Shown: one piece after another, positions 1 to 36,659 of the stretch
How the letters are laid out: every line of letters begins with the position of its first letter
How positions within the stretch are numbered: the first letter of the stretch is position 1
NCBI GenBank assembly: GCA_937129385.1
Contig: CAKZNC010000208.1
Location: 1-36,659, forward strand
Origin: an uncultured Bacteroidota bacterium
GTDB lineage: Bacteria; Bacteroidota; Bacteroidia; Bacteroidales; GCA-2748055
Length of the DNA: 36,659 nt
Direction of reading: 5' to 3'
The notes under the pieces: generated by a model
Database searches by the model: none
What the model saw: only the letters and a program-made list of their open reading frames with translations
What the model was told of the DNA's origin: nothing
Program-made: the position numbers and the translations under genes

Positions 1-2
1 AG

Positions 3-74
3 GAGGTGCCCTCAGGCATCGATGCCATAAAAGAGATCGGAACGTACGAGAAAGAGGTGCTGTCTGGAAGGTAG
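3..74 (+). CDS. C-terminal end of an unidentified protein (partial)
   Basis: An open frame runs in from the left edge and ends at the TAG at 72-74, giving 23 residues (EVPSGIDAIKEIGTYEKEVL, then SGR). The composition is that of a soluble protein C-terminus. It is too short to name a family. It is transcribed toward the minus-strand oxidoreductase at 208-1230, so the two genes converge. The heptamer repeat at 74-108 begins exactly at its stop codon. Confidence 0.5.
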   Translation, partial: EVPSGIDAIKEIGTYEKEVLSGR

Positions 75-108
75 CCGCCAACCGCCAGCCATCAGCCGCC
101 AGCAGCGG
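74..108. repeat. Five-unit heptamer repeat at a gene 3' end
   Basis: Five consecutive 7-base units: GCCGCCA, ACCGCCA, GCCATCA, GCCGCCA, GCAGCGG. The block starts within the stop codon of the upstream gene. It has the same period and a similar GCC-rich composition as the longer array at 8662-8759, which also sits at a gene 3' end. Confidence 0.6.
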
Positions 109-122
109 ATAAGCTATCCTGG

Positions 123-142
123 CTGCGGAATTCATTCCGCAG
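123..142. other. Stem-loop in a convergent intergenic region
   Basis: CTGCGGAA, loop TTCA, TTCCGCAG form a perfect 8-bp stem between two convergent genes. There is no T-run after it on either strand (on the plus strand an A-run follows), so it is not a classical intrinsic terminator. It may still help end transcription from either side. The rest of 75-207 shows nothing recognisable apart from the heptamer repeat. Confidence 0.4.
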
Positions 143-207
143 ATAAAAAAATGGATCCAAAGAATAGCTCGAAGCGATCTAAATTAGGAACTGCGGATGC
201 GAATGGC

Positions 208-1230
208 CTATTCAATCTCATCCCATCCATAAGGACGATCCAGGCTTTCGATCTCCTTCGGATAGGTGATCCCGGTAATTTTCCTGATCCTATCCATCTG
301 CTCCATCAACATAAGGCTGAATGAATGAGGCATCATTTCGCTTTCGGTCAATCCCTCTTTCAGGCACCTGACAGCTTCCATGGCTTCATATTCATACCCG
401 TTTGCAATGGGCGGAAACTTCAATACCTTGTCCTCCTGTTCATCCACCCGAAGGGTGATGTCCACGGGAGTAAACCACCAGTTGTTAAACTCGATGTTTC
501 CTTTCGTACCGAAGATCCTGGCTTTCACAGGTGTATTTGCACGGGTGGTGGATGTGAGGTTACAGATCGTACCTCCCTTGCTTTGAGTGATCAGTGAGGT
601 GGTAAGGTCTATCTTGTTTTCATTCAGTAATGAATGTGCCTTCAAACTCTCAGGTTTTCCGAACAGGAACAGGCTGAGAAAGAGGGGATAGATCCCGATA
701 TCCAGCAAGGCACCTCCTGCAAGATATGGATTGAAGAGCCGGTGCTTTGGATCGTACGGGAAATTCATTCCGAAATCCACATCCATGCTTGCCACCTCCC
801 CGATGGTTCCCTTCTCGATCAGCTCCCTGGTCTTGATAATCCCAGGCAGGAACATCGACCAGAGTGCCTCCATCAAGAACAGGTTTTTCTCATCGGCCAT
901 GGCAACAAGTATCTTCAGCTGCCTGGCATTGATGGTGAAGGGTTTTTCACACAGCACATGCTTCCCTCCCTCGAGGCAAAGTTTTGTATGCGCGAAATGG
1001 TAGCTGTGGGGTGTGGCGATGTATATAATGTCCACCCCGGGATCATCAACCAGCTCCCGGTAACTGCCATACGATTTTTCAAATCCCCATTTGGAAGCAA
1101 ATTCAGCAGCGCGGTCACCGTCTCTTGCTGCTGCAGCCTTTAAAACGGAGTCATTCGTCTTCTGCAGTGCTTCTGCAAATTTATTGGCGATCCAGCCGCA
1201 GCCAAGGATCCCCCAGTTGATCTTTTCCAT
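208..1230 (-). CDS. Gfo/Idh/MocA family NAD(P)-dependent oxidoreductase
   Basis: A 340-residue cytoplasmic sugar or cyclitol dehydrogenase-type protein. The N-terminal Rossmann fold begins at once with GILGCGWIA (residues 7-15), and the family EKP motif is at residues 95-97 (HVLCEKPF). The C-terminal half has the alpha/beta substrate domain pattern, including GGALLDIGIYPL. The start is placed at the ATG at 1228-1230 because the dinucleotide fold starts right after it. A longer frame to 1335 adds 35 residues with no fold signature. No clear Shine-Dalgarno is visible, as is usual in Bacteroidota. Members oxidise or reduce many sugars, including trans-dihydrodiol and 1,5-anhydro sugars, and the substrate cannot be read here. 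It lies 109 bases after an aldo/keto reductase on the same strand, so the two may be co-transcribed. Confidence 0.9.
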   Translation of the reverse strand: MEKINWGILGCGWIANKFAEALQKTNDSVLKAAAARDGDRAAEFASKWGFEKSYGSYRELVDDPGVDIIYIATPHSYHFAHTKLCLEGGKHVLCEKPFTINARQLKILVAMADEKNLFLMEALWSMFLPGIIKTRELIEKGTIGEVASMDVDFGMNFPYDPKHRLFNPYLAGGALLDIGIYPLFLSLFLFGKPESLKAHSLLNENKIDLTTSLITQSKGGTICNLTSTTRANTPVKARIFGTKGNIEFNNWWFTPVDITLRVDEQEDKVLKFPPIANGYEYEAMEAVRCLKEGLTESEMMPHSFSLMLMEQMDRIRKITGITYPKEIESLDRPYGWDEIE

Positions 1231-1339
1231 GTTCGCTATTGTCGGTTTATGATTGTTCTGTTCAATTTGATTTCCTGCATGGATCATGGCCCCGGATCTG
1301 GGTCCATCCCCACTGAAAAGTGGATCATCCCGCAATCCG

Positions 1340-2335
1340 TTACCCCTGTTTCAGTATTTCTTCGATCTTTTCCAGCTCATCCTCACTGAATTCAGTGTGG
1401 GAACTTGCAGCGATACTGTCATCGATCTGACCGGTCTTGCTGACACCGATCAAAACACTCGTGATCCGTTTGTCTTTCAACAACCAGGCAAGCGCCATCT
1501 GGGCCAATGACTGATCACGCTCCTTCGCGATTGCATTCAGTTTACCGATCTTTTCAACCAGCTCGTCTGTAAGCGCATTGGTACGCAGGAATACGCTCCG
1601 TCCTGCCATCCTGCTGTCCTCAGGGATGCCGTCCAAATATTTGTCGGTGAGCAGACCTTGTGCGAGCGGACTGAAGGGGATGCAGCCCATGCCTTCCTCC
1701 TCAACTACATCCAGCAGGTCATCTTCAACCCAGCGATCCAGCATATTGTACCTTGGCTGGTGAATCAGGCAGGGAGTACCAAGGGATTTCAAAATTCCCA
1801 CAGCTTCACTTGTCTGTTCCGCGGTGTAATTTGACAATCCCACGTATAATGCCTTTCCGCTCCGTACGATCTGGTCCAGCGCCCCCATGGTCTCTTCGAA
1901 AGGTGTATCAGGATCCGGGCGATGCGAATAGAAGATATCCACGTAATCGATTCCCATCCTCCTGAGGCTCTGGTCAAGACTGGAAACCAGGTATTTTTTG
2001 GATCCCCATTCTCCATAAGGACCGGACCACATGTGGTAGCCGGCTTTACTGGAAATCACCAGTTCGTCACGGTAGGCTTTCAGGTCATCCGACAGCACCT
2101 TCCCGAGTGTCTCCTCTGCCGATCCGGGAGGCGGACCATAGTTGTTGGCAAGGTCGAAATGCGTGATTCCCCGGTCAAAGGCATGCAGCAGCAATTTTCT
2201 GCTTGACTCCAGGGATTTGTCCTCCCCGAAGTTATGCCAGAGTCCGAGGGAAACGGCAGGCAGCTTCAGCCCGCTCTTTCCGCACCTTTGATATGGAATT
2301 TGCTTGTAACGTGAGTGATCAGGTGTGTAGCTCAT
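1340..2335 (-). CDS. Aldo/keto reductase, YghZ/L-glyceraldehyde-3-phosphate reductase type
   Basis: A 331-residue (alpha/beta)8-barrel NADPH-dependent carbonyl reductase. The catalytic tetrad is visible: D61 and Y66 in DLANNYG, K97 in SSKAG, H138 in YSHRPD. The stretches YGPPPGSAEE and GYHMWSGPYGEWGS are typical of the AKR14/YghZ group and of Kv-beta-like relatives, which reduce L-glyceraldehyde 3-phosphate or methylglyoxal. The ATG at 2333-2335 is preferred; the frame extends 17 residues further upstream without family similarity. There is no signal peptide, so it is cytoplasmic. It is followed by the Gfo/Idh/MocA gene and preceded by a second, exported aldo/keto reductase, each about 108 bases away. 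Confidence 0.9.
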   Translation of the reverse strand: MSYTPDHSRYKQIPYQRCGKSGLKLPAVSLGLWHNFGEDKSLESSRKLLLHAFDRGITHFDLANNYGPPPGSAEETLGKVLSDDLKAYRDELVISSKAGYHMWSGPYGEWGSKKYLVSSLDQSLRRMGIDYVDIFYSHRPDPDTPFEETMGALDQIVRSGKALYVGLSNYTAEQTSEAVGILKSLGTPCLIHQPRYNMLDRWVEDDLLDVVEEEGMGCIPFSPLAQGLLTDKYLDGIPEDSRMAGRSVFLRTNALTDELVEKIGKLNAIAKERDQSLAQMALAWLLKDKRITSVLIGVSKTGQIDDSIAASSHTEFSEDELEKIEEILKQG

Positions 2336-2442
2336 ATTTTTTCTGGTTTTGCCCCTGAAATTACATGAAACGAATGGTACAACCAAAAAAATGGCACTAC
2401 ACTTTATGCTGAAAAATGTATTTTCCCCGCATACTTAATCTG

Positions 2443-3318
2443 CTATCCCCGCACACTTGCTTCAGGAAGTCGTTTCATGATATCCTGCAACTGCTCCGCA
2501 CTTTCGAGACCCAGCGTGAAACTGTCGATGAAATCATGCCCCGTATGGAACTCCAGGCATTCGTCTTTCTTGTCAAGAAGCCGGCCTGCACCATAAACCT
2601 TCATTCCGATGATCGCCTTCCCATTGTCTTTCATCTTCGTCAGCACGTTCCGCACGGTATCCACATCCGAGTCCATCATCACACCGGCCGGGTTGAACCG
2701 GGCAAGGTCAACATCCACCCATGGTTCAATGGCTGCCTGCTCAAGTGCTTCAAGTGAGTGACATGAAATACCATGTGCCCTGATGATTCCCTCCTCCCTG
2801 GCCTCAGATAGCACCTCCATCGGTCCCTTCAGATCATTCCGCCAGTTGCCGTTGGTCACAGCATGCAGCAGCACAATGTCCAGGTAATCCGTCCCAATCT
2901 CCTTCCTGAACCGGTCCAGGTCCTTTCTCATCCCGTCTGCCGTAATGGAGGTAGACTTGGTGAGGATGACCACATTTTCCCTCTTGATCCGCTTCTGCGC
3001 CTCTTTCAGATGCGGATGTGTACCGTACTGGTCGGCCGAATCCCAGAAATTGATCCCTTCGTCGTAGGCAGCATGCAACAGGTCTGCCAGTCCGCGGATG
3101 CCCAGCTTTCGGGTCTGGTTGGAACTACCCCTCCATCCACTCGATCCGGTCCCCATCGCCATGCGGGACATCTCGATCCCGGTGTTGCCGAGCTTGACCC
3201 TGTCGTAGGGATGCATTGCCTTATCTCGGGCGTACAGGTGATAGGGGAATGCCGACAATGCAGCAATACCGGTACCTGCAGCGACTGACCTCTTGATAAA
3301 ATGCCTGCGTTTCATCAT
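2443..3318 (-). CDS. Tat-exported aldo/keto reductase
   Basis: About 291 residues. The N-terminus MMKRRHFIKRSVAAGTG, followed by an Ala-rich hydrophobic run, is a twin-arginine signal (RRHFIK), so the folded enzyme with its cofactor probably acts in the periplasm. The reductase domain follows from about residue 37: GNTGIEMSRMAMGTG, D93 and Y98 in WDSADQYG, K121 in ILTKS, H152 in LLHAVT. These match the AKR catalytic tetrad. The barrel is short compared with the 331-residue neighbour. The start is the first of two adjacent ATGs, with AAAGGA just upstream. Tat-type AKRs are common in Bacteroidota and often sit near sugar-degradation genes. The substrate is unknown. Confidence 0.88.
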   Translation of the reverse strand: MMKRRHFIKRSVAAGTGIAALSAFPYHLYARDKAMHPYDRVKLGNTGIEMSRMAMGTGSSGWRGSSNQTRKLGIRGLADLLHAAYDEGINFWDSADQYGTHPHLKEAQKRIKRENVVILTKSTSITADGMRKDLDRFRKEIGTDYLDIVLLHAVTNGNWRNDLKGPMEVLSEAREEGIIRAHGISCHSLEALEQAAIEPWVDVDLARFNPAGVMMDSDVDTVRNVLTKMKDNGKAIIGMKVYGAGRLLDKKDECLEFHTGHDFIDSFTLGLESAEQLQDIMKRLPEASVRG

Positions 3319-3427
3319 ATCCTTTTTATTTATAAACATTCACAACCTGCGATTGTTGATCAATAATAGTAAACAATTCCGTTCAATTCCACTTTTCGAC
3401 TGTTAAATTTGTTAAGCTGAATAGAAC

Positions 3428-3446
3428 GCCTGTCTCCTCTACAGGC
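3428..3446 (-). terminator. Hairpin after the DPP IV-like gene
   Basis: GCCTGT and ACAGGC form a 6-bp stem around a 7-base loop, starting about 10 bases after the stop of the minus-strand peptidase gene. The following minus-strand sequence (GTTCTATTC) is only weakly U-rich, so this is a plausible but weak terminator. The rest of 3319-3455 shows no gene. Confidence 0.4.
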
Positions 3447-3455
3447 ACTGTCCGA

Positions 3456-5669
3456 CTACTCAGACTTCAGGTGCTCGTTTAAATAATCGGTGTACTGCCC
3501 CATCAACAGCATATAGCTCGTAAGATCATACGCCACACCATGGTTGCCGGGAGGATAGATCCTGAGGTCCACATCTTTGCCCGCCTGGATAAATGCATTG
3601 ACCAGCTGAAAAGTGTGCTGGGGATGTACATTTTCATCCATCAATGAATGAACCAGCAACATTTTGCCTTCAAGCTTATCTGCATTCGTTGCAATGGCAC
3701 TGTTGGTATAGCCCTCCTCGTTATCTTCATAAAGCCCCATCAGCCGTTCGGTGAGGATGCAGTCATACAACCTGTGGTCAGAATTGGGCGCTGCAACGAT
3801 GGAGGCCTTGAATACACCAGGGTGATTGACCATGGTAAAACCCGACATGAACCCGCCATAGGAGTGTCCCCTGATGGCCATGTTCTCTCCATCCACCCAG
3901 CTGTTCTCAGCGAGAAATTCTACCGTTTCCACGAAATCCCTGGCTTCATATTTGCCAAGCTGACCATGAACTATCTTTTCGAATGCACTTCCGTATCCAC
4001 CGTTCCCGCGGTTGTTGACACTTGCAATGACATACCCCTCCTGGGCAAGCCACTGGTGCCATCCATTGGTTTCGAAAGTGTTATATACACCCTGAGATCC
4101 GGGTCCGCCATAAATATCAAGCAACAACGGATAGCTCTTTTCAGGGTCAAAATCTATCGGTTTGATCAGGTACCCGTCAAGCTCCTGTCCGTCACTCGTG
4201 GTGAAAGTGAAAAGTTCCCGCGGCGCATAAACATGTGATTCCAGGAAGTTCTCCACATTCGTTATATCGGTCATATCCGTGACCAGCTTGCCTTTTGTAC
4301 TGCTGAATTCAACGTGTCCCGGCTCATCTGCAGAGGAATAACGATCCAGGAAATACATCCCGTCGGGGGATACATCCACCGAATGATTCCCTTCTGCTGA
4401 AGTGATCTGTTTCTTGCCTTTTCCGTTGAATTTTATGGAATAGAGATGGTGCTCCAGTGGTGAAACCTCGGTGGAGAGATAATAGAGCGTCTTTTTGCCT
4501 GTATTGATCGCCTTGATCCCGATCACTTCATACGCTCCGTCTGTAACCTGTTTTACCTTCTTGCCATCATAGCTGATACTGTAGATATGTGCCCATCCGT
4601 CCCTTTCAGATACGAAAAAGAATGCTTCCATATCCGCAGGGAAATAGAAATGGTCCAGCTCTCCTGCAAAGAAATCGAATATATCGATCCAGGAATCGGA
4701 AGTCTCCCTGTAGATCATCTCCTTATCTCCCGAAGTCACATCGGCCATGTACACCTCAACCAGGTTTTGCGGACGGTTCATATAGACCAGGGCCAGCTGT
4801 CCTTCATTAGAAGTCCAGTAGATCCTCGGGATGTAACCACCCTTCAGGTCAAAATCGATCCACTCCCTGTTTCCCGATTCTGTATCGATCACACCGATCT
4901 TTACATATGGTGCAGGATCTCCAACCTTCGGGTAGGGGACCTCCATGTATTCGGGATGCAAACCAGAAAAATCAGTCAGGATATAAATGGGAACATGACG
5001 TTCATCAGACTGCCAGAATGCAATGTATTTTGAGTTGGGCGACCATTTCCATGCCTGCACCAGTCCGAATTCCTCCTCGTAGGCCCAGCCCCAGCGTCCG
5101 TTGTAGAAATGCTCCTCCGCATCATCGGTAAACCTCACCGTCTGGTTGGAGTCAAACTCGTACATGTACAGGTCTCCGTTCTTTCCATAACCAAGCTTCT
5201 TCCCGTCAGGAGAGACCTCAGCTGTGAATGCCTGCTCAACGATCAGGTCCATTTCGTTCTCATCAAGCGAATAATAATAGTAGTCGGAATTGCCTGAATA
5301 CCGCCACACCGGGCTGAAATTTGTCTGAAACAATATGTACTGGTAGTCACCGGCCCATTGAAATGAACGGTACCTGAAATCACCGCCATCTGCAAATTTC
5401 TTTCCCTCTGCAGAAAAGACAAGTTCCTCCTCCCCGGATGCTATGTCATGGATCCATATCTCCTGGGCCCCGTTGCTGACCTTTGTGAATGAATACTGTG
5501 ACCCGCCCCTGATCCAGACAAGATTCGAAGGCCCCCGGCTGCCACTGAGGTTCCGTGCCGAAAAGATCGCCTCCTGCAGACTGCCGTATTTTTGCTTTTG
5601 AGCATCAACAGGTCCAAAACTGACCAATGTGATGATCAGGATAATTGTAGATTTCAATAGAATTTTCAT
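3456..5669 (-). CDS. S9 family serine peptidase, dipeptidyl peptidase IV-like
   Basis: A 737-residue exported peptidase. Residues 1-23 form a signal peptide ending VDAQ. Residues of about 80-450 are the eight-bladed DPP IV N-terminal propeller, with WAYEEEFGLVQAWKWSPNS matching the double-Glu motif that anchors the substrate amino terminus in DPP IV. The C-terminal alpha/beta-hydrolase carries the triad S603 (GHSYGG), D678 (LMDENVHP) and H710 (PGNHG). The protein has full family length. DPP IV enzymes release X-Pro or X-Ala dipeptides from peptides, in the periplasm or at the cell surface. It is a single gene, with 447 bases of non-coding sequence upstream. On the minus strand TAATTTTA (about 5693-5700) is a near match to the Bacteroidota -7 box. 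Confidence 0.95.
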   Translation of the reverse strand: MKILLKSTIILIITLVSFGPVDAQKQKYGSLQEAIFSARNLSGSRGPSNLVWIRGGSQYSFTKVSNGAQEIWIHDIASGEEELVFSAEGKKFADGGDFRYRSFQWAGDYQYILFQTNFSPVWRYSGNSDYYYYSLDENEMDLIVEQAFTAEVSPDGKKLGYGKNGDLYMYEFDSNQTVRFTDDAEEHFYNGRWGWAYEEEFGLVQAWKWSPNSKYIAFWQSDERHVPIYILTDFSGLHPEYMEVPYPKVGDPAPYVKIGVIDTESGNREWIDFDLKGGYIPRIYWTSNEGQLALVYMNRPQNLVEVYMADVTSGDKEMIYRETSDSWIDIFDFFAGELDHFYFPADMEAFFFVSERDGWAHIYSISYDGKKVKQVTDGAYEVIGIKAINTGKKTLYYLSTEVSPLEHHLYSIKFNGKGKKQITSAEGNHSVDVSPDGMYFLDRYSSADEPGHVEFSSTKGKLVTDMTDITNVENFLESHVYAPRELFTFTTSDGQELDGYLIKPIDFDPEKSYPLLLDIYGGPGSQGVYNTFETNGWHQWLAQEGYVIASVNNRGNGGYGSAFEKIVHGQLGKYEARDFVETVEFLAENSWVDGENMAIRGHSYGGFMSGFTMVNHPGVFKASIVAAPNSDHRLYDCILTERLMGLYEDNEEGYTNSAIATNADKLEGKMLLVHSLMDENVHPQHTFQLVNAFIQAGKDVDLRIYPPGNHGVAYDLTSYMLLMGQYTDYLNEHLKSE

Positions 5670-5909
5670 GATAATTTTGGTTAATGAGATCTTAAAATTA
5701 ATGAAAAGTAGCTTACTTCCTCTGTATTTTTCTTATGCTTTCGGAAATATCAACAGCAAATCAACCGACCGGGCCGGGAATAATAATAATAATGCTTCAG
5801 CGTTATACGAATATGGAATCAACCGACTGATCAAAAAAGTCGAAAAAACCGGAGAACACGTTGTAAGGAATTTTCAGAACCACCGACTAACCCAGTGAAG
5901 AGACTTATT

Positions 5910-6003
5910 CCCGGCGGTGCAAAATGTGCGAGTAGGGTTTGGTTGTTTGGTTGGCAGTTGTGTTCGAGGGTGCACGCTGCCTTGCACTGCCGGGATTTTT
6001 TTT
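5910..6003 (+). ncRNA. Candidate structured RNA or large terminator-like element
   Basis: The 447-base gap 5670-6116 has no convincing gene. Inside it, CCCGGCGGTGCA (5910-5921) can pair with TGCACTGCCGGG (5983-5994) to give a 12-bp helix with one G-U pair, directly followed by eight T residues (5996-6003) on the plus strand. The enclosed 61 bases can fold further, for example GGCAG (5953-5957) with CTGCC (5977-5981). No named RNA family (tmRNA, RNase P, SRP, 6S) could be recognised, and no clear plus-strand promoter was found. It could be the 3' end of a small RNA or the terminator of a weak plus-strand ORF at 5701-5898. Confidence 0.4.
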
Positions 6004-6116
6004 ACAGTCGAGAGCCAGTCGACCAAAGGGAGGCTGGTCCCCATAAGCGATGAAAGAAGCGAAATCGGGATCGAGAAACTGGAATCATCCTTTCTGAGCG
6101 ATTTAAGATATGAAAG

Positions 6117-6896
6117 TTACCTGTACAGCCCCTCTTCATCCATACCGGCCATCCCAACGATCAAACCAGCTATTTTCCCACAAACCTCATCAAAATAGGC
6201 CTTTCCCTTTTCAGCCGTTGCCTTTCGCGGGTCGCCGATCCCGGTATCTTTTGTCACCCGGCTCCATTCCCGCTCACTCCATGCCCATTTTTCATTGAGT
6301 TCTTGTATGCTGAATGTTCCGTGCTTCCCGTCACCTGCACGATCAAGAGGAAGCACAAGCTCCGGGCGGAGATGCAGCATCAGCGAAGTTTCCATCTCAT
6401 CGGCATGGTCACCATCATTCTCAAAGTATTTTGACTTGTCCACCGACTGAAACCAGTTGGCGGTCACAAGGAACATTTCCGGAAATGAACTCCCGGCTTC
6501 CCGCAGGATCTGCTTGAAATCATTTCCGCCATGACCGTTCAGCAGCAGGAATTTCCGGATGCCCCAGTTACTCACCGATTCCAGGATGTCATGCAATACA
6601 ATCGCCTGCGTGGAAGGGTAGAGGTTCACGGTTCCGGGGAGGTCCGTCTGACCGGTATTTACACCAAATGGGACAACGGGCAGCACCAGGCATTCAACTC
6701 CCTGTTCCATGGCCAGTCTTCCCGCCTCCTCTGCGATCCCTACCGTTTCATAGTTGTCTGTCCCATACGGAAGATGGTAATTGTGGGCCTCGGTTGCTCC
6801 CCAGGGAAGGATCGCCACTTCAGGTTGCTTATCCTTAATATTCCTGAAATTATTCTCTGCAAGAACGTGCGTGCGGTCTTCTTTTTTCTTGTCCAT
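6117..6896 (-). CDS. Creatininase family amidohydrolase
   Basis: A 259-residue cytoplasmic metal-dependent amidohydrolase of the creatininase/ArfB/MftE superfamily. The metal-binding start motif is clear: PWGATEAHNYHLPYGTD, with E36, H38 and D47. It is followed by LLLNGHGGND and DHADEMETS, which supply the second set of ligands. Length matches the family. The start is placed at the ATG at 6894-6896. It begins only 13 bases after the stop of the alpha-amylase on the same strand, so the two are very likely co-transcribed. Known members open creatinine or formamide-type rings. The actual substrate here is not evident, and creatinine is not suggested by the neighbourhood. Confidence 0.9.
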   Translation of the reverse strand: MDKKKEDRTHVLAENNFRNIKDKQPEVAILPWGATEAHNYHLPYGTDNYETVGIAEEAGRLAMEQGVECLVLPVVPFGVNTGQTDLPGTVNLYPSTQAIVLHDILESVSNWGIRKFLLLNGHGGNDFKQILREAGSSFPEMFLVTANWFQSVDKSKYFENDGDHADEMETSLMLHLRPELVLPLDRAGDGKHGTFSIQELNEKWAWSEREWSRVTKDTGIGDPRKATAEKGKAYFDEVCGKIAGLIVGMAGMDEEGLYR

Positions 6897-6909
6897 CGTG
6901 TTCAGGTTT

Positions 6910-8586
6910 TCAGATCTTCTCTTCCAGCAGTACAACAGGGTATTCGGTCCTGATTATCGCCTTTCCGTTTTTCACATTGGTGGTCTCGCCAGAATAAAAA
7001 TCAGTCAACTCCGCACCTTCATCAAAAATCCCTTCCACATCGATTTCCACTGCATTCCCATCCAGGTCAAGCGCCACAACCACCCTGTCGGTGTAGCCAG
7101 CCTTTTCCCAGGTCCGGCTGAAGGTATAAGGTTCCGTGGCAATCATCCGGTGCACCCCCGCGCCCACAGCAGGGTGATTTCTCCTGAACTGACCCAGTTT
7201 CCTGTAATGATAAAGGACATCACTCACCAGGGTTCCGTTTACTTCCGCATCTTCCTCAAGTTTTTCCCAGTTCATGAATGAACGCAGGTTGGCATCCCCC
7301 TCTGCACCCGGGGTGAACAGCAACCTGGAGGTCTCGTCACCGTAGTAAACCTGCGCTGCACCAGGCGAAAGCAGCAGTTTAGTTGCCGCTTCAAAAGGCC
7401 GCTCCCGCATCTTGTCATATGGATCTCCGTCATCATGCGAACTAAGGTAATTCAATACCCCGTTCCCCCTGAGCGCACTGTTGAGGATTTCTGAATACTT
7501 TGAAAAAACAAGTTCATAGTGGTTCTGCGCATCATATTTGAATTCGAAATTGATCAGGTGATCGATCCCTTCAGCATAGAAATTCACAACCGTATCCCCG
7601 AAATCAAACCATTTTCCACCTGAAATCACATAATTGTATACTTCGCCCACCATGTAAAAGGGTTCCTCCTCCGGCACGACTCCCGGGTTGGCTGCTTTCC
7701 ATTCCGCGTAAGCGATATCTGCCTCCTTCCTCAGATCGCTCCACACATCCTCTTCGGTATGCTTGGCCGTGTCGAGCCTGTAACCATTGATCCCGTATTT
7801 CCTTATATAGTCCGTGATCCATTTGATCAGATAATACCTGGGCGCACGCGGGTAGCCGGTCCGCCCGAAAAATGCATCCAGCTCCTCCATCTCTTTTTCA
7901 TAACGCCCTTCATTCTTCCATTTTTCTACCAGCACATCGGGCAGTGCGACCGCATCCATCTTCCCGGTACGTATGTCGGGAAGGTTGTCTACAAGTGTAC
8001 ACTGAATGGTACTGGCATATCCTTCGTACGTGCACCGCGGTTCGGTGCGGACCCAGGCATCGCCCCATACCGGGTCATTTTCTGTAACCGGACCCGTATG
8101 GTTGATGATCACATCCATGATGATTCTGATCCCCTTGTCACGGGCAGCTTCAACCAGCGCATCCAGCTCCTCCGGTGTCCCGAAATTCGGATCGAGCGCT
8201 GTCCAGTCTCTGGTCCAGTATCCATGATAGGCATAGGTATCCCCGGTTCCTTCATCCACCATCCCGTGGATCTGTTCATAAAAAGGGGTCAGCCATATGG
8301 CGCTGATCCCAAGCTTATTGAAGTATCCTTCCTCGATCTTTTTTGTGACCCCGGCCAGGTCACCACCCATGAATCCGCGATTCACAGCGGCAGGATCCGT
8401 CCTGCCGAAATTCACATCATTGCCGGGATCGCCGTTATTGAACCTGTCGGTAAGCAGGAAATAGATATTTGCATTGTTCCAGATAAATGGCACGTCACGT
8501 TGTCCGCCATTCTCCTGCAGTTCCCGCTCATTTGCACATCCTGTAAACATGACTGCAGTCAGCAGGATCAAGATGCAATTCTTCAT
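6910..8586 (-). CDS. GH13 alpha-amylase family lipoprotein
   Basis: 558 residues from the ATG at 8584-8586. Residues 1-17 form a lipoprotein signal (MFTGC, Cys17), which places the enzyme on the periplasmic face or the cell surface. The GH13 barrel shows its conserved regions in order: DVIINH (158-163), GYRLDTAKH with nucleophile D272, GEVYN with acid/base E315, and LSSHDD with D385. A C-terminal beta-sandwich ends the protein. It should hydrolyse alpha-1,4-glucans or maltodextrins. There is no SusC/SusD pair in the window, so it is not part of a visible canonical starch locus. It heads a two-gene unit with the creatininase-family gene. TAGCTTTA just upstream resembles the -7 element weakly. 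Confidence 0.93.
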   Translation of the reverse strand: MKNCILILLTAVMFTGCANERELQENGGQRDVPFIWNNANIYFLLTDRFNNGDPGNDVNFGRTDPAAVNRGFMGGDLAGVTKKIEEGYFNKLGISAIWLTPFYEQIHGMVDEGTGDTYAYHGYWTRDWTALDPNFGTPEELDALVEAARDKGIRIIMDVIINHTGPVTENDPVWGDAWVRTEPRCTYEGYASTIQCTLVDNLPDIRTGKMDAVALPDVLVEKWKNEGRYEKEMEELDAFFGRTGYPRAPRYYLIKWITDYIRKYGINGYRLDTAKHTEEDVWSDLRKEADIAYAEWKAANPGVVPEEEPFYMVGEVYNYVISGGKWFDFGDTVVNFYAEGIDHLINFEFKYDAQNHYELVFSKYSEILNSALRGNGVLNYLSSHDDGDPYDKMRERPFEAATKLLLSPGAAQVYYGDETSRLLFTPGAEGDANLRSFMNWEKLEEDAEVNGTLVSDVLYHYRKLGQFRRNHPAVGAGVHRMIATEPYTFSRTWEKAGYTDRVVVALDLDGNAVEIDVEGIFDEGAELTDFYSGETTNVKNGKAIIRTEYPVVLLEEKI

Positions 8587-8661
8587 GACAATTATTTTTT
8601 CTAAAGCTAAGAGAAATGAAACCAATTGTCAAACTGGTGCATATAAAAATGTAGATCGGAC

Positions 8662-8759
8662 CACTGCCCACTGCCCACTGCCGACTGCCGACTGCCGACT
8701 GCCGACTGCCGACTGCCGACTGCCGACTGCGAACTGCCTACTGCCCACTGCCCACCGCC
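8662..8759. repeat. 14-unit NACTGCC heptamer array
   Basis: Fourteen exact-length 7-base units run from 8662 to 8759. Six bases are nearly invariant (ACTGCC) and the first base varies in blocks: C,C,C,G,G,G,G,G,G,G,A,T,C,C. Single changes occur in the 11th unit (GACTGCG) and the last (CACCGCC). The right end overlaps the 3' end of the lipocalin gene, supplying its last residues and its stop codon. The left end stops about 75 bases before the amylase start. A 7-base unit shifts the frame with each gain or loss, so copy-number change would alter the lipocalin C-terminus. Confidence 0.9.
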
Positions 8760-9304
8760 CCTTGCGGCACCCTCTCCAGTTCCCCAAGATCATACCCCCG
8801 CTTCCTCGCTTCATCGAGGAGTGACTGGTAAACCGATTCCTCCATCTCCGGTTCCCTGCACAAGATCCATAAATAGTCCGGCGACGAGCTGCCCACCAAA
8901 GCCCATTGGTAGTCAGCTTTATCCAGCGCCATGATGTAATAATCGGCATAGAAGAAAAGAAAGAATGATACTTTCAGGTGGCCCACGGCCGGGTTGCCGG
9001 CAAATTTCGCCTTCCCGGTCGCTGTGCTGAATTTCCCGTCCAGGGAATCCCTGTACCCTGCGTTCTCGACCCTCACCTTCCCGTTTCTCTTCAGGGAATA
9101 GGTAGCTGTGACCCCCACGAGGTCCTTTTCAAACCGGTGGGGAAAGCGTGCGATCTCATACCAGGTACCCAGGTATCTTTCAAGTTCAAAATCATTCACT
9201 GGGGTGGTGTCGGGATTTTTCATGGTGCCGTTGTTTTGTGCGCTCAATTGGATCGTCAGGGCTGCAAGCAGGAGCAGGAGGAGCGGTTTCAGATGTGTAA
9301 TCAT
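8738..9304 (-). CDS. Lipocalin family protein (Blc-like)
   Basis: 188 residues. A signal peptide of about 22 residues ends LSAQ. The lipocalin signature [16 protein letters not shown] (GxW motif) follows, then [16 protein letters not shown] and [22 protein letters not shown], which are typical of bacterial Blc lipocalins that bind lipids or fatty acids at the envelope. The last six residues (AVGSGQ) and the TAG stop are encoded by the heptamer array at 8662-8759, so the natural C-terminus has been extended or replaced by repeat DNA. Unlike E. coli Blc, no lipobox Cys is visible, so it is probably a soluble periplasmic protein. Confidence 0.88.
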
Positions 9305-9348
9305 TGAATTATCAGTTTATATAAAGATAGACAGGACTTTTGGAAATA

Positions 9349-10194
9349 TCAATTGTATTGCCGGTCGAGTTCTTTTTTCCTTCGTGTGCCGAACAGGTGA
9401 AAGTCAAGGATCGACCCCGCGTTTACTTTGGAATAGACAAGCCTCCGGTTCATGCGCTGGATGAACAGCAGCAGGGGAGACCAGGTCAGGATGCGCCGAG
9501 AGAGCATCCAGCGCGCATCATATTTCCATCCGGACCTTTTCGCCGGATCCGTACGGGCAATGTTACCGCTGATGATATGACTCGTGGTATTGCCGGGGAC
9601 CAGCAATTTTGCTGAATAAGGGATGCCGGTATGCTCCGCGATCAATTGCAACAGGTGATCAGGGTACAATGCAAGTTCTTCATATCCAACGAAGATTGGA
9701 TCGATCCCCATCTTCCTGATCCTCCTGAGAAGCTTCTTGTTTTCCAGGAACCATCTCAACATAAAGTAAACTACCGGTTTCCCGGTGGACAAATGTCGTG
9801 AATAACTCCAGCTGCGCACATCTCTCGTGAGAAAGACCAGGGAGAGGTCATGTTGTTGATTCATGTATGACAGGTATGGATAGCTGTTTTTGGAGGAGTC
9901 CACCAGCACCGTACCTTTTCCTTCCACCTCATCAAGCAATCTCACCACTGCTTCTATCTTTTCCGGGTCTGTTTTCAGACCATTGATTGCGTTCGGAATC
10001 TTTCCCCAGATATCGCAGTCACCGGCCTTTTTTCCACAGGAGCAAACGGAGGTATAGTGTTTCTGACGGGTGTTGTCATCCATCAGGGTTTTCAATTCAC
10101 CCAATCCGGTCACCCCCCCGGCAGCACCAAGCGACATGTCCAGGAGGGTCGTTCCTGAATGTCCCAATCCCGCAATATAGATGATCTTTGACAT
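9349..10194 (-). CDS. Sulfotransferase family protein
   Basis: 281 residues from the ATG at 10192-10194. The PAPS 5'-phosphosulfate loop is near the N-terminus (IAGLGHSGTTLLD) and the 3'-phosphate motif is LTRDVRSWSYSRH. This is the type-2 sulfotransferase pattern, which transfers sulfate from PAPS to a glycan, lipid or other acceptor in the cytoplasm. A Cys-rich segment (VCSCGKKAGDCDIW) is reminiscent of related sulfotransferases with a small metal-binding insertion; that reading is inference. It lies 36 bases downstream of the membrane/NTPase fusion gene on the same strand, so it may be the last gene of the ModE-like/TonB receptor cluster. The acceptor is unknown. Confidence 0.85.
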   Translation of the reverse strand: MSKIIYIAGLGHSGTTLLDMSLGAAGGVTGLGELKTLMDDNTRQKHYTSVCSCGKKAGDCDIWGKIPNAINGLKTDPEKIEAVVRLLDEVEGKGTVLVDSSKNSYPYLSYMNQQHDLSLVFLTRDVRSWSYSRHLSTGKPVVYFMLRWFLENKKLLRRIRKMGIDPIFVGYEELALYPDHLLQLIAEHTGIPYSAKLLVPGNTTSHIISGNIARTDPAKRSGWKYDARWMLSRRILTWSPLLLFIQRMNRRLVYSKVNAGSILDFHLFGTRRKKELDRQYN

Positions 10195-10230
10195 GCTGAT
10201 TTTAAAATCTGAACCCAAAGATACAGAATC

Positions 10231-11937
10231 TTAATCAACAGAGAGAAATTCAGCCAGCCCTTCTGCCGTCCACTGGTCGGACTGGATCACGTTTTCACCG
10301 GGCACCATGTAATTGAGCCGGATCTCCTTTTGCATTCTTTCCCTTACAACCCAAACCTGTCGTACATCACGACGGTCTTTAAGCATCTCCAGTGCCTGGT
10401 GCCAGCCCTTTCCCTTCATCTCAACAGGACCCACTTCATCCAGTATGACCAGGTCTGCACGCTCCTTCAGTGCCTGACCGATCGTTGCCGTTCCTTTCAA
10501 GAATATATCCGGATTAAAAAAGAAAGGGCCGTAGGGCGTCCAACCCTTTTCCGGTTTGCGCGATGCCAAAAGTTCCGCTTTCCCGGTCTTGATATCCCAG
10601 ATGAAGAATTCATTGCGCTTGCCGTCCCGGAAATTACCGGGAGCCAGGATACCGCGGACCTTCAACCCTTTTTCCATCAGAAGACCGGCGGTTTCCTTGA
10701 CAAGTGTTGTTTTTCCCGATTGCGTGGGACCGGTCAGTAAGAAAACATTGTCACGCGGACTGGACTCCTCAGAGAATTTTTTAAGCAGGAGATCGGCCTG
10801 ACTGATCATCGTAACGATCAGCCGTTTCCTCTGCCTGACCATGGTCCGGAATCCAGGCAAACGGTCGATCACGAATGGCAGGGCCGTAAATGAAAGATTC
10901 AAAGCTACATACAGGTTTGAAAGTCCATTGCGCTGAAGGATGCTTCTGATCAGCGGGTTGCGGAGTTCAACGCTCAGTGCAGAGAATCCGAAGATGATCA
11001 CCATGGCCCTGAAGATCATTTTCAACCCGATCTCCAGTCCCTCAATGGAAAAGTATGCTCCTGTGGACAGCCACTCCCAGAGCAGCGTTGCAATGAAAGT
11101 CAGTACAGTGAATTGAATCCAGATGCCGGGCTTCCTGAGATAGCGTGTGGTGCGGCGATACCGGGCAAGGACATAGGCCAGGAAAGCCAACCCCATGGGA
11201 AGGTATATCCAGACCTGGGTGCGGTCTGTAAGATAAAGAGTGATGACAACTGCAAATGTGATGAAGAGGATATGAACCGCATTGTAGTTGTTGAAATTGG
11301 ATTGCTGCAGGTATCCGGAACGCTTGCGCGCAGGAAGGGCAATGTCGGCCCGGTCCTTTTCTCCCGGACGCCTGAAGGTGAGATAACCCATTAGGGCAGA
11401 CAGGATGCCTGCAAGGGCATAGCTTGCTGCTACGATGATAATAAGTAGGGCAGGGGTCACCTGTTCCAGGCCGGTCTTTACCACGGCCCACTGGTAAAAT
11501 GCTTCAAGGACCCTTACAAGGTCAAAACCGTACAGGATGATAAAATTCAGGACCTTCTGGACAAGGGCCCACATCACCGCCAATGCACCCGCAAGCATAT
11601 AGCTGAACAGGTGTCGGCCCAGGAACCGTGTTACAAATTCAAGGATCACTGCCTCCATTACAATTGCGATCATGGGCCCAAGGATCACTGCGCTTGGAGA
11701 GATAGATTTCATCAGCGCAGCGACAACGCCGGCCCGCAGGATCACCCCGGGCTCTTTCCAGTGACGCATGAATGCCACGAGCATGAAGACACTGAACATG
11801 GAGAGCATGGTCCCTGCAAAGGGGAGCCGGATATTGTGCAGGAAGCTCCCTGCAATGATCTCGATGGCTGCCCAGAGAGAGCCAAGTACAGCCGCTTTGA
11901 TCCATTTTTCCGATATCCGGGAACTCCTTTCTCCCAT
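10231..11937 (-). CDS. Membrane protein with ECF S-like and EcfT-like regions fused to a THEP1-type NTPase
   Basis: 568 residues in three parts. Residues 13-187 are five or six hydrophobic helices resembling an ECF transporter substrate-binding (S) component. Residues 220-390 have further helices and a stretch (FRAMVIIFGFSALSVELRNP, then a long amphipathic segment to VIDRLPGF) that resembles an EcfT transmembrane component. Residues 398-568 are a P-loop NTPase of the THEP1/NTPase_1 type, with Walker A GPTQSGKTT (403-411) and Walker B LVILDEVGPVE (496-506; DE[IV]GP is characteristic). No ABC signature motif is present. The gene starts 16 bases after the TonB-dependent receptor stop, so the two are co-transcribed. 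The inference is an inner-membrane importer or its energiser that receives the substrate delivered by the receptor. The S and T assignments rest on pattern only. Confidence 0.72.
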   Translation of the reverse strand: MGERSSRISEKWIKAAVLGSLWAAIEIIAGSFLHNIRLPFAGTMLSMFSVFMLVAFMRHWKEPGVILRAGVVAALMKSISPSAVILGPMIAIVMEAVILEFVTRFLGRHLFSYMLAGALAVMWALVQKVLNFIILYGFDLVRVLEAFYQWAVVKTGLEQVTPALLIIIVAASYALAGILSALMGYLTFRRPGEKDRADIALPARKRSGYLQQSNFNNYNAVHILFITFAVVITLYLTDRTQVWIYLPMGLAFLAYVLARYRRTTRYLRKPGIWIQFTVLTFIATLLWEWLSTGAYFSIEGLEIGLKMIFRAMVIIFGFSALSVELRNPLIRSILQRNGLSNLYVALNLSFTALPFVIDRLPGFRTMVRQRKRLIVTMISQADLLLKKFSEESSPRDNVFLLTGPTQSGKTTLVKETAGLLMEKGLKVRGILAPGNFRDGKRNEFFIWDIKTGKAELLASRKPEKGWTPYGPFFFNPDIFLKGTATIGQALKERADLVILDEVGPVEMKGKGWHQALEMLKDRRDVRQVWVVRERMQKEIRLNYMVPGENVIQSDQWTAEGLAEFLSVD

Positions 11938-11953
11938 GGTTCCGCAGGTGAGG

Positions 11954-13930
11954 CTACAACTGGAAATTCAACGATGCGAACCAGGTACGACCCGGTGCCG
12001 GAAACCCCTCTGTCAGCGCATAATCTCTGTCAAGCAGGTTTTCAATACCTGCCTCCAGGGTGATCAGTTTTCTGAACGTATAGGAGGCCTGCAGGTCAAT
12101 CGTCGAAAATGCCCCGGCAATGGTCCCATAACTGGTGCTGTACCGTTCCGACATGTACCTGAAATGGCCTGAGATGTCAAAGCTCTCCGTTGGCTCCACC
12201 TGTACCGAGACATTTACCTCGTGTTCGGGGACATGGGTGAAATAGGTATCCGGATCATACAGACTGATAAAGCTTACATACGCATAGTTCGCTGCCAGGG
12301 AGACAACCCTGGCCGGTGAAAATTCAGCAGAGAATTCCATGCCGTAATTTTGAGCGGTACCGGTGTTCTGCGACTGGTTCAGACCGGTGATCGTGTCATA
12401 GACCACCACAATTGCATCATCCATCAGTGCGTAAAAAACAGCCCCATCAAGTTTCAACATATCAGTTACCTTGCCCCGGTACTTCAACTCTGCCTGGGTG
12501 CCGCGTTCCGGACCAAGGTCTGGGTTCGGAATACCGAATCCGGCGCGGTAGGAATATCGCTCTTTCATGGTGGCAAACCGGAATTTCCGGTAAATACCGA
12601 ACTGGATATCATGATCTTCCGCTATACTGTATTGCAGGGCCAGCTGGGCAGAGATCCCACGGGCACTGTTTCCTGCCAGCACATCGATGGAGCTGTCGGC
12701 CGGCACATATTCCTCGGCGAGCAGACCCGACCTGGCTGAATAGATGAAATTACCGAGGATACGTGTATTTTTGCTGACCCGCATTACATCTTCAACTCCG
12801 GCCGTGAAGGTCACATCCCTGAAATTCCTCGTTGGCTCCTCCTCGTTGTGTTCAGCATGGTGATCGTCCTTCACACGGCCAATAAACCTAAGGTGGTTGC
12901 CCTCGATCCCCGTATAGTTGTACTCCACCCCCGAGCCGATGGAATAGTCGTCGTAATAACTATTGAAAGCGTAGCCTCGTGTCTGGGAAGAATAGGTATT
13001 GTCATCAAAACTGCTCAGCTGGTTGCTGAAATCATCGTAATAGGCCCTGAACTTGAAATATGCAAAATCACCTGTCCGTTTTTTCCCGATGAAATAGAGG
13101 CTGTTCTTGTTCCAGTAGGGCCATCTCCAGAAACGCTCACGCTGCTGTGGATCAGTGCCGGCATAAGGTGGCGTGCCTTTCTCACTTCGGTGCATCAGGA
13201 AATTCAGACTGTATTCGTCAAATTCATTGGGTGTGAAGCCGGCTTTCAGGTTCAGGTTCATATGACTGAACCATGAGTTGTCCCGCTCCTGTCCGTCCTC
13301 CGTAACGGTCAGACCGGTGGTGTCAAAATCGGCCGACAAAGGAAAGTGATCCTGGTTCACGGTTGAGAACACGCCGGACAGGTAAAACCTTTCAAATTTG
13401 CTGCCGATGCCGAGGCTGGTATGTTGCCTGTTCCCGGTTGCATATCCGGCCGAGGCTCTGACTTCAAGTGGTTTGACAGGTTTACGGCTGACAATATTGA
13501 TCGCACCGCCGGGTGCAGCACTGCCGAAACCGGCAGGAGTGTACCCTTTCGATACAGAAATACCGGAAAAATTCCTGGTATTGACCGCCCCGAGATCCAT
13601 GTAGCCGTCGTAGGGTACATATACCGGGATCCCGTCGAAATAGACAGGTACACTGCGGATGTCAAATCCCCTTACTAGGACTGAAGATTCGCCCCGACCT
13701 CCGAAATTCACCAGGTTGACACCAGGAAGCCTGCTGCTGACCGTGGCGGCATCATTGGTGTGATAGGTGTCCATGGTGCCGGAGGGAAGCATGGGGGGCT
13801 CTTTTTCAGTCGTGATTTTCACTTCTCCAAGTTCATAGACCATGGAGATCGAATCGGCGTCTGTGAGCTGCGCCTTCATCCCGATTGATGAAGCTGTAAA
13901 AAAAATGATTGCAATGATCCGTGTTTTCAT
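11954..13930 (-). CDS. TonB-dependent outer-membrane receptor
   Basis: 658 residues from the ATG at 13928-13930. A signal peptide of about 20 residues ends MKAQ. The plug domain follows: the VKITTEKEPP region, SSRLPGVNLVNFGGRGESSVLVRGFDIRSVPVYFDGIPVY, then GGAINIVSRKPV. The rest is a beta-barrel of alternating aromatic strands ending ENLLDRDYALTEGFPAPGRTWFASLNFQL, with the terminal hydrophobic residue needed for barrel assembly. At this length, and without a SusC-type carboxypeptidase-like N-terminal domain, it belongs to the small-ligand class (siderophore, cobalamin, metal chelate). It is co-transcribed with the membrane/NTPase fusion and lies 89 bases downstream of the ModE-like regulator gene, which suggests an oxyanion or metal complex as ligand. 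That is inference. Confidence 0.92.
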   Translation of the reverse strand: MKTRIIAIIFFTASSIGMKAQLTDADSISMVYELGEVKITTEKEPPMLPSGTMDTYHTNDAATVSSRLPGVNLVNFGGRGESSVLVRGFDIRSVPVYFDGIPVYVPYDGYMDLGAVNTRNFSGISVSKGYTPAGFGSAAPGGAINIVSRKPVKPLEVRASAGYATGNRQHTSLGIGSKFERFYLSGVFSTVNQDHFPLSADFDTTGLTVTEDGQERDNSWFSHMNLNLKAGFTPNEFDEYSLNFLMHRSEKGTPPYAGTDPQQRERFWRWPYWNKNSLYFIGKKRTGDFAYFKFRAYYDDFSNQLSSFDDNTYSSQTRGYAFNSYYDDYSIGSGVEYNYTGIEGNHLRFIGRVKDDHHAEHNEEEPTRNFRDVTFTAGVEDVMRVSKNTRILGNFIYSARSGLLAEEYVPADSSIDVLAGNSARGISAQLALQYSIAEDHDIQFGIYRKFRFATMKERYSYRAGFGIPNPDLGPERGTQAELKYRGKVTDMLKLDGAVFYALMDDAIVVVYDTITGLNQSQNTGTAQNYGMEFSAEFSPARVVSLAANYAYVSFISLYDPDTYFTHVPEHEVNVSVQVEPTESFDISGHFRYMSERYSTSYGTIAGAFSTIDLQASYTFRKLITLEAGIENLLDRDYALTEGFPAPGRTWFASLNFQL

Positions 13931-13933
13931 TAA

Positions 13934-13996
13934 ATATCGATTATAGTTGAGTTTTATTGCGATATAACACAAAAGGAATAACGGTGGGCAAAAATA
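13934..13996 (-). promoter_or_regulatory. Promoter and inverted-repeat operator candidate of the TonB receptor operon
   Basis: On the minus strand, TATTTTTG (13989-13996) matches the Bacteroidota -7 box TAnnTTTG. No good -33 TTG is seen. Between it and the receptor ATG lies an inverted repeat, ATATCG at 13934-13939 and CGATAT at 13960-13965 (plus-strand reading), with arm centres 26 bases apart. TA-rich CG-containing half-sites resemble ModE operators, and a ModE-like protein is encoded 89 bases upstream. A palindrome AATCGATT at 14001-14008 is also near. The assignment is tentative. Confidence 0.4.
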
Positions 13997-14019
13997 TATA
14001 AATCGATTGAAAACTGCAT

Positions 14020-14364
14020 TTAAAATGAGATGTTTCTGAGCGCATCGTCCAGGAAGGCCTTTGTTTTTTTGCAGAGTTCGTCATATTGCTCCAGTATACG
14101 CCTGCCGTATTCAGTAATTTCTGCATTACCGCCCTTCGCACCACCACGGTGCAGTACCACCATGGTTTCCGGGGCATTTTCATTCAGCTGCTGAATGCTG
14201 TACCAGGCTTTCCTGTAAGACATATTCATCTCGGAAGCAGCCTTTCTGAGCGACCCTTTCTCGGAGATATGCTTCAGCAATGCCGCTTTACCGGGGGCAA
14301 GAAATGTTTCTCCCCCTTTTTCAAACCAGATACGGCAGCCGGCCTCAATATTATTGTGGTCCAT
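14020..14364 (-). CDS. ModE-like winged-helix transcriptional regulator (DNA-binding domain only)
   Basis: 114 residues that match the N-terminal DNA-binding domain of ModE. LLKHISEKGSLRKAASEMNM followed by SYRKAWYSIQQLN is the helix-turn-helix. RGGAKGGNAEITEYGRRILEQYD is the wing and dimer helix, including the diagnostic GG..GG.A.LT.YG pattern. The C-terminal Mop/TOBE molybdate-binding domains of full ModE are absent, so the protein cannot sense molybdate the same way. Single-domain ModE relatives are common beside molybdenum genes in many bacteria. It is upstream of and in line with the TonB receptor operon and likely controls it through sites at about 13934-14008. No modABC or cofactor genes are in the window. 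Confidence 0.85.
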   Translation of the reverse strand: MDHNNIEAGCRIWFEKGGETFLAPGKAALLKHISEKGSLRKAASEMNMSYRKAWYSIQQLNENAPETMVVLHRGGAKGGNAEITEYGRRILEQYDELCKKTKAFLDDALRNISF

Positions 14365-14460
14365 GATTCACTTGGTATTTCGCTAAATTAATGGATTTCA
14401 GCGAGGATTTACCGGCTGACTTCATGATTTCGGGAATAGGCTGCCAGGTTCTGCTGTGGC

Positions 14461-15219
14461 TCAGTGGTATCTTTTATACTGGCGTTCGATACGTCTTTTT
14501 TTCCTGTTTTCCCTTGCTTCTCTTCTGTCTTCCCGCAGTTCCTGCCTGTCTTCCCGCAGCTCCTTTCTATCCTCTTTAAGCTCCTCCTCGGTCCAGCGAA
14601 GGTCTCCTTCCATGGTCTCGAGAAAGGAATGGAGCATGTCTATTTCGGGGATTGTGTTCAGGTCATTTGATTCTGTGATCACCGACCACCCGGCGAACCG
14701 ATCCCGGATATTCTCCTGCCTGATCAGACGGTCTTCCAGGACCGCCAGGTCATTCCGGTCATCTTCCAGGTCTTTCAACTCATCTTTGTGGTCCCGCCGG
14801 TCATCCCTGAAATCTCTCCGTGCATCCCACCTCTTGCCCAGTCCGGTTACAAGCTCTCCACTGCTCTGATCGATATCCCGAAAAGATCCTGAAACTTCCC
14901 TCTCACTCTGACGGATCTCCCTTACACCGGCATTGGCTTTGGCATGGCCCTGGTCAATTTCCCGGTCCATACTCACAATGAGGGCATTTTTAACCGCGTC
15001 AATTTCTTCAACGTTGACCGACAAGTAGGCAATCTTATAATCCTTCACTAAGTCGTTAAATGCAGCAATCTCCTCTGCATCCCTGTCCAGGTGTCTTTTT
15101 GCCACACTTATCTCGTGTTTGGTTCCGCGCTTTTCAAGCCTGTCCCTGAAAACCTGCGCAGTCAGTAATTGCGGAATAGCTATCATTGCAGCAAGTATGA
15201 TATAGGTTGATCGTTTCAT
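14461..15219 (-). CDS. Exported charged coiled-coil protein of unknown function
   Basis: 252 residues. A signal peptide (MKRSTYIILAAMIAIPQLLTAQ) sends it to the periplasm. The rest is highly charged and helical, rich in Asp, Glu and Arg, with a repetitive tail of EDRKELR/EDRQELR/EDRREAR heptads and a middle RDDRRDHKDELKDLEDDRNDL segment, consistent with one or more long coiled coils. No catalytic motif is visible. A shortened, 5'-truncated relative is encoded just upstream at 15365-15733, so this is a local duplication. The function is not recognised; a structural or peptidoglycan-spanning role is possible but unsupported. It is followed by the ModE-like regulator after about 96 bases. Confidence 0.75.
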   Translation of the reverse strand: MKRSTYIILAAMIAIPQLLTAQVFRDRLEKRGTKHEISVAKRHLDRDAEEIAAFNDLVKDYKIAYLSVNVEEIDAVKNALIVSMDREIDQGHAKANAGVREIRQSEREVSGSFRDIDQSSGELVTGLGKRWDARRDFRDDRRDHKDELKDLEDDRNDLAVLEDRLIRQENIRDRFAGWSVITESNDLNTIPEIDMLHSFLETMEGDLRWTEEELKEDRKELREDRQELREDRREARENRKKRRIERQYKRYH

Positions 15220-15304
15220 GGCAAATCAGTTTTAAAATCTGTTCTATATTGAATACTATAAAAACTGTGCCAGGCTTGAATCATTGTCCGCAACTACGCA
15301 TTTC

Positions 15305-15343
15305 AAAAAAAAGCTGCGATCGGGTTTTCCCGGACGCAGCTTT
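15305..15343 (-). terminator. Strong intrinsic terminator, minus strand
   Basis: AAAGCTGCG (15310-15318) pairs with CGCAGCTTT (15335-15343), and inside it CGGG pairs with CCCG around TTTT. On the minus strand the hairpin is followed by an eight-base T-run (plus-strand A-run from 15305). It lies 21 bases after the stop of the truncated coiled-coil gene, so it ends that transcription unit before the intact paralog. Confidence 0.85.
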
Positions 15344-15364
15344 AAAACTTGGAAATCATTTACT

Positions 15365-15733
15365 TTATCTTCGTTCTCTTCTCTCCCTCCGGTCTTCACG
15401 TAACTCTTTCCTGTCCTCTTTGAGCTCAGCCTGGTCCTCGTCGAGTTCTGCCTTGAGCGCAATGATGTCATCTTCCATTGATTTGATGAAGCGATTCAGG
15501 AGCTTCTTTTCAATGTTGGTTTCATACTGGGAGGGTGTTGCCGACTTATAACTGTATGTCCTGAATTTTTCATAGATGTCCTGCTGGATCATGAGTCGGT
15601 TGCCCTGTGAGGCAAGGTCCCGCTTCTCATCTGAATAATCTTGCTTATCATCCCTCAGGTCCCTTCGGTCATCGGCCAGGTCCCTTGCATCTTCTTCCTT
15701 GCTGTCACTTCTTGTACGGAGATCCCTACTCCT
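15365..15733 (-). pseudogene. 5'-truncated paralog of the charged coiled-coil protein
   Basis: The frame is open from a TAA at 15734-15736 to the stop at 15365 and encodes RDLADDRRDLRDDKQDYSDE, further charged heptads and a C-terminus AELKEDRKELREDRRERRER. This aligns along its length with the C-terminal half of the protein at 14461-15219. No ATG occurs before the internal Met at 15590-15592, and no signal peptide or N-terminal half is found upstream in any frame. It therefore looks like the residue of a duplication that lost its 5' half. Translation from the internal Met would give 75 residues. The strong terminator downstream is preserved. Confidence 0.7.
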
Positions 15734-15921
15734 TTATAATTATGATTTACTGTACATTAAACAAGTCAGAACCGCCATGATTTAATCTGTTTTTAATCCC
15801 TGCGATCCGATAGATAAAATAATAGTCAGATAGACTGATGTCAAGTTTTTTCGCGTGGTTTTCAAACATATTTGAATAGTAAATGACTACTTTTAGCCGG
15901 AACTAATGTACTTGACTGACC

Positions 15922-18900
15922 ATGAAAAAGGATTTGATTAACAGAACAATTCTTAAGTTCGTCCTGTTGGCTATCAGCTGCTCCGCATCTGCACAGCTCA
16001 CACCGTCCGAGGCTGGATTCCTGGATGCAGTAACTGATTTCGGAGCCGACAATACGGGAGCATCCGTGACAACCGCAGAGCTCCAGGCGGCTATCAATGC
16101 GGCCACCTCACAACATCAGCCGCTGTACCTCCCTGCTGGTACCTACCTGGTGGATGCGACCCTAAAGGTCAGCGATGATGCCGGCGGCGACCGGGATGCT
16201 CAGAATACATTTATAACCGGATCCTCGGTGGACCCGGAGAACCGCACGGTGATCCTTCTTAAAGCTGGCTCTTTCCCACTGGCCCATATGCATGTGATCC
16301 GCCACGAGGGATTTGGATCCGAAAAATACCCGGATACCTTCAACCGCATTCTTCAGAGCATCGACATCAGGATAGAAGAAAACAATTCTGGTGCCATCGG
16401 ACTGCGATGGCGTGGAGCCGAAGGATGCGGGATCTTTGATATCAATATCGATGTGACCGGAGGGGCCTATGGAATGGAGATGCTCCCGGGGTCGGGAGGC
16501 AGTTGTGCCGACATCACCATCAATGGGGGTAAACGTGGAATTTTCCTTCCCTCCAATGGTGTTCAACCCACACCCACGATCACAAAACTGACGATGTCGG
16601 GGCAGACCGATGCAGCGATATATTCAGACCATTCCCGGGGAGCGATCACCATCACCGGTGCACATTTTATAATGAACCCGGGGGTTCCCGTATTCAGCCT
16701 TGCCAGGCATACTGGCCTGACCTGGAGTCCGGGTGGCAATCCTGTGCTTACTGATTGTGTGATCGAATACCCCACGGAAGATCCGGGCAACCTCGTGATG
16801 GTGATGGTCGACGACAGGGACCAGAGTGTCCATTTCAGCGATGTCTATATAAAAAATGCCGCGAAGATCCTGGATGAGGATGCAACTGCTACAGCCAATC
16901 CTTCTGGCTGGAGGTATTACCGCGAATTTGCCTACAACTCCGGCTGGGATGAAAGCGCCTTTGGTGATGAACCCGTCTACATTGACGGTGCGAAGCAAGC
17001 CGGCAGGATTTATGAGGTTTTCGAAGATGATCTGCCTCCACCGCCGGATGTCCAGTCCAGGCACGGCTGGGGGGATACGTTTCCCGCCTTTAATACACAC
17101 GGGGCTGTCAACCTGCTGGATTACGAATCGTATGTCCATAGCTACGACTGGGCACCGGCTTTCAATGCCGCCATCGAAGCTGCAGAAGCCAGCGGCAGCA
17201 ACGTGGTTTTTGTGCCGGTCGGAAAGTACATCACCTACAATACCATCTACCTGAAAGAACACACGGCCCTTGTTGGAGCAGGGCACCAGAACAGCATCAT
17301 CCTCGGTCGGGACGATGCAAACAGGAGGTTTGGCGGCTCAGAAAGCGGGTGGACCAATCCCCGGCCGATGATCGAAACGCCCAACAGCAATTCAGCCACC
17401 TGCATCCTGGCCGATATCGCAGTTCGTGTCAACGGTCCCTTCAACGGCGATTCGCACTCTTCGGAGGCGATGGCCTGCTACGCGATCCTATGGCAGGCAG
17501 GCAATCATTCCATCATCCGGAACATTGATTACATGCGGGCACTGCGCAACAATAACAGGGCAGCATGGGCACTCAAATACAACCTCACCTCCGACAACTG
17601 GATCAGCCTCAGGAATATCAATTCCCCTTCAGATATCGGGGGATTCACATTCCATAGCGATTGCGCACATGCATACCACACAAGCTTCACGGTTCCTTCA
17701 AGGATCCTGGTGGAGACCGTGGGAGGCGATAAAAGAATCATGACAAGGTCAATGCCGCCTGCAAGGATGAATGCGGTATCAAACAGCTATGAGCTACCCA
17801 ATCTCTCAATAAAGAGCAGTACCGGCGAATTATTCACCCTGGAATCCCTGAAGATCGCCAATGCATCCTGGCTTGCCAGTGAAGGAACCGATGTGACAAT
17901 CACCGGGTACGGAAGCCTGCAGGTGGAACAGGTGATATCGCTGGCGGGGCTCAGCCGCGAAACGGAGATTGTATGTATGCTGAACTGGACGGACCTGGAT
18001 TCGGTCGTGCTGACCTCCCCCGTGCCATTCAGCATAGATGACATATCAATGGACGGTACCTTGATCGATTTTGAATCGGTGGAAGGTACCAAGCCTTTGG
18101 AAAATGTGGATTATGATCACCAATGTTCGGGGTACGGATTCATGCATCTTCCAATGTATATCTTGGCGCATCCCTACGTCACCATCACCGGGGGGTGTAA
18201 ATATTATAACCACTGGAAACACGGAAGCACCTGGTTAAGGATCACCGAGCCCTATGTGGAGGTTAAAGACAATGAACCTGGCGACATCGTGAGCTTTTAT
18301 CATACGCATGCCCAGCATTCGCAGAACTTTTACAAGTTCCGCATACACAATGCACACAATGTATCCTTGTTCGGGATCAAGACCGAGAATGCGCTGGAGT
18401 TTGCACACATCGACAGCAGCGAGAACATCCGGGTGTTCGGACATGGCGGGATGACCAACCCTCCGCGCGGCGTTGCACATTACAGGGTGGAAAATACCAG
18501 GGATTTCGAGATTGTATCTCCTTCCGACGAGGTGATTACCACGGATGATGTGTGCCGGGCGTGCAACATGGGAGATGTGATGTTGCCTGGTACGACATTC
18601 GGGCAATATGATGATATCCAGTATCTTGAGGGAGAGATCCTGCATGCCCCGGACAGGACCGACAGCCCGATCCTCTACCTGTGGGGCAATCCGCATGACC
18701 CCTGGTCGGGGCACTGTGATGTGCAGTTTGAAGTGACAGTCGACGGGGGGACCGGTGGAGGATTCTACTGTCTGGGTGACCGGGTGACCCTCCGGCCGGT
18801 CATCCCCGAGTGCAAGGTCTTTGTGAAATGGACCGGGGACAATGAATTATTGGAGGACAGCACAGCATCCACTGCGGTGATCACAGCCATGCCGGAAACA

Positions 18901-19611
18901 AACGTGGAGCTGACTGCCGTGTATGCCGATGATGTGCAGTATGCACTCACAGTGATCAATGGTGCCGGGTCGGGGGAGTATTGCATGAACAGCGTGGTGA
19001 CGATCCGGGCGGATGACCCTGCCGAAGGGATGATCTTCTCCCACTGGTCGGGTCAGAACAGCACAGTCACAGACACACTCTCTGTTGAGACAGATGTGAC
19101 CCTGGGTGATGAGGATATCACGCTGACTGCAGAATATTCAGAGATTGTCATGTATAGTTTTTCAGCGGGGTTTACCGGGATGGGGAGTGTAAATCCATTC
19201 GCCGGGCAATATGAACCCGGGACGGTCATTGAGGTTACAGCAACACCGGATGAGGGCTATATCTTCAGGGACTGGACGGGGGATGTCAGTTCCACCGAAA
19301 ACCCACTTTCTGTGACCATTGATCAGGACATCAGCATCATCGCAAATTTTGTCACTGACACTGTGGGGATCGGGAACAGTCTGGCGGATGCCGTAAAAGT
19401 CTACCCGAATCCCCTGCAGAACGGTAACCTCCAGATTGAATCACCGGTGCCCGTCCGGGTAGTGATCATGAACATTACTGGGCAGACCATATTGGAAACA
19501 TCACCAGGTAACCTCGCTGTGATTGAAGCCGAAGCATTGCAGCCCGGCATATATATGGTGAAGGTCGTATCAGACCTTTTTACCTCCATCACAAAGGTCA
19601 TCAGGGAATAG
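15922..19611 (+). CDS. Secreted beta-helix protein (pectate lyase/GH55-like) with InlB-type repeats and a T9SS sorting domain
   Basis: 1229 residues. The signal peptide ends CSASAQ at about residue 25. Two pectate-lyase-3/GH55-type beta-helix modules follow: the first opens with AVTDFGADNTGASVTTAELQ at about 35, the second near 390-450 with VNLLDYESYVHSYDWAPAFN and the GKYITYNTIYL segment. Residues of about 930-1145 are three divergent InlB/Listeria-Bacteroides repeats (GGxG..Y..G..V.L.....F..W.G). The last 75 residues (VKVYPNPLQNG to the TGQTILE and LQPGIYMVKV region) are a type A type IX secretion C-terminal domain, so the protein is exported across the outer membrane and probably cell-anchored. 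The likely role is lyase or glycoside hydrolase action on a polysaccharide. The catalytic residues could not be fixed. It is the only large plus-strand gene in the window. Confidence 0.9.
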   Translation: MKKDLINRTILKFVLLAISCSASAQLTPSEAGFLDAVTDFGADNTGASVTTAELQAAINAATSQHQPLYLPAGTYLVDATLKVSDDAGGDRDAQNTFITGSSVDPENRTVILLKAGSFPLAHMHVIRHEGFGSEKYPDTFNRILQSIDIRIEENNSGAIGLRWRGAEGCGIFDINIDVTGGAYGMEMLPGSGGSCADITINGGKRGIFLPSNGVQPTPTITKLTMSGQTDAAIYSDHSRGAITITGAHFIMNPGVPVFSLARHTGLTWSPGGNPVLTDCVIEYPTEDPGNLVMVMVDDRDQSVHFSDVYIKNAAKILDEDATATANPSGWRYYREFAYNSGWDESAFGDEPVYIDGAKQAGRIYEVFEDDLPPPPDVQSRHGWGDTFPAFNTHGAVNLLDYESYVHSYDWAPAFNAAIEAAEASGSNVVFVPVGKYITYNTIYLKEHTALVGAGHQNSIILGRDDANRRFGGSESGWTNPRPMIETPNSNSATCILADIAVRVNGPFNGDSHSSEAMACYAILWQAGNHSIIRNIDYMRALRNNNRAAWALKYNLTSDNWISLRNINSPSDIGGFTFHSDCAHAYHTSFTVPSRILVETVGGDKRIMTRSMPPARMNAVSNSYELPNLSIKSSTGELFTLESLKIANASWLASEGTDVTITGYGSLQVEQVISLAGLSRETEIVCMLNWTDLDSVVLTSPVPFSIDDISMDGTLIDFESVEGTKPLENVDYDHQCSGYGFMHLPMYILAHPYVTITGGCKYYNHWKHGSTWLRITEPYVEVKDNEPGDIVSFYHTHAQHSQNFYKFRIHNAHNVSLFGIKTENALEFAHIDSSENIRVFGHGGMTNPPRGVAHYRVENTRDFEIVSPSDEVITTDDVCRACNMGDVMLPGTTFGQYDDIQYLEGEILHAPDRTDSPILYLWGNPHDPWSGHCDVQFEVTVDGGTGGGFYCLGDRVTLRPVIPECKVFVKWTGDNELLEDSTASTAVITAMPETNVELTAVYADDVQYALTVINGAGSGEYCMNSVVTIRADDPAEGMIFSHWSGQNSTVTDTLSVETDVTLGDEDITLTAEYSEIVMYSFSAGFTGMGSVNPFAGQYEPGTVIEVTATPDEGYIFRDWTGDVSSTENPLSVTIDQDISIIANFVTDTVGIGNSLADAVKVYPNPLQNGNLQIESPVPVRVVIMNITGQTILETSPGNLAVIEAEALQPGIYMVKVVSDLFTSITKVIRE

Positions 19612-19633
19612 CAAGACAGGATGGTGATGTGAT

Positions 19634-19658
19634 CGACAATCAACAGTTGGAATTGTCG
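19634..19658. terminator. Hairpin between convergent genes
   Basis: CGACAAT (19634-19640) and ATTGTCG (19652-19658) form a 7-bp stem, with CAAC/GTTG able to pair inside it. It lies between the T9SS gene and the convergent nucleoside hydrolase gene. No T-run follows on either strand, so its role as a bidirectional terminator is only suggested by position. Confidence 0.35.
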
Positions 19659-19698
19659 CATGTATGCTGAATATCTCGTGGCCCTCGACAGGTTTTAT

Positions 19699-20631
19699 CT
19701 ATTGACTCCTGTATGTTCTCCAGAATTCTTCCCGCATGGCTGCTTCATCAATATCGGTATAGATACCGATTTCCCTCCAGGTGTTCTCAGGAGGTGTCTG
19801 CGTAGTTTCAAGGGTGGCGAGGTGCGGATAGATTATCGCCTGGATCAGGGCAAGGTCCCACATGATCCATGTTTCGTCGGCGTTAACATGATCCCATCGC
19901 TCTTCGAGTATCTCGTCAAGCCTGTAGCTGTCTTCGTCCAGCCGCTCCGTGGTAGGGTCACGCCGGAATGTGAGCTGCCGTGCCACGGTCCCCGGCATGA
20001 TGATCAGCTCGAGACTTTCAGTATTCAGTAAGATATCAAGTCCGTTTATGTCATTCCTGGCATTAAAGGAGTTCTTGTTCCAGGCTTTCTTTTCGAAATC
20101 GTACTTCATGTTCAGGAGGTAAACCCGCAGCTTCGGGGCGATTTCCGGGTCAGTCAGAATCGCCGAAGCCACGTTCGTAACCGCACCAAGCACGGCAATA
20201 CTGAGCTTCGCTTCTTTTGATGCGTTTTTAGCATGCTGTATAATAAAATCCACTCCTTCCGAACCTGGGATGGGTGCTCCGGGATAATACCCCCATGCAT
20301 AGCCTACCATTTTATCACAGCCCGCAGGATGCGGAATGCCAGTGGCTCCCATCACATTCAGAAGCTGTTCATTGAGCTCCTGCGAGATCTGCAGCGTATT
20401 GATATTTTCTGTGCTGTAGCCGTTCCACTTTTCATCGGTAAGCAATTGCACGTTATTGAAATGCGCGGAAATGAGACCTGTAACTTCGCAGTTTTCGTCC
20501 TGTACCGCTTTGACGATGGCATAGAGATCATCCATCTCATTGCCGGTATCAGCATCAATGATCAGACTGATTTTTTGTCCGCTTGCAGCAACAAAAAAGA
20601 AAAGCAGAAGGAGGGAGAGTATATTTTTCAT
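19699..20631 (-). CDS. Exported nucleoside hydrolase (IUNH family)
   Basis: 310 residues with a signal peptide (MKNILSLLLLFFFVAASGQ). The calcium-binding start motif of inosine-uridine nucleoside hydrolases is present as DADTGNEMDD (the family form is D.D.G.DD). It is followed by VLGAVTNVASAI and a SFNARNDINGLDILL segment equivalent to the family's N.D..A motif. Family members cleave the N-glycosidic bond of nucleosides. The exported form would scavenge extracellular nucleosides, or related N- or O-ribosides. It is convergent with the T9SS gene and followed upstream by two sulfotransferase genes on the same strand. Confidence 0.88.
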   Translation of the reverse strand: MKNILSLLLLFFFVAASGQKISLIIDADTGNEMDDLYAIVKAVQDENCEVTGLISAHFNNVQLLTDEKWNGYSTENINTLQISQELNEQLLNVMGATGIPHPAGCDKMVGYAWGYYPGAPIPGSEGVDFIIQHAKNASKEAKLSIAVLGAVTNVASAILTDPEIAPKLRVYLLNMKYDFEKKAWNKNSFNARNDINGLDILLNTESLELIIMPGTVARQLTFRRDPTTERLDEDSYRLDEILEERWDHVNADETWIMWDLALIQAIIYPHLATLETTQTPPENTWREIGIYTDIDEAAMREEFWRTYRSQ

Positions 20632-20692
20632 GTTGGTATTTTTTTGGTTTGCGGATTCATATCCTGATTTCTGTTAAAGTTTTATCTGCATG

Positions 20693-21451
20693 TTATATTA
20701 CATAGTTCAGTTTTTTCAGCAATTCCACAGCCTCTTTACGGGATACCAGTGCGTCGACACGTTCTGCCACTTCCGGGTCTTTCCATTTTCCAATGGATGA
20801 GCCATAGAACTCACTCACCGGTCCGGCGAGCGCACGGTTTCTTCTGACTGTAGCATGACGGTGCCATTCCAGCAGTTCGCCGTCAACCGGGATGTCCAGG
20901 AACCGGCAGATCTCTGCAATGGTTGTCTCATAATTCATGACAAGGTCTTCGTACCTGACCAAGTGGACACGCTGATCATCATAATGCTTCAGCCCTTCCG
21001 ACACATCGGCGATCCAGCGTTCCGGCTCCACCCAGTAGAGATTCGGGTTTCGAGGGTGCCTGGAGAGGATCACATCCCGACCGTCCCTGACGATATGGAT
21101 CATCCTGAACTGGTCGCCGTGTATGGATGCCAGGTTTTTGATGTTCCAGATATTGGAGGGGGATTTTTCGCAATACCGGATTGCAGTCGGCTTGATCTTC
21201 TCCCTGGTGAAGGTCCTGTACAAACGGTACCATTTTGGAAGATAGAGCTTGCCGTTTCTGAGCGTGGAACCCTCGAACAGGTTGAGTTCACGCGGACAGG
21301 CGAAGATTTCAGGATGAGCAGACAGGATGGAGAGTAGCAGGGTGGTGCCCGAGCGGCCACATCCGCCGATGTAGATGGGTGGATCGGTGAATCTGCGTTT
21401 TTCGATGCGACGACCGAAAAACCTGATGAATGGAATGATGAGTCTTTTCAT
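20693..21451 (-). CDS. Sulfotransferase family protein
   Basis: 252 residues from the ATG at 21449-21451; a GTG three codons upstream is less likely. The PAPS-binding loop is IGGCGRSGTTLLLSIL and the 3'-phosphate site is HIVRDGRDVILSRHPRN. Both are strong matches to the Sulfotransfer_1/3 families. A conserved later segment LVRYEDLVMNYETTIAEIC is also typical. It probably sulfates a glycan or lipid made in the cytoplasm. It lies close to a second sulfotransferase-like gene at 21579-22259, on the same strand with a 127-base gap. Confidence 0.9.
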   Translation of the reverse strand: MKRLIIPFIRFFGRRIEKRRFTDPPIYIGGCGRSGTTLLLSILSAHPEIFACPRELNLFEGSTLRNGKLYLPKWYRLYRTFTREKIKPTAIRYCEKSPSNIWNIKNLASIHGDQFRMIHIVRDGRDVILSRHPRNPNLYWVEPERWIADVSEGLKHYDDQRVHLVRYEDLVMNYETTIAEICRFLDIPVDGELLEWHRHATVRRNRALAGPVSEFYGSSIGKWKDPEVAERVDALVSRKEAVELLKKLNYVI

Positions 21452-21578
21452 GCCTGGCACGAAGATACCGAACTCCTGGCAGATTTAGATGATTTGGTGC
21501 TGAATTGAGCGGGGATTTTTACAAAATGCATGTAGAGATGCTTCTCTCGTGAAGGGTACGTGATGAGAGATCGGATGG

Positions 21579-22259
21579 TTACTTTTCGTAAATTTTATAC
21601 CCCAGTTGTCCGGCAACCTCCCGGTTGAGGTGCATATTGAGTTGTGCAAGCGCTTCACGGCTGAATTCATCCAGGTAGGCTTGCTGTGTGTAGTACCTGG
21701 CCTTTTTGGACGAAAACCTGTGTGACATGGGCACTTTTCGGATTCTTCCGGCAGAGTTGAGTTTCTTTGTCACCTCCAGGTCAAATCGATCTCTCAGCTT
21801 TTTCAGCTCCCGCCGGGGATGTTTCAACAGATCTATGTATCTTATAAATACGATCCGGTTGGTCTGCCCGGAAAACTCCAGCCATTTACCATAGAACTCG
21901 TTGTATTCCAGGATGTAGGGATGGGGAGATTCGGGCCAGTTGTTCTTCTCTCCCCACCTGGAATAGCTCAGGTGCCAGCTGTAGGGATCCTTGGAGATCA
22001 CCACGTACATATCGGGTTTTTTATTGCTGAAAACTGAAGCTTCAAATGCCTGGAAGGATTTGAAAACCTGGTCGTTCATGAAATTCGGCCTGCCGATCAG
22101 CTCCTTGTTGTCATAAATCCTGAAATGCTTGTGCAGGGGGTGCCCGCGTTCCTCCTCCACGTTGAGGAACCCTACGTTAAAGTGACGTTCCAGGAGTTGC
22201 TTCAGGTAATTGGTGCCGCTCCTGTTCAGTCCGAAATGAAGGATCTTTTTTCGTGACAT
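21579..22259 (-). CDS. Sulfotransferase-like P-loop protein
   Basis: 226 residues from the ATG at 22257-22259, which places the P-loop-like PSB motif (LHFGLNRSGTNYLKQLL) at the very N-terminus as expected. The second motif is YVVISKDPYSWHLSYSRWG, where KDPYSW takes the place of the usual RDPR. Later IVFIRYIDLLKHP matches the RYEDL region. The fold is therefore sulfotransferase-like, but the 3'-phosphate motif is degenerate, so activity is less certain than for its neighbour. An upstream in-frame extension to 22307 lacks similarity. It is in tandem with the sulfotransferase at 20693-21451. Confidence 0.75.
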   Translation of the reverse strand: MSRKKILHFGLNRSGTNYLKQLLERHFNVGFLNVEEERGHPLHKHFRIYDNKELIGRPNFMNDQVFKSFQAFEASVFSNKKPDMYVVISKDPYSWHLSYSRWGEKNNWPESPHPYILEYNEFYGKWLEFSGQTNRIVFIRYIDLLKHPRRELKKLRDRFDLEVTKKLNSAGRIRKVPMSHRFSSKKARYYTQQAYLDEFSREALAQLNMHLNREVAGQLGYKIYEK

Positions 22260-22304
22260 CGTATTGTAATTGCGCTGCAAAGGTACCATGAATTTTGAAG
22301 ACTC

Positions 22305-22425
22305 CATTCATTTCCCTTATCTCCGTGCATCTCCCTTTTCTCCGTGAATCTCCGTGCAATAGCTCTCTGTAATAGCTTTGTGACCCGTTGTGCCTCCTTT
22401 GCGGTTCTTTGTGTAACAACCATTG
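22305..22425. repeat. Degenerate CACGGAG/CGCAAAG low-complexity block
   Basis: Read on the minus strand, the intergenic stretch consists of loosely repeated ACCGCAAAG, GTCACAAAG, TTGCACGGAG, TTCACGGAG and TGCACGGAG elements. It resembles the more regular block at 25262-25556 in word content. No gene or known RNA is visible. It sits between the terminator of the SHOCT lipoprotein gene and the sulfotransferase-like gene. Confidence 0.55.
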
Positions 22426-22434
22426 TAAAATTAA

Positions 22435-22470
22435 AAACGGGCTTTCCCCGTCCCTGGCGAAAACCCGTTT
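22435..22470 (-). terminator. Intrinsic terminator of the PEGA/SHOCT lipoprotein gene
   Basis: AAACGGGCTTTC (22435-22446) pairs with GAAAACCCGTTT (22459-22470) in a 12-bp stem with a single G-T mismatch pair. On the minus strand it is followed by TTAATTTT. It lies 21 bases downstream of the stop of the minus-strand gene at 22492-23034. Confidence 0.85.
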
Positions 22471-22491
22471 CAAAAATTCTACTTGTAAAAC

Positions 22492-23034
22492 TTAATTTTT
22501 CCTGAAGATCTTTGCCTTTTCAGTTTCGAATTCCTCTTCGGTGATCAATCCATTTTCATATAGCTCCACGAGCTTCATCAGTCTTTCATAATCATCCTCC
22601 CCGGAGTCGTTATCGTCCTGAACCACAGGTCCGGGCTGCACCGGCTGGTTATCCAGCGGCTGTAGCTTGAAATTATAATAGTCACGGTCATATTTCATCA
22701 GTGCTCCTGTAACGGCATCAAATGCAAATCCGATGGGACAGAATACATTCAGGATCACTGTTGGTTCAATGTCGGTACCCAGGTAATACATGTCTGCATA
22801 GTATCCATCCAGTTCAAGCCGGATATCTTTTCCGTTATCGACAAAGGCGTTCAGGTCCCGTTCGAGCCTGATCCTTGCAGGGGTGGTGCCCATGATATGG
22901 CCGTCGACAATGATGTCAGCTCCCGGGGGAGTGGAGTCAATGGTCACACGTTGCGTGGTACCGGTCAGTATAGTGGCGCAGCTGCTCATGAGGGCAGCAA
23001 CTGCCATGATCGCTAAGAGTTGAAGGTATTTCAT
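22492..23034 (-). CDS. Lipoprotein with PEGA-like and C-terminal SHOCT domains
   Basis: 180 residues. The lipoprotein signal ends ALMSSCA with Cys19. A PEGA-type beta segment follows (VTIDSTPPGADIIVDGHIMG, then TTPARIRL), which usually occurs in envelope proteins. After a Pro/Asp-rich linker the C-terminus is a SHOCT helix pair (LMKLVELYENGLITEEEFETEKAKIF), a short oligomerisation element. No enzymatic motif is present. A hydrophobic segment with a conserved GFAFDAVTGA stretch lies in the middle, as in many Bacteroidota lipoproteins. It is a single gene with its own strong terminator at 22435-22470. Confidence 0.82.
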   Translation of the reverse strand: MKYLQLLAIMAVAALMSSCATILTGTTQRVTIDSTPPGADIIVDGHIMGTTPARIRLERDLNAFVDNGKDIRLELDGYYADMYYLGTDIEPTVILNVFCPIGFAFDAVTGALMKYDRDYYNFKLQPLDNQPVQPGPVVQDDNDSGEDDYERLMKLVELYENGLITEEEFETEKAKIFRKN

Positions 23035-23173
23035 AATGTTGCTTGGTTTTAAATTTGTATTTCGTTGAGGGCATTGGATTTCGAATATTCATTCTCCAAA
23101 TTCTATGCCATTTTAAAACTAAAGACAACTGCAATTAAAGGGGGTTGCAAAATTCTGAAAATTTTCCTAAAGG

Positions 23174-23791
23174 TCAGATGACGGAGAAGTAAACAAGGCT
23201 CCTGTATACCATGTCCGCTGCGAAATAGATAAAAATCAGTGCAAATGCTTTGAATGCGGCTGGCACGATCTTCGGCCGTGAGAGCAATGCCCGGAACTGC
23301 GAAAACAGGTAGGCAACGATCATGGTAGAGATGAGCCATCCTGCCTGTACCAGTCCCATGAACAGGAAATCTCCCAGGGGCATGGTTTGTTCAAGCAATA
23401 CCGCCCTTGGAATGCAGATGGTGATCCAGTAGGTCCAGAGCACCCCGTTGGTGAGGATCATGACCGTGATCTTCCAGGGACCAAAGAAGACCTTCTCGTC
23501 TGTGTCCAGACTCTTTACCTTCCTGAGGCTGTTGGCGATCCACAGCAGTACAACCGCGCCTGCAAAGGAGAGGATCCGGAAGACCGATTCGTTCAGACCG
23601 AGAGATGAAAAGAGCAGCAGGCTGACCACCGCCACGGCTGTTTCGACGAACATGGCGATGAAAATAATCCGGAGCGCACTCCTGTAGCCCGACTGCAATA
23701 CCTGGGTGAAGATGGCGGTCACAACCGGACCCGGTATCAGTCCGCCAATGAGTCCGAGTGTTAAGGCCGTAAGCAGTTCCTGTGTGATCAT
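23174..23791 (-). CDS. LysE family translocator
   Basis: 205 residues with six hydrophobic helices. The N-terminal GLIGGLIPGPVVTAIFTQVLQSG is the LysE/RhtB signature (the family form is ..PGP....). Members export amino acids or related small molecules across the inner membrane. The ATG overlaps the stop of the upstream sulfatase by four bases (ATGA type), so the genes are translationally coupled. The pairing with a sulfatase is unusual and the exported substrate is not evident. Confidence 0.88.
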   Translation of the reverse strand: MITQELLTALTLGLIGGLIPGPVVTAIFTQVLQSGYRSALRIIFIAMFVETAVAVVSLLLFSSLGLNESVFRILSFAGAVVLLWIANSLRKVKSLDTDEKVFFGPWKITVMILTNGVLWTYWITICIPRAVLLEQTMPLGDFLFMGLVQAGWLISTMIVAYLFSQFRALLSRPKIVPAAFKAFALIFIYFAADMVYRSLVYFSVI

Positions 23792-25188
23792 TCTCTCGCG
23801 TTGGGTTGATAGTCAGGGTTCGGTTTTGATGGCACCCTGGCTTTGGACTGTGCCCTCCAGAGATACAGCATATTCATGAGTTCAGTGACTTTTTCCGGAT
23901 TCTGTTCTGCTACATTCTGCATTTCTCCGGGATCATCCACCAGGTTGAACAGTTCAATTTCCCCATCCTCAAAATACTCCTGCAGTTTCCAGTCACCATA
24001 CCGTATCACACTGCCGGGCCTGGTCCTGAACAGGATGTCCCGCGTATCTGTATTTCCTCGTTGCAGGTATACAGGGAAGTGCCAGTAAAGCGGTCTTTGT
24101 TCCGGTTTTTTTCCTTTGAGTAGCAAGGGTGCCAGGCTGATCCCGTCAAATCGTTTTCCAGGCAATTGTGCACCAATGATCTCCACCAGGGTAGGGAAGA
24201 AGTCCATGTTCAAAACTGGCACATCTTCATTGACTCCGGGCTTGATCACCGCTGGCCAGGAAAAGAACAACGGAACCCGAATACCTCCTTCATAATAGCT
24301 TCCTTTACCGGCCCGTAGTGGCTTCTGTTGGGATATCCTGAACAGGCCTCCGTTGTCAGACGTGAAAATAATGAGTGTGTTCTCATAGACCCCCATCTCT
24401 TTCAGTTTATCGACCAACAGGCCAATGTTCCGGTCGAGGTTATAGATCATGGTAGCGTACCGCGGGTTGCTCATCCCCGCTGTCCCGTGCTTATCTATGA
24501 ACCGGTACATCAGGCTGTCGACCTTGTGGATTGGCGTGTGCACAGCGTAGGGTGAATAATACAAAAAGAACGGATCACCATGCCTGTTGTCGAGGAATTC
24601 AAGCACATGATCCATGATGTTGTCCGTCAGGTAGGAGCTGTCGGGGGCCTCCAGGTCGACATTTCCATATGGAAAGTAGTACGACGTGGGATGACCGTTG
24701 TGTCCGCCACCAATGTTGTAATCAAATCCGTGATCACGGGAATCTTCACTCAGGTGCCACTTCCCGGCCTGGCAGGTTGTATATCCGTAAACCCGTAAAG
24801 CTTCGGCCATGGTGGTCATGCTGTCGTGCAGGGTGACCCGGTTTTTTGTAGGGATGATCTTCCGGTTACTGCTTAGGCCTCGCTCTGATGATCCGACGGT
24901 ATAGATGCCGTGGCGGGGTGTATTCAGACCTGTCATCATACACGCCCTGCTGGGAGCGCAGTTGGCACCGGCGGCATATCCCTGCAAAAAGACCAGTCCT
25001 TCTGATGCCAGCTGATCGATGTTGGGCGATTCATAATATGCACTGCCCATATAGCCGAGATCGGCCCATCCCAGGTCATCGACATTGATCAGTACAATAT
25101 GTGGCGGAACCTCCGGTGCTTTGCTTCGATTGCAGGAGAGGGTCATTGCAATGGCGACCAATACGATGAGGATGGATTTACTTTTCAT
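23788..25188 (-). CDS. Sulfatase (S1 family) lipoprotein
   Basis: 466 residues. The signal ends MTLSC with Cys19, indicating a lipoprotein. Metal-binding VDDLGWADLG contributes D37 and D38. The active-site motif is CAPSRACMMTG, with C77 the residue converted to formylglycine (C-x-P-S-R-x4-TG), so the anaerobic or aerobic maturase is required. FTSDNGG supplies the later Asp-Asn pair. Full length for an arylsulfatase-type S1 enzyme. It removes sulfate esters from a glycan or other substrate in the periplasm or at the surface. It is coupled by a 4-base overlap to the LysE-type exporter. Confidence 0.94.
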   Translation of the reverse strand: MKSKSILIVLVAIAMTLSCNRSKAPEVPPHIVLINVDDLGWADLGYMGSAYYESPNIDQLASEGLVFLQGYAAGANCAPSRACMMTGLNTPRHGIYTVGSSERGLSSNRKIIPTKNRVTLHDSMTTMAEALRVYGYTTCQAGKWHLSEDSRDHGFDYNIGGGHNGHPTSYYFPYGNVDLEAPDSSYLTDNIMDHVLEFLDNRHGDPFFLYYSPYAVHTPIHKVDSLMYRFIDKHGTAGMSNPRYATMIYNLDRNIGLLVDKLKEMGVYENTLIIFTSDNGGLFRISQQKPLRAGKGSYYEGGIRVPLFFSWPAVIKPGVNEDVPVLNMDFFPTLVEIIGAQLPGKRFDGISLAPLLLKGKKPEQRPLYWHFPVYLQRGNTDTRDILFRTRPGSVIRYGDWKLQEYFEDGEIELFNLVDDPGEMQNVAEQNPEKVTELMNMLYLWRAQSKARVPSKPNPDYQPNARE

Positions 25189-25261
25189 TACGTTCCGGGT
25201 TTCGTCCCGCTAAAATACAGAAAAAAACACTGAAACGCCCTGTACATAATCCACGCAATTT

Positions 25262-25556
25262 CCAGTGGTGCATTTAACTCTGCGTAAACTCTGCGTTACT
25301 CTGCGGTTCAACCCCCACGAGCAACGCGAGTCCCGCTTCCAGTGGTGCTCAACTGCGTGTAAACTCTGCGTTCCTCTACGGTTCAACCCCCACGAGCAAC
25401 GCGAGTCCCGCTCCCAGTGGTGGTCAACTCCGTGTAAACTCTGCGATACTTTGCGGTTATCCCCCACGAGCAACGCGAGTCCCGCTCCCAGTGGTGCTCA
25501 ACTCCGTGTAAACTCTGCGATACTTTGCGGTTATCCCCCACGAGCAACGCGAGTCC
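25262..25556. repeat. Four tandem imperfect copies of a ~75-bp repeat
   Basis: Copies begin at CCAGTGGTG (25262, 25339, 25414, 25488), with spacings of 77, 75 and 74 bases. The most conserved part is CCCCCACGAGCAACGCGAGTC, near the end of each copy. The first half is built from shorter CTCTGCG words. The block fills the gap between the sulfatase and the hemolysin III-type gene and ends five bases before the latter's stop codon. Frames across it are open only because the unit is repetitive. No CRISPR-like spacing is present. Confidence 0.9.
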
Positions 25557-25560
25557 ACCA

Positions 25561-26226
25561 TTACCGCGGTAATATGTAAAGATAGATCGCGAAGAAATGC
25601 GCTGCGTTCCCCGCGATCACAAAAAGGTGCCACACCAGGTGGTGGTACCTGAAAGTGCATTTCTTGTAAAAATAGATGCCGACCGTATAGAAAATCCCAC
25701 CCAGCAGAATCAGTATCCAACCCGGCGTGGCCATGGTCTGGATTACCGGGACGATGGCAATGATGATCAGCCATCCCATGGCCGCATAGATGGCAACGGA
25801 GATGGTATTCACCCCTTTTTCAAAATTCACCGGCCTGGCCAGCACCATTACCGACCCGGCAATGGCACATGCCCATTCGATCCCGAAGATGGTCCATCCC
25901 AGGGGTCCCCCCAGCAAGACAAGCGCCAGCGGTGTATAGGTGCCGGCGATCAGCAGGTAGATGGCGATTTTGTCCAGACTGAAAAAGAAATTCTTGAGCT
26001 TCCCCTGCTCCAGGTAATGGGTCATCGTAGAGGAGAGGTACAGGATGATCATTGATGATCCGAAAATGGCAGATGAGACGATGTCCCAACCATTTCCATG
26101 CCTTAAAGAAGTGATCAGCATCAGGACCAGCCCTGCAACTGCAAGGAGTGCCCCGGCAAAATGTGACAGCGCATTGGCCTTCTCCTCATTCTTCGAAAAT
26201 CTTGATACACCTGTGTATTCCGACAT
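25561..26226 (-). CDS. Hemolysin III/TrhA family membrane protein
   Basis: 221 residues from the ATG at 26224-26226, with seven predicted membrane helices. The family motifs are ANALSHFAGA in helix 1, SSTMTHYL, LDKIAIYLLIAGTYTPLAL, and HHLVWHLFVIAGNAAHFFAI near the C-terminus. The Ser, His and Asp residues match the metal site of the PAQR/HlyIII superfamily. Bacterial members (YqfA, TrhA) affect membrane fatty-acid homeostasis; the haemolysin name is historical. The stop lies five bases from the 75-bp repeat block. It is the last clearly chromosomal gene before the RHS array. Confidence 0.92.
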   Translation of the reverse strand: MSEYTGVSRFSKNEEKANALSHFAGALLAVAGLVLMLITSLRHGNGWDIVSSAIFGSSMIILYLSSTMTHYLEQGKLKNFFFSLDKIAIYLLIAGTYTPLALVLLGGPLGWTIFGIEWACAIAGSVMVLARPVNFEKGVNTISVAIYAAMGWLIIIAIVPVIQTMATPGWILILLGGIFYTVGIYFYKKCTFRYHHLVWHLFVIAGNAAHFFAIYLYILPR

Positions 26227-26383
26227 ACTTTTTAATTTGAATTTGTACTGACACAAAGGTATAACGGAACAGTGCTGGGTCTGCAAAATCCTGTCCCTGC
26301 ATGGGATGCTGTATCCCGTTGGTCAATCTGTTTATCCCTGCCGGGTGAAAAATATCCCAACTGAGATTGCATTCGGAATTTAA

Positions 26384-27352
26384 TTAGATAAGTCTGGTTG
26401 TTCTTAAAAGGCTTGGCAAGGAGGCCAAAAGGGACCATGAAATTGGGCAGGGAGACAATCCGATAATCCAATCATCAATGAGGAATAATTCCCTATTGGG
26501 ATCCGTATAGATGAGTGGATTATTCATCACATAGCTATACCTGTTCAGTCCATCGGCCAGGCCGGGGAACTGGACAAAGGGGTCGGGGCTCAGGAACCTT
26601 GCCAAAACCGGATCGTAGACCCTGCCGTTCATGTTGATCAGATCAAATGCAGGCAAATGCTCTTGGCCGGTGTAGCCGCGATCTGCAAATAGCTCTCCGG
26701 TGTACGTTTCTGTCCAGTCATCATACTGGCGCGGTACGCCCCAGGCGCTGTAACTGTATTTCGTTACCGCATCAGTCTCGGAGTTTATCACCCCGGAAAT
26801 GGATCCGAGATGGTCCGTTAATATATGATATAGTATGCCTGATGTATCCGTATTCACATATACTGCTGTTAACCCGTTGGGAGCGTTAATGTAATGATAT
26901 TTTGTTACATTTCCGTTAGCCAGCGAGTCTTCCTCATAATCGCCGAAAAAGTATTTGATCTTCTCCACTGCTGAATTTCGCTTCAGAATGGTCTTTACAC
27001 GCTGATTACTTAGTCCGTATGTAAATGAGAGGTTGATTGTTGTATCCTGATGAATCGTATCGCTGATACTGCTCACCTTATTGAAGCTCGTATAAGAGAT
27101 TTCCTGCGTAGGAGGCTTATAGGTAACAGCCGGTACTTCAATTTCTGTTAAAGCATGCGGCCCCGCATTACCGTCTCCGTAATTGAGATCCCTACCCACA
27201 TCGGACTTTGAAATAATATTCCCGTCATCTCCATATCCGATATCCATGGTCGCAGATGAAATCAGACTGTCATCGACGTAGTATTCAAACTCAGTAAGCC
27301 GGTTCATGTTATCGTAATCGAACAGCTCTAAATAGCCGTAACTAACTCTCAT
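26384..27352 (-). pseudogene. 5'-truncated RHS repeat protein with core domain and shortened C-terminal region
   Basis: 322 residues. YD repeats (FDYDNMNRLTEFEY, KYHYINAPNG) lead into a complete RHS core: DHLGSISGVI, YSAWGVPRQY, RGYTGQEHLPAFDLINMNGR, YDPVLARFLSPDPFVQ and RYSYVMNNPLIYTDP. A normal RHS protein would have over a thousand residues and an N-terminal signal before this. Here the sequence begins abruptly at an ATG next to GTAGTAATTTTTCT, the same edge motif that ends repeats R1-R3. After the core the variable part starts like that of the cassette at 34758-35642 (LFLIDDWIIG versus IFIIDDWVIG) and then ends after only about 25 residues, so the toxin is lost. It is probably a non-functional remnant or a recombination partner. 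Confidence 0.8.
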
Positions 27353-27366
27353 GTAGTAATTTTTCT
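27353..27366. repeat. R-edge motif next to the RHS remnant
   Basis: GTAGTAATTTTTCT directly abuts the ATG of the truncated RHS gene. The same motif with one or two changes ends the 105-bp repeats R1 (from 29404) and R2 (from 31814). A degenerate form ends R3. It marks the fourth RHS/TA junction of the array. Confidence 0.5.
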
Positions 27367-27367
27367 A

Positions 27368-27375
27368 TATCTTTG
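27368..27375 (+). promoter_or_regulatory. -7 box of TA module 1
   Basis: TATCTTTG is an exact match to the Bacteroidota -7 consensus TAnnTTTG, 37 bases before the ATG of the first TA1 gene. No good -33 TTG is seen at the usual distance. Confidence 0.5.
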
Positions 27376-27412
27376 TATCAGGGATATTTTCCTTGCAATA
27401 TATTTATTTTGT

Positions 27413-27658
27413 ATGCCAACATTAAAGTTCACGAATTATTTCCAGCATACCAGGCAACGGCCCGACAGAAAGGATATTAAGATGGAGTGGATTGAACAGG
27501 TGTACCGGTTCCCTGAGCATCAGGAGACCCAGACCGATGGAAGAAAAAGAATGTGGGGATACATTAAAGAAGCAGATAAATATTTACGCATTGTGGTACT
27601 CGAGGATCACCAGACCATTCACAATGCTTTCTTTGACAGAGATTTTAAAAAAGACTGA
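27413..27658 (+). CDS. TA module 1: DUF4258-like putative toxin
   Basis: 81 residues. The pattern MPTLKFTNYFQHTRQRPDRK, later GRKRMWGYIKEADKYLRIVV and TIHNAFFDRDF matches small DUF4258-type proteins, which are BrnT/RelE-like in fold and are commonly encoded with a DUF2283 partner as a putative toxin-antitoxin pair. The stop is one base before the ATG of the DUF2283 gene. It begins 60 bases from the broken 5' edge of the RHS remnant and is transcribed away from it. Its codon usage and base composition are closer to the chromosome than to the AT-rich neighbours. Toxicity is inferred from family context only. Confidence 0.7.
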   Translation: MPTLKFTNYFQHTRQRPDRKDIKMEWIEQVYRFPEHQETQTDGRKRMWGYIKEADKYLRIVVLEDHQTIHNAFFDRDFKKD

Positions 27659-27659
27659 T

Positions 27660-27866
27660 ATGAAAATTACATACTTCAAAGATACTGACACATTAATGGT
27701 TAATTTCAATGACAATGAAATTGCCCATACCAGGGATCTGAATGAAAACGTGCTGATTGAACTGGACAAAAACGGCGCTGTGGTATCCATGACCATTGAA
27801 CACGCACAGCAACAGACCGAGATCCAAAACTTCTCATTCAACCGGGTAGAGAATAAGGCGATCTAA
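27660..27866 (+). CDS. TA module 1: DUF2283 family putative antitoxin
   Basis: 68 residues beginning MKITYFKDTDTLMVNFNDNE, the usual start of DUF2283 (the Y....D.L.I.......T....N......D..G.I..I.I..A pattern). The frame is in-line with and almost overlapping the DUF4258-like gene (TGATATG junction). The two genes form a compact operon that ends 49 bases before the stop of a convergent small minus-strand gene. This gene order, toxin-like first, differs from TA2-TA4. Confidence 0.75.
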   Translation: MKITYFKDTDTLMVNFNDNEIAHTRDLNENVLIELDKNGAVVSMTIEHAQQQTEIQNFSFNRVENKAI

Positions 27867-27915
27867 GAAAGCCTTACGACTCAAGCTTGTAGAAGTATCT
27901 TGTTAAGCTCCATTG

Positions 27916-28086
27916 CTAAAACCACTCCCATCGGTGGGACTTTCTGAACCTGGCTTCTGGTTTCTTGTCCGGATACTCAAATAATCTCCTGTCGCTTTGT
28001 TTCTGCTTCTGTTTTTGAGAACGCCTCTGCATGCGCTTGAACCAGCTTGGAACGACAGACCTGCTATTTTTATAACTACGACTCAT
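27916..28086 (-). CDS. Small basic protein of the RHS array (MSRSYK type)
   Basis: 56 residues, MSRSYKNSRSVVPSWFKRMQ then a Gln/Lys/Arg-rich stretch ending in SHRWEWF. It is strongly basic with no membrane segment. Small proteins that start M[AGS]RSYK are seen beside RHS/WapA-type immunity genes in other genomes (recollection, not checked). It lies 40 bases downstream of the small membrane protein on the same strand and belongs to the first cassette unit. The function is unknown; an accessory immunity protein is possible. Confidence 0.6.
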   Translation of the reverse strand: MSRSYKNSRSVVPSWFKRMQRRSQKQKQKQSDRRLFEYPDKKPEARFRKSHRWEWF

Positions 28087-28126
28087 GATGATCTTTTTGC
28101 ACGGTGGACTTTAACAATAAATAAGG

Positions 28127-28363
28127 TTAAATCAGTTTTGATACCAAACTAATGAAAAAACTAAAGAATACCACAATTGATATCGATATTACAACATATA
28201 CAAAAATCAATATCAATGGCTTAATATTTACTCTTTCAATATAGGTGTTCTTTTTTACATATTTTATTGAAAGAAATGAGGCCACTGTTAAAGCCATGGA
28301 AAATATAACTACTGCTATATCACCCAAAATTGAATAATTGGATTCAAATAATAGAATACTCAT
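28127..28363 (-). CDS. Small membrane protein, putative immunity protein of cassette 1
   Basis: 78 residues from the ATG at 28361-28363; an upstream TTG is less likely. There are two strongly hydrophobic helices (ILGDIAVVIFSMALTVASFL and LILIFVYVVISISIVVFFSF) with a short charged loop (KYVKKNTYIERVN) between them. It starts 27 bases after the stop of the decayed RHS toxin and is AT-rich like it. Position directly after an RHS C-terminal toxin is the usual place of its immunity gene. A membrane immunity protein would fit a toxin acting on or in the inner membrane. This is inferred from position only. Confidence 0.6.
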   Translation of the reverse strand: MSILLFESNYSILGDIAVVIFSMALTVASFLSIKYVKKNTYIERVNIKPLILIFVYVVISISIVVFFSFFISLVSKLI

Positions 28364-28390
28364 AATTCTGTTCAATTAGCTTTTGTTGAA

Positions 28391-29303
28391 CTAGTTACCC
28401 CAGATAAGCCAAGGATCCGCGTTACCAGTAGGTATATCTTTCGTAAATCCAAAACCAAATCCCAATAAACCTAATTCACCTGTCCATTGTTGTCCTCCAA
28501 ATTCATCAGCATAAGTCACTTGTGACGCTATTCCCTAAATTCTAAATCTGCTTCCCAACCAACAGCATTTGCTTCATACAATTTCTCAAAGTTAAAATAT
28601 CTTAAATCTCCATCATACCAGGACGCACCAGCATTAAACCCTACACCTCCATGGGCTAAAGTCCATTGATCACTATATGACCTGGTTGTATATATTCCTT
28701 GATTATGTCCCCTTATAACTAATGAAATTCCTATATCCGCACTTCCTATAGCTGGATAACCAAAGGAAACACTAAAATTTATAGAGACTGGAATCAAATG
28801 TGATATTGTACTATTATACCACCAATTTTCTACAGCAAACCCAAATAAATATTTCTTATATGCAGAAACACCAAAATCCCTCACAAATATTGTATGCCCA
28901 TCTCTTTTGGCTGTTACCCACCTATAACCCTAAAATGGTCCAGAGTTCCAAACATAATATCTATTTCCCTCCTGCACCACTCTTCGACCCTCATCATCTG
29001 TATAATATGCGTTAGCTTTACCAGAGACTGGGTCCTGATATGAATAATATTTAGCTCCATCAATAAAATGGACATCTGTCGGCCCTGGGTCCCGTGAAAA
29101 TCTTCCGACATTTCCGGCACCAGGAAAAGTATTATTAAAGCCACGATAATTGTGGTAGGAATCATATTTGCCAGTTCTCGAATCATAACCGGCAAAATAG
29201 TTGAACCCGCCTCCGCCGCCATTTCGATAATACTCATCATATTCATCCTGCACCCATTGAGGCATGAACCCGAAGGATCTGTAAACAGCAGGGGATTATT
29301 CAT
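28391..29303 (-). pseudogene. Decayed orphan RHS C-terminal toxin cassette 1
   Basis: The RHS junction RYSYVMNNPLLFTDPSG is followed by about 290 codons of a glycine- and beta-rich domain, spread over broken frames. A single missing base near 29278 moves the frame from NNPLLFTDPSG to MPQWVQDEYDEYYRNGG. A TAG at 28930-28932 interrupts ...YYVWNSGPF/GYRWVTAKRDG in the same frame. A missing base near 28532 moves the frame from GWEADLEFRE to IASQVTYADEFGGQQWTGEL, ending at the TAG at 28391. With the three lesions repaired the product is continuous. No family was recognised. The cassette lacks any 5' RHS region; its upstream edge is repeat R1. Confidence 0.8.
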
Positions 29304-29310
29304 CACGTAG

Positions 29311-29414
29311 CTATACCGGTAAACCCAAAATCAAAGATTTTCTCCCGACTTTTCAATGACCAGGACCTGGCCCAATTCAAAAAACATTCAATAACCCCTA
29401 AGGTAGTGATTTTT
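29311..29414. repeat. Direct repeat R1 (about 105 bp) at the RHS cassette edge
   Basis: The first of three copies. It begins at CTATACCGGT inside the RYSY codons of cassette 1 and ends at GGTAGTGATTTTT. About 90% of positions agree with R2. It contains the short inverted repeat AAAATC-AAA-GATTTT that is identical in all three copies. On the minus strand a frame reading FFELGQVLVIEKSGENL stops at TGA five codons before YRYSY. Confidence 0.9.
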
Positions 29415-29562
29415 TCTTTTCAATTGAAGAGCTTTTTTCAACTCGCTGCGCGGCTCAGTTGAAAGAAAAAAAGCCAGCCCGTTATGACAGAACTGTGCAT
29501 TTTTACCACTTAGGCAACTTTACAAAGCCAGCGGGGGAAGGCAAGGTTTTTAATGACAGCAA
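29415..29562. other. Non-coding spacer with stem-loop between R1 and TA module 2
   Basis: No gene is visible. TTCAACT (29437-29443) and AGTTGAA (29457-29463) form a 7-bp stem flanked by GCTTTTT and AAAAAAAGC arms that extend it with bulges. It also holds the palindrome TTCAATTGAA (29419-29428). The extra 150 bases make this junction longer than those at R2 and R3. Confidence 0.5.
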
Positions 29563-29593
29563 TTGCCATTGAGCAAGTAAAACTGTAAATTTG
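29563..29593 (+). promoter_or_regulatory. Promoter of TA module 2
   Basis: TTG (29563-29565), 20 bases, TAAATTTG (29586-29593) matches the Bacteroidota -33/-7 consensus. The ATG of the antitoxin-like gene follows 30 bases later. Confidence 0.6.
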
Positions 29594-29623
29594 CACTATT
29601 GGAATGAGTTAAAATTTGACAAA

Positions 29624-29848
29624 ATGGCACGTATAGTAATCGACATACCGGACAGTAAGTTAAGTTTCTTTATGGAACTTGTTAAAAACCTTGGGTTTGC
29701 CAAGATCGCAAATGAATCAAAAACGTCTGATATAATGGATATTCCGGAAGCACACCAAAAACTGGTCATGGATCGATTCAACAAGGTTAGAAAAAATCCC
29801 GATAAACTAATGGATTGGGACGAAGCTAAAAAAACGCTTAAAGCCTGA
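29624..29848 (+). CDS. TA module 2: putative antitoxin
   Basis: 74 residues from the ATG at 29624; an upstream frame extension to 29591 would overlap the promoter. The N-terminus (MARIVIDIPDSKLSFFMELV) resembles small antitoxins or ribbon-helix proteins, and the C-terminus (RKNPDKLMDWDEAKKTL) is charged and probably binds the toxin. It overlaps the ParE-like gene by one base (TGATG), which indicates translational coupling. Both gene order and size are typical of type II modules. The family itself was not recognised with certainty. Confidence 0.75.
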   Translation: MARIVIDIPDSKLSFFMELVKNLGFAKIANESKTSDIMDIPEAHQKLVMDRFNKVRKNPDKLMDWDEAKKTLKA

Positions 29849-30162
29849 TGAAAAAACACACGGTCAAAATTGACCCGGATGCCCTGAATGATATCCAGGA
29901 GATCACCAACTGGTACAATGATCAACAAAAAGGCCTCGGTGGAAGGTTTCAGAAAACCGCCATACAGCAAATCAACTCCCTTAAGAAAGACCCTCATATT
30001 TATGCCATTCGATACAACGAGATCCGGTGCATGTCAATTAAGAAATTCCCGTACATGGCCCATTTCTTCATTAACGATGAAAACAACACTGTCGAAGTCC
30101 TGGCTGTGATCAGCACGGATCGTAATCCAAAAATCTGGGAACAAAAAACAAGCAGGCAATAA
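29848..30162 (+). CDS. TA module 2: RelE/ParE family toxin
   Basis: 104 residues. The pattern VKIDPDALNDIQEITNWYND, then GRFQKTAIQQINSLKKDP, YAIRYNEIRCMSIKKFPYM and VLAVISTDRNPKIW is that of the ParE branch, including the conserved RNP.W end that occurs in many Bacteroidota members. It would inhibit gyrase or cleave mRNA; which of these cannot be decided. It is coupled to the antitoxin gene. Its 3' end is convergent with the immunity gene of cassette 2, with an intrinsic terminator between them. Confidence 0.88.
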   Translation: MKKHTVKIDPDALNDIQEITNWYNDQQKGLGGRFQKTAIQQINSLKKDPHIYAIRYNEIRCMSIKKFPYMAHFFINDENNTVEVLAVISTDRNPKIWEQKTSRQ

Positions 30163-30188
30163 AAAACCCTGGGGATTCCAGGGCTTTA
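30161..30188 (-). terminator. Terminator between TA module 2 and cassette 2
   Basis: CCCTGG (30167-30172) pairs with CCAGGG (30178-30183) around GGATT. On the minus strand six T residues follow, which suits termination of the immunity gene of cassette 2. On the plus strand CTTTAAGC gives a weaker signal for TA2. Confidence 0.75.
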
Positions 30189-30244
30189 AGCTATACTTAA
30201 TTGGGATTTTTGAACTATTTTCGTAAGATCGACGGATCCGATAT

Positions 30245-30844
30245 TTATTCACTATTCTGTTCTCTACCATTAATATACATCACTTTGCGGGGTTCTGATT
30301 TTTCATTATAAAAAATATGAAGCCCATGCTTTATTAACTTTTTGTTTCTAGAAACATATGGCCCTTCCTCTATTAAAACTTCATCAGAATACAGAAAACA
30401 GTAATTTGTTTCTACCAAATCAGTATCTGGATCGTCAATTATATGTTTACAATACTTTGTTATTCTTCCTTCATTATCATAGCATTTACAATAAGTTGGA
30501 TCTCCTGTAGCTGACCTCATCTGGATTTTTTTCGTTAACCCATTTTTATAATAGGTCTTGGCACTATCTAAAAAGAATGATTGTTTCTTTCCGTCTATCA
30601 TTTGACTAGCACCAATTGCCAAAAACTTTATAATACCATTGAAATACTTATCAACGATTAATGTTTTATATAGGTATATCGAGCTATCAAGTGAAGAATA
30701 AATCTGTTCGTACTTTTCCAAATCATTCTTTGCCACATCATACGTTTGGGCAATTATTCTACAATTAGATATCAGAAATAGAAGGGATAAATAAAGAACA
30801 ATTCTGAATTTTATACTGAGTTGCAATTTTACTATTTTCTCCAT
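30245..30844 (-). CDS. Exported putative immunity protein of cassette 2
   Basis: 199 residues. The hydrophobic N-terminus FRIVLYLSLLFLISNCRIIAQ is a signal peptide; Cys28 is a possible but atypical lipidation site (ISNC), otherwise cleavage would follow IIAQ. The mature part contains short MORN-like units (AKTYYKNGLTKKIQMRS, NEGRITKYCKH, KHGLHIFYNEKSEPRKVMYI) typical of beta-repeat envelope proteins in Bacteroidota. Its start codon lies 13 bases inside the end of the preceding toxin gene, so it is translationally coupled to it. This arrangement and its export suggest an immunity protein acting in the periplasm. No family is assigned. Confidence 0.7.
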   Translation of the reverse strand: MEKIVKLQLSIKFRIVLYLSLLFLISNCRIIAQTYDVAKNDLEKYEQIYSSLDSSIYLYKTLIVDKYFNGIIKFLAIGASQMIDGKKQSFFLDSAKTYYKNGLTKKIQMRSATGDPTYCKCYDNEGRITKYCKHIIDDPDTDLVETNYCFLYSDEVLIEEGPYVSRNKKLIKHGLHIFYNEKSEPRKVMYINGREQNSE

Positions 30845-31668
30845 AGATGCATAAATAAAAAATACCTATCCCTGGCATATGATGGCCAGTGTTTGTAAGT
30901 CCAAGATTTATTTTCATTAACTTTTAGTGCTAATACTGTAAAGGGCCTTCTTCCATCTTGACTAACTGTTGCTGCTTGTTGAATTCTTAGTCTAGGCCAT
31001 GGTAGTGGTTCCCTGAAAATTTGATGACATGGGTCTGATTTATCAATTGGAAAATCACCAGTAAAAAAACTCTTGCCATCCCAGCGTGCTTGTAATCCTT
31101 CAGAAATACCTCCGGCTAAGGCTGAAGTACCTGCACCTATAAAAGTGTGCCAAAATAGATCTTCTCCTTCAAGACCTTGAATTTTCCCATCTATAAAACT
31201 TGTTGTACCACCTACTGTTCCATGAATTCCTGCACCCTTCCAGAATCCTATGCTATTTTTAACAGGATTGATCATATTATTAACTCCTCCAGTAATAGCG
31301 CCAGAAATTAAACCACTAACTCCCGCTTTCCAAACAGCATCAATGTCACCACCTGATGAAACGGCAGTGAAAGCCATATTTAGATTTCCTGAGATTAATG
31401 AAGATGATGTCATTGACCAACCCAAACTTGAACCTCCAGTTGCATTAACCATATAACCCACCGTGGATGGGCCTAAAAAAGATGCAGTTAAAGCACCTGC
31501 TCCTGCTCCAATAATGCCTCCAACAATTGCTCCTTTCCACCATTCTGATTCTTTTGTCCACTTACCTTGTTTGCCCCCAAATGGATTCCAATTTGCCTTG
31601 CCTGCTTCTCCTGCCTTAATAGAACCTCCAATATAAGCTCCAATAATAGCACCCCCAATCACCCACAT
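30832..31668 (-). CDS. Orphan RHS C-terminal toxin cassette 2
   Basis: 278 residues from the first ATG at 31668. In frame upstream the RHS junction VYRYSYCLNNPLVYTDPDGE is present but has no start codon, so the cassette is a 5'-truncated orphan. A Gly/Ala-rich hydrophobic pretoxin region follows (WWKGAIVGGIIGAGAGAL, GVSGLISGAITGGVNNMINP, GTSALAGGISEGLQARW), then a C-terminal domain of about 75 residues (FPIDKSDPCHQIFREPLPWP and onward to RDRYFLFMHLWRK). No nuclease or peptidase motif is evident. It overlaps the immunity gene at its 3' end. It could act as a silent donor for recombination with an intact RHS gene elsewhere, or be expressed weakly from the ATG. Confidence 0.72.
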   Translation of the reverse strand: MWVIGGAIIGAYIGGSIKAGEAGKANWNPFGGKQGKWTKESEWWKGAIVGGIIGAGAGALTASFLGPSTVGYMVNATGGSSLGWSMTSSSLISGNLNMAFTAVSSGGDIDAVWKAGVSGLISGAITGGVNNMINPVKNSIGFWKGAGIHGTVGGTTSFIDGKIQGLEGEDLFWHTFIGAGTSALAGGISEGLQARWDGKSFFTGDFPIDKSDPCHQIFREPLPWPRLRIQQAATVSQDGRRPFTVLALKVNENKSWTYKHWPSYARDRYFLFMHLWRK

Positions 31669-31720
31669 GATGAACTCTCCATCAGGATCAGTATAAACCA
31701 GCGGGTTATTCAGGCAGTAA

Positions 31721-31824
31721 CTATACCGGTAAACCCAAAATCAAAGATTTTCTCCCGGTTTTTCAATGACCAGGATCTGGCCCAATTCAAAGAACTTTCT
31801 TTAACCCCTAAGGTAGTGGTTTTT
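31721..31824. repeat. Direct repeat R2 (about 105 bp) at the RHS cassette edge
   Basis: The second copy, from CTATACCGGT to AGGTAGTGGTTTTTC. On the minus strand it reads RKFFELGQILVIEKPGENL then TGA, five codons before VYRYSY; the residue changes relative to R1 are conservative (V/I, S/P). It separates the truncated 5' edge of cassette 2 from TA module 3, 53 bases away. Confidence 0.9.
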
Positions 31825-31853
31825 CTTATATTCAAAGTGTCATAAAAAAGTAG

Positions 31854-31861
31854 TAATTTTG
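31854..31861 (+). promoter_or_regulatory. -7 box of TA module 3
   Basis: TAATTTTG fits TAnnTTTG exactly and lies 15 bases before the ATG of the antitoxin. At the -33 position only TTC (31831-31833) is seen. Confidence 0.5.
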
Positions 31862-31876
31862 TAAAAAAGAAGTATT

Positions 31877-32086
31877 ATGGGAGCGCTAAGACAACAATTC
31901 ATTGAAGACAAACAGGGTAACAGAATCGCTGTCCTGATGCCCATTGACCAGTACAATAAGCTACTGGATCAATTGGAGGATATCGATGATATACGTACTT
32001 ACGATGCTGCCAAAGCAGAGGGTGATGAGATCATTCCTTTTGATCAGGCTATAAGCGAGATTGAGAAAAAGCGTAATGACCTATAA
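31877..32086 (+). CDS. TA module 3: Phd/YefM-like antitoxin
   Basis: 69 residues. The segment RQQFIEDKQGNRIAVLMPIDQYNKLLDQLEDIDDI is the Phd/YefM-type DNA-binding N-terminus (..V.I....Y..L...LEE..D.). The acidic C-terminus (AKAEGDEIIPFDQAISEIEK) neutralises the toxin. It overlaps the RelE gene by 11 bases, as is usual for these pairs. It starts 52 bases from repeat R2. Confidence 0.85.
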   Translation: MGALRQQFIEDKQGNRIAVLMPIDQYNKLLDQLEDIDDIRTYDAAKAEGDEIIPFDQAISEIEKKRNDL

Positions 32087-32330
32087 GATCTCCATACGCC
32101 GCAAGGCTCAAAAACAACTGGCCAGGATTCCGGCCAGCGACTACAAAAAAGTAAAGGCAGCTATTCAAGCCCTTGCAAACAACCCCAGACCATCAGGATC
32201 CAAAAAACTCAAAGGTCGGCCCGGATGGCGGATCCGACAGGGTAACTACCGCGTGATCTATGAGATTCAGGATGACCAACTCATTGTCCTTGTTCTGGAC
32301 ATTGGGAACAGAAAGGATATCTACAGATAA
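32076..32330 (+). CDS. TA module 3: RelE family toxin
   Basis: 84 residues from the ATG at 32076. YKISIRRKAQKQLARIPASD, NPRPSGSKKLKGRPGWRIRQ and GNYRVIYEIQDDQLIVLVLDIGNRKDIY are textbook RelE motifs, with the basic and aromatic residues used for ribosome-dependent mRNA cleavage (R..R.G.YRV.Y). The gene ends 30 bases from the stop of the convergent cassette 3 immunity gene. Confidence 0.93.
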   Translation: MTYKISIRRKAQKQLARIPASDYKKVKAAIQALANNPRPSGSKKLKGRPGWRIRQGNYRVIYEIQDDQLIVLVLDIGNRKDIYR

Positions 32331-32360
32331 AAAGCCCCGGAAGATGCCAGCTATTAAATA

Positions 32361-32756
32361 TTATGGATATGAGATAGTCCAGTCCAAATTTTCTAAATCT
32401 GATAATGATATTATTCTCACGTCTAAATATTTAATCTCTTCTATCAGAGTAATAGCATCATAATATTGAGCAGTATCAAAATTAGAAATGTAAATAGTAA
32501 CATAAGTATTATCATTTCCAAAAAGCACTTCTTCCCATGTAAGTTGATCACAACATTCTTTATTAGTTAATGGGTCAATTGAAGTTCCAAAACAGTCATC
32601 AATCCATATAACTGAATCCGGCATTTCTTGGCATACAACGTCAACCCATAATTTGTCTTCTGAATTGTTTGCAAAATGCAACCTACAGTCTAAATCATCT
32701 TTGCATTGAGATGCAGAAAAGATAATAAAAAGACAAATCAAAACAATTCTATTCAT
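32361..32756 (-). CDS. Lipoprotein, putative immunity protein of cassette 3
   Basis: 131 residues. The signal ends FSASQC with Cys18, so it is a predicted lipoprotein. The C-terminus SLSDLENLDWTISYP is nearly the same as that of the putative immunity protein at 34325-34750 (LSDLDSLEWTIIYP). Both follow HEYGH metallopeptidase toxin genes, so these are paralogous immunity proteins of paralogous toxins. Four further cysteines lie in the mature part (LDCRL, VVCQE, DDCFG, ECCDQ). A lipoprotein location suggests that the toxin acts in the periplasm or enters through it. It starts 10 bases after the toxin stop. Confidence 0.78.
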   Translation of the reverse strand: MNRIVLICLFIIFSASQCKDDLDCRLHFANNSEDKLWVDVVCQEMPDSVIWIDDCFGTSIDPLTNKECCDQLTWEEVLFGNDNTYVTIYISNFDTAQYYDAITLIEEIKYLDVRIISLSDLENLDWTISYP

Positions 32757-32766
32757 AACTATCTAT

Positions 32767-33516
32767 TTATAAATTCCATAAAAATGAAATTGGAATTAAA
32801 TCAAAGTAATTGAATTTATTGAACTCTCTAGGATATCTGTTATTATTCCAATCCTTATATGTGTATGAATAACTTCGAGAGCTTGGGTCCCATATTATCT
32901 TATCTACATATACTTTCATTTTATCAGCATGATATAGGCTAAAGTAATCATATGCTCTTTGATTTGCATCTAGTTCAGCTTTCCCATAATTATTAGTCAA
33001 TTTACTAGGAATTGCATATTTGGTAAAGTAATAAACTCCAACTTTTTGACTTTGAATATAATGCCCATATTCATGCATGAATGTATTTGAGAATACAGTT
33101 TCTATTGCACCAGTTCTTGGATTTCTGTAGCTTTCATAAAGGGAGGTGTATGTACCTAATTGTATATAAGGTCCCAGTGAAAAACTACCACCGTCCCAGC
33201 AATCCTCTAATACTGTGGCCCCATCTACGTAATGTATGTCTCCGACATCTTTAATGTTATTCGTAAGATGAGCCACATTTTTTCCAATAAATGTTTGTGG
33301 TGCTTGCCAAGTAAATCTCGAAATTACCTCCCATGCTTTACCCCCGAAAGACTTATTTGGATCTGTTTTAAACATTCCCATATCAATTTTCCATGAATTA
33401 CTAACTTTATTGCCAAAGTCGTTCCAAGCATTTACAAACATTTGTCCTCCCTTCTGTGTGTCTCCTGTAATCATTGTATAAAAATATGGAACTACAATTC
33501 CTTTCACAAAAGCCAC
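32767..33516 (-). CDS. Orphan RHS C-terminal toxin cassette 3, HEYGH zinc peptidase
   Basis: 249 residues if read from the GTG at 33516. The in-frame RHS junction (VYRYTYCLNNPLVYTDPDGE, to 33600) has no start codon, so the cassette is a 5'-truncated orphan and the GTG may not be used. After a hydrophobic linker comes AWEVISRFTWQAPQTFIGKN, and then the zinc site MHEYGHYIQSQ (HEYGH, residues 148-152, HExxH type), with a likely third ligand in AELDANQRAYDYF about 30 residues later. This fits a metallopeptidase toxin domain. It is clearly related to cassette 4. A lipoprotein immunity gene follows after 10 bases. Confidence 0.78.
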   Translation of the reverse strand: MAFVKGIVVPYFYTMITGDTQKGGQMFVNAWNDFGNKVSNSWKIDMGMFKTDPNKSFGGKAWEVISRFTWQAPQTFIGKNVAHLTNNIKDVGDIHYVDGATVLEDCWDGGSFSLGPYIQLGTYTSLYESYRNPRTGAIETVFSNTFMHEYGHYIQSQKVGVYYFTKYAIPSKLTNNYGKAELDANQRAYDYFSLYHADKMKVYVDKIIWDPSSRSYSYTYKDWNNNRYPREFNKFNYFDLIPISFLWNL

Positions 33517-33604
33517 GGTAAATTGAACACCCGCTGTAAAAATCGTACCTAAGATAAACTCCCCATCGGGGTCTGTATAGACAAGCGGGTTATTCAGGCA
33601 GTAA

Positions 33605-33708
33605 GTATACCGGTAAACCCAAAATCAAAGATTTTCTCCCGACTTTTCAATGACCAGGATCCAACCCGATTCAAAGAACTTTCATTAAGCCCTAAGTTAG
33701 TGATTTTC
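33605..33708. repeat. Direct repeat R3 (about 105 bp) at the RHS cassette edge
   Basis: The third copy, from GTATACCGGT to AGTTAGTGATTTTCC. It is the most diverged copy, reading KFFESGWILVIEKSGENL then TGA on the minus strand. The AAAATC-AAA-GATTTT inverted repeat is intact. It lies between the 5' edge of cassette 3 and the promoter of TA module 4. Confidence 0.88.
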
Positions 33709-33721
33709 CCGGGTGATTCAA

Positions 33722-33753
33722 TTTGAATGCTAACTTTATAAGCTGTAACTTTG
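33722..33753 (+). promoter_or_regulatory. Promoter of TA module 4
   Basis: TTTG (33722-33725), 20 bases, TAACTTTG (33746-33753) fully matches the Bacteroidota -33/-7 consensus. The antitoxin ATG at 33774 follows 20 bases later, which also argues against the in-frame ATG at 33727. Confidence 0.65.
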
Positions 33754-33773
33754 TTTACACAATAAAGATAAAA

Positions 33774-34025
33774 ATGAAATCAAATACATCTGAAATAAAA
33801 AATTACCTGCATAAGCTCATTGTTGAGACCGATGACGAAAGCATTCTCAGTAAGGTTCAGGCTTATTTTACCACGCTCAAAAGTAATGACGTTGATTGGT
33901 GGGATATGATTTCAGACCAGGAAAAAGATGCCATCAATTTGGGCTTGCAACAGCTTAAAAACGGGGAGGGGATTCCTCACGAAGAAGTAAAACGTAAGGC
34001 AGATAAACTGCTCGGCAGAAAATGA
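33774..34025 (+). CDS. TA module 4: putative antitoxin
   Basis: 83 residues from the ATG at 33774. MKSNTSEIKNYLHKLIVETD then DWWDMISDQEKDAINLGLQQL and GIPHEEVKRKADKLLG is a common pattern of Bacteroidota antitoxins encoded with RelE/ParE toxins. The C-terminal helix is amphipathic. The stop overlaps the next start (ATGA, 34022-34025), so the two are coupled. Confidence 0.82.
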   Translation: MKSNTSEIKNYLHKLIVETDDESILSKVQAYFTTLKSNDVDWWDMISDQEKDAINLGLQQLKNGEGIPHEEVKRKADKLLGRK

Positions 34026-34312
34026 AAGAATATCTTATCATTTGGTCTCCGCTTGCAGAAGAAACGTATCTCAATATCCTTTCTCAGATCCTGGAAAAAT
34101 GGACCGTCAGGGAAGCTGAAGCCTTTGAAACCAAAGTTGAAAGTCTGATTGACAAACTCAGGACACAAAAGTACCTGTGTCCATCTTCAAAGAAACAAAA
34201 AGGCCTGAGACGCTGCGTAATTGCACCTCAGACTTCCCTGGTATATCAAATCACCGGTGATGTAATCGAACTGATCGCTTTCTTTGATAACAGAAGCCAA
34301 CATCAGTATTAG
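34022..34312 (+). CDS. TA module 4: RelE/ParE family toxin
   Basis: 96 residues. KEYLIIWSPLAEETYLNILS, KWTVREAEAFETKVESLIDKL, RRCVIAPQTSLVYQI and VIELIAFFDNRSQHQY follow the RelE/ParE superfamily pattern ending in FFDNRS or FWD.R. It may be a ribosome- or gyrase-targeting toxin. It ends 12 bases before the stop of the convergent cassette 4 immunity gene, with no space for a separate terminator. Confidence 0.88.
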   Translation: MKEYLIIWSPLAEETYLNILSQILEKWTVREAEAFETKVESLIDKLRTQKYLCPSSKKQKGLRRCVIAPQTSLVYQITGDVIELIAFFDNRSQHQY

Positions 34313-34324
34313 ATGTTCTCTGGC

Positions 34325-34750
34325 TCACGGATAAATAATAGTCCACTCTAAGCTGTCTAAGTCACTCAATGTAAGATCACACCTTTTTAATATCAGGTAT
34401 TTAGACACAATTTGATCCCATTCGGTGCTTACAATAGTATTTTTCGCGAATAAAAATACCCGTAATGTATCAGGTGTTTCATTATTAGTAAAGGAATAGA
34501 TCCAATTTGATTCATCCTCGATTAAAGAATTCGCTTTTATTGTTAAAGCTTCATATTGTACTTCGTCTTTTATGAACTTCATTTTTTCTAGAGTAGTATC
34601 ATCTTGAAAACTAGCAATGTGGATTAAGTCTTCTGCAGAATTATTTACTATTGTAAGTGTGGAATCAGGCTCTATTTCTTCTAAACCATCCATAACGCAT
34701 TTAGAAGACCCCGTAATTAATAGTATTAGTATGACTATCAGATTTTTCAT
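34325..34750 (-). CDS. Lipoprotein, putative immunity protein of cassette 4
   Basis: 141 residues. The signal ends TGSSKC with Cys18, giving a predicted lipoprotein. The C-terminal LSDLDSLEWTIIYP matches the paralog at 32361-32756 (LSDLENLDWTISYP), and a central ITIVNNSAEDLIHI-like segment matches its LHFANNSEDKLWVD. It follows the HEYGH toxin gene by 7 bases, so it is almost certainly its cognate immunity protein, acting from the envelope side. Confidence 0.78.
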   Translation of the reverse strand: MKNLIVILILLITGSSKCVMDGLEEIEPDSTLTIVNNSAEDLIHIASFQDDTTLEKMKFIKDEVQYEALTIKANSLIEDESNWIYSFTNNETPDTLRVFLFAKNTIVSTEWDQIVSKYLILKRCDLTLSDLDSLEWTIIYP

Positions 34751-34757
34751 GGCTTCA

Positions 34758-35642
34758 TTAATTAAATAAGGTGTATAGAATGTAAAATAGGTTTATTCCT
34801 GGAAAGTTGATTAATAAATCAGAGTTGTCAAATTGCCCTTTAATCGGATGAGCACTTCTGTTCTTATAACCTGTCCTTGGATTAATATAACTAGAAGGTG
34901 ATCCTGTTACAAATGAAGTTCGATCAAAACTAGTTTCTCGCTTGTCAAAGAAATTGGCAGCTCTTTTACTGGCATTGGCCTCAAACCATCTCTCGGAGTG
35001 TAAGTTTACTTTGTTTTCATTATCCCAATTATAGCTAGCAACGCTTGGAATTCCCACTAACGGTAAATAATAAAAACCAAAATCTCTGCTTTGTAGGACA
35101 TGACCATATTCATGCACAAAAAGATGATCTTTATAATCTGCTCTAATTCCTTCAGGGCCTAAAATGTAACTTCCCATTTTAAAGGCTCCCTTCCCATTAA
35201 AGTTCTTGCTTGAAATTACAGTCGCTCCATAACCATAATCTACATTATCTACTTGGCCAAACATATTTACAGAATGAGCAGTTAAAAATCCTCCGGCAGT
35301 CTGTATTATTTCCCACGTAAATCTTGAAACAATTTGCCATCCCCAGCCTTCTTTCTTTGTGTCTGCTACAAATAATCCTCCCCATATTTTTGCAGAGTTT
35401 TTGGCATGCCTATTTGCAGATTGCCAGGCATTTTCACTTTTGTCGCTATCAAATAAACCTTTAAAAAAACCTATTACCCAATCATCGATGATAAATATTT
35501 CCCCACTCGGATCAGTATACACCAGCGGATTATTCAGGCAGTAAGTATACCTGTTTGAAGCTGACCTTTCTTCTGTGAAATGGACACAGTAATCTGGTGT
35601 CAAAGCAACTGCAGAAGCGGTATTGTAGTCAGTTTCATTCAT
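34758..35642 (-). CDS. Orphan RHS C-terminal toxin cassette 4, HEYGH zinc peptidase
   Basis: 294 residues with an ATG at 35640-35642. A short unrelated lead (MNETDYNTASAVALTPDYCV) precedes the RHS junction NRYTYCLNNPLVYTDPSGE, so most of the RHS protein is absent. The variable part begins IFIIDDWVIGFFKGLF, includes VSRFTWEIIQTAGG, and has the zinc site VHEYGHVLQSRDFG (HEYGH, residues 177-181) with a likely third ligand E221 in RWFEANASKRAANFF. It is homologous to cassette 3 and followed by a paralogous lipoprotein immunity gene. The ATG is 12 bases from the stop of the upstream sulfatase gene, so it could be translated from sulfatase transcripts. No R repeat is present here. Confidence 0.8.
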   Translation of the reverse strand: MNETDYNTASAVALTPDYCVHFTEERSASNRYTYCLNNPLVYTDPSGEIFIIDDWVIGFFKGLFDSDKSENAWQSANRHAKNSAKIWGGLFVADTKKEGWGWQIVSRFTWEIIQTAGGFLTAHSVNMFGQVDNVDYGYGATVISSKNFNGKGAFKMGSYILGPEGIRADYKDHLFVHEYGHVLQSRDFGFYYLPLVGIPSVASYNWDNENKVNLHSERWFEANASKRAANFFDKRETSFDRTSFVTGSPSSYINPRTGYKNRSAHPIKGQFDNSDLLINFPGINLFYILYTLFN

Positions 35643-35654
35643 TTTGGTCTGATA

Positions 35655-36659
35655 TCAATACCAGTTCCCTCCCTCTTCGATCATTTCCTTTCTTAAACGA
35701 AGCGCTGTACGTATCATCTCCGCCACGCGATCAGGATGCTCCGCGGAAACATCATGTTCCTGCGCGATATCTTCCTCCAGGTTGTACAGCTCAAAATGCT
35801 GCGGTTCCTGGTCCAGCAGGTATTCCATGTGCGTTTTGTTGAATCCCCACATTGACCATGGCGGGTCTCCGGGAGCGGGCTTCAGTTTCGCCAGTTCACG
35901 AACATCATAGTTCTCCTGCAAAGGTATCGGATCCACGAACCCCAGCAGGCACCAGTCTCCTTCACGCAGCATGCTCACCGGGTCATGGAAATAGCGGTAG
36001 AAGAAGATGGGGGTCTCCCTTTCTGGTGCATCTTCATCTCCCCTGAACACCGGCGTCATATCCACGCCGTCTATTACACGGTCATCCGGCACCTCAGCCC
36101 TTGTAAATGCCGCCAGCGAGGGGAGCACATCGGTAAAGCTGCCTGGTGCATCGCTTACGGTCCCTTCGGGTACAACCCCGGGATACTTGATAATAAAGGG
36201 ATCCCGGATCCCGCCCTCGAAATTCAACGCCTTCCGTCCCCGCAGTGGAAGATTCGAATTGGGCTTGTCTGACCCGTTGTCCGAACTGAAGATCACGATG
36301 GTATTGTCATTCAGATCATGCAAATCCAGGTACGCAAGCAACCGGCCCACCGCCATGTCCATGTTCTCAATACAACCGTAATACTGCTTAAGATATTCAT
36401 GCTGTTCGGCCAGGGCAGGGGGGGCGGCCTCTTTGGAATGGGGCTCATTGAACCAGATGTTCAGGAAAAACGGTTCGTCCGGTTTCCTGATCGTATCCAG
36501 CCAGCTCAATGCCTCATCCATTACGATCTGACAGGCATATCCCTCGCGGAGTCCCTCTGGCTCCCCGTTCCTGAAATAGTTTACCGGATTGTGATGAGAA
36601 GGCTGCGCATTGTTGTACGCGAAAAATGCATAATCAAACCCCTGGTCCATGGGCAGTGG
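35655..36659 (-). CDS. Sulfatase (S1 family), N-terminus beyond the window
   Basis: The frame stays open to the right edge: upstream of the Met at 36650 it reads PLP, giving the usual sulfatase segment LPMDQGFDYAFF that follows the GKWHLG region. The formylglycine motif lies outside the window. Visible family features are FFLNIWFNEPHSKEAAP, FSSDNGSDKP with the Asp-Asn pair, the GRKALNFEGGIRDPFIIKYP segment (typically LRGRKG..WEGGIR.P) and the C-terminal LYNLEEDIAQEHDVSAEHPD. It probably desulfates a glycan. Its 3' end is joined almost directly to the RHS array. Confidence 0.93.
   Translation of the reverse strand, partial: PLPMDQGFDYAFFAYNNAQPSHHNPVNYFRNGEPEGLREGYACQIVMDEALSWLDTIRKPDEPFFLNIWFNEPHSKEAAPPALAEQHEYLKQYYGCIENMDMAVGRLLAYLDLHDLNDNTIVIFSSDNGSDKPNSNLPLRGRKALNFEGGIRDPFIIKYPGVVPEGTVSDAPGSFTDVLPSLAAFTRAEVPDDRVIDGVDMTPVFRGDEDAPERETPIFFYRYFHDPVSMLREGDWCLLGFVDPIPLQENYDVRELAKLKPAPGDPPWSMWGFNKTHMEYLLDQEPQHFELYNLEEDIAQEHDVSAEHPDRVAEMIRTALRLRKEMIEEGGNWY

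Follow-up and report, generated by a model that had tools for sequence, protein, structure and literature searches.

A minus-strand operon encoding a BtuB-like TonB receptor and an S-T-NTPase fusion as a candidate salvage importer of molybdenum cofactor in Bacteroidota

In the salvage of vitamin B12 by BtuB-BtuFCD, a TonB receptor and an inner-membrane importer take up a large and scarce cofactor, which the cell finishes after uptake. The prevailing view of the molybdenum cofactor (Moco) is that its instability prevents trade between organisms. Caenorhabditis elegans takes up dietary Moco from its bacterial diet, and as of 2022 the nematode was the only reported case of Moco uptake (PMC9793310). 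A genome survey reported about 305 bacterial genomes that have molybdoenzymes but an incomplete Moco pathway, most of them also without known Mo transporters, and left these orphan molybdoenzymes open as a sign of either new biosynthesis components or Mo-free enzymes (PMC6147048). No bacterial Moco importer was found in the literature that we searched, mostly open-access papers. Here, we analyzed a window of 36,659 nucleotides, the whole stretch of DNA under study, from an uncultured Bacteroidota bacterium (contig CAKZNC010000208.1). It contains an operon that is the best candidate for the uptake of the ready-made cofactor, or of a precursor, in this organism.

The apparent operon lies on the minus strand and is composed, in this order, of a gene for a ModE N-terminal winged-helix protein of 114 aa (14020..14364), a gene for a BtuB-like TonB-dependent receptor (11954..13930), and the gene for a 568-aa S-T-NTPase fusion, the candidate inner-membrane importer (10231..11937). 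The intergenic gaps are 47-89 bp from the ModE gene to the receptor gene and 16 bp from the latter to the fusion gene. The receptor reading frame is open to 13972, but the ATG at 13930, ahead of a likely signal peptide, appears to be the likelier start. Both the plug (PF07715, 3.1e-14) and the beta-barrel (PF00593, TonB_dep_Rec, 4.4e-23) were detected in the receptor, and the closest NCBIfam model was that of the B12 (BtuB) type (TIGR01779, 8.7e-31). The ModE-like protein matched TIGR00637 with an E value of 1.6e-20 and 73 bits, under the curated cut-off of 98.5, and PDB entry 1b9m in a sequence search (7.4e-14). In agreement with the first-pass annotation, which had described a ModE-type regulator without its molybdate domain, no C-terminal molybdate-binding domain was found in this protein: the chain stops at residue 114, and the N domain alone matches.

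The proposed control by ModE was strengthened by the finding of a ModE operator, CGTTAT-N12-ATATCG, at 13960..13983 on the minus strand, between the ModE and receptor genes and about 30 bp upstream of the receptor ATG. It has one mismatch to CGTTAT-N12-ATAACG, the Escherichia coli operator placed about 20 bp before modA in the K-12 record, and it was the sole near match in the window, with 0.07 expected. The element was also present upstream of four other operons of the S-T-NTPase family. Among 177 loci, the exact matches were all directly upstream of family operons (L037, identical to L008, L038, and L064), and when 1.34 Mb were scanned allowing up to one mismatch, five out of seven matches fell in the upstream windows of family operons; these upstream windows account for 6.6% of the bases (p 2.4e-5). 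A Moco riboswitch was also sought, and no Rfam match was obtained in the window or the five loci scanned.

The surroundings of the operon include three sulfotransferase-like genes and two sulfatases (9349-10218, 20693-21460, 21579-22307, 23788-25188, and 35655-36650). The sulfotransferase-like gene at 9349-10218 begins 12 bp past the fusion gene, and it was considered as a member of the system and dropped, because it was not seen adjoining the fusion in other loci. Upstream of the operon, the stretch 14461-15592 encodes two highly charged proteins with many ELREDRQELREDRREARENR-type repeats and no family match.

The first-pass annotation had read the 568-residue chain as an ECF S-like domain, an EcfT-like domain, and a THEP1-type NTPase, and this composition was borne out by an AlphaFold model built from 44 sequences (pLDDT 86). 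Residues 8-196 (11350..11916, minus strand) aligned with the ECF S-component 5edl over 163 residues with a VIA-align Z of 14.0, and with CbiM (5x3x_M) with a Z of 8.2. Residues 209-392 matched five EcfT chains, 5d3m_D (Z 8.4), 7nnt_D (8.1), 4rfs_T (7.8), 4huq_T (7.0), and 6zg3_D (6.8), with rmsd of 6.0-7.9; these are moderate scores, yet they were the top matches for the T region, and the EcfT-like transmembrane domain was assigned to residues 212-392 (10762..11304, minus strand). The top seven VIA-align rows for the S-T region were all ECF proteins. Foldseek alone returned nothing significant for this region (best E 0.067), the fold being then resolved by VIA-align, and the results of a fold search with the full-length model were filled by the NTPase domain. 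No ECF-family Pfam match was found for residues 1-392 or in any of 18 homologues, and neither the PDB sequence search of the S-T region nor NCBIfam gave a meaningful match. The S and T assignments are, therefore, visible by fold only, and of the two kinds of evidence sought for them, profile similarity failed to appear and structural similarity did appear.

The NTPase domain, residues 396-568 (10234..10752, minus strand), was recognized both by sequence (PF03266, E 6.4e-20) and by its THEP1 fold (1ye8, Z 17.7; 2i3b, Z 15.4), and showed a weak similarity to the mobB model TIGR00176 (0.0027). The Walker motifs noticed in the first pass are intact, with Walker A G408/K409 and Walker B D500/E501 invariant across 70 homologues. 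Most invariant residues of the fusion fall in the S domain (W12, G19, W22, E26, G30, S31, H34, N35, P39, R68, P81, S82, P88, and M89). No ABC ATPase (EcfA/EcfA') was found in the fusion chain or among the window genes scanned, as had been noted before. Collectively, the model indicates that the fusion is an ECF-type S domain, an EcfT-like domain, and a THEP1 NTPase in one chain, and an outer-membrane receptor next to an ECF-like inner-membrane fusion agrees with the two-membrane design first proposed for this locus.

The S-T-NTPase fusion is a real and widespread family. In genome contigs, 505 related places were found, the best 80 being nearly all from Bacteroidota, with one labelled KSB1 and one labelled Chlorobiota, and family matches were present in 35 out of 61 relatives. 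Most lineages have the S-T and NTPase parts in one chain, whereas two genera, both of one family, have them as separate genes. Over about 100 loci, the frequent neighbours were MobA, PhsABC/DMSO-reductase enzymes, DUF364, and MoeA-MogA or FdhD, which supports the link to molybdenum made in the first reading. MobA was at position +/-1 of the family gene in 16 of the best 80 loci and in 10 of the relatives set, two being common to both; further neighbours were a PhsA-like Mo-bisMGD enzyme with FeS and NrfD subunits, DmsC, and a Nitro_FeMo-Co/OsmC cluster. A conserved receptor-fusion-ModE cluster, which had been anticipated, turned out to be uncommon as a unit: receptor or ModE neighbours were seen in about five loci, against many more with MobA, molybdoenzymes, or DUF364, and receptor orthologues adjoin the fusion in L038, L044, and L084, bringing the receptor linkage to four loci only with the window included.

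Several arrangements deserve description. In G046, an apparent operon contains DUF364, the S-T/NTPase fusion, and, directly downstream of it, MoeA and MogA. In G005 and G010, where the genes are split, NTPase, MobA, S-T, and PhsABC are consecutive, and the window genome has a counterpart of this locus on contig C19, MlaE-ABC-MobA-PhsABC, but carries its S-T gene in the window instead. An S-T gene without NTPase adjoins MobA in G004, G016, and G018. In a distant lineage (G192, G069, and G141), the S-T gene is followed by a single gene joining NTPase and MobA, with FdhD close and, in G192 and G069, with formate-dehydrogenase-like molybdoenzyme genes nearby; for G069 and G141, Pfam detects the MobA half only, and the NTPase half is assigned from similarity to the G192 protein.

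Other genes were observed around members of the family. A DUF364/DUF4213 protein, labelled as putative heavy-metal chelation, is encoded directly upstream of the fusion in eleven loci (for instance, 5987-6796 of L037), and its role here may be to carry Moco or molybdate. A Nitro_FeMo-Co domain protein is found immediately before the fusion in nine loci, several of them also with OsmC and DUF134 genes, which is another molybdenum-related setting. In four loci (L095, L117, L121, and L125), an FeS protein of about 455 aa that resembles reductive dehalogenases is encoded one or two genes upstream of the fusion. A MlaE-permease/ABC-ATPase-like pair (L166, 4876-6368) adjoins MobA-PhsABC in the window genome, G005, G010, and G040, the window-genome pair being likened to that of G005 by position and length; as the missing ATPase of the S-T-NTPase protein it was discarded, since it has its own permease. 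Standalone homologues of the NTPase domain, about 31-41% identical, occur in eleven loci, mostly of genus g2 and mostly within a conserved cluster of PLP decarboxylase, alcohol dehydrogenase, alpha-amylase, and DUF4332 genes, also in genomes where the S-T gene was not found. Distant S-T-like genes of 312-358 aa were seen in G125 (L147) and G143 (L175), the latter directly following a MOSC-domain gene; as G143 has MoaA, such distant relatives are not all in non-synthesizers.

The window genome, which is 99.7% complete, contains two bis-MGD enzymes, DmsA (TIGR02166, 898 bits, above the cut-off of 778) and PhsA of PhsABC, along with MobA. No MoaA, MoaC, MoaE, MoeA, or ModB was found in this genome, in line with the absence of a Mod permease that had been foreseen. 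The same five absences were found in nine relatives that are 90-99% complete (G001, G004, G005, G007, G016, G020, G036, G038, and G040); G046 and G057 differ in that MoeA-MogA is kept, and most of the pattern is thus common to these eleven high-quality relatives. Most family-gene carriers in the family of the window genome have no MoaC, and among the carriers reached through loci, which are genomes without completeness figures, 23 of 50 have none. Among MoaC-negative relatives at least 90% complete, 14 have a PF00384 enzyme, and the gene was present in 12 of these versus 0 of the 13 without one (p = 6e-6, an optimistic value because related genomes are not independent). G045 and G060, which have a PF00384 match and neither MoaC nor the S-T-NTPase gene, do not fit. 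MoaA, MoeA, MoaE, and ModB were searched in overlapping sets of 80 genomes. ModB, MoaA, and MoaC are all missing from the non-synthesizer carriers, and MoeA from most of them; MoeA was found in six (G046, G057, G264, G270, G276, and G277), and ModB was not found in these six. Three genomes of family f45 from the distant lineage, 99-100% complete, lack MoaA. In a class-wide sample of 197 genomes, the carriers were the window genome itself and seven distant ones, and the association of the S-T gene with MoaA was suggestive only (p 0.065).

Nearly all the genomes compared are metagenome-assembled, and since MoaA, MoaC, MoeA, and ModB are often on one contig, one missing contig can mimic loss in any single genome; this is the likely explanation of the apparent loss in G256, G272, and G280. 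On the ST tree, the synthesis state switches at least 21 times, with 9-11 of the switches forced by well supported branches. The gene stays throughout, and the pattern is not one event. Synthesizers of the order (G058, G003, G032, and G050) encode a short MoaA of about 266 aa that matches only about positions 1-198 of 336, together with MoaC, MoeA, and a MOSC-MogA fusion, and no MoaE.

We put at roughly 60% the probability that the operon is a salvage importer of molybdopterin (MPT) or Moco. Its cargo (MPT or Mo-MPT), the direction of transport, the cargo of the receptor, and the role of the NTPase are what we infer from the sequences. Passage of a molybdopterin-type cofactor, free or released by other microbes, across the outer membrane would be the task of the TonB receptor. 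The cofactor would then bind to the S domain and cross the inner membrane by way of the T domain, and the fused THEP1 NTPase would either power or gate this crossing or provide MobA with nucleotide. In the window genome, MobA is encoded on contig C19, and it would convert the imported cofactor to bis-MGD for the DMSO-reductase- and PhsA-type enzymes, and the ModE-domain regulator would control the operon via the classical ModE operator. In the six MoeA-positive non-synthesizers, either metal-free MPT may be imported or the metal re-inserted. The S-T-NTPase gene tracks molybdoenzymes whether or not the cell makes the cofactor, and in makers it is found mostly alongside ModB; synthesizers without the gene (G029, G042, and G059) are compatible with cofactor import.

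One alternative concerns the mechanism and is compatible with Moco salvage. The NTPase could be a MobB-like partner of MobA, supplying or holding nucleotide for MGD, and the S-T part a facilitator with metabolic trapping, or one served by EcfA from elsewhere; this is a serious option, albeit one that we lean against. The NTPase-MobA fusion of the distant lineage parallels known MobA-MobB fusions, and the weak mobB similarity and the S-T genes that adjoin MobA without NTPase in G004, G016, and G018 point the same way. In addition, the motor idea is weakened by the separate NTPase gene of the unrelated g2 cluster, found also without an S-T gene. Nevertheless, the main-lineage NTPase is fused behind the T domain, the expected docking place of an ATPase, and no EcfA was found among the window genes scanned.

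Regarding the cargo, molybdate or tungstate had been suggested in the first-pass annotation, and this part of it was not supported. A ModE-controlled molybdate/tungstate importer replacing ModABC, with the organic cofactor of non-synthesizers arriving via an unknown pathway, is in our estimate unlikely. It would agree with the ModE domain and operator, with the window genome being without ModB, with the f1 synthesizers G003, G009, and G012, which have the gene and no ModB, and with the MoeA-MogA genes linked to the fusion in G046. However, such an importer is expected to replace ModB in synthesizers and to be useless without MoeA, and the data are the reverse: ModB was found in 32 of the 39 synthesizers carrying the gene and in 0 of 34 non-synthesizers (p 3e-14, optimistic for the same lack of independence), so the gene is no ModB replacement, and it is kept in genomes that mostly have no MoeA, the known molybdate user, and hence no recognized need for molybdate. 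These observations fit the import of MPT or Mo-MPT. Moreover, G021, G025, and G029 make the cofactor with neither ModB nor the gene, indicating that another molybdate route exists. The cargo of the operon is, thus, probably other than molybdate.

A role in importing an intermediate of the pathway, be it cPMP or another pterin precursor, instead of MPT or Moco seems improbable to us. MoeA and MogA are present in G046, G057, and some others in spite of the absence of MoaA and MoaC, as would be expected from it, but cPMP needs MPT synthase, and MoaE is absent from nearly all these genomes. This objection is weakened by MoaE being found in only 7 of 80 genomes and missing even from most synthesizers; in the window genome, which has no MoeA, an intermediate preceding metal insertion would be insufficient in any case. 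Lastly, a transporter of pterin, queuosine, or another vitamin with incidental molybdenum neighbours, suggested by an S-component fold common to many vitamin importers, is very unlikely, given that ties to MobA, FdhD, MoeA-MogA, molybdoenzymes, and ModE boxes recur independently, and given the co-occurrence statistics of the gene and molybdoenzymes.

The Moco-salvage interpretation is, therefore, offered as a strong and testable hypothesis drawn from sequence comparison, not as a demonstrated function. Its extension, that the Bacteroidota carriers are Moco auxotrophs using the Moco of other microbes, with a TonB receptor and an S-T importer that a THEP1-type, non-ABC NTPase drives or gates as the means of uptake and with MobA finishing the cofactor to bis-MGD, and that part of the orphan molybdoenzymes is so explained, has about an even chance in our view. 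If true, a named importer would make the orphan-molybdoenzyme gap experimentally approachable, Moco would join the cofactors that microbes share, as with B12, and the ECF-like transporters would include one possibly independent of ABC ATPases.

Compared with described systems, the fusion has S- and T-domain folds like those of ECF importers (folate ECF, 5d3m; CbiMQO, 5x3x; S-component, 5edl), but it has both in one chain without a Pfam ECF sequence match, and it has a C-terminal THEP1 NTPase instead of the EcfA/EcfA' ABC pair, of which neither member was found among the window genes scanned. The fold, the Walker motifs, and the full domain are shared with THEP1/NTPase_1 proteins (PF03266; Aquifex 1ye8 and human 2i3b), whose solved members are soluble single-domain enzymes, whereas here the domain shares a chain with a membrane transporter or, in the distant lineage, with MobA. 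As in ModABC with ModE, there are a ModE-type regulator and its operator, and both systems serve molybdoenzymes; the differences are that the window genome has no ModB, that the cargo is most likely an organic cofactor, and that the ModE protein is without the molybdate-binding domain. As in C. elegans, the Moco would be made by another organism, although the importer there is an animal. The proposed system would work like BtuB-BtuFCD, with a BtuB-type TonB receptor and an inner-membrane importer, but at the inner membrane it has an ECF-like protein whose NTPase is not of the ABC type, and its genes are tied to the molybdenum cofactor.

Follow-up and report, generated by a model that had tools for sequence, protein, structure and literature searches.

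Toxin-antitoxin modules between the cassettes of an orphan RHS toxin/immunity array in an uncultured Bacteroidales bacterium: possible locks on an archive

How can a row of orphan toxin genes persist when recombination between its repeats would remove them? Arrays of orphan rhs-CT/rhsI and cdiA-CT/cdiI modules are described as units that extend between successive core ends, each with a truncated core end that lacks a start codon, a variable C-terminal toxin and a small gene after it, and recombination of a full-length gene with a distal orphan would delete all modules in between; arrays with up to eleven orphan pairs nonetheless exist (Poole et al., 2011; PMC3150448). The question is raised anew by positions 26384-35642 of a 36,659-nucleotide stretch of DNA (hereafter the window) from an uncultured Bacteroidales bacterium (assembly GCA_937129385.1, contig CAKZNC010000208.1). 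The reading we consider most likely, with a probability of about 0.5, is that this is an orphan RHS toxin/immunity archive built by recombination, in which captured toxin-antitoxin (TA) modules are kept as addiction genes.

The earlier note on this DNA described five 5'-truncated RHS pieces on the minus strand alternating with four two-gene TA modules on the plus strand, and this alternation was borne out (Table 1). A profile search with the core model places the RHS core ends at 26489-26680, 29268-29321, 31675-31731, 33559-33615 and 35499-35645 of the minus strand, which are the sole core-model matches (E up to 0.01) in the 4.28-Mb assembly and lie in open frames of 138-326 aa. For this core model only, and in an assembly that is 99.7% complete, there is no full-length RHS gene among the matches of the genome itself, the longest frame being 326 aa. 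Matches to TIGR03696 were obtained in units A, B, C and E, with only that of E above the cut-off. The uniform layout proposed for the units holds for A, B and C, where an open toxin frame is followed by a small ORF at the immunity position, but not for D, where a frame change and stops interrupt the toxin gene, or for E, which has lost its toxin. The small ORFs behind toxins A-D are predicted immunity genes by position, and those of A and B share a 25-aa match.

Table 1. Features of the array, with positions counted from the first nucleotide of the window.
Feature	Position	Strand	Basis
Unit E, longest RHS piece (322 aa), toxin cut off	26384..27352	-	core match, TIGR03696
TA1, DUF4258-like + DUF2283 genes	27413..27866	+	DUF4258 E 0.006 (below Pfam cut-off); DUF2283 E 1.9e-15
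56-aa ORF seen again at RHS/TA junctions	27916..28086	-	recurs in G223:C39 and G316:C52
Putative immunity gene D (82 aa)	28127..28375	-	ORF list, position only
Unit D, broken toxin gene (frame change, stops)	28528..29321	-	three-frame translation
Repeat block D, RHS core end + leader	29268..29413	-	repeat comparison, translation
TA2, Unstab_antitox-like antitoxin + ParE toxin	29621..30162	+	Pfam; antitoxin just below cut-off
Putative immunity gene C (199 aa)	30245..30844	-	ORF list, position
Unit C, toxin frame, edge without start codon	30832..31740	-	ORF list, translation, TIGR03696
Repeat block C, RHS core end + leader	31675..31823	-	repeat comparison, translation
TA3, RelB/Phd-like antitoxin + ParE toxin	31877..32330	+	PF18506, PF05016
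Putative immunity gene B (131 aa)	32361..32756	-	ORF list, position
Unit B, toxin frame, edge without start codon	32767..33624	-	ORF list, translation, TIGR03696
Repeat block B, RHS core end + ~100-nt non-coding leader	33559..33707	-	155-nt repeat family; stops in RHS frame
TA4, antitoxin without clear family + ParE/YafQ-like toxin	33777..34312	+	PF05016; TIGR00053 below cut-off; antitoxin RelB-like weakly (E 0.09)
Putative immunity gene A (141 aa)	34325..34750	-	position after toxin; 25-aa BLASTP match to immB; function inferred
Unit A, RHS edge + toxin ORF (294 aa, HEYGH motif)	34758..35642	-	core match; 32.6% identity to toxin B

In common with the known orphan rhs/cdi arrays, the window has core ends that lack the delivery part and lead into a variable C-terminus, with small ORFs next, edges without start codons (B and C) and a layout of units from core end to core end; it differs from them in the opposite-strand TA modules between the units, in a shared non-coding leader and in that a full-length gene was not found. 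The array is flanked by a sulfatase gene, whose stop codon lies 12 nt from the start of the rightmost RHS ORF, and an HlyIII gene; in the congener G318 homologues of these two flanking genes are directly adjacent. G+C drops across the array. The earlier note had named an intact RHS gene without TA modules at this locus in close relatives as evidence against its reading; RHS is absent beside the HlyIII gene in both congeners checked, so there is no sign of an intact RHS gene simply decaying.

Each of the four inter-edge intervals holds one TA module. By Pfam, TA2 and TA3 are, in the manner of type II systems, adjacent small-gene pairs with recognized toxin and antitoxin families, while the DUF4258 match of TA1 and the antitoxin of TA4 are weak. 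The pairs had been described as belonging to different families, which is accurate for the antitoxins but not for the toxins, three of the four falling in PF05016; BLASTP among the four toxins gave no mutual match at E up to 1. A promoter-like TAnnTTTG box lies 15-37 nt upstream of every module; the 9.6 kb contain six such boxes on the plus strand, and four of them are these.

Beyond the RHS homology, edges B, C and D share approximately 100 nt of non-coding sequence that had previously been overlooked. Together with the core end it forms a 155-nt repeat present in three copies, two of which are 82% and 88% identical to the reference copy, and a 55-nt core is found at all five edges with 69-87% identity. 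The leader motif, in turn, failed as a feature common to all five, being absent at A (7 mismatches) and present at E with 5. Different TA modules start beyond the shared leader at B, C and D. Since leader and edge are common to three units and a different TA follows just past the leader, each repeat-bounded interval holds one TA with its own promoter-like box, and one TA in every such interval is what a lock against recombination would require. The archive would have been assembled by recombination, with the RHS core end, plus the leader in three units, as the repeated block, and TA modules from different families would have been captured repeatedly at broken RHS edges within this Bacteroidales family. 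Recombination between two edges would then delete the TA of the interval along with the toxin/immunity genes or their remnants, the antitoxin gene would be gone, and the leftover toxin would poison the cell.

Enrichment of TA genes at orphan RHS edges of related genomes, on which the earlier note had staked its interpretation, is found in the GTDB family of the window (28 genomes). With the window's own genome excluded, 14 of the 119 toxins of the ParE, HigB and HEPN families have an RHS piece at a distance of 2.5 kb or less, where about 0.3 are expected (ParE 9/50 vs. 0.13; HigB 3/36 vs. 0.09; HEPN 2/33 vs. 0.09), taking only toxin matches over the curated cut-off (51/66, 36/38 and 34/37 rows, respectively). 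The genome-wide toxin counts are lower bounds, as the PF05016 search recovered one of the three ParE toxins of the window and missed a TA4-like pair in L061. A nearby toxin accompanies 13 of 28 truncated RHS pieces and none of the 8 full-length ones (p 0.016), “truncated” meaning an open frame under 1,000 aa and including at least one piece (G317:C7) cut by a contig end.

A second comparison covered all ORFs of 65-160 aa at RHS edges. From 260 RHS core hits, 76 with 330 aa or more of upstream frame were not taken as edges, others were dropped because the core end was missing, the upstream sequence was shorter than 1,200 nt or the sequence was repeated, and the remaining 125 comprise 24 edges of the family, 97 from elsewhere and 4 of the window. 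TA genes were found at 10 of the 24 family edges, a count that combines per-family Pfam counts with our own reading of the sequences, as Pfam gave no per-ORF counts, and at 1 of 121 control windows. At one of the 10 there is just a HEPN fragment together with an isolated antitoxin-like ORF. In the controls Pfam gave no TA toxin family, and HTH_3-type ORFs were few there (1 and 2 members); the single positive is counted because phmmer found a ParE-like ORF in control window L060. Outside the family, TA genes occur at just 3 of the 97 orphan edges, and one of the three is a weak case, so arrays can evidently do without them. For TA homologues at RHS pieces across genera, dN/dS is 0.16 (HigB) and 0.08 (ParE) in pairs with dS below 2, several saturated pairs having been left out.

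The arrangement recurs in other genera. A second alternating array (G314:C138) has five RHS pieces and four different TA modules, namely Phd/YoeB, HTH/Gp49 of the HigBA type, Unstab_antitox/ParE, and a small partner with PIN; one TA per interval as a rule is seen there and in the window only. In G311:C137 a Zeta toxin of 188 aa and a 55-aa partner lie between two RHS edges, and this module is left out of the 10 above because it exceeds the size range. A homologue of TA4 with 74-75% nucleotide identity adjoins an RHS edge in a further genus (G304), and the leader motif is 91 nt from that edge, close to its spacing in the window; by BLASTN the remainder of the leader does not align. The homologue is shortened.

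The TA frames of the window are open whereas units D and E are broken, which, with no full-length RHS gene found in the genome, also fits selfish TA modules in dispensable DNA. There is a sizeable minority chance that such modules merely hitchhike, settling in broken RHS arrays that are dispensable, A+T-rich and prone to recombination, where they are tolerated and maintain themselves while the array gains nothing. The lower G+C of the array agrees with this, as do the RHS pieces that have a TA and stand alone, without a neighbouring repeat in the available sequence, and the clustering of TA toxins elsewhere (14 of 119 are near another TA toxin). We count these last two against locking, along with the array of G306:C908, also in this family, where a full-length RHS gene and the three orphans after it have no TA. 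Indiscriminate settling is harder to reconcile with the Y1 transposases, which mark mobile sites of a different kind: around the 35 examined, none of the 119 toxins lies within 2.5 kb and one lies within 5 kb. This amounts to a lack of enrichment rather than depletion, as our chance estimate is only about 0.2-0.3, and one of the 35 belongs to the window's genome, whose toxins were left out. The near absence of TA genes from the control windows, the presence of a single TA in each interval of two arrays from separate genera and the TA4-edge neighbourhood common to different genera also speak against it.

It is improbable that a putative enzyme uses the leader as a recombination site to insert TA-bearing cassettes, with any stabilization secondary. 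The leader motif and the RHS edge are indeed 91-95 nt apart in three units of the window, in G223:C22 (which matches 29396-29441, at block D, with 87% identity) and in G304:C191; in G316:C52 the motif has a TA on one side and a truncated non-RHS ORF on the other, and a recombinase-fragment-like ORF adjoins a TA in G314. However, all other family edges scanned apart from G223:C39 show 5 or more mismatches and so lack the motif, the array ORFs of the window include no visible integrase, and as an attC site the leader fails, folding like its shuffles in five of six tests (z -0.28 to 0.83; the sixth, -1.98). As a general site the motif was likewise rejected, since a relaxed search hit 14 places and its reversed control 13, and only the closest copies are therefore used; a copy in G313 with 1 mismatch falls within a transposase-like frame. 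The exact 32-nt leader pattern occurs in 0 stretches of the genome contigs of other species searched. Across 295 genomes of the order, other matches to the leader query start at or near an RHS edge, with one exception; in G176 there is a single 27-nt match in the leader part. The single Rfam match across the array, to a human lncRNA model, is sub-threshold (E 0.79) and does not fall in the leaders.

Least probable of all is that the RHS toxin/immunity pairs themselves hold the locus as an addiction or contact-surveillance system with the TA modules incidental, for while orphan RHS pairs of Salmonella are reported to act as type II TA systems (PMC7043789) and CDI loci to stabilize plasmids (PMC4927057), the edges of frames B and C offer no start codon, unit D is broken, E is without a toxin and no full-length RHS was found. 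The likeness to those reports lies in toxin/immunity loci with an addiction or surveillance role; there the role falls to the RHS or CDI pair, and here separate ParE, HigB, PIN or Zeta modules lie between or beside the cassettes.

For TA locking, a close known parallel is the chromosomal integron, in which TA modules likewise sit within an array of cassettes. In the superintegron of Vibrio cholerae they are spread through mostly cryptic cassettes, 19 among 179, and are held to stabilize the array by post-segregational killing (PMC11551772). The window has one TA per interval, its repeats are RHS edges with a leader and no attC-like fold in place of attC hairpin sites, the integron integrase has no visible counterpart among the array ORFs, and the cargo is toxin/immunity pairs; a stabilizing effect here would be by analogy. 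The interpretation of the earlier note, that TA modules stabilize the array, is partly supported, and its term “toxin library” may be generous, given that the genome yielded no full-length RHS gene that could be reloaded. Tentatively, the wider picture could be an integrase-free gene bank locked by TA modules, with TA modules from seven or more toxin families recruited in this Bacteroidales family to the broken edges and, in the two clearest arrays, a lock of its own in every interval that homologous recombination can remove. TA-stabilized arrays, as integrons, and orphan RHS arrays are each already known; what is new is the combination.

If locking is correct, a TA in each deletable interval would be a testable answer to how orphan toxin/immunity archives escape collapse, and stabilization by TA, known from plasmids and integrons, would extend to gene archives that homologous recombination has built. 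Should the TA modules be only passengers, their strong lineage-specific link to broken RHS edges would still need explaining, and it helps to locate both in genomes.

Five RHS pieces truncated at their 5' ends, units A to E, make up the array, and between their core-end matches lie four toxin-antitoxin (TA) modules of two genes each, TA1 to TA4, on the plus strand. Read along the minus strand, the order is toxin A, immunity A, TA4, block B, toxin B, immunity B, TA3, block C, toxin C, immunity C, TA2, block D, a broken toxin D, a putative immunity D, a 56-aa ORF, TA1 and RHS piece E, whose toxin has been lost. Blocks B, C and D, each an RHS core end with its leader, are 155-nt repeats (82 and 88% identity to the reference copy) in which the first ~100 nt are non-coding for RHS, with stops in the RHS frame, and at the RHS edge neither frame B nor frame C has a start codon. 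The TA genes start ~50 nt (C), ~70 nt (B) and ~200 nt (D) beyond the repeat block, and a TAnnTTTG box, which we take to be the Bacteroidota -7 element, lies 15-37 nt upstream of every TA in the window; the TA strand carries six such boxes in 9.6 kb, four of them at TA modules. Toxins A and B, related to each other at 32.6% identity, have no Pfam match above a cut-off, and the motif that they have in common suggests that both may be zinc peptidases. The 56-aa ORF, which has no NCBIfam match, is 84% identical to its copy in the congener G223 (dN/dS 0.12), the copy in G316 has an in-frame stop, and its link to RHS is biased in that the loci compared were mostly fetched via RHS.

Coordinates of features in the window and in two loci of relatives
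Feature	Location	Strand	Observation
Array	26384-35642		
Tandem repeat	25276-25539		~75-nt repeat, three to four copies, just past the HlyIII gene 3' end
56-aa ORF	27916-28086	-	Recurs at RHS/TA junctions of G223:C39 and G316:C52
Non-coding segment	29455-29551		Upstream of TA2; 75.5% identity over 98 aligned nt to G315:C381 near an RHS piece
Toxin B	32767-33516	-	HEYGH (HExxH-type) motif
Toxin A	34758-35642	-	HEYGH (HExxH-type) motif
Two TA modules	L059 (G304:C252) 2484-4095		HigBA-type and MazEF-like (latter named by eye), side by side, adjoining one orphan RHS edge
Leader motif copy	L221 (G316:C52) ~3479-3502		Between a TA and a 5'-truncated ORF resembling a SIR2 domain (by eye)

The source assembly (4.28 Mb, 236 contigs, 99.7% complete), of which the window is one entire contig (C208), has five matches to the RHS core-end model, every one inside the array. 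The G+C content in 1-kb windows from 27001 is 0.34-0.43 vs. 0.47-0.53 in 20001-26000. Homologues of the flanking HlyIII and sulfatase genes adjoin in the congener G318 (ORFs 167 nt apart); G223 has different genes upstream of its HlyIII gene, on a contig with no match to the RHS core-end model. Since the flanking genes are neighbours in G318 and the HlyIII contig of G223 is without an RHS match, the array looks, from these comparisons, like an acquisition at a site empty in G318.

The earlier note expected TA modules to be enriched at truncated RHS pieces in related genomes, and this is borne out across 28 genomes of the window's GTDB family (~105 Mb, the window's own excluded; toxin matches above cut-off only), where 9 of 50 ParE (0.13 expected), 3 of 36 HigB (0.09) and 2 of 33 HEPN toxins (0.09) have an RHS piece no more than 2.5 kb away, in fragmented assemblies and by searches that miss some toxins. 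Such a toxin accompanies 13 of 28 truncated pieces vs. 0 of 8 full-length ones, families without an RHS link being under-represented because these toxins were picked once the window or RHS edges had already shown TA of such kinds. TA toxins also group with each other (14/119), and near 35 Y1 transposases serving as control anchors the counts are 0/119 within 2.5 kb and 1/119 within 5 kb. A Pfam scan of small ORFs up to 1.5 kb upstream of orphan edges covered all Pfam families and is free of bias from toxin-family selection. By our reading of the Pfam results and sequences, TA stand at 10 of 24 family edges vs. 1 of 121 control windows (p 2e-8), or vs. the 28 windows in family loci, which include the single positive (p 0.001). 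Outside the family (order and beyond) the count is 3 of 97, one of them weak. The association is a property of the window's family; elsewhere arrays seldom have TA.

Within the family, five RHS pieces alternate with four TA modules in G314:C138 (Phd/YoeB; an HTH/Gp49 pair of HigBA type; Unstab_antitox/ParE; a PIN toxin with a partner of no assigned family), the two last pieces being short and found by a model without the core end, and the first gap also holding, by reading, a transposase-like and a recombinase-fragment-like ORF. A Zeta toxin and 55-aa partner sit between two RHS edges in G311:C137. HigBA (G304, G311), HEPN (G306, G311) and related ParE (G316, G312) each occur at RHS pieces in two genera, and TA4 is at an RHS edge in the window and in G304, which also has the leader motif. 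A full-length RHS gene followed by three orphans in G306:C908 forms an array in which no TA was found. The leader motif copy in G316:C52 suggests that such junctions may not be confined to RHS.

Orphan arrays are known, as are TA-stabilised arrays. TA interleaved with orphan RHS cassettes are not described among the matches listed from the open-licence literature (titles and abstract starts), nor in the portion of PMC3482391 consulted. An excerpt of PMC11551772, citing Iqbal 2015 and Richard 2024 on superintegron TA, reports a role for the V. cholerae TA cassettes that matches the mechanism we infer here. The window has cis repeats, a single TA per interval and a promoter-like box at every TA, and the link between TA and RHS pieces recurs in other genera of the family. 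Each recombination event from edge to edge would delete a toxin, an immunity gene and a single TA, and cells that lost the TA would be penalised. The main rival is that TA settle as selfish passengers in dispensable DNA, which explains equally well the broken toxins next to open TA frames, but fits less well with one TA per interval in two arrays and with transposases that lack TA enrichment. Because of these last two observations, the balance tilts modestly towards TA that punish loss of an array interval, a reading that would meet the problem that Poole et al. (PMC3150448) describe for orphan arrays.
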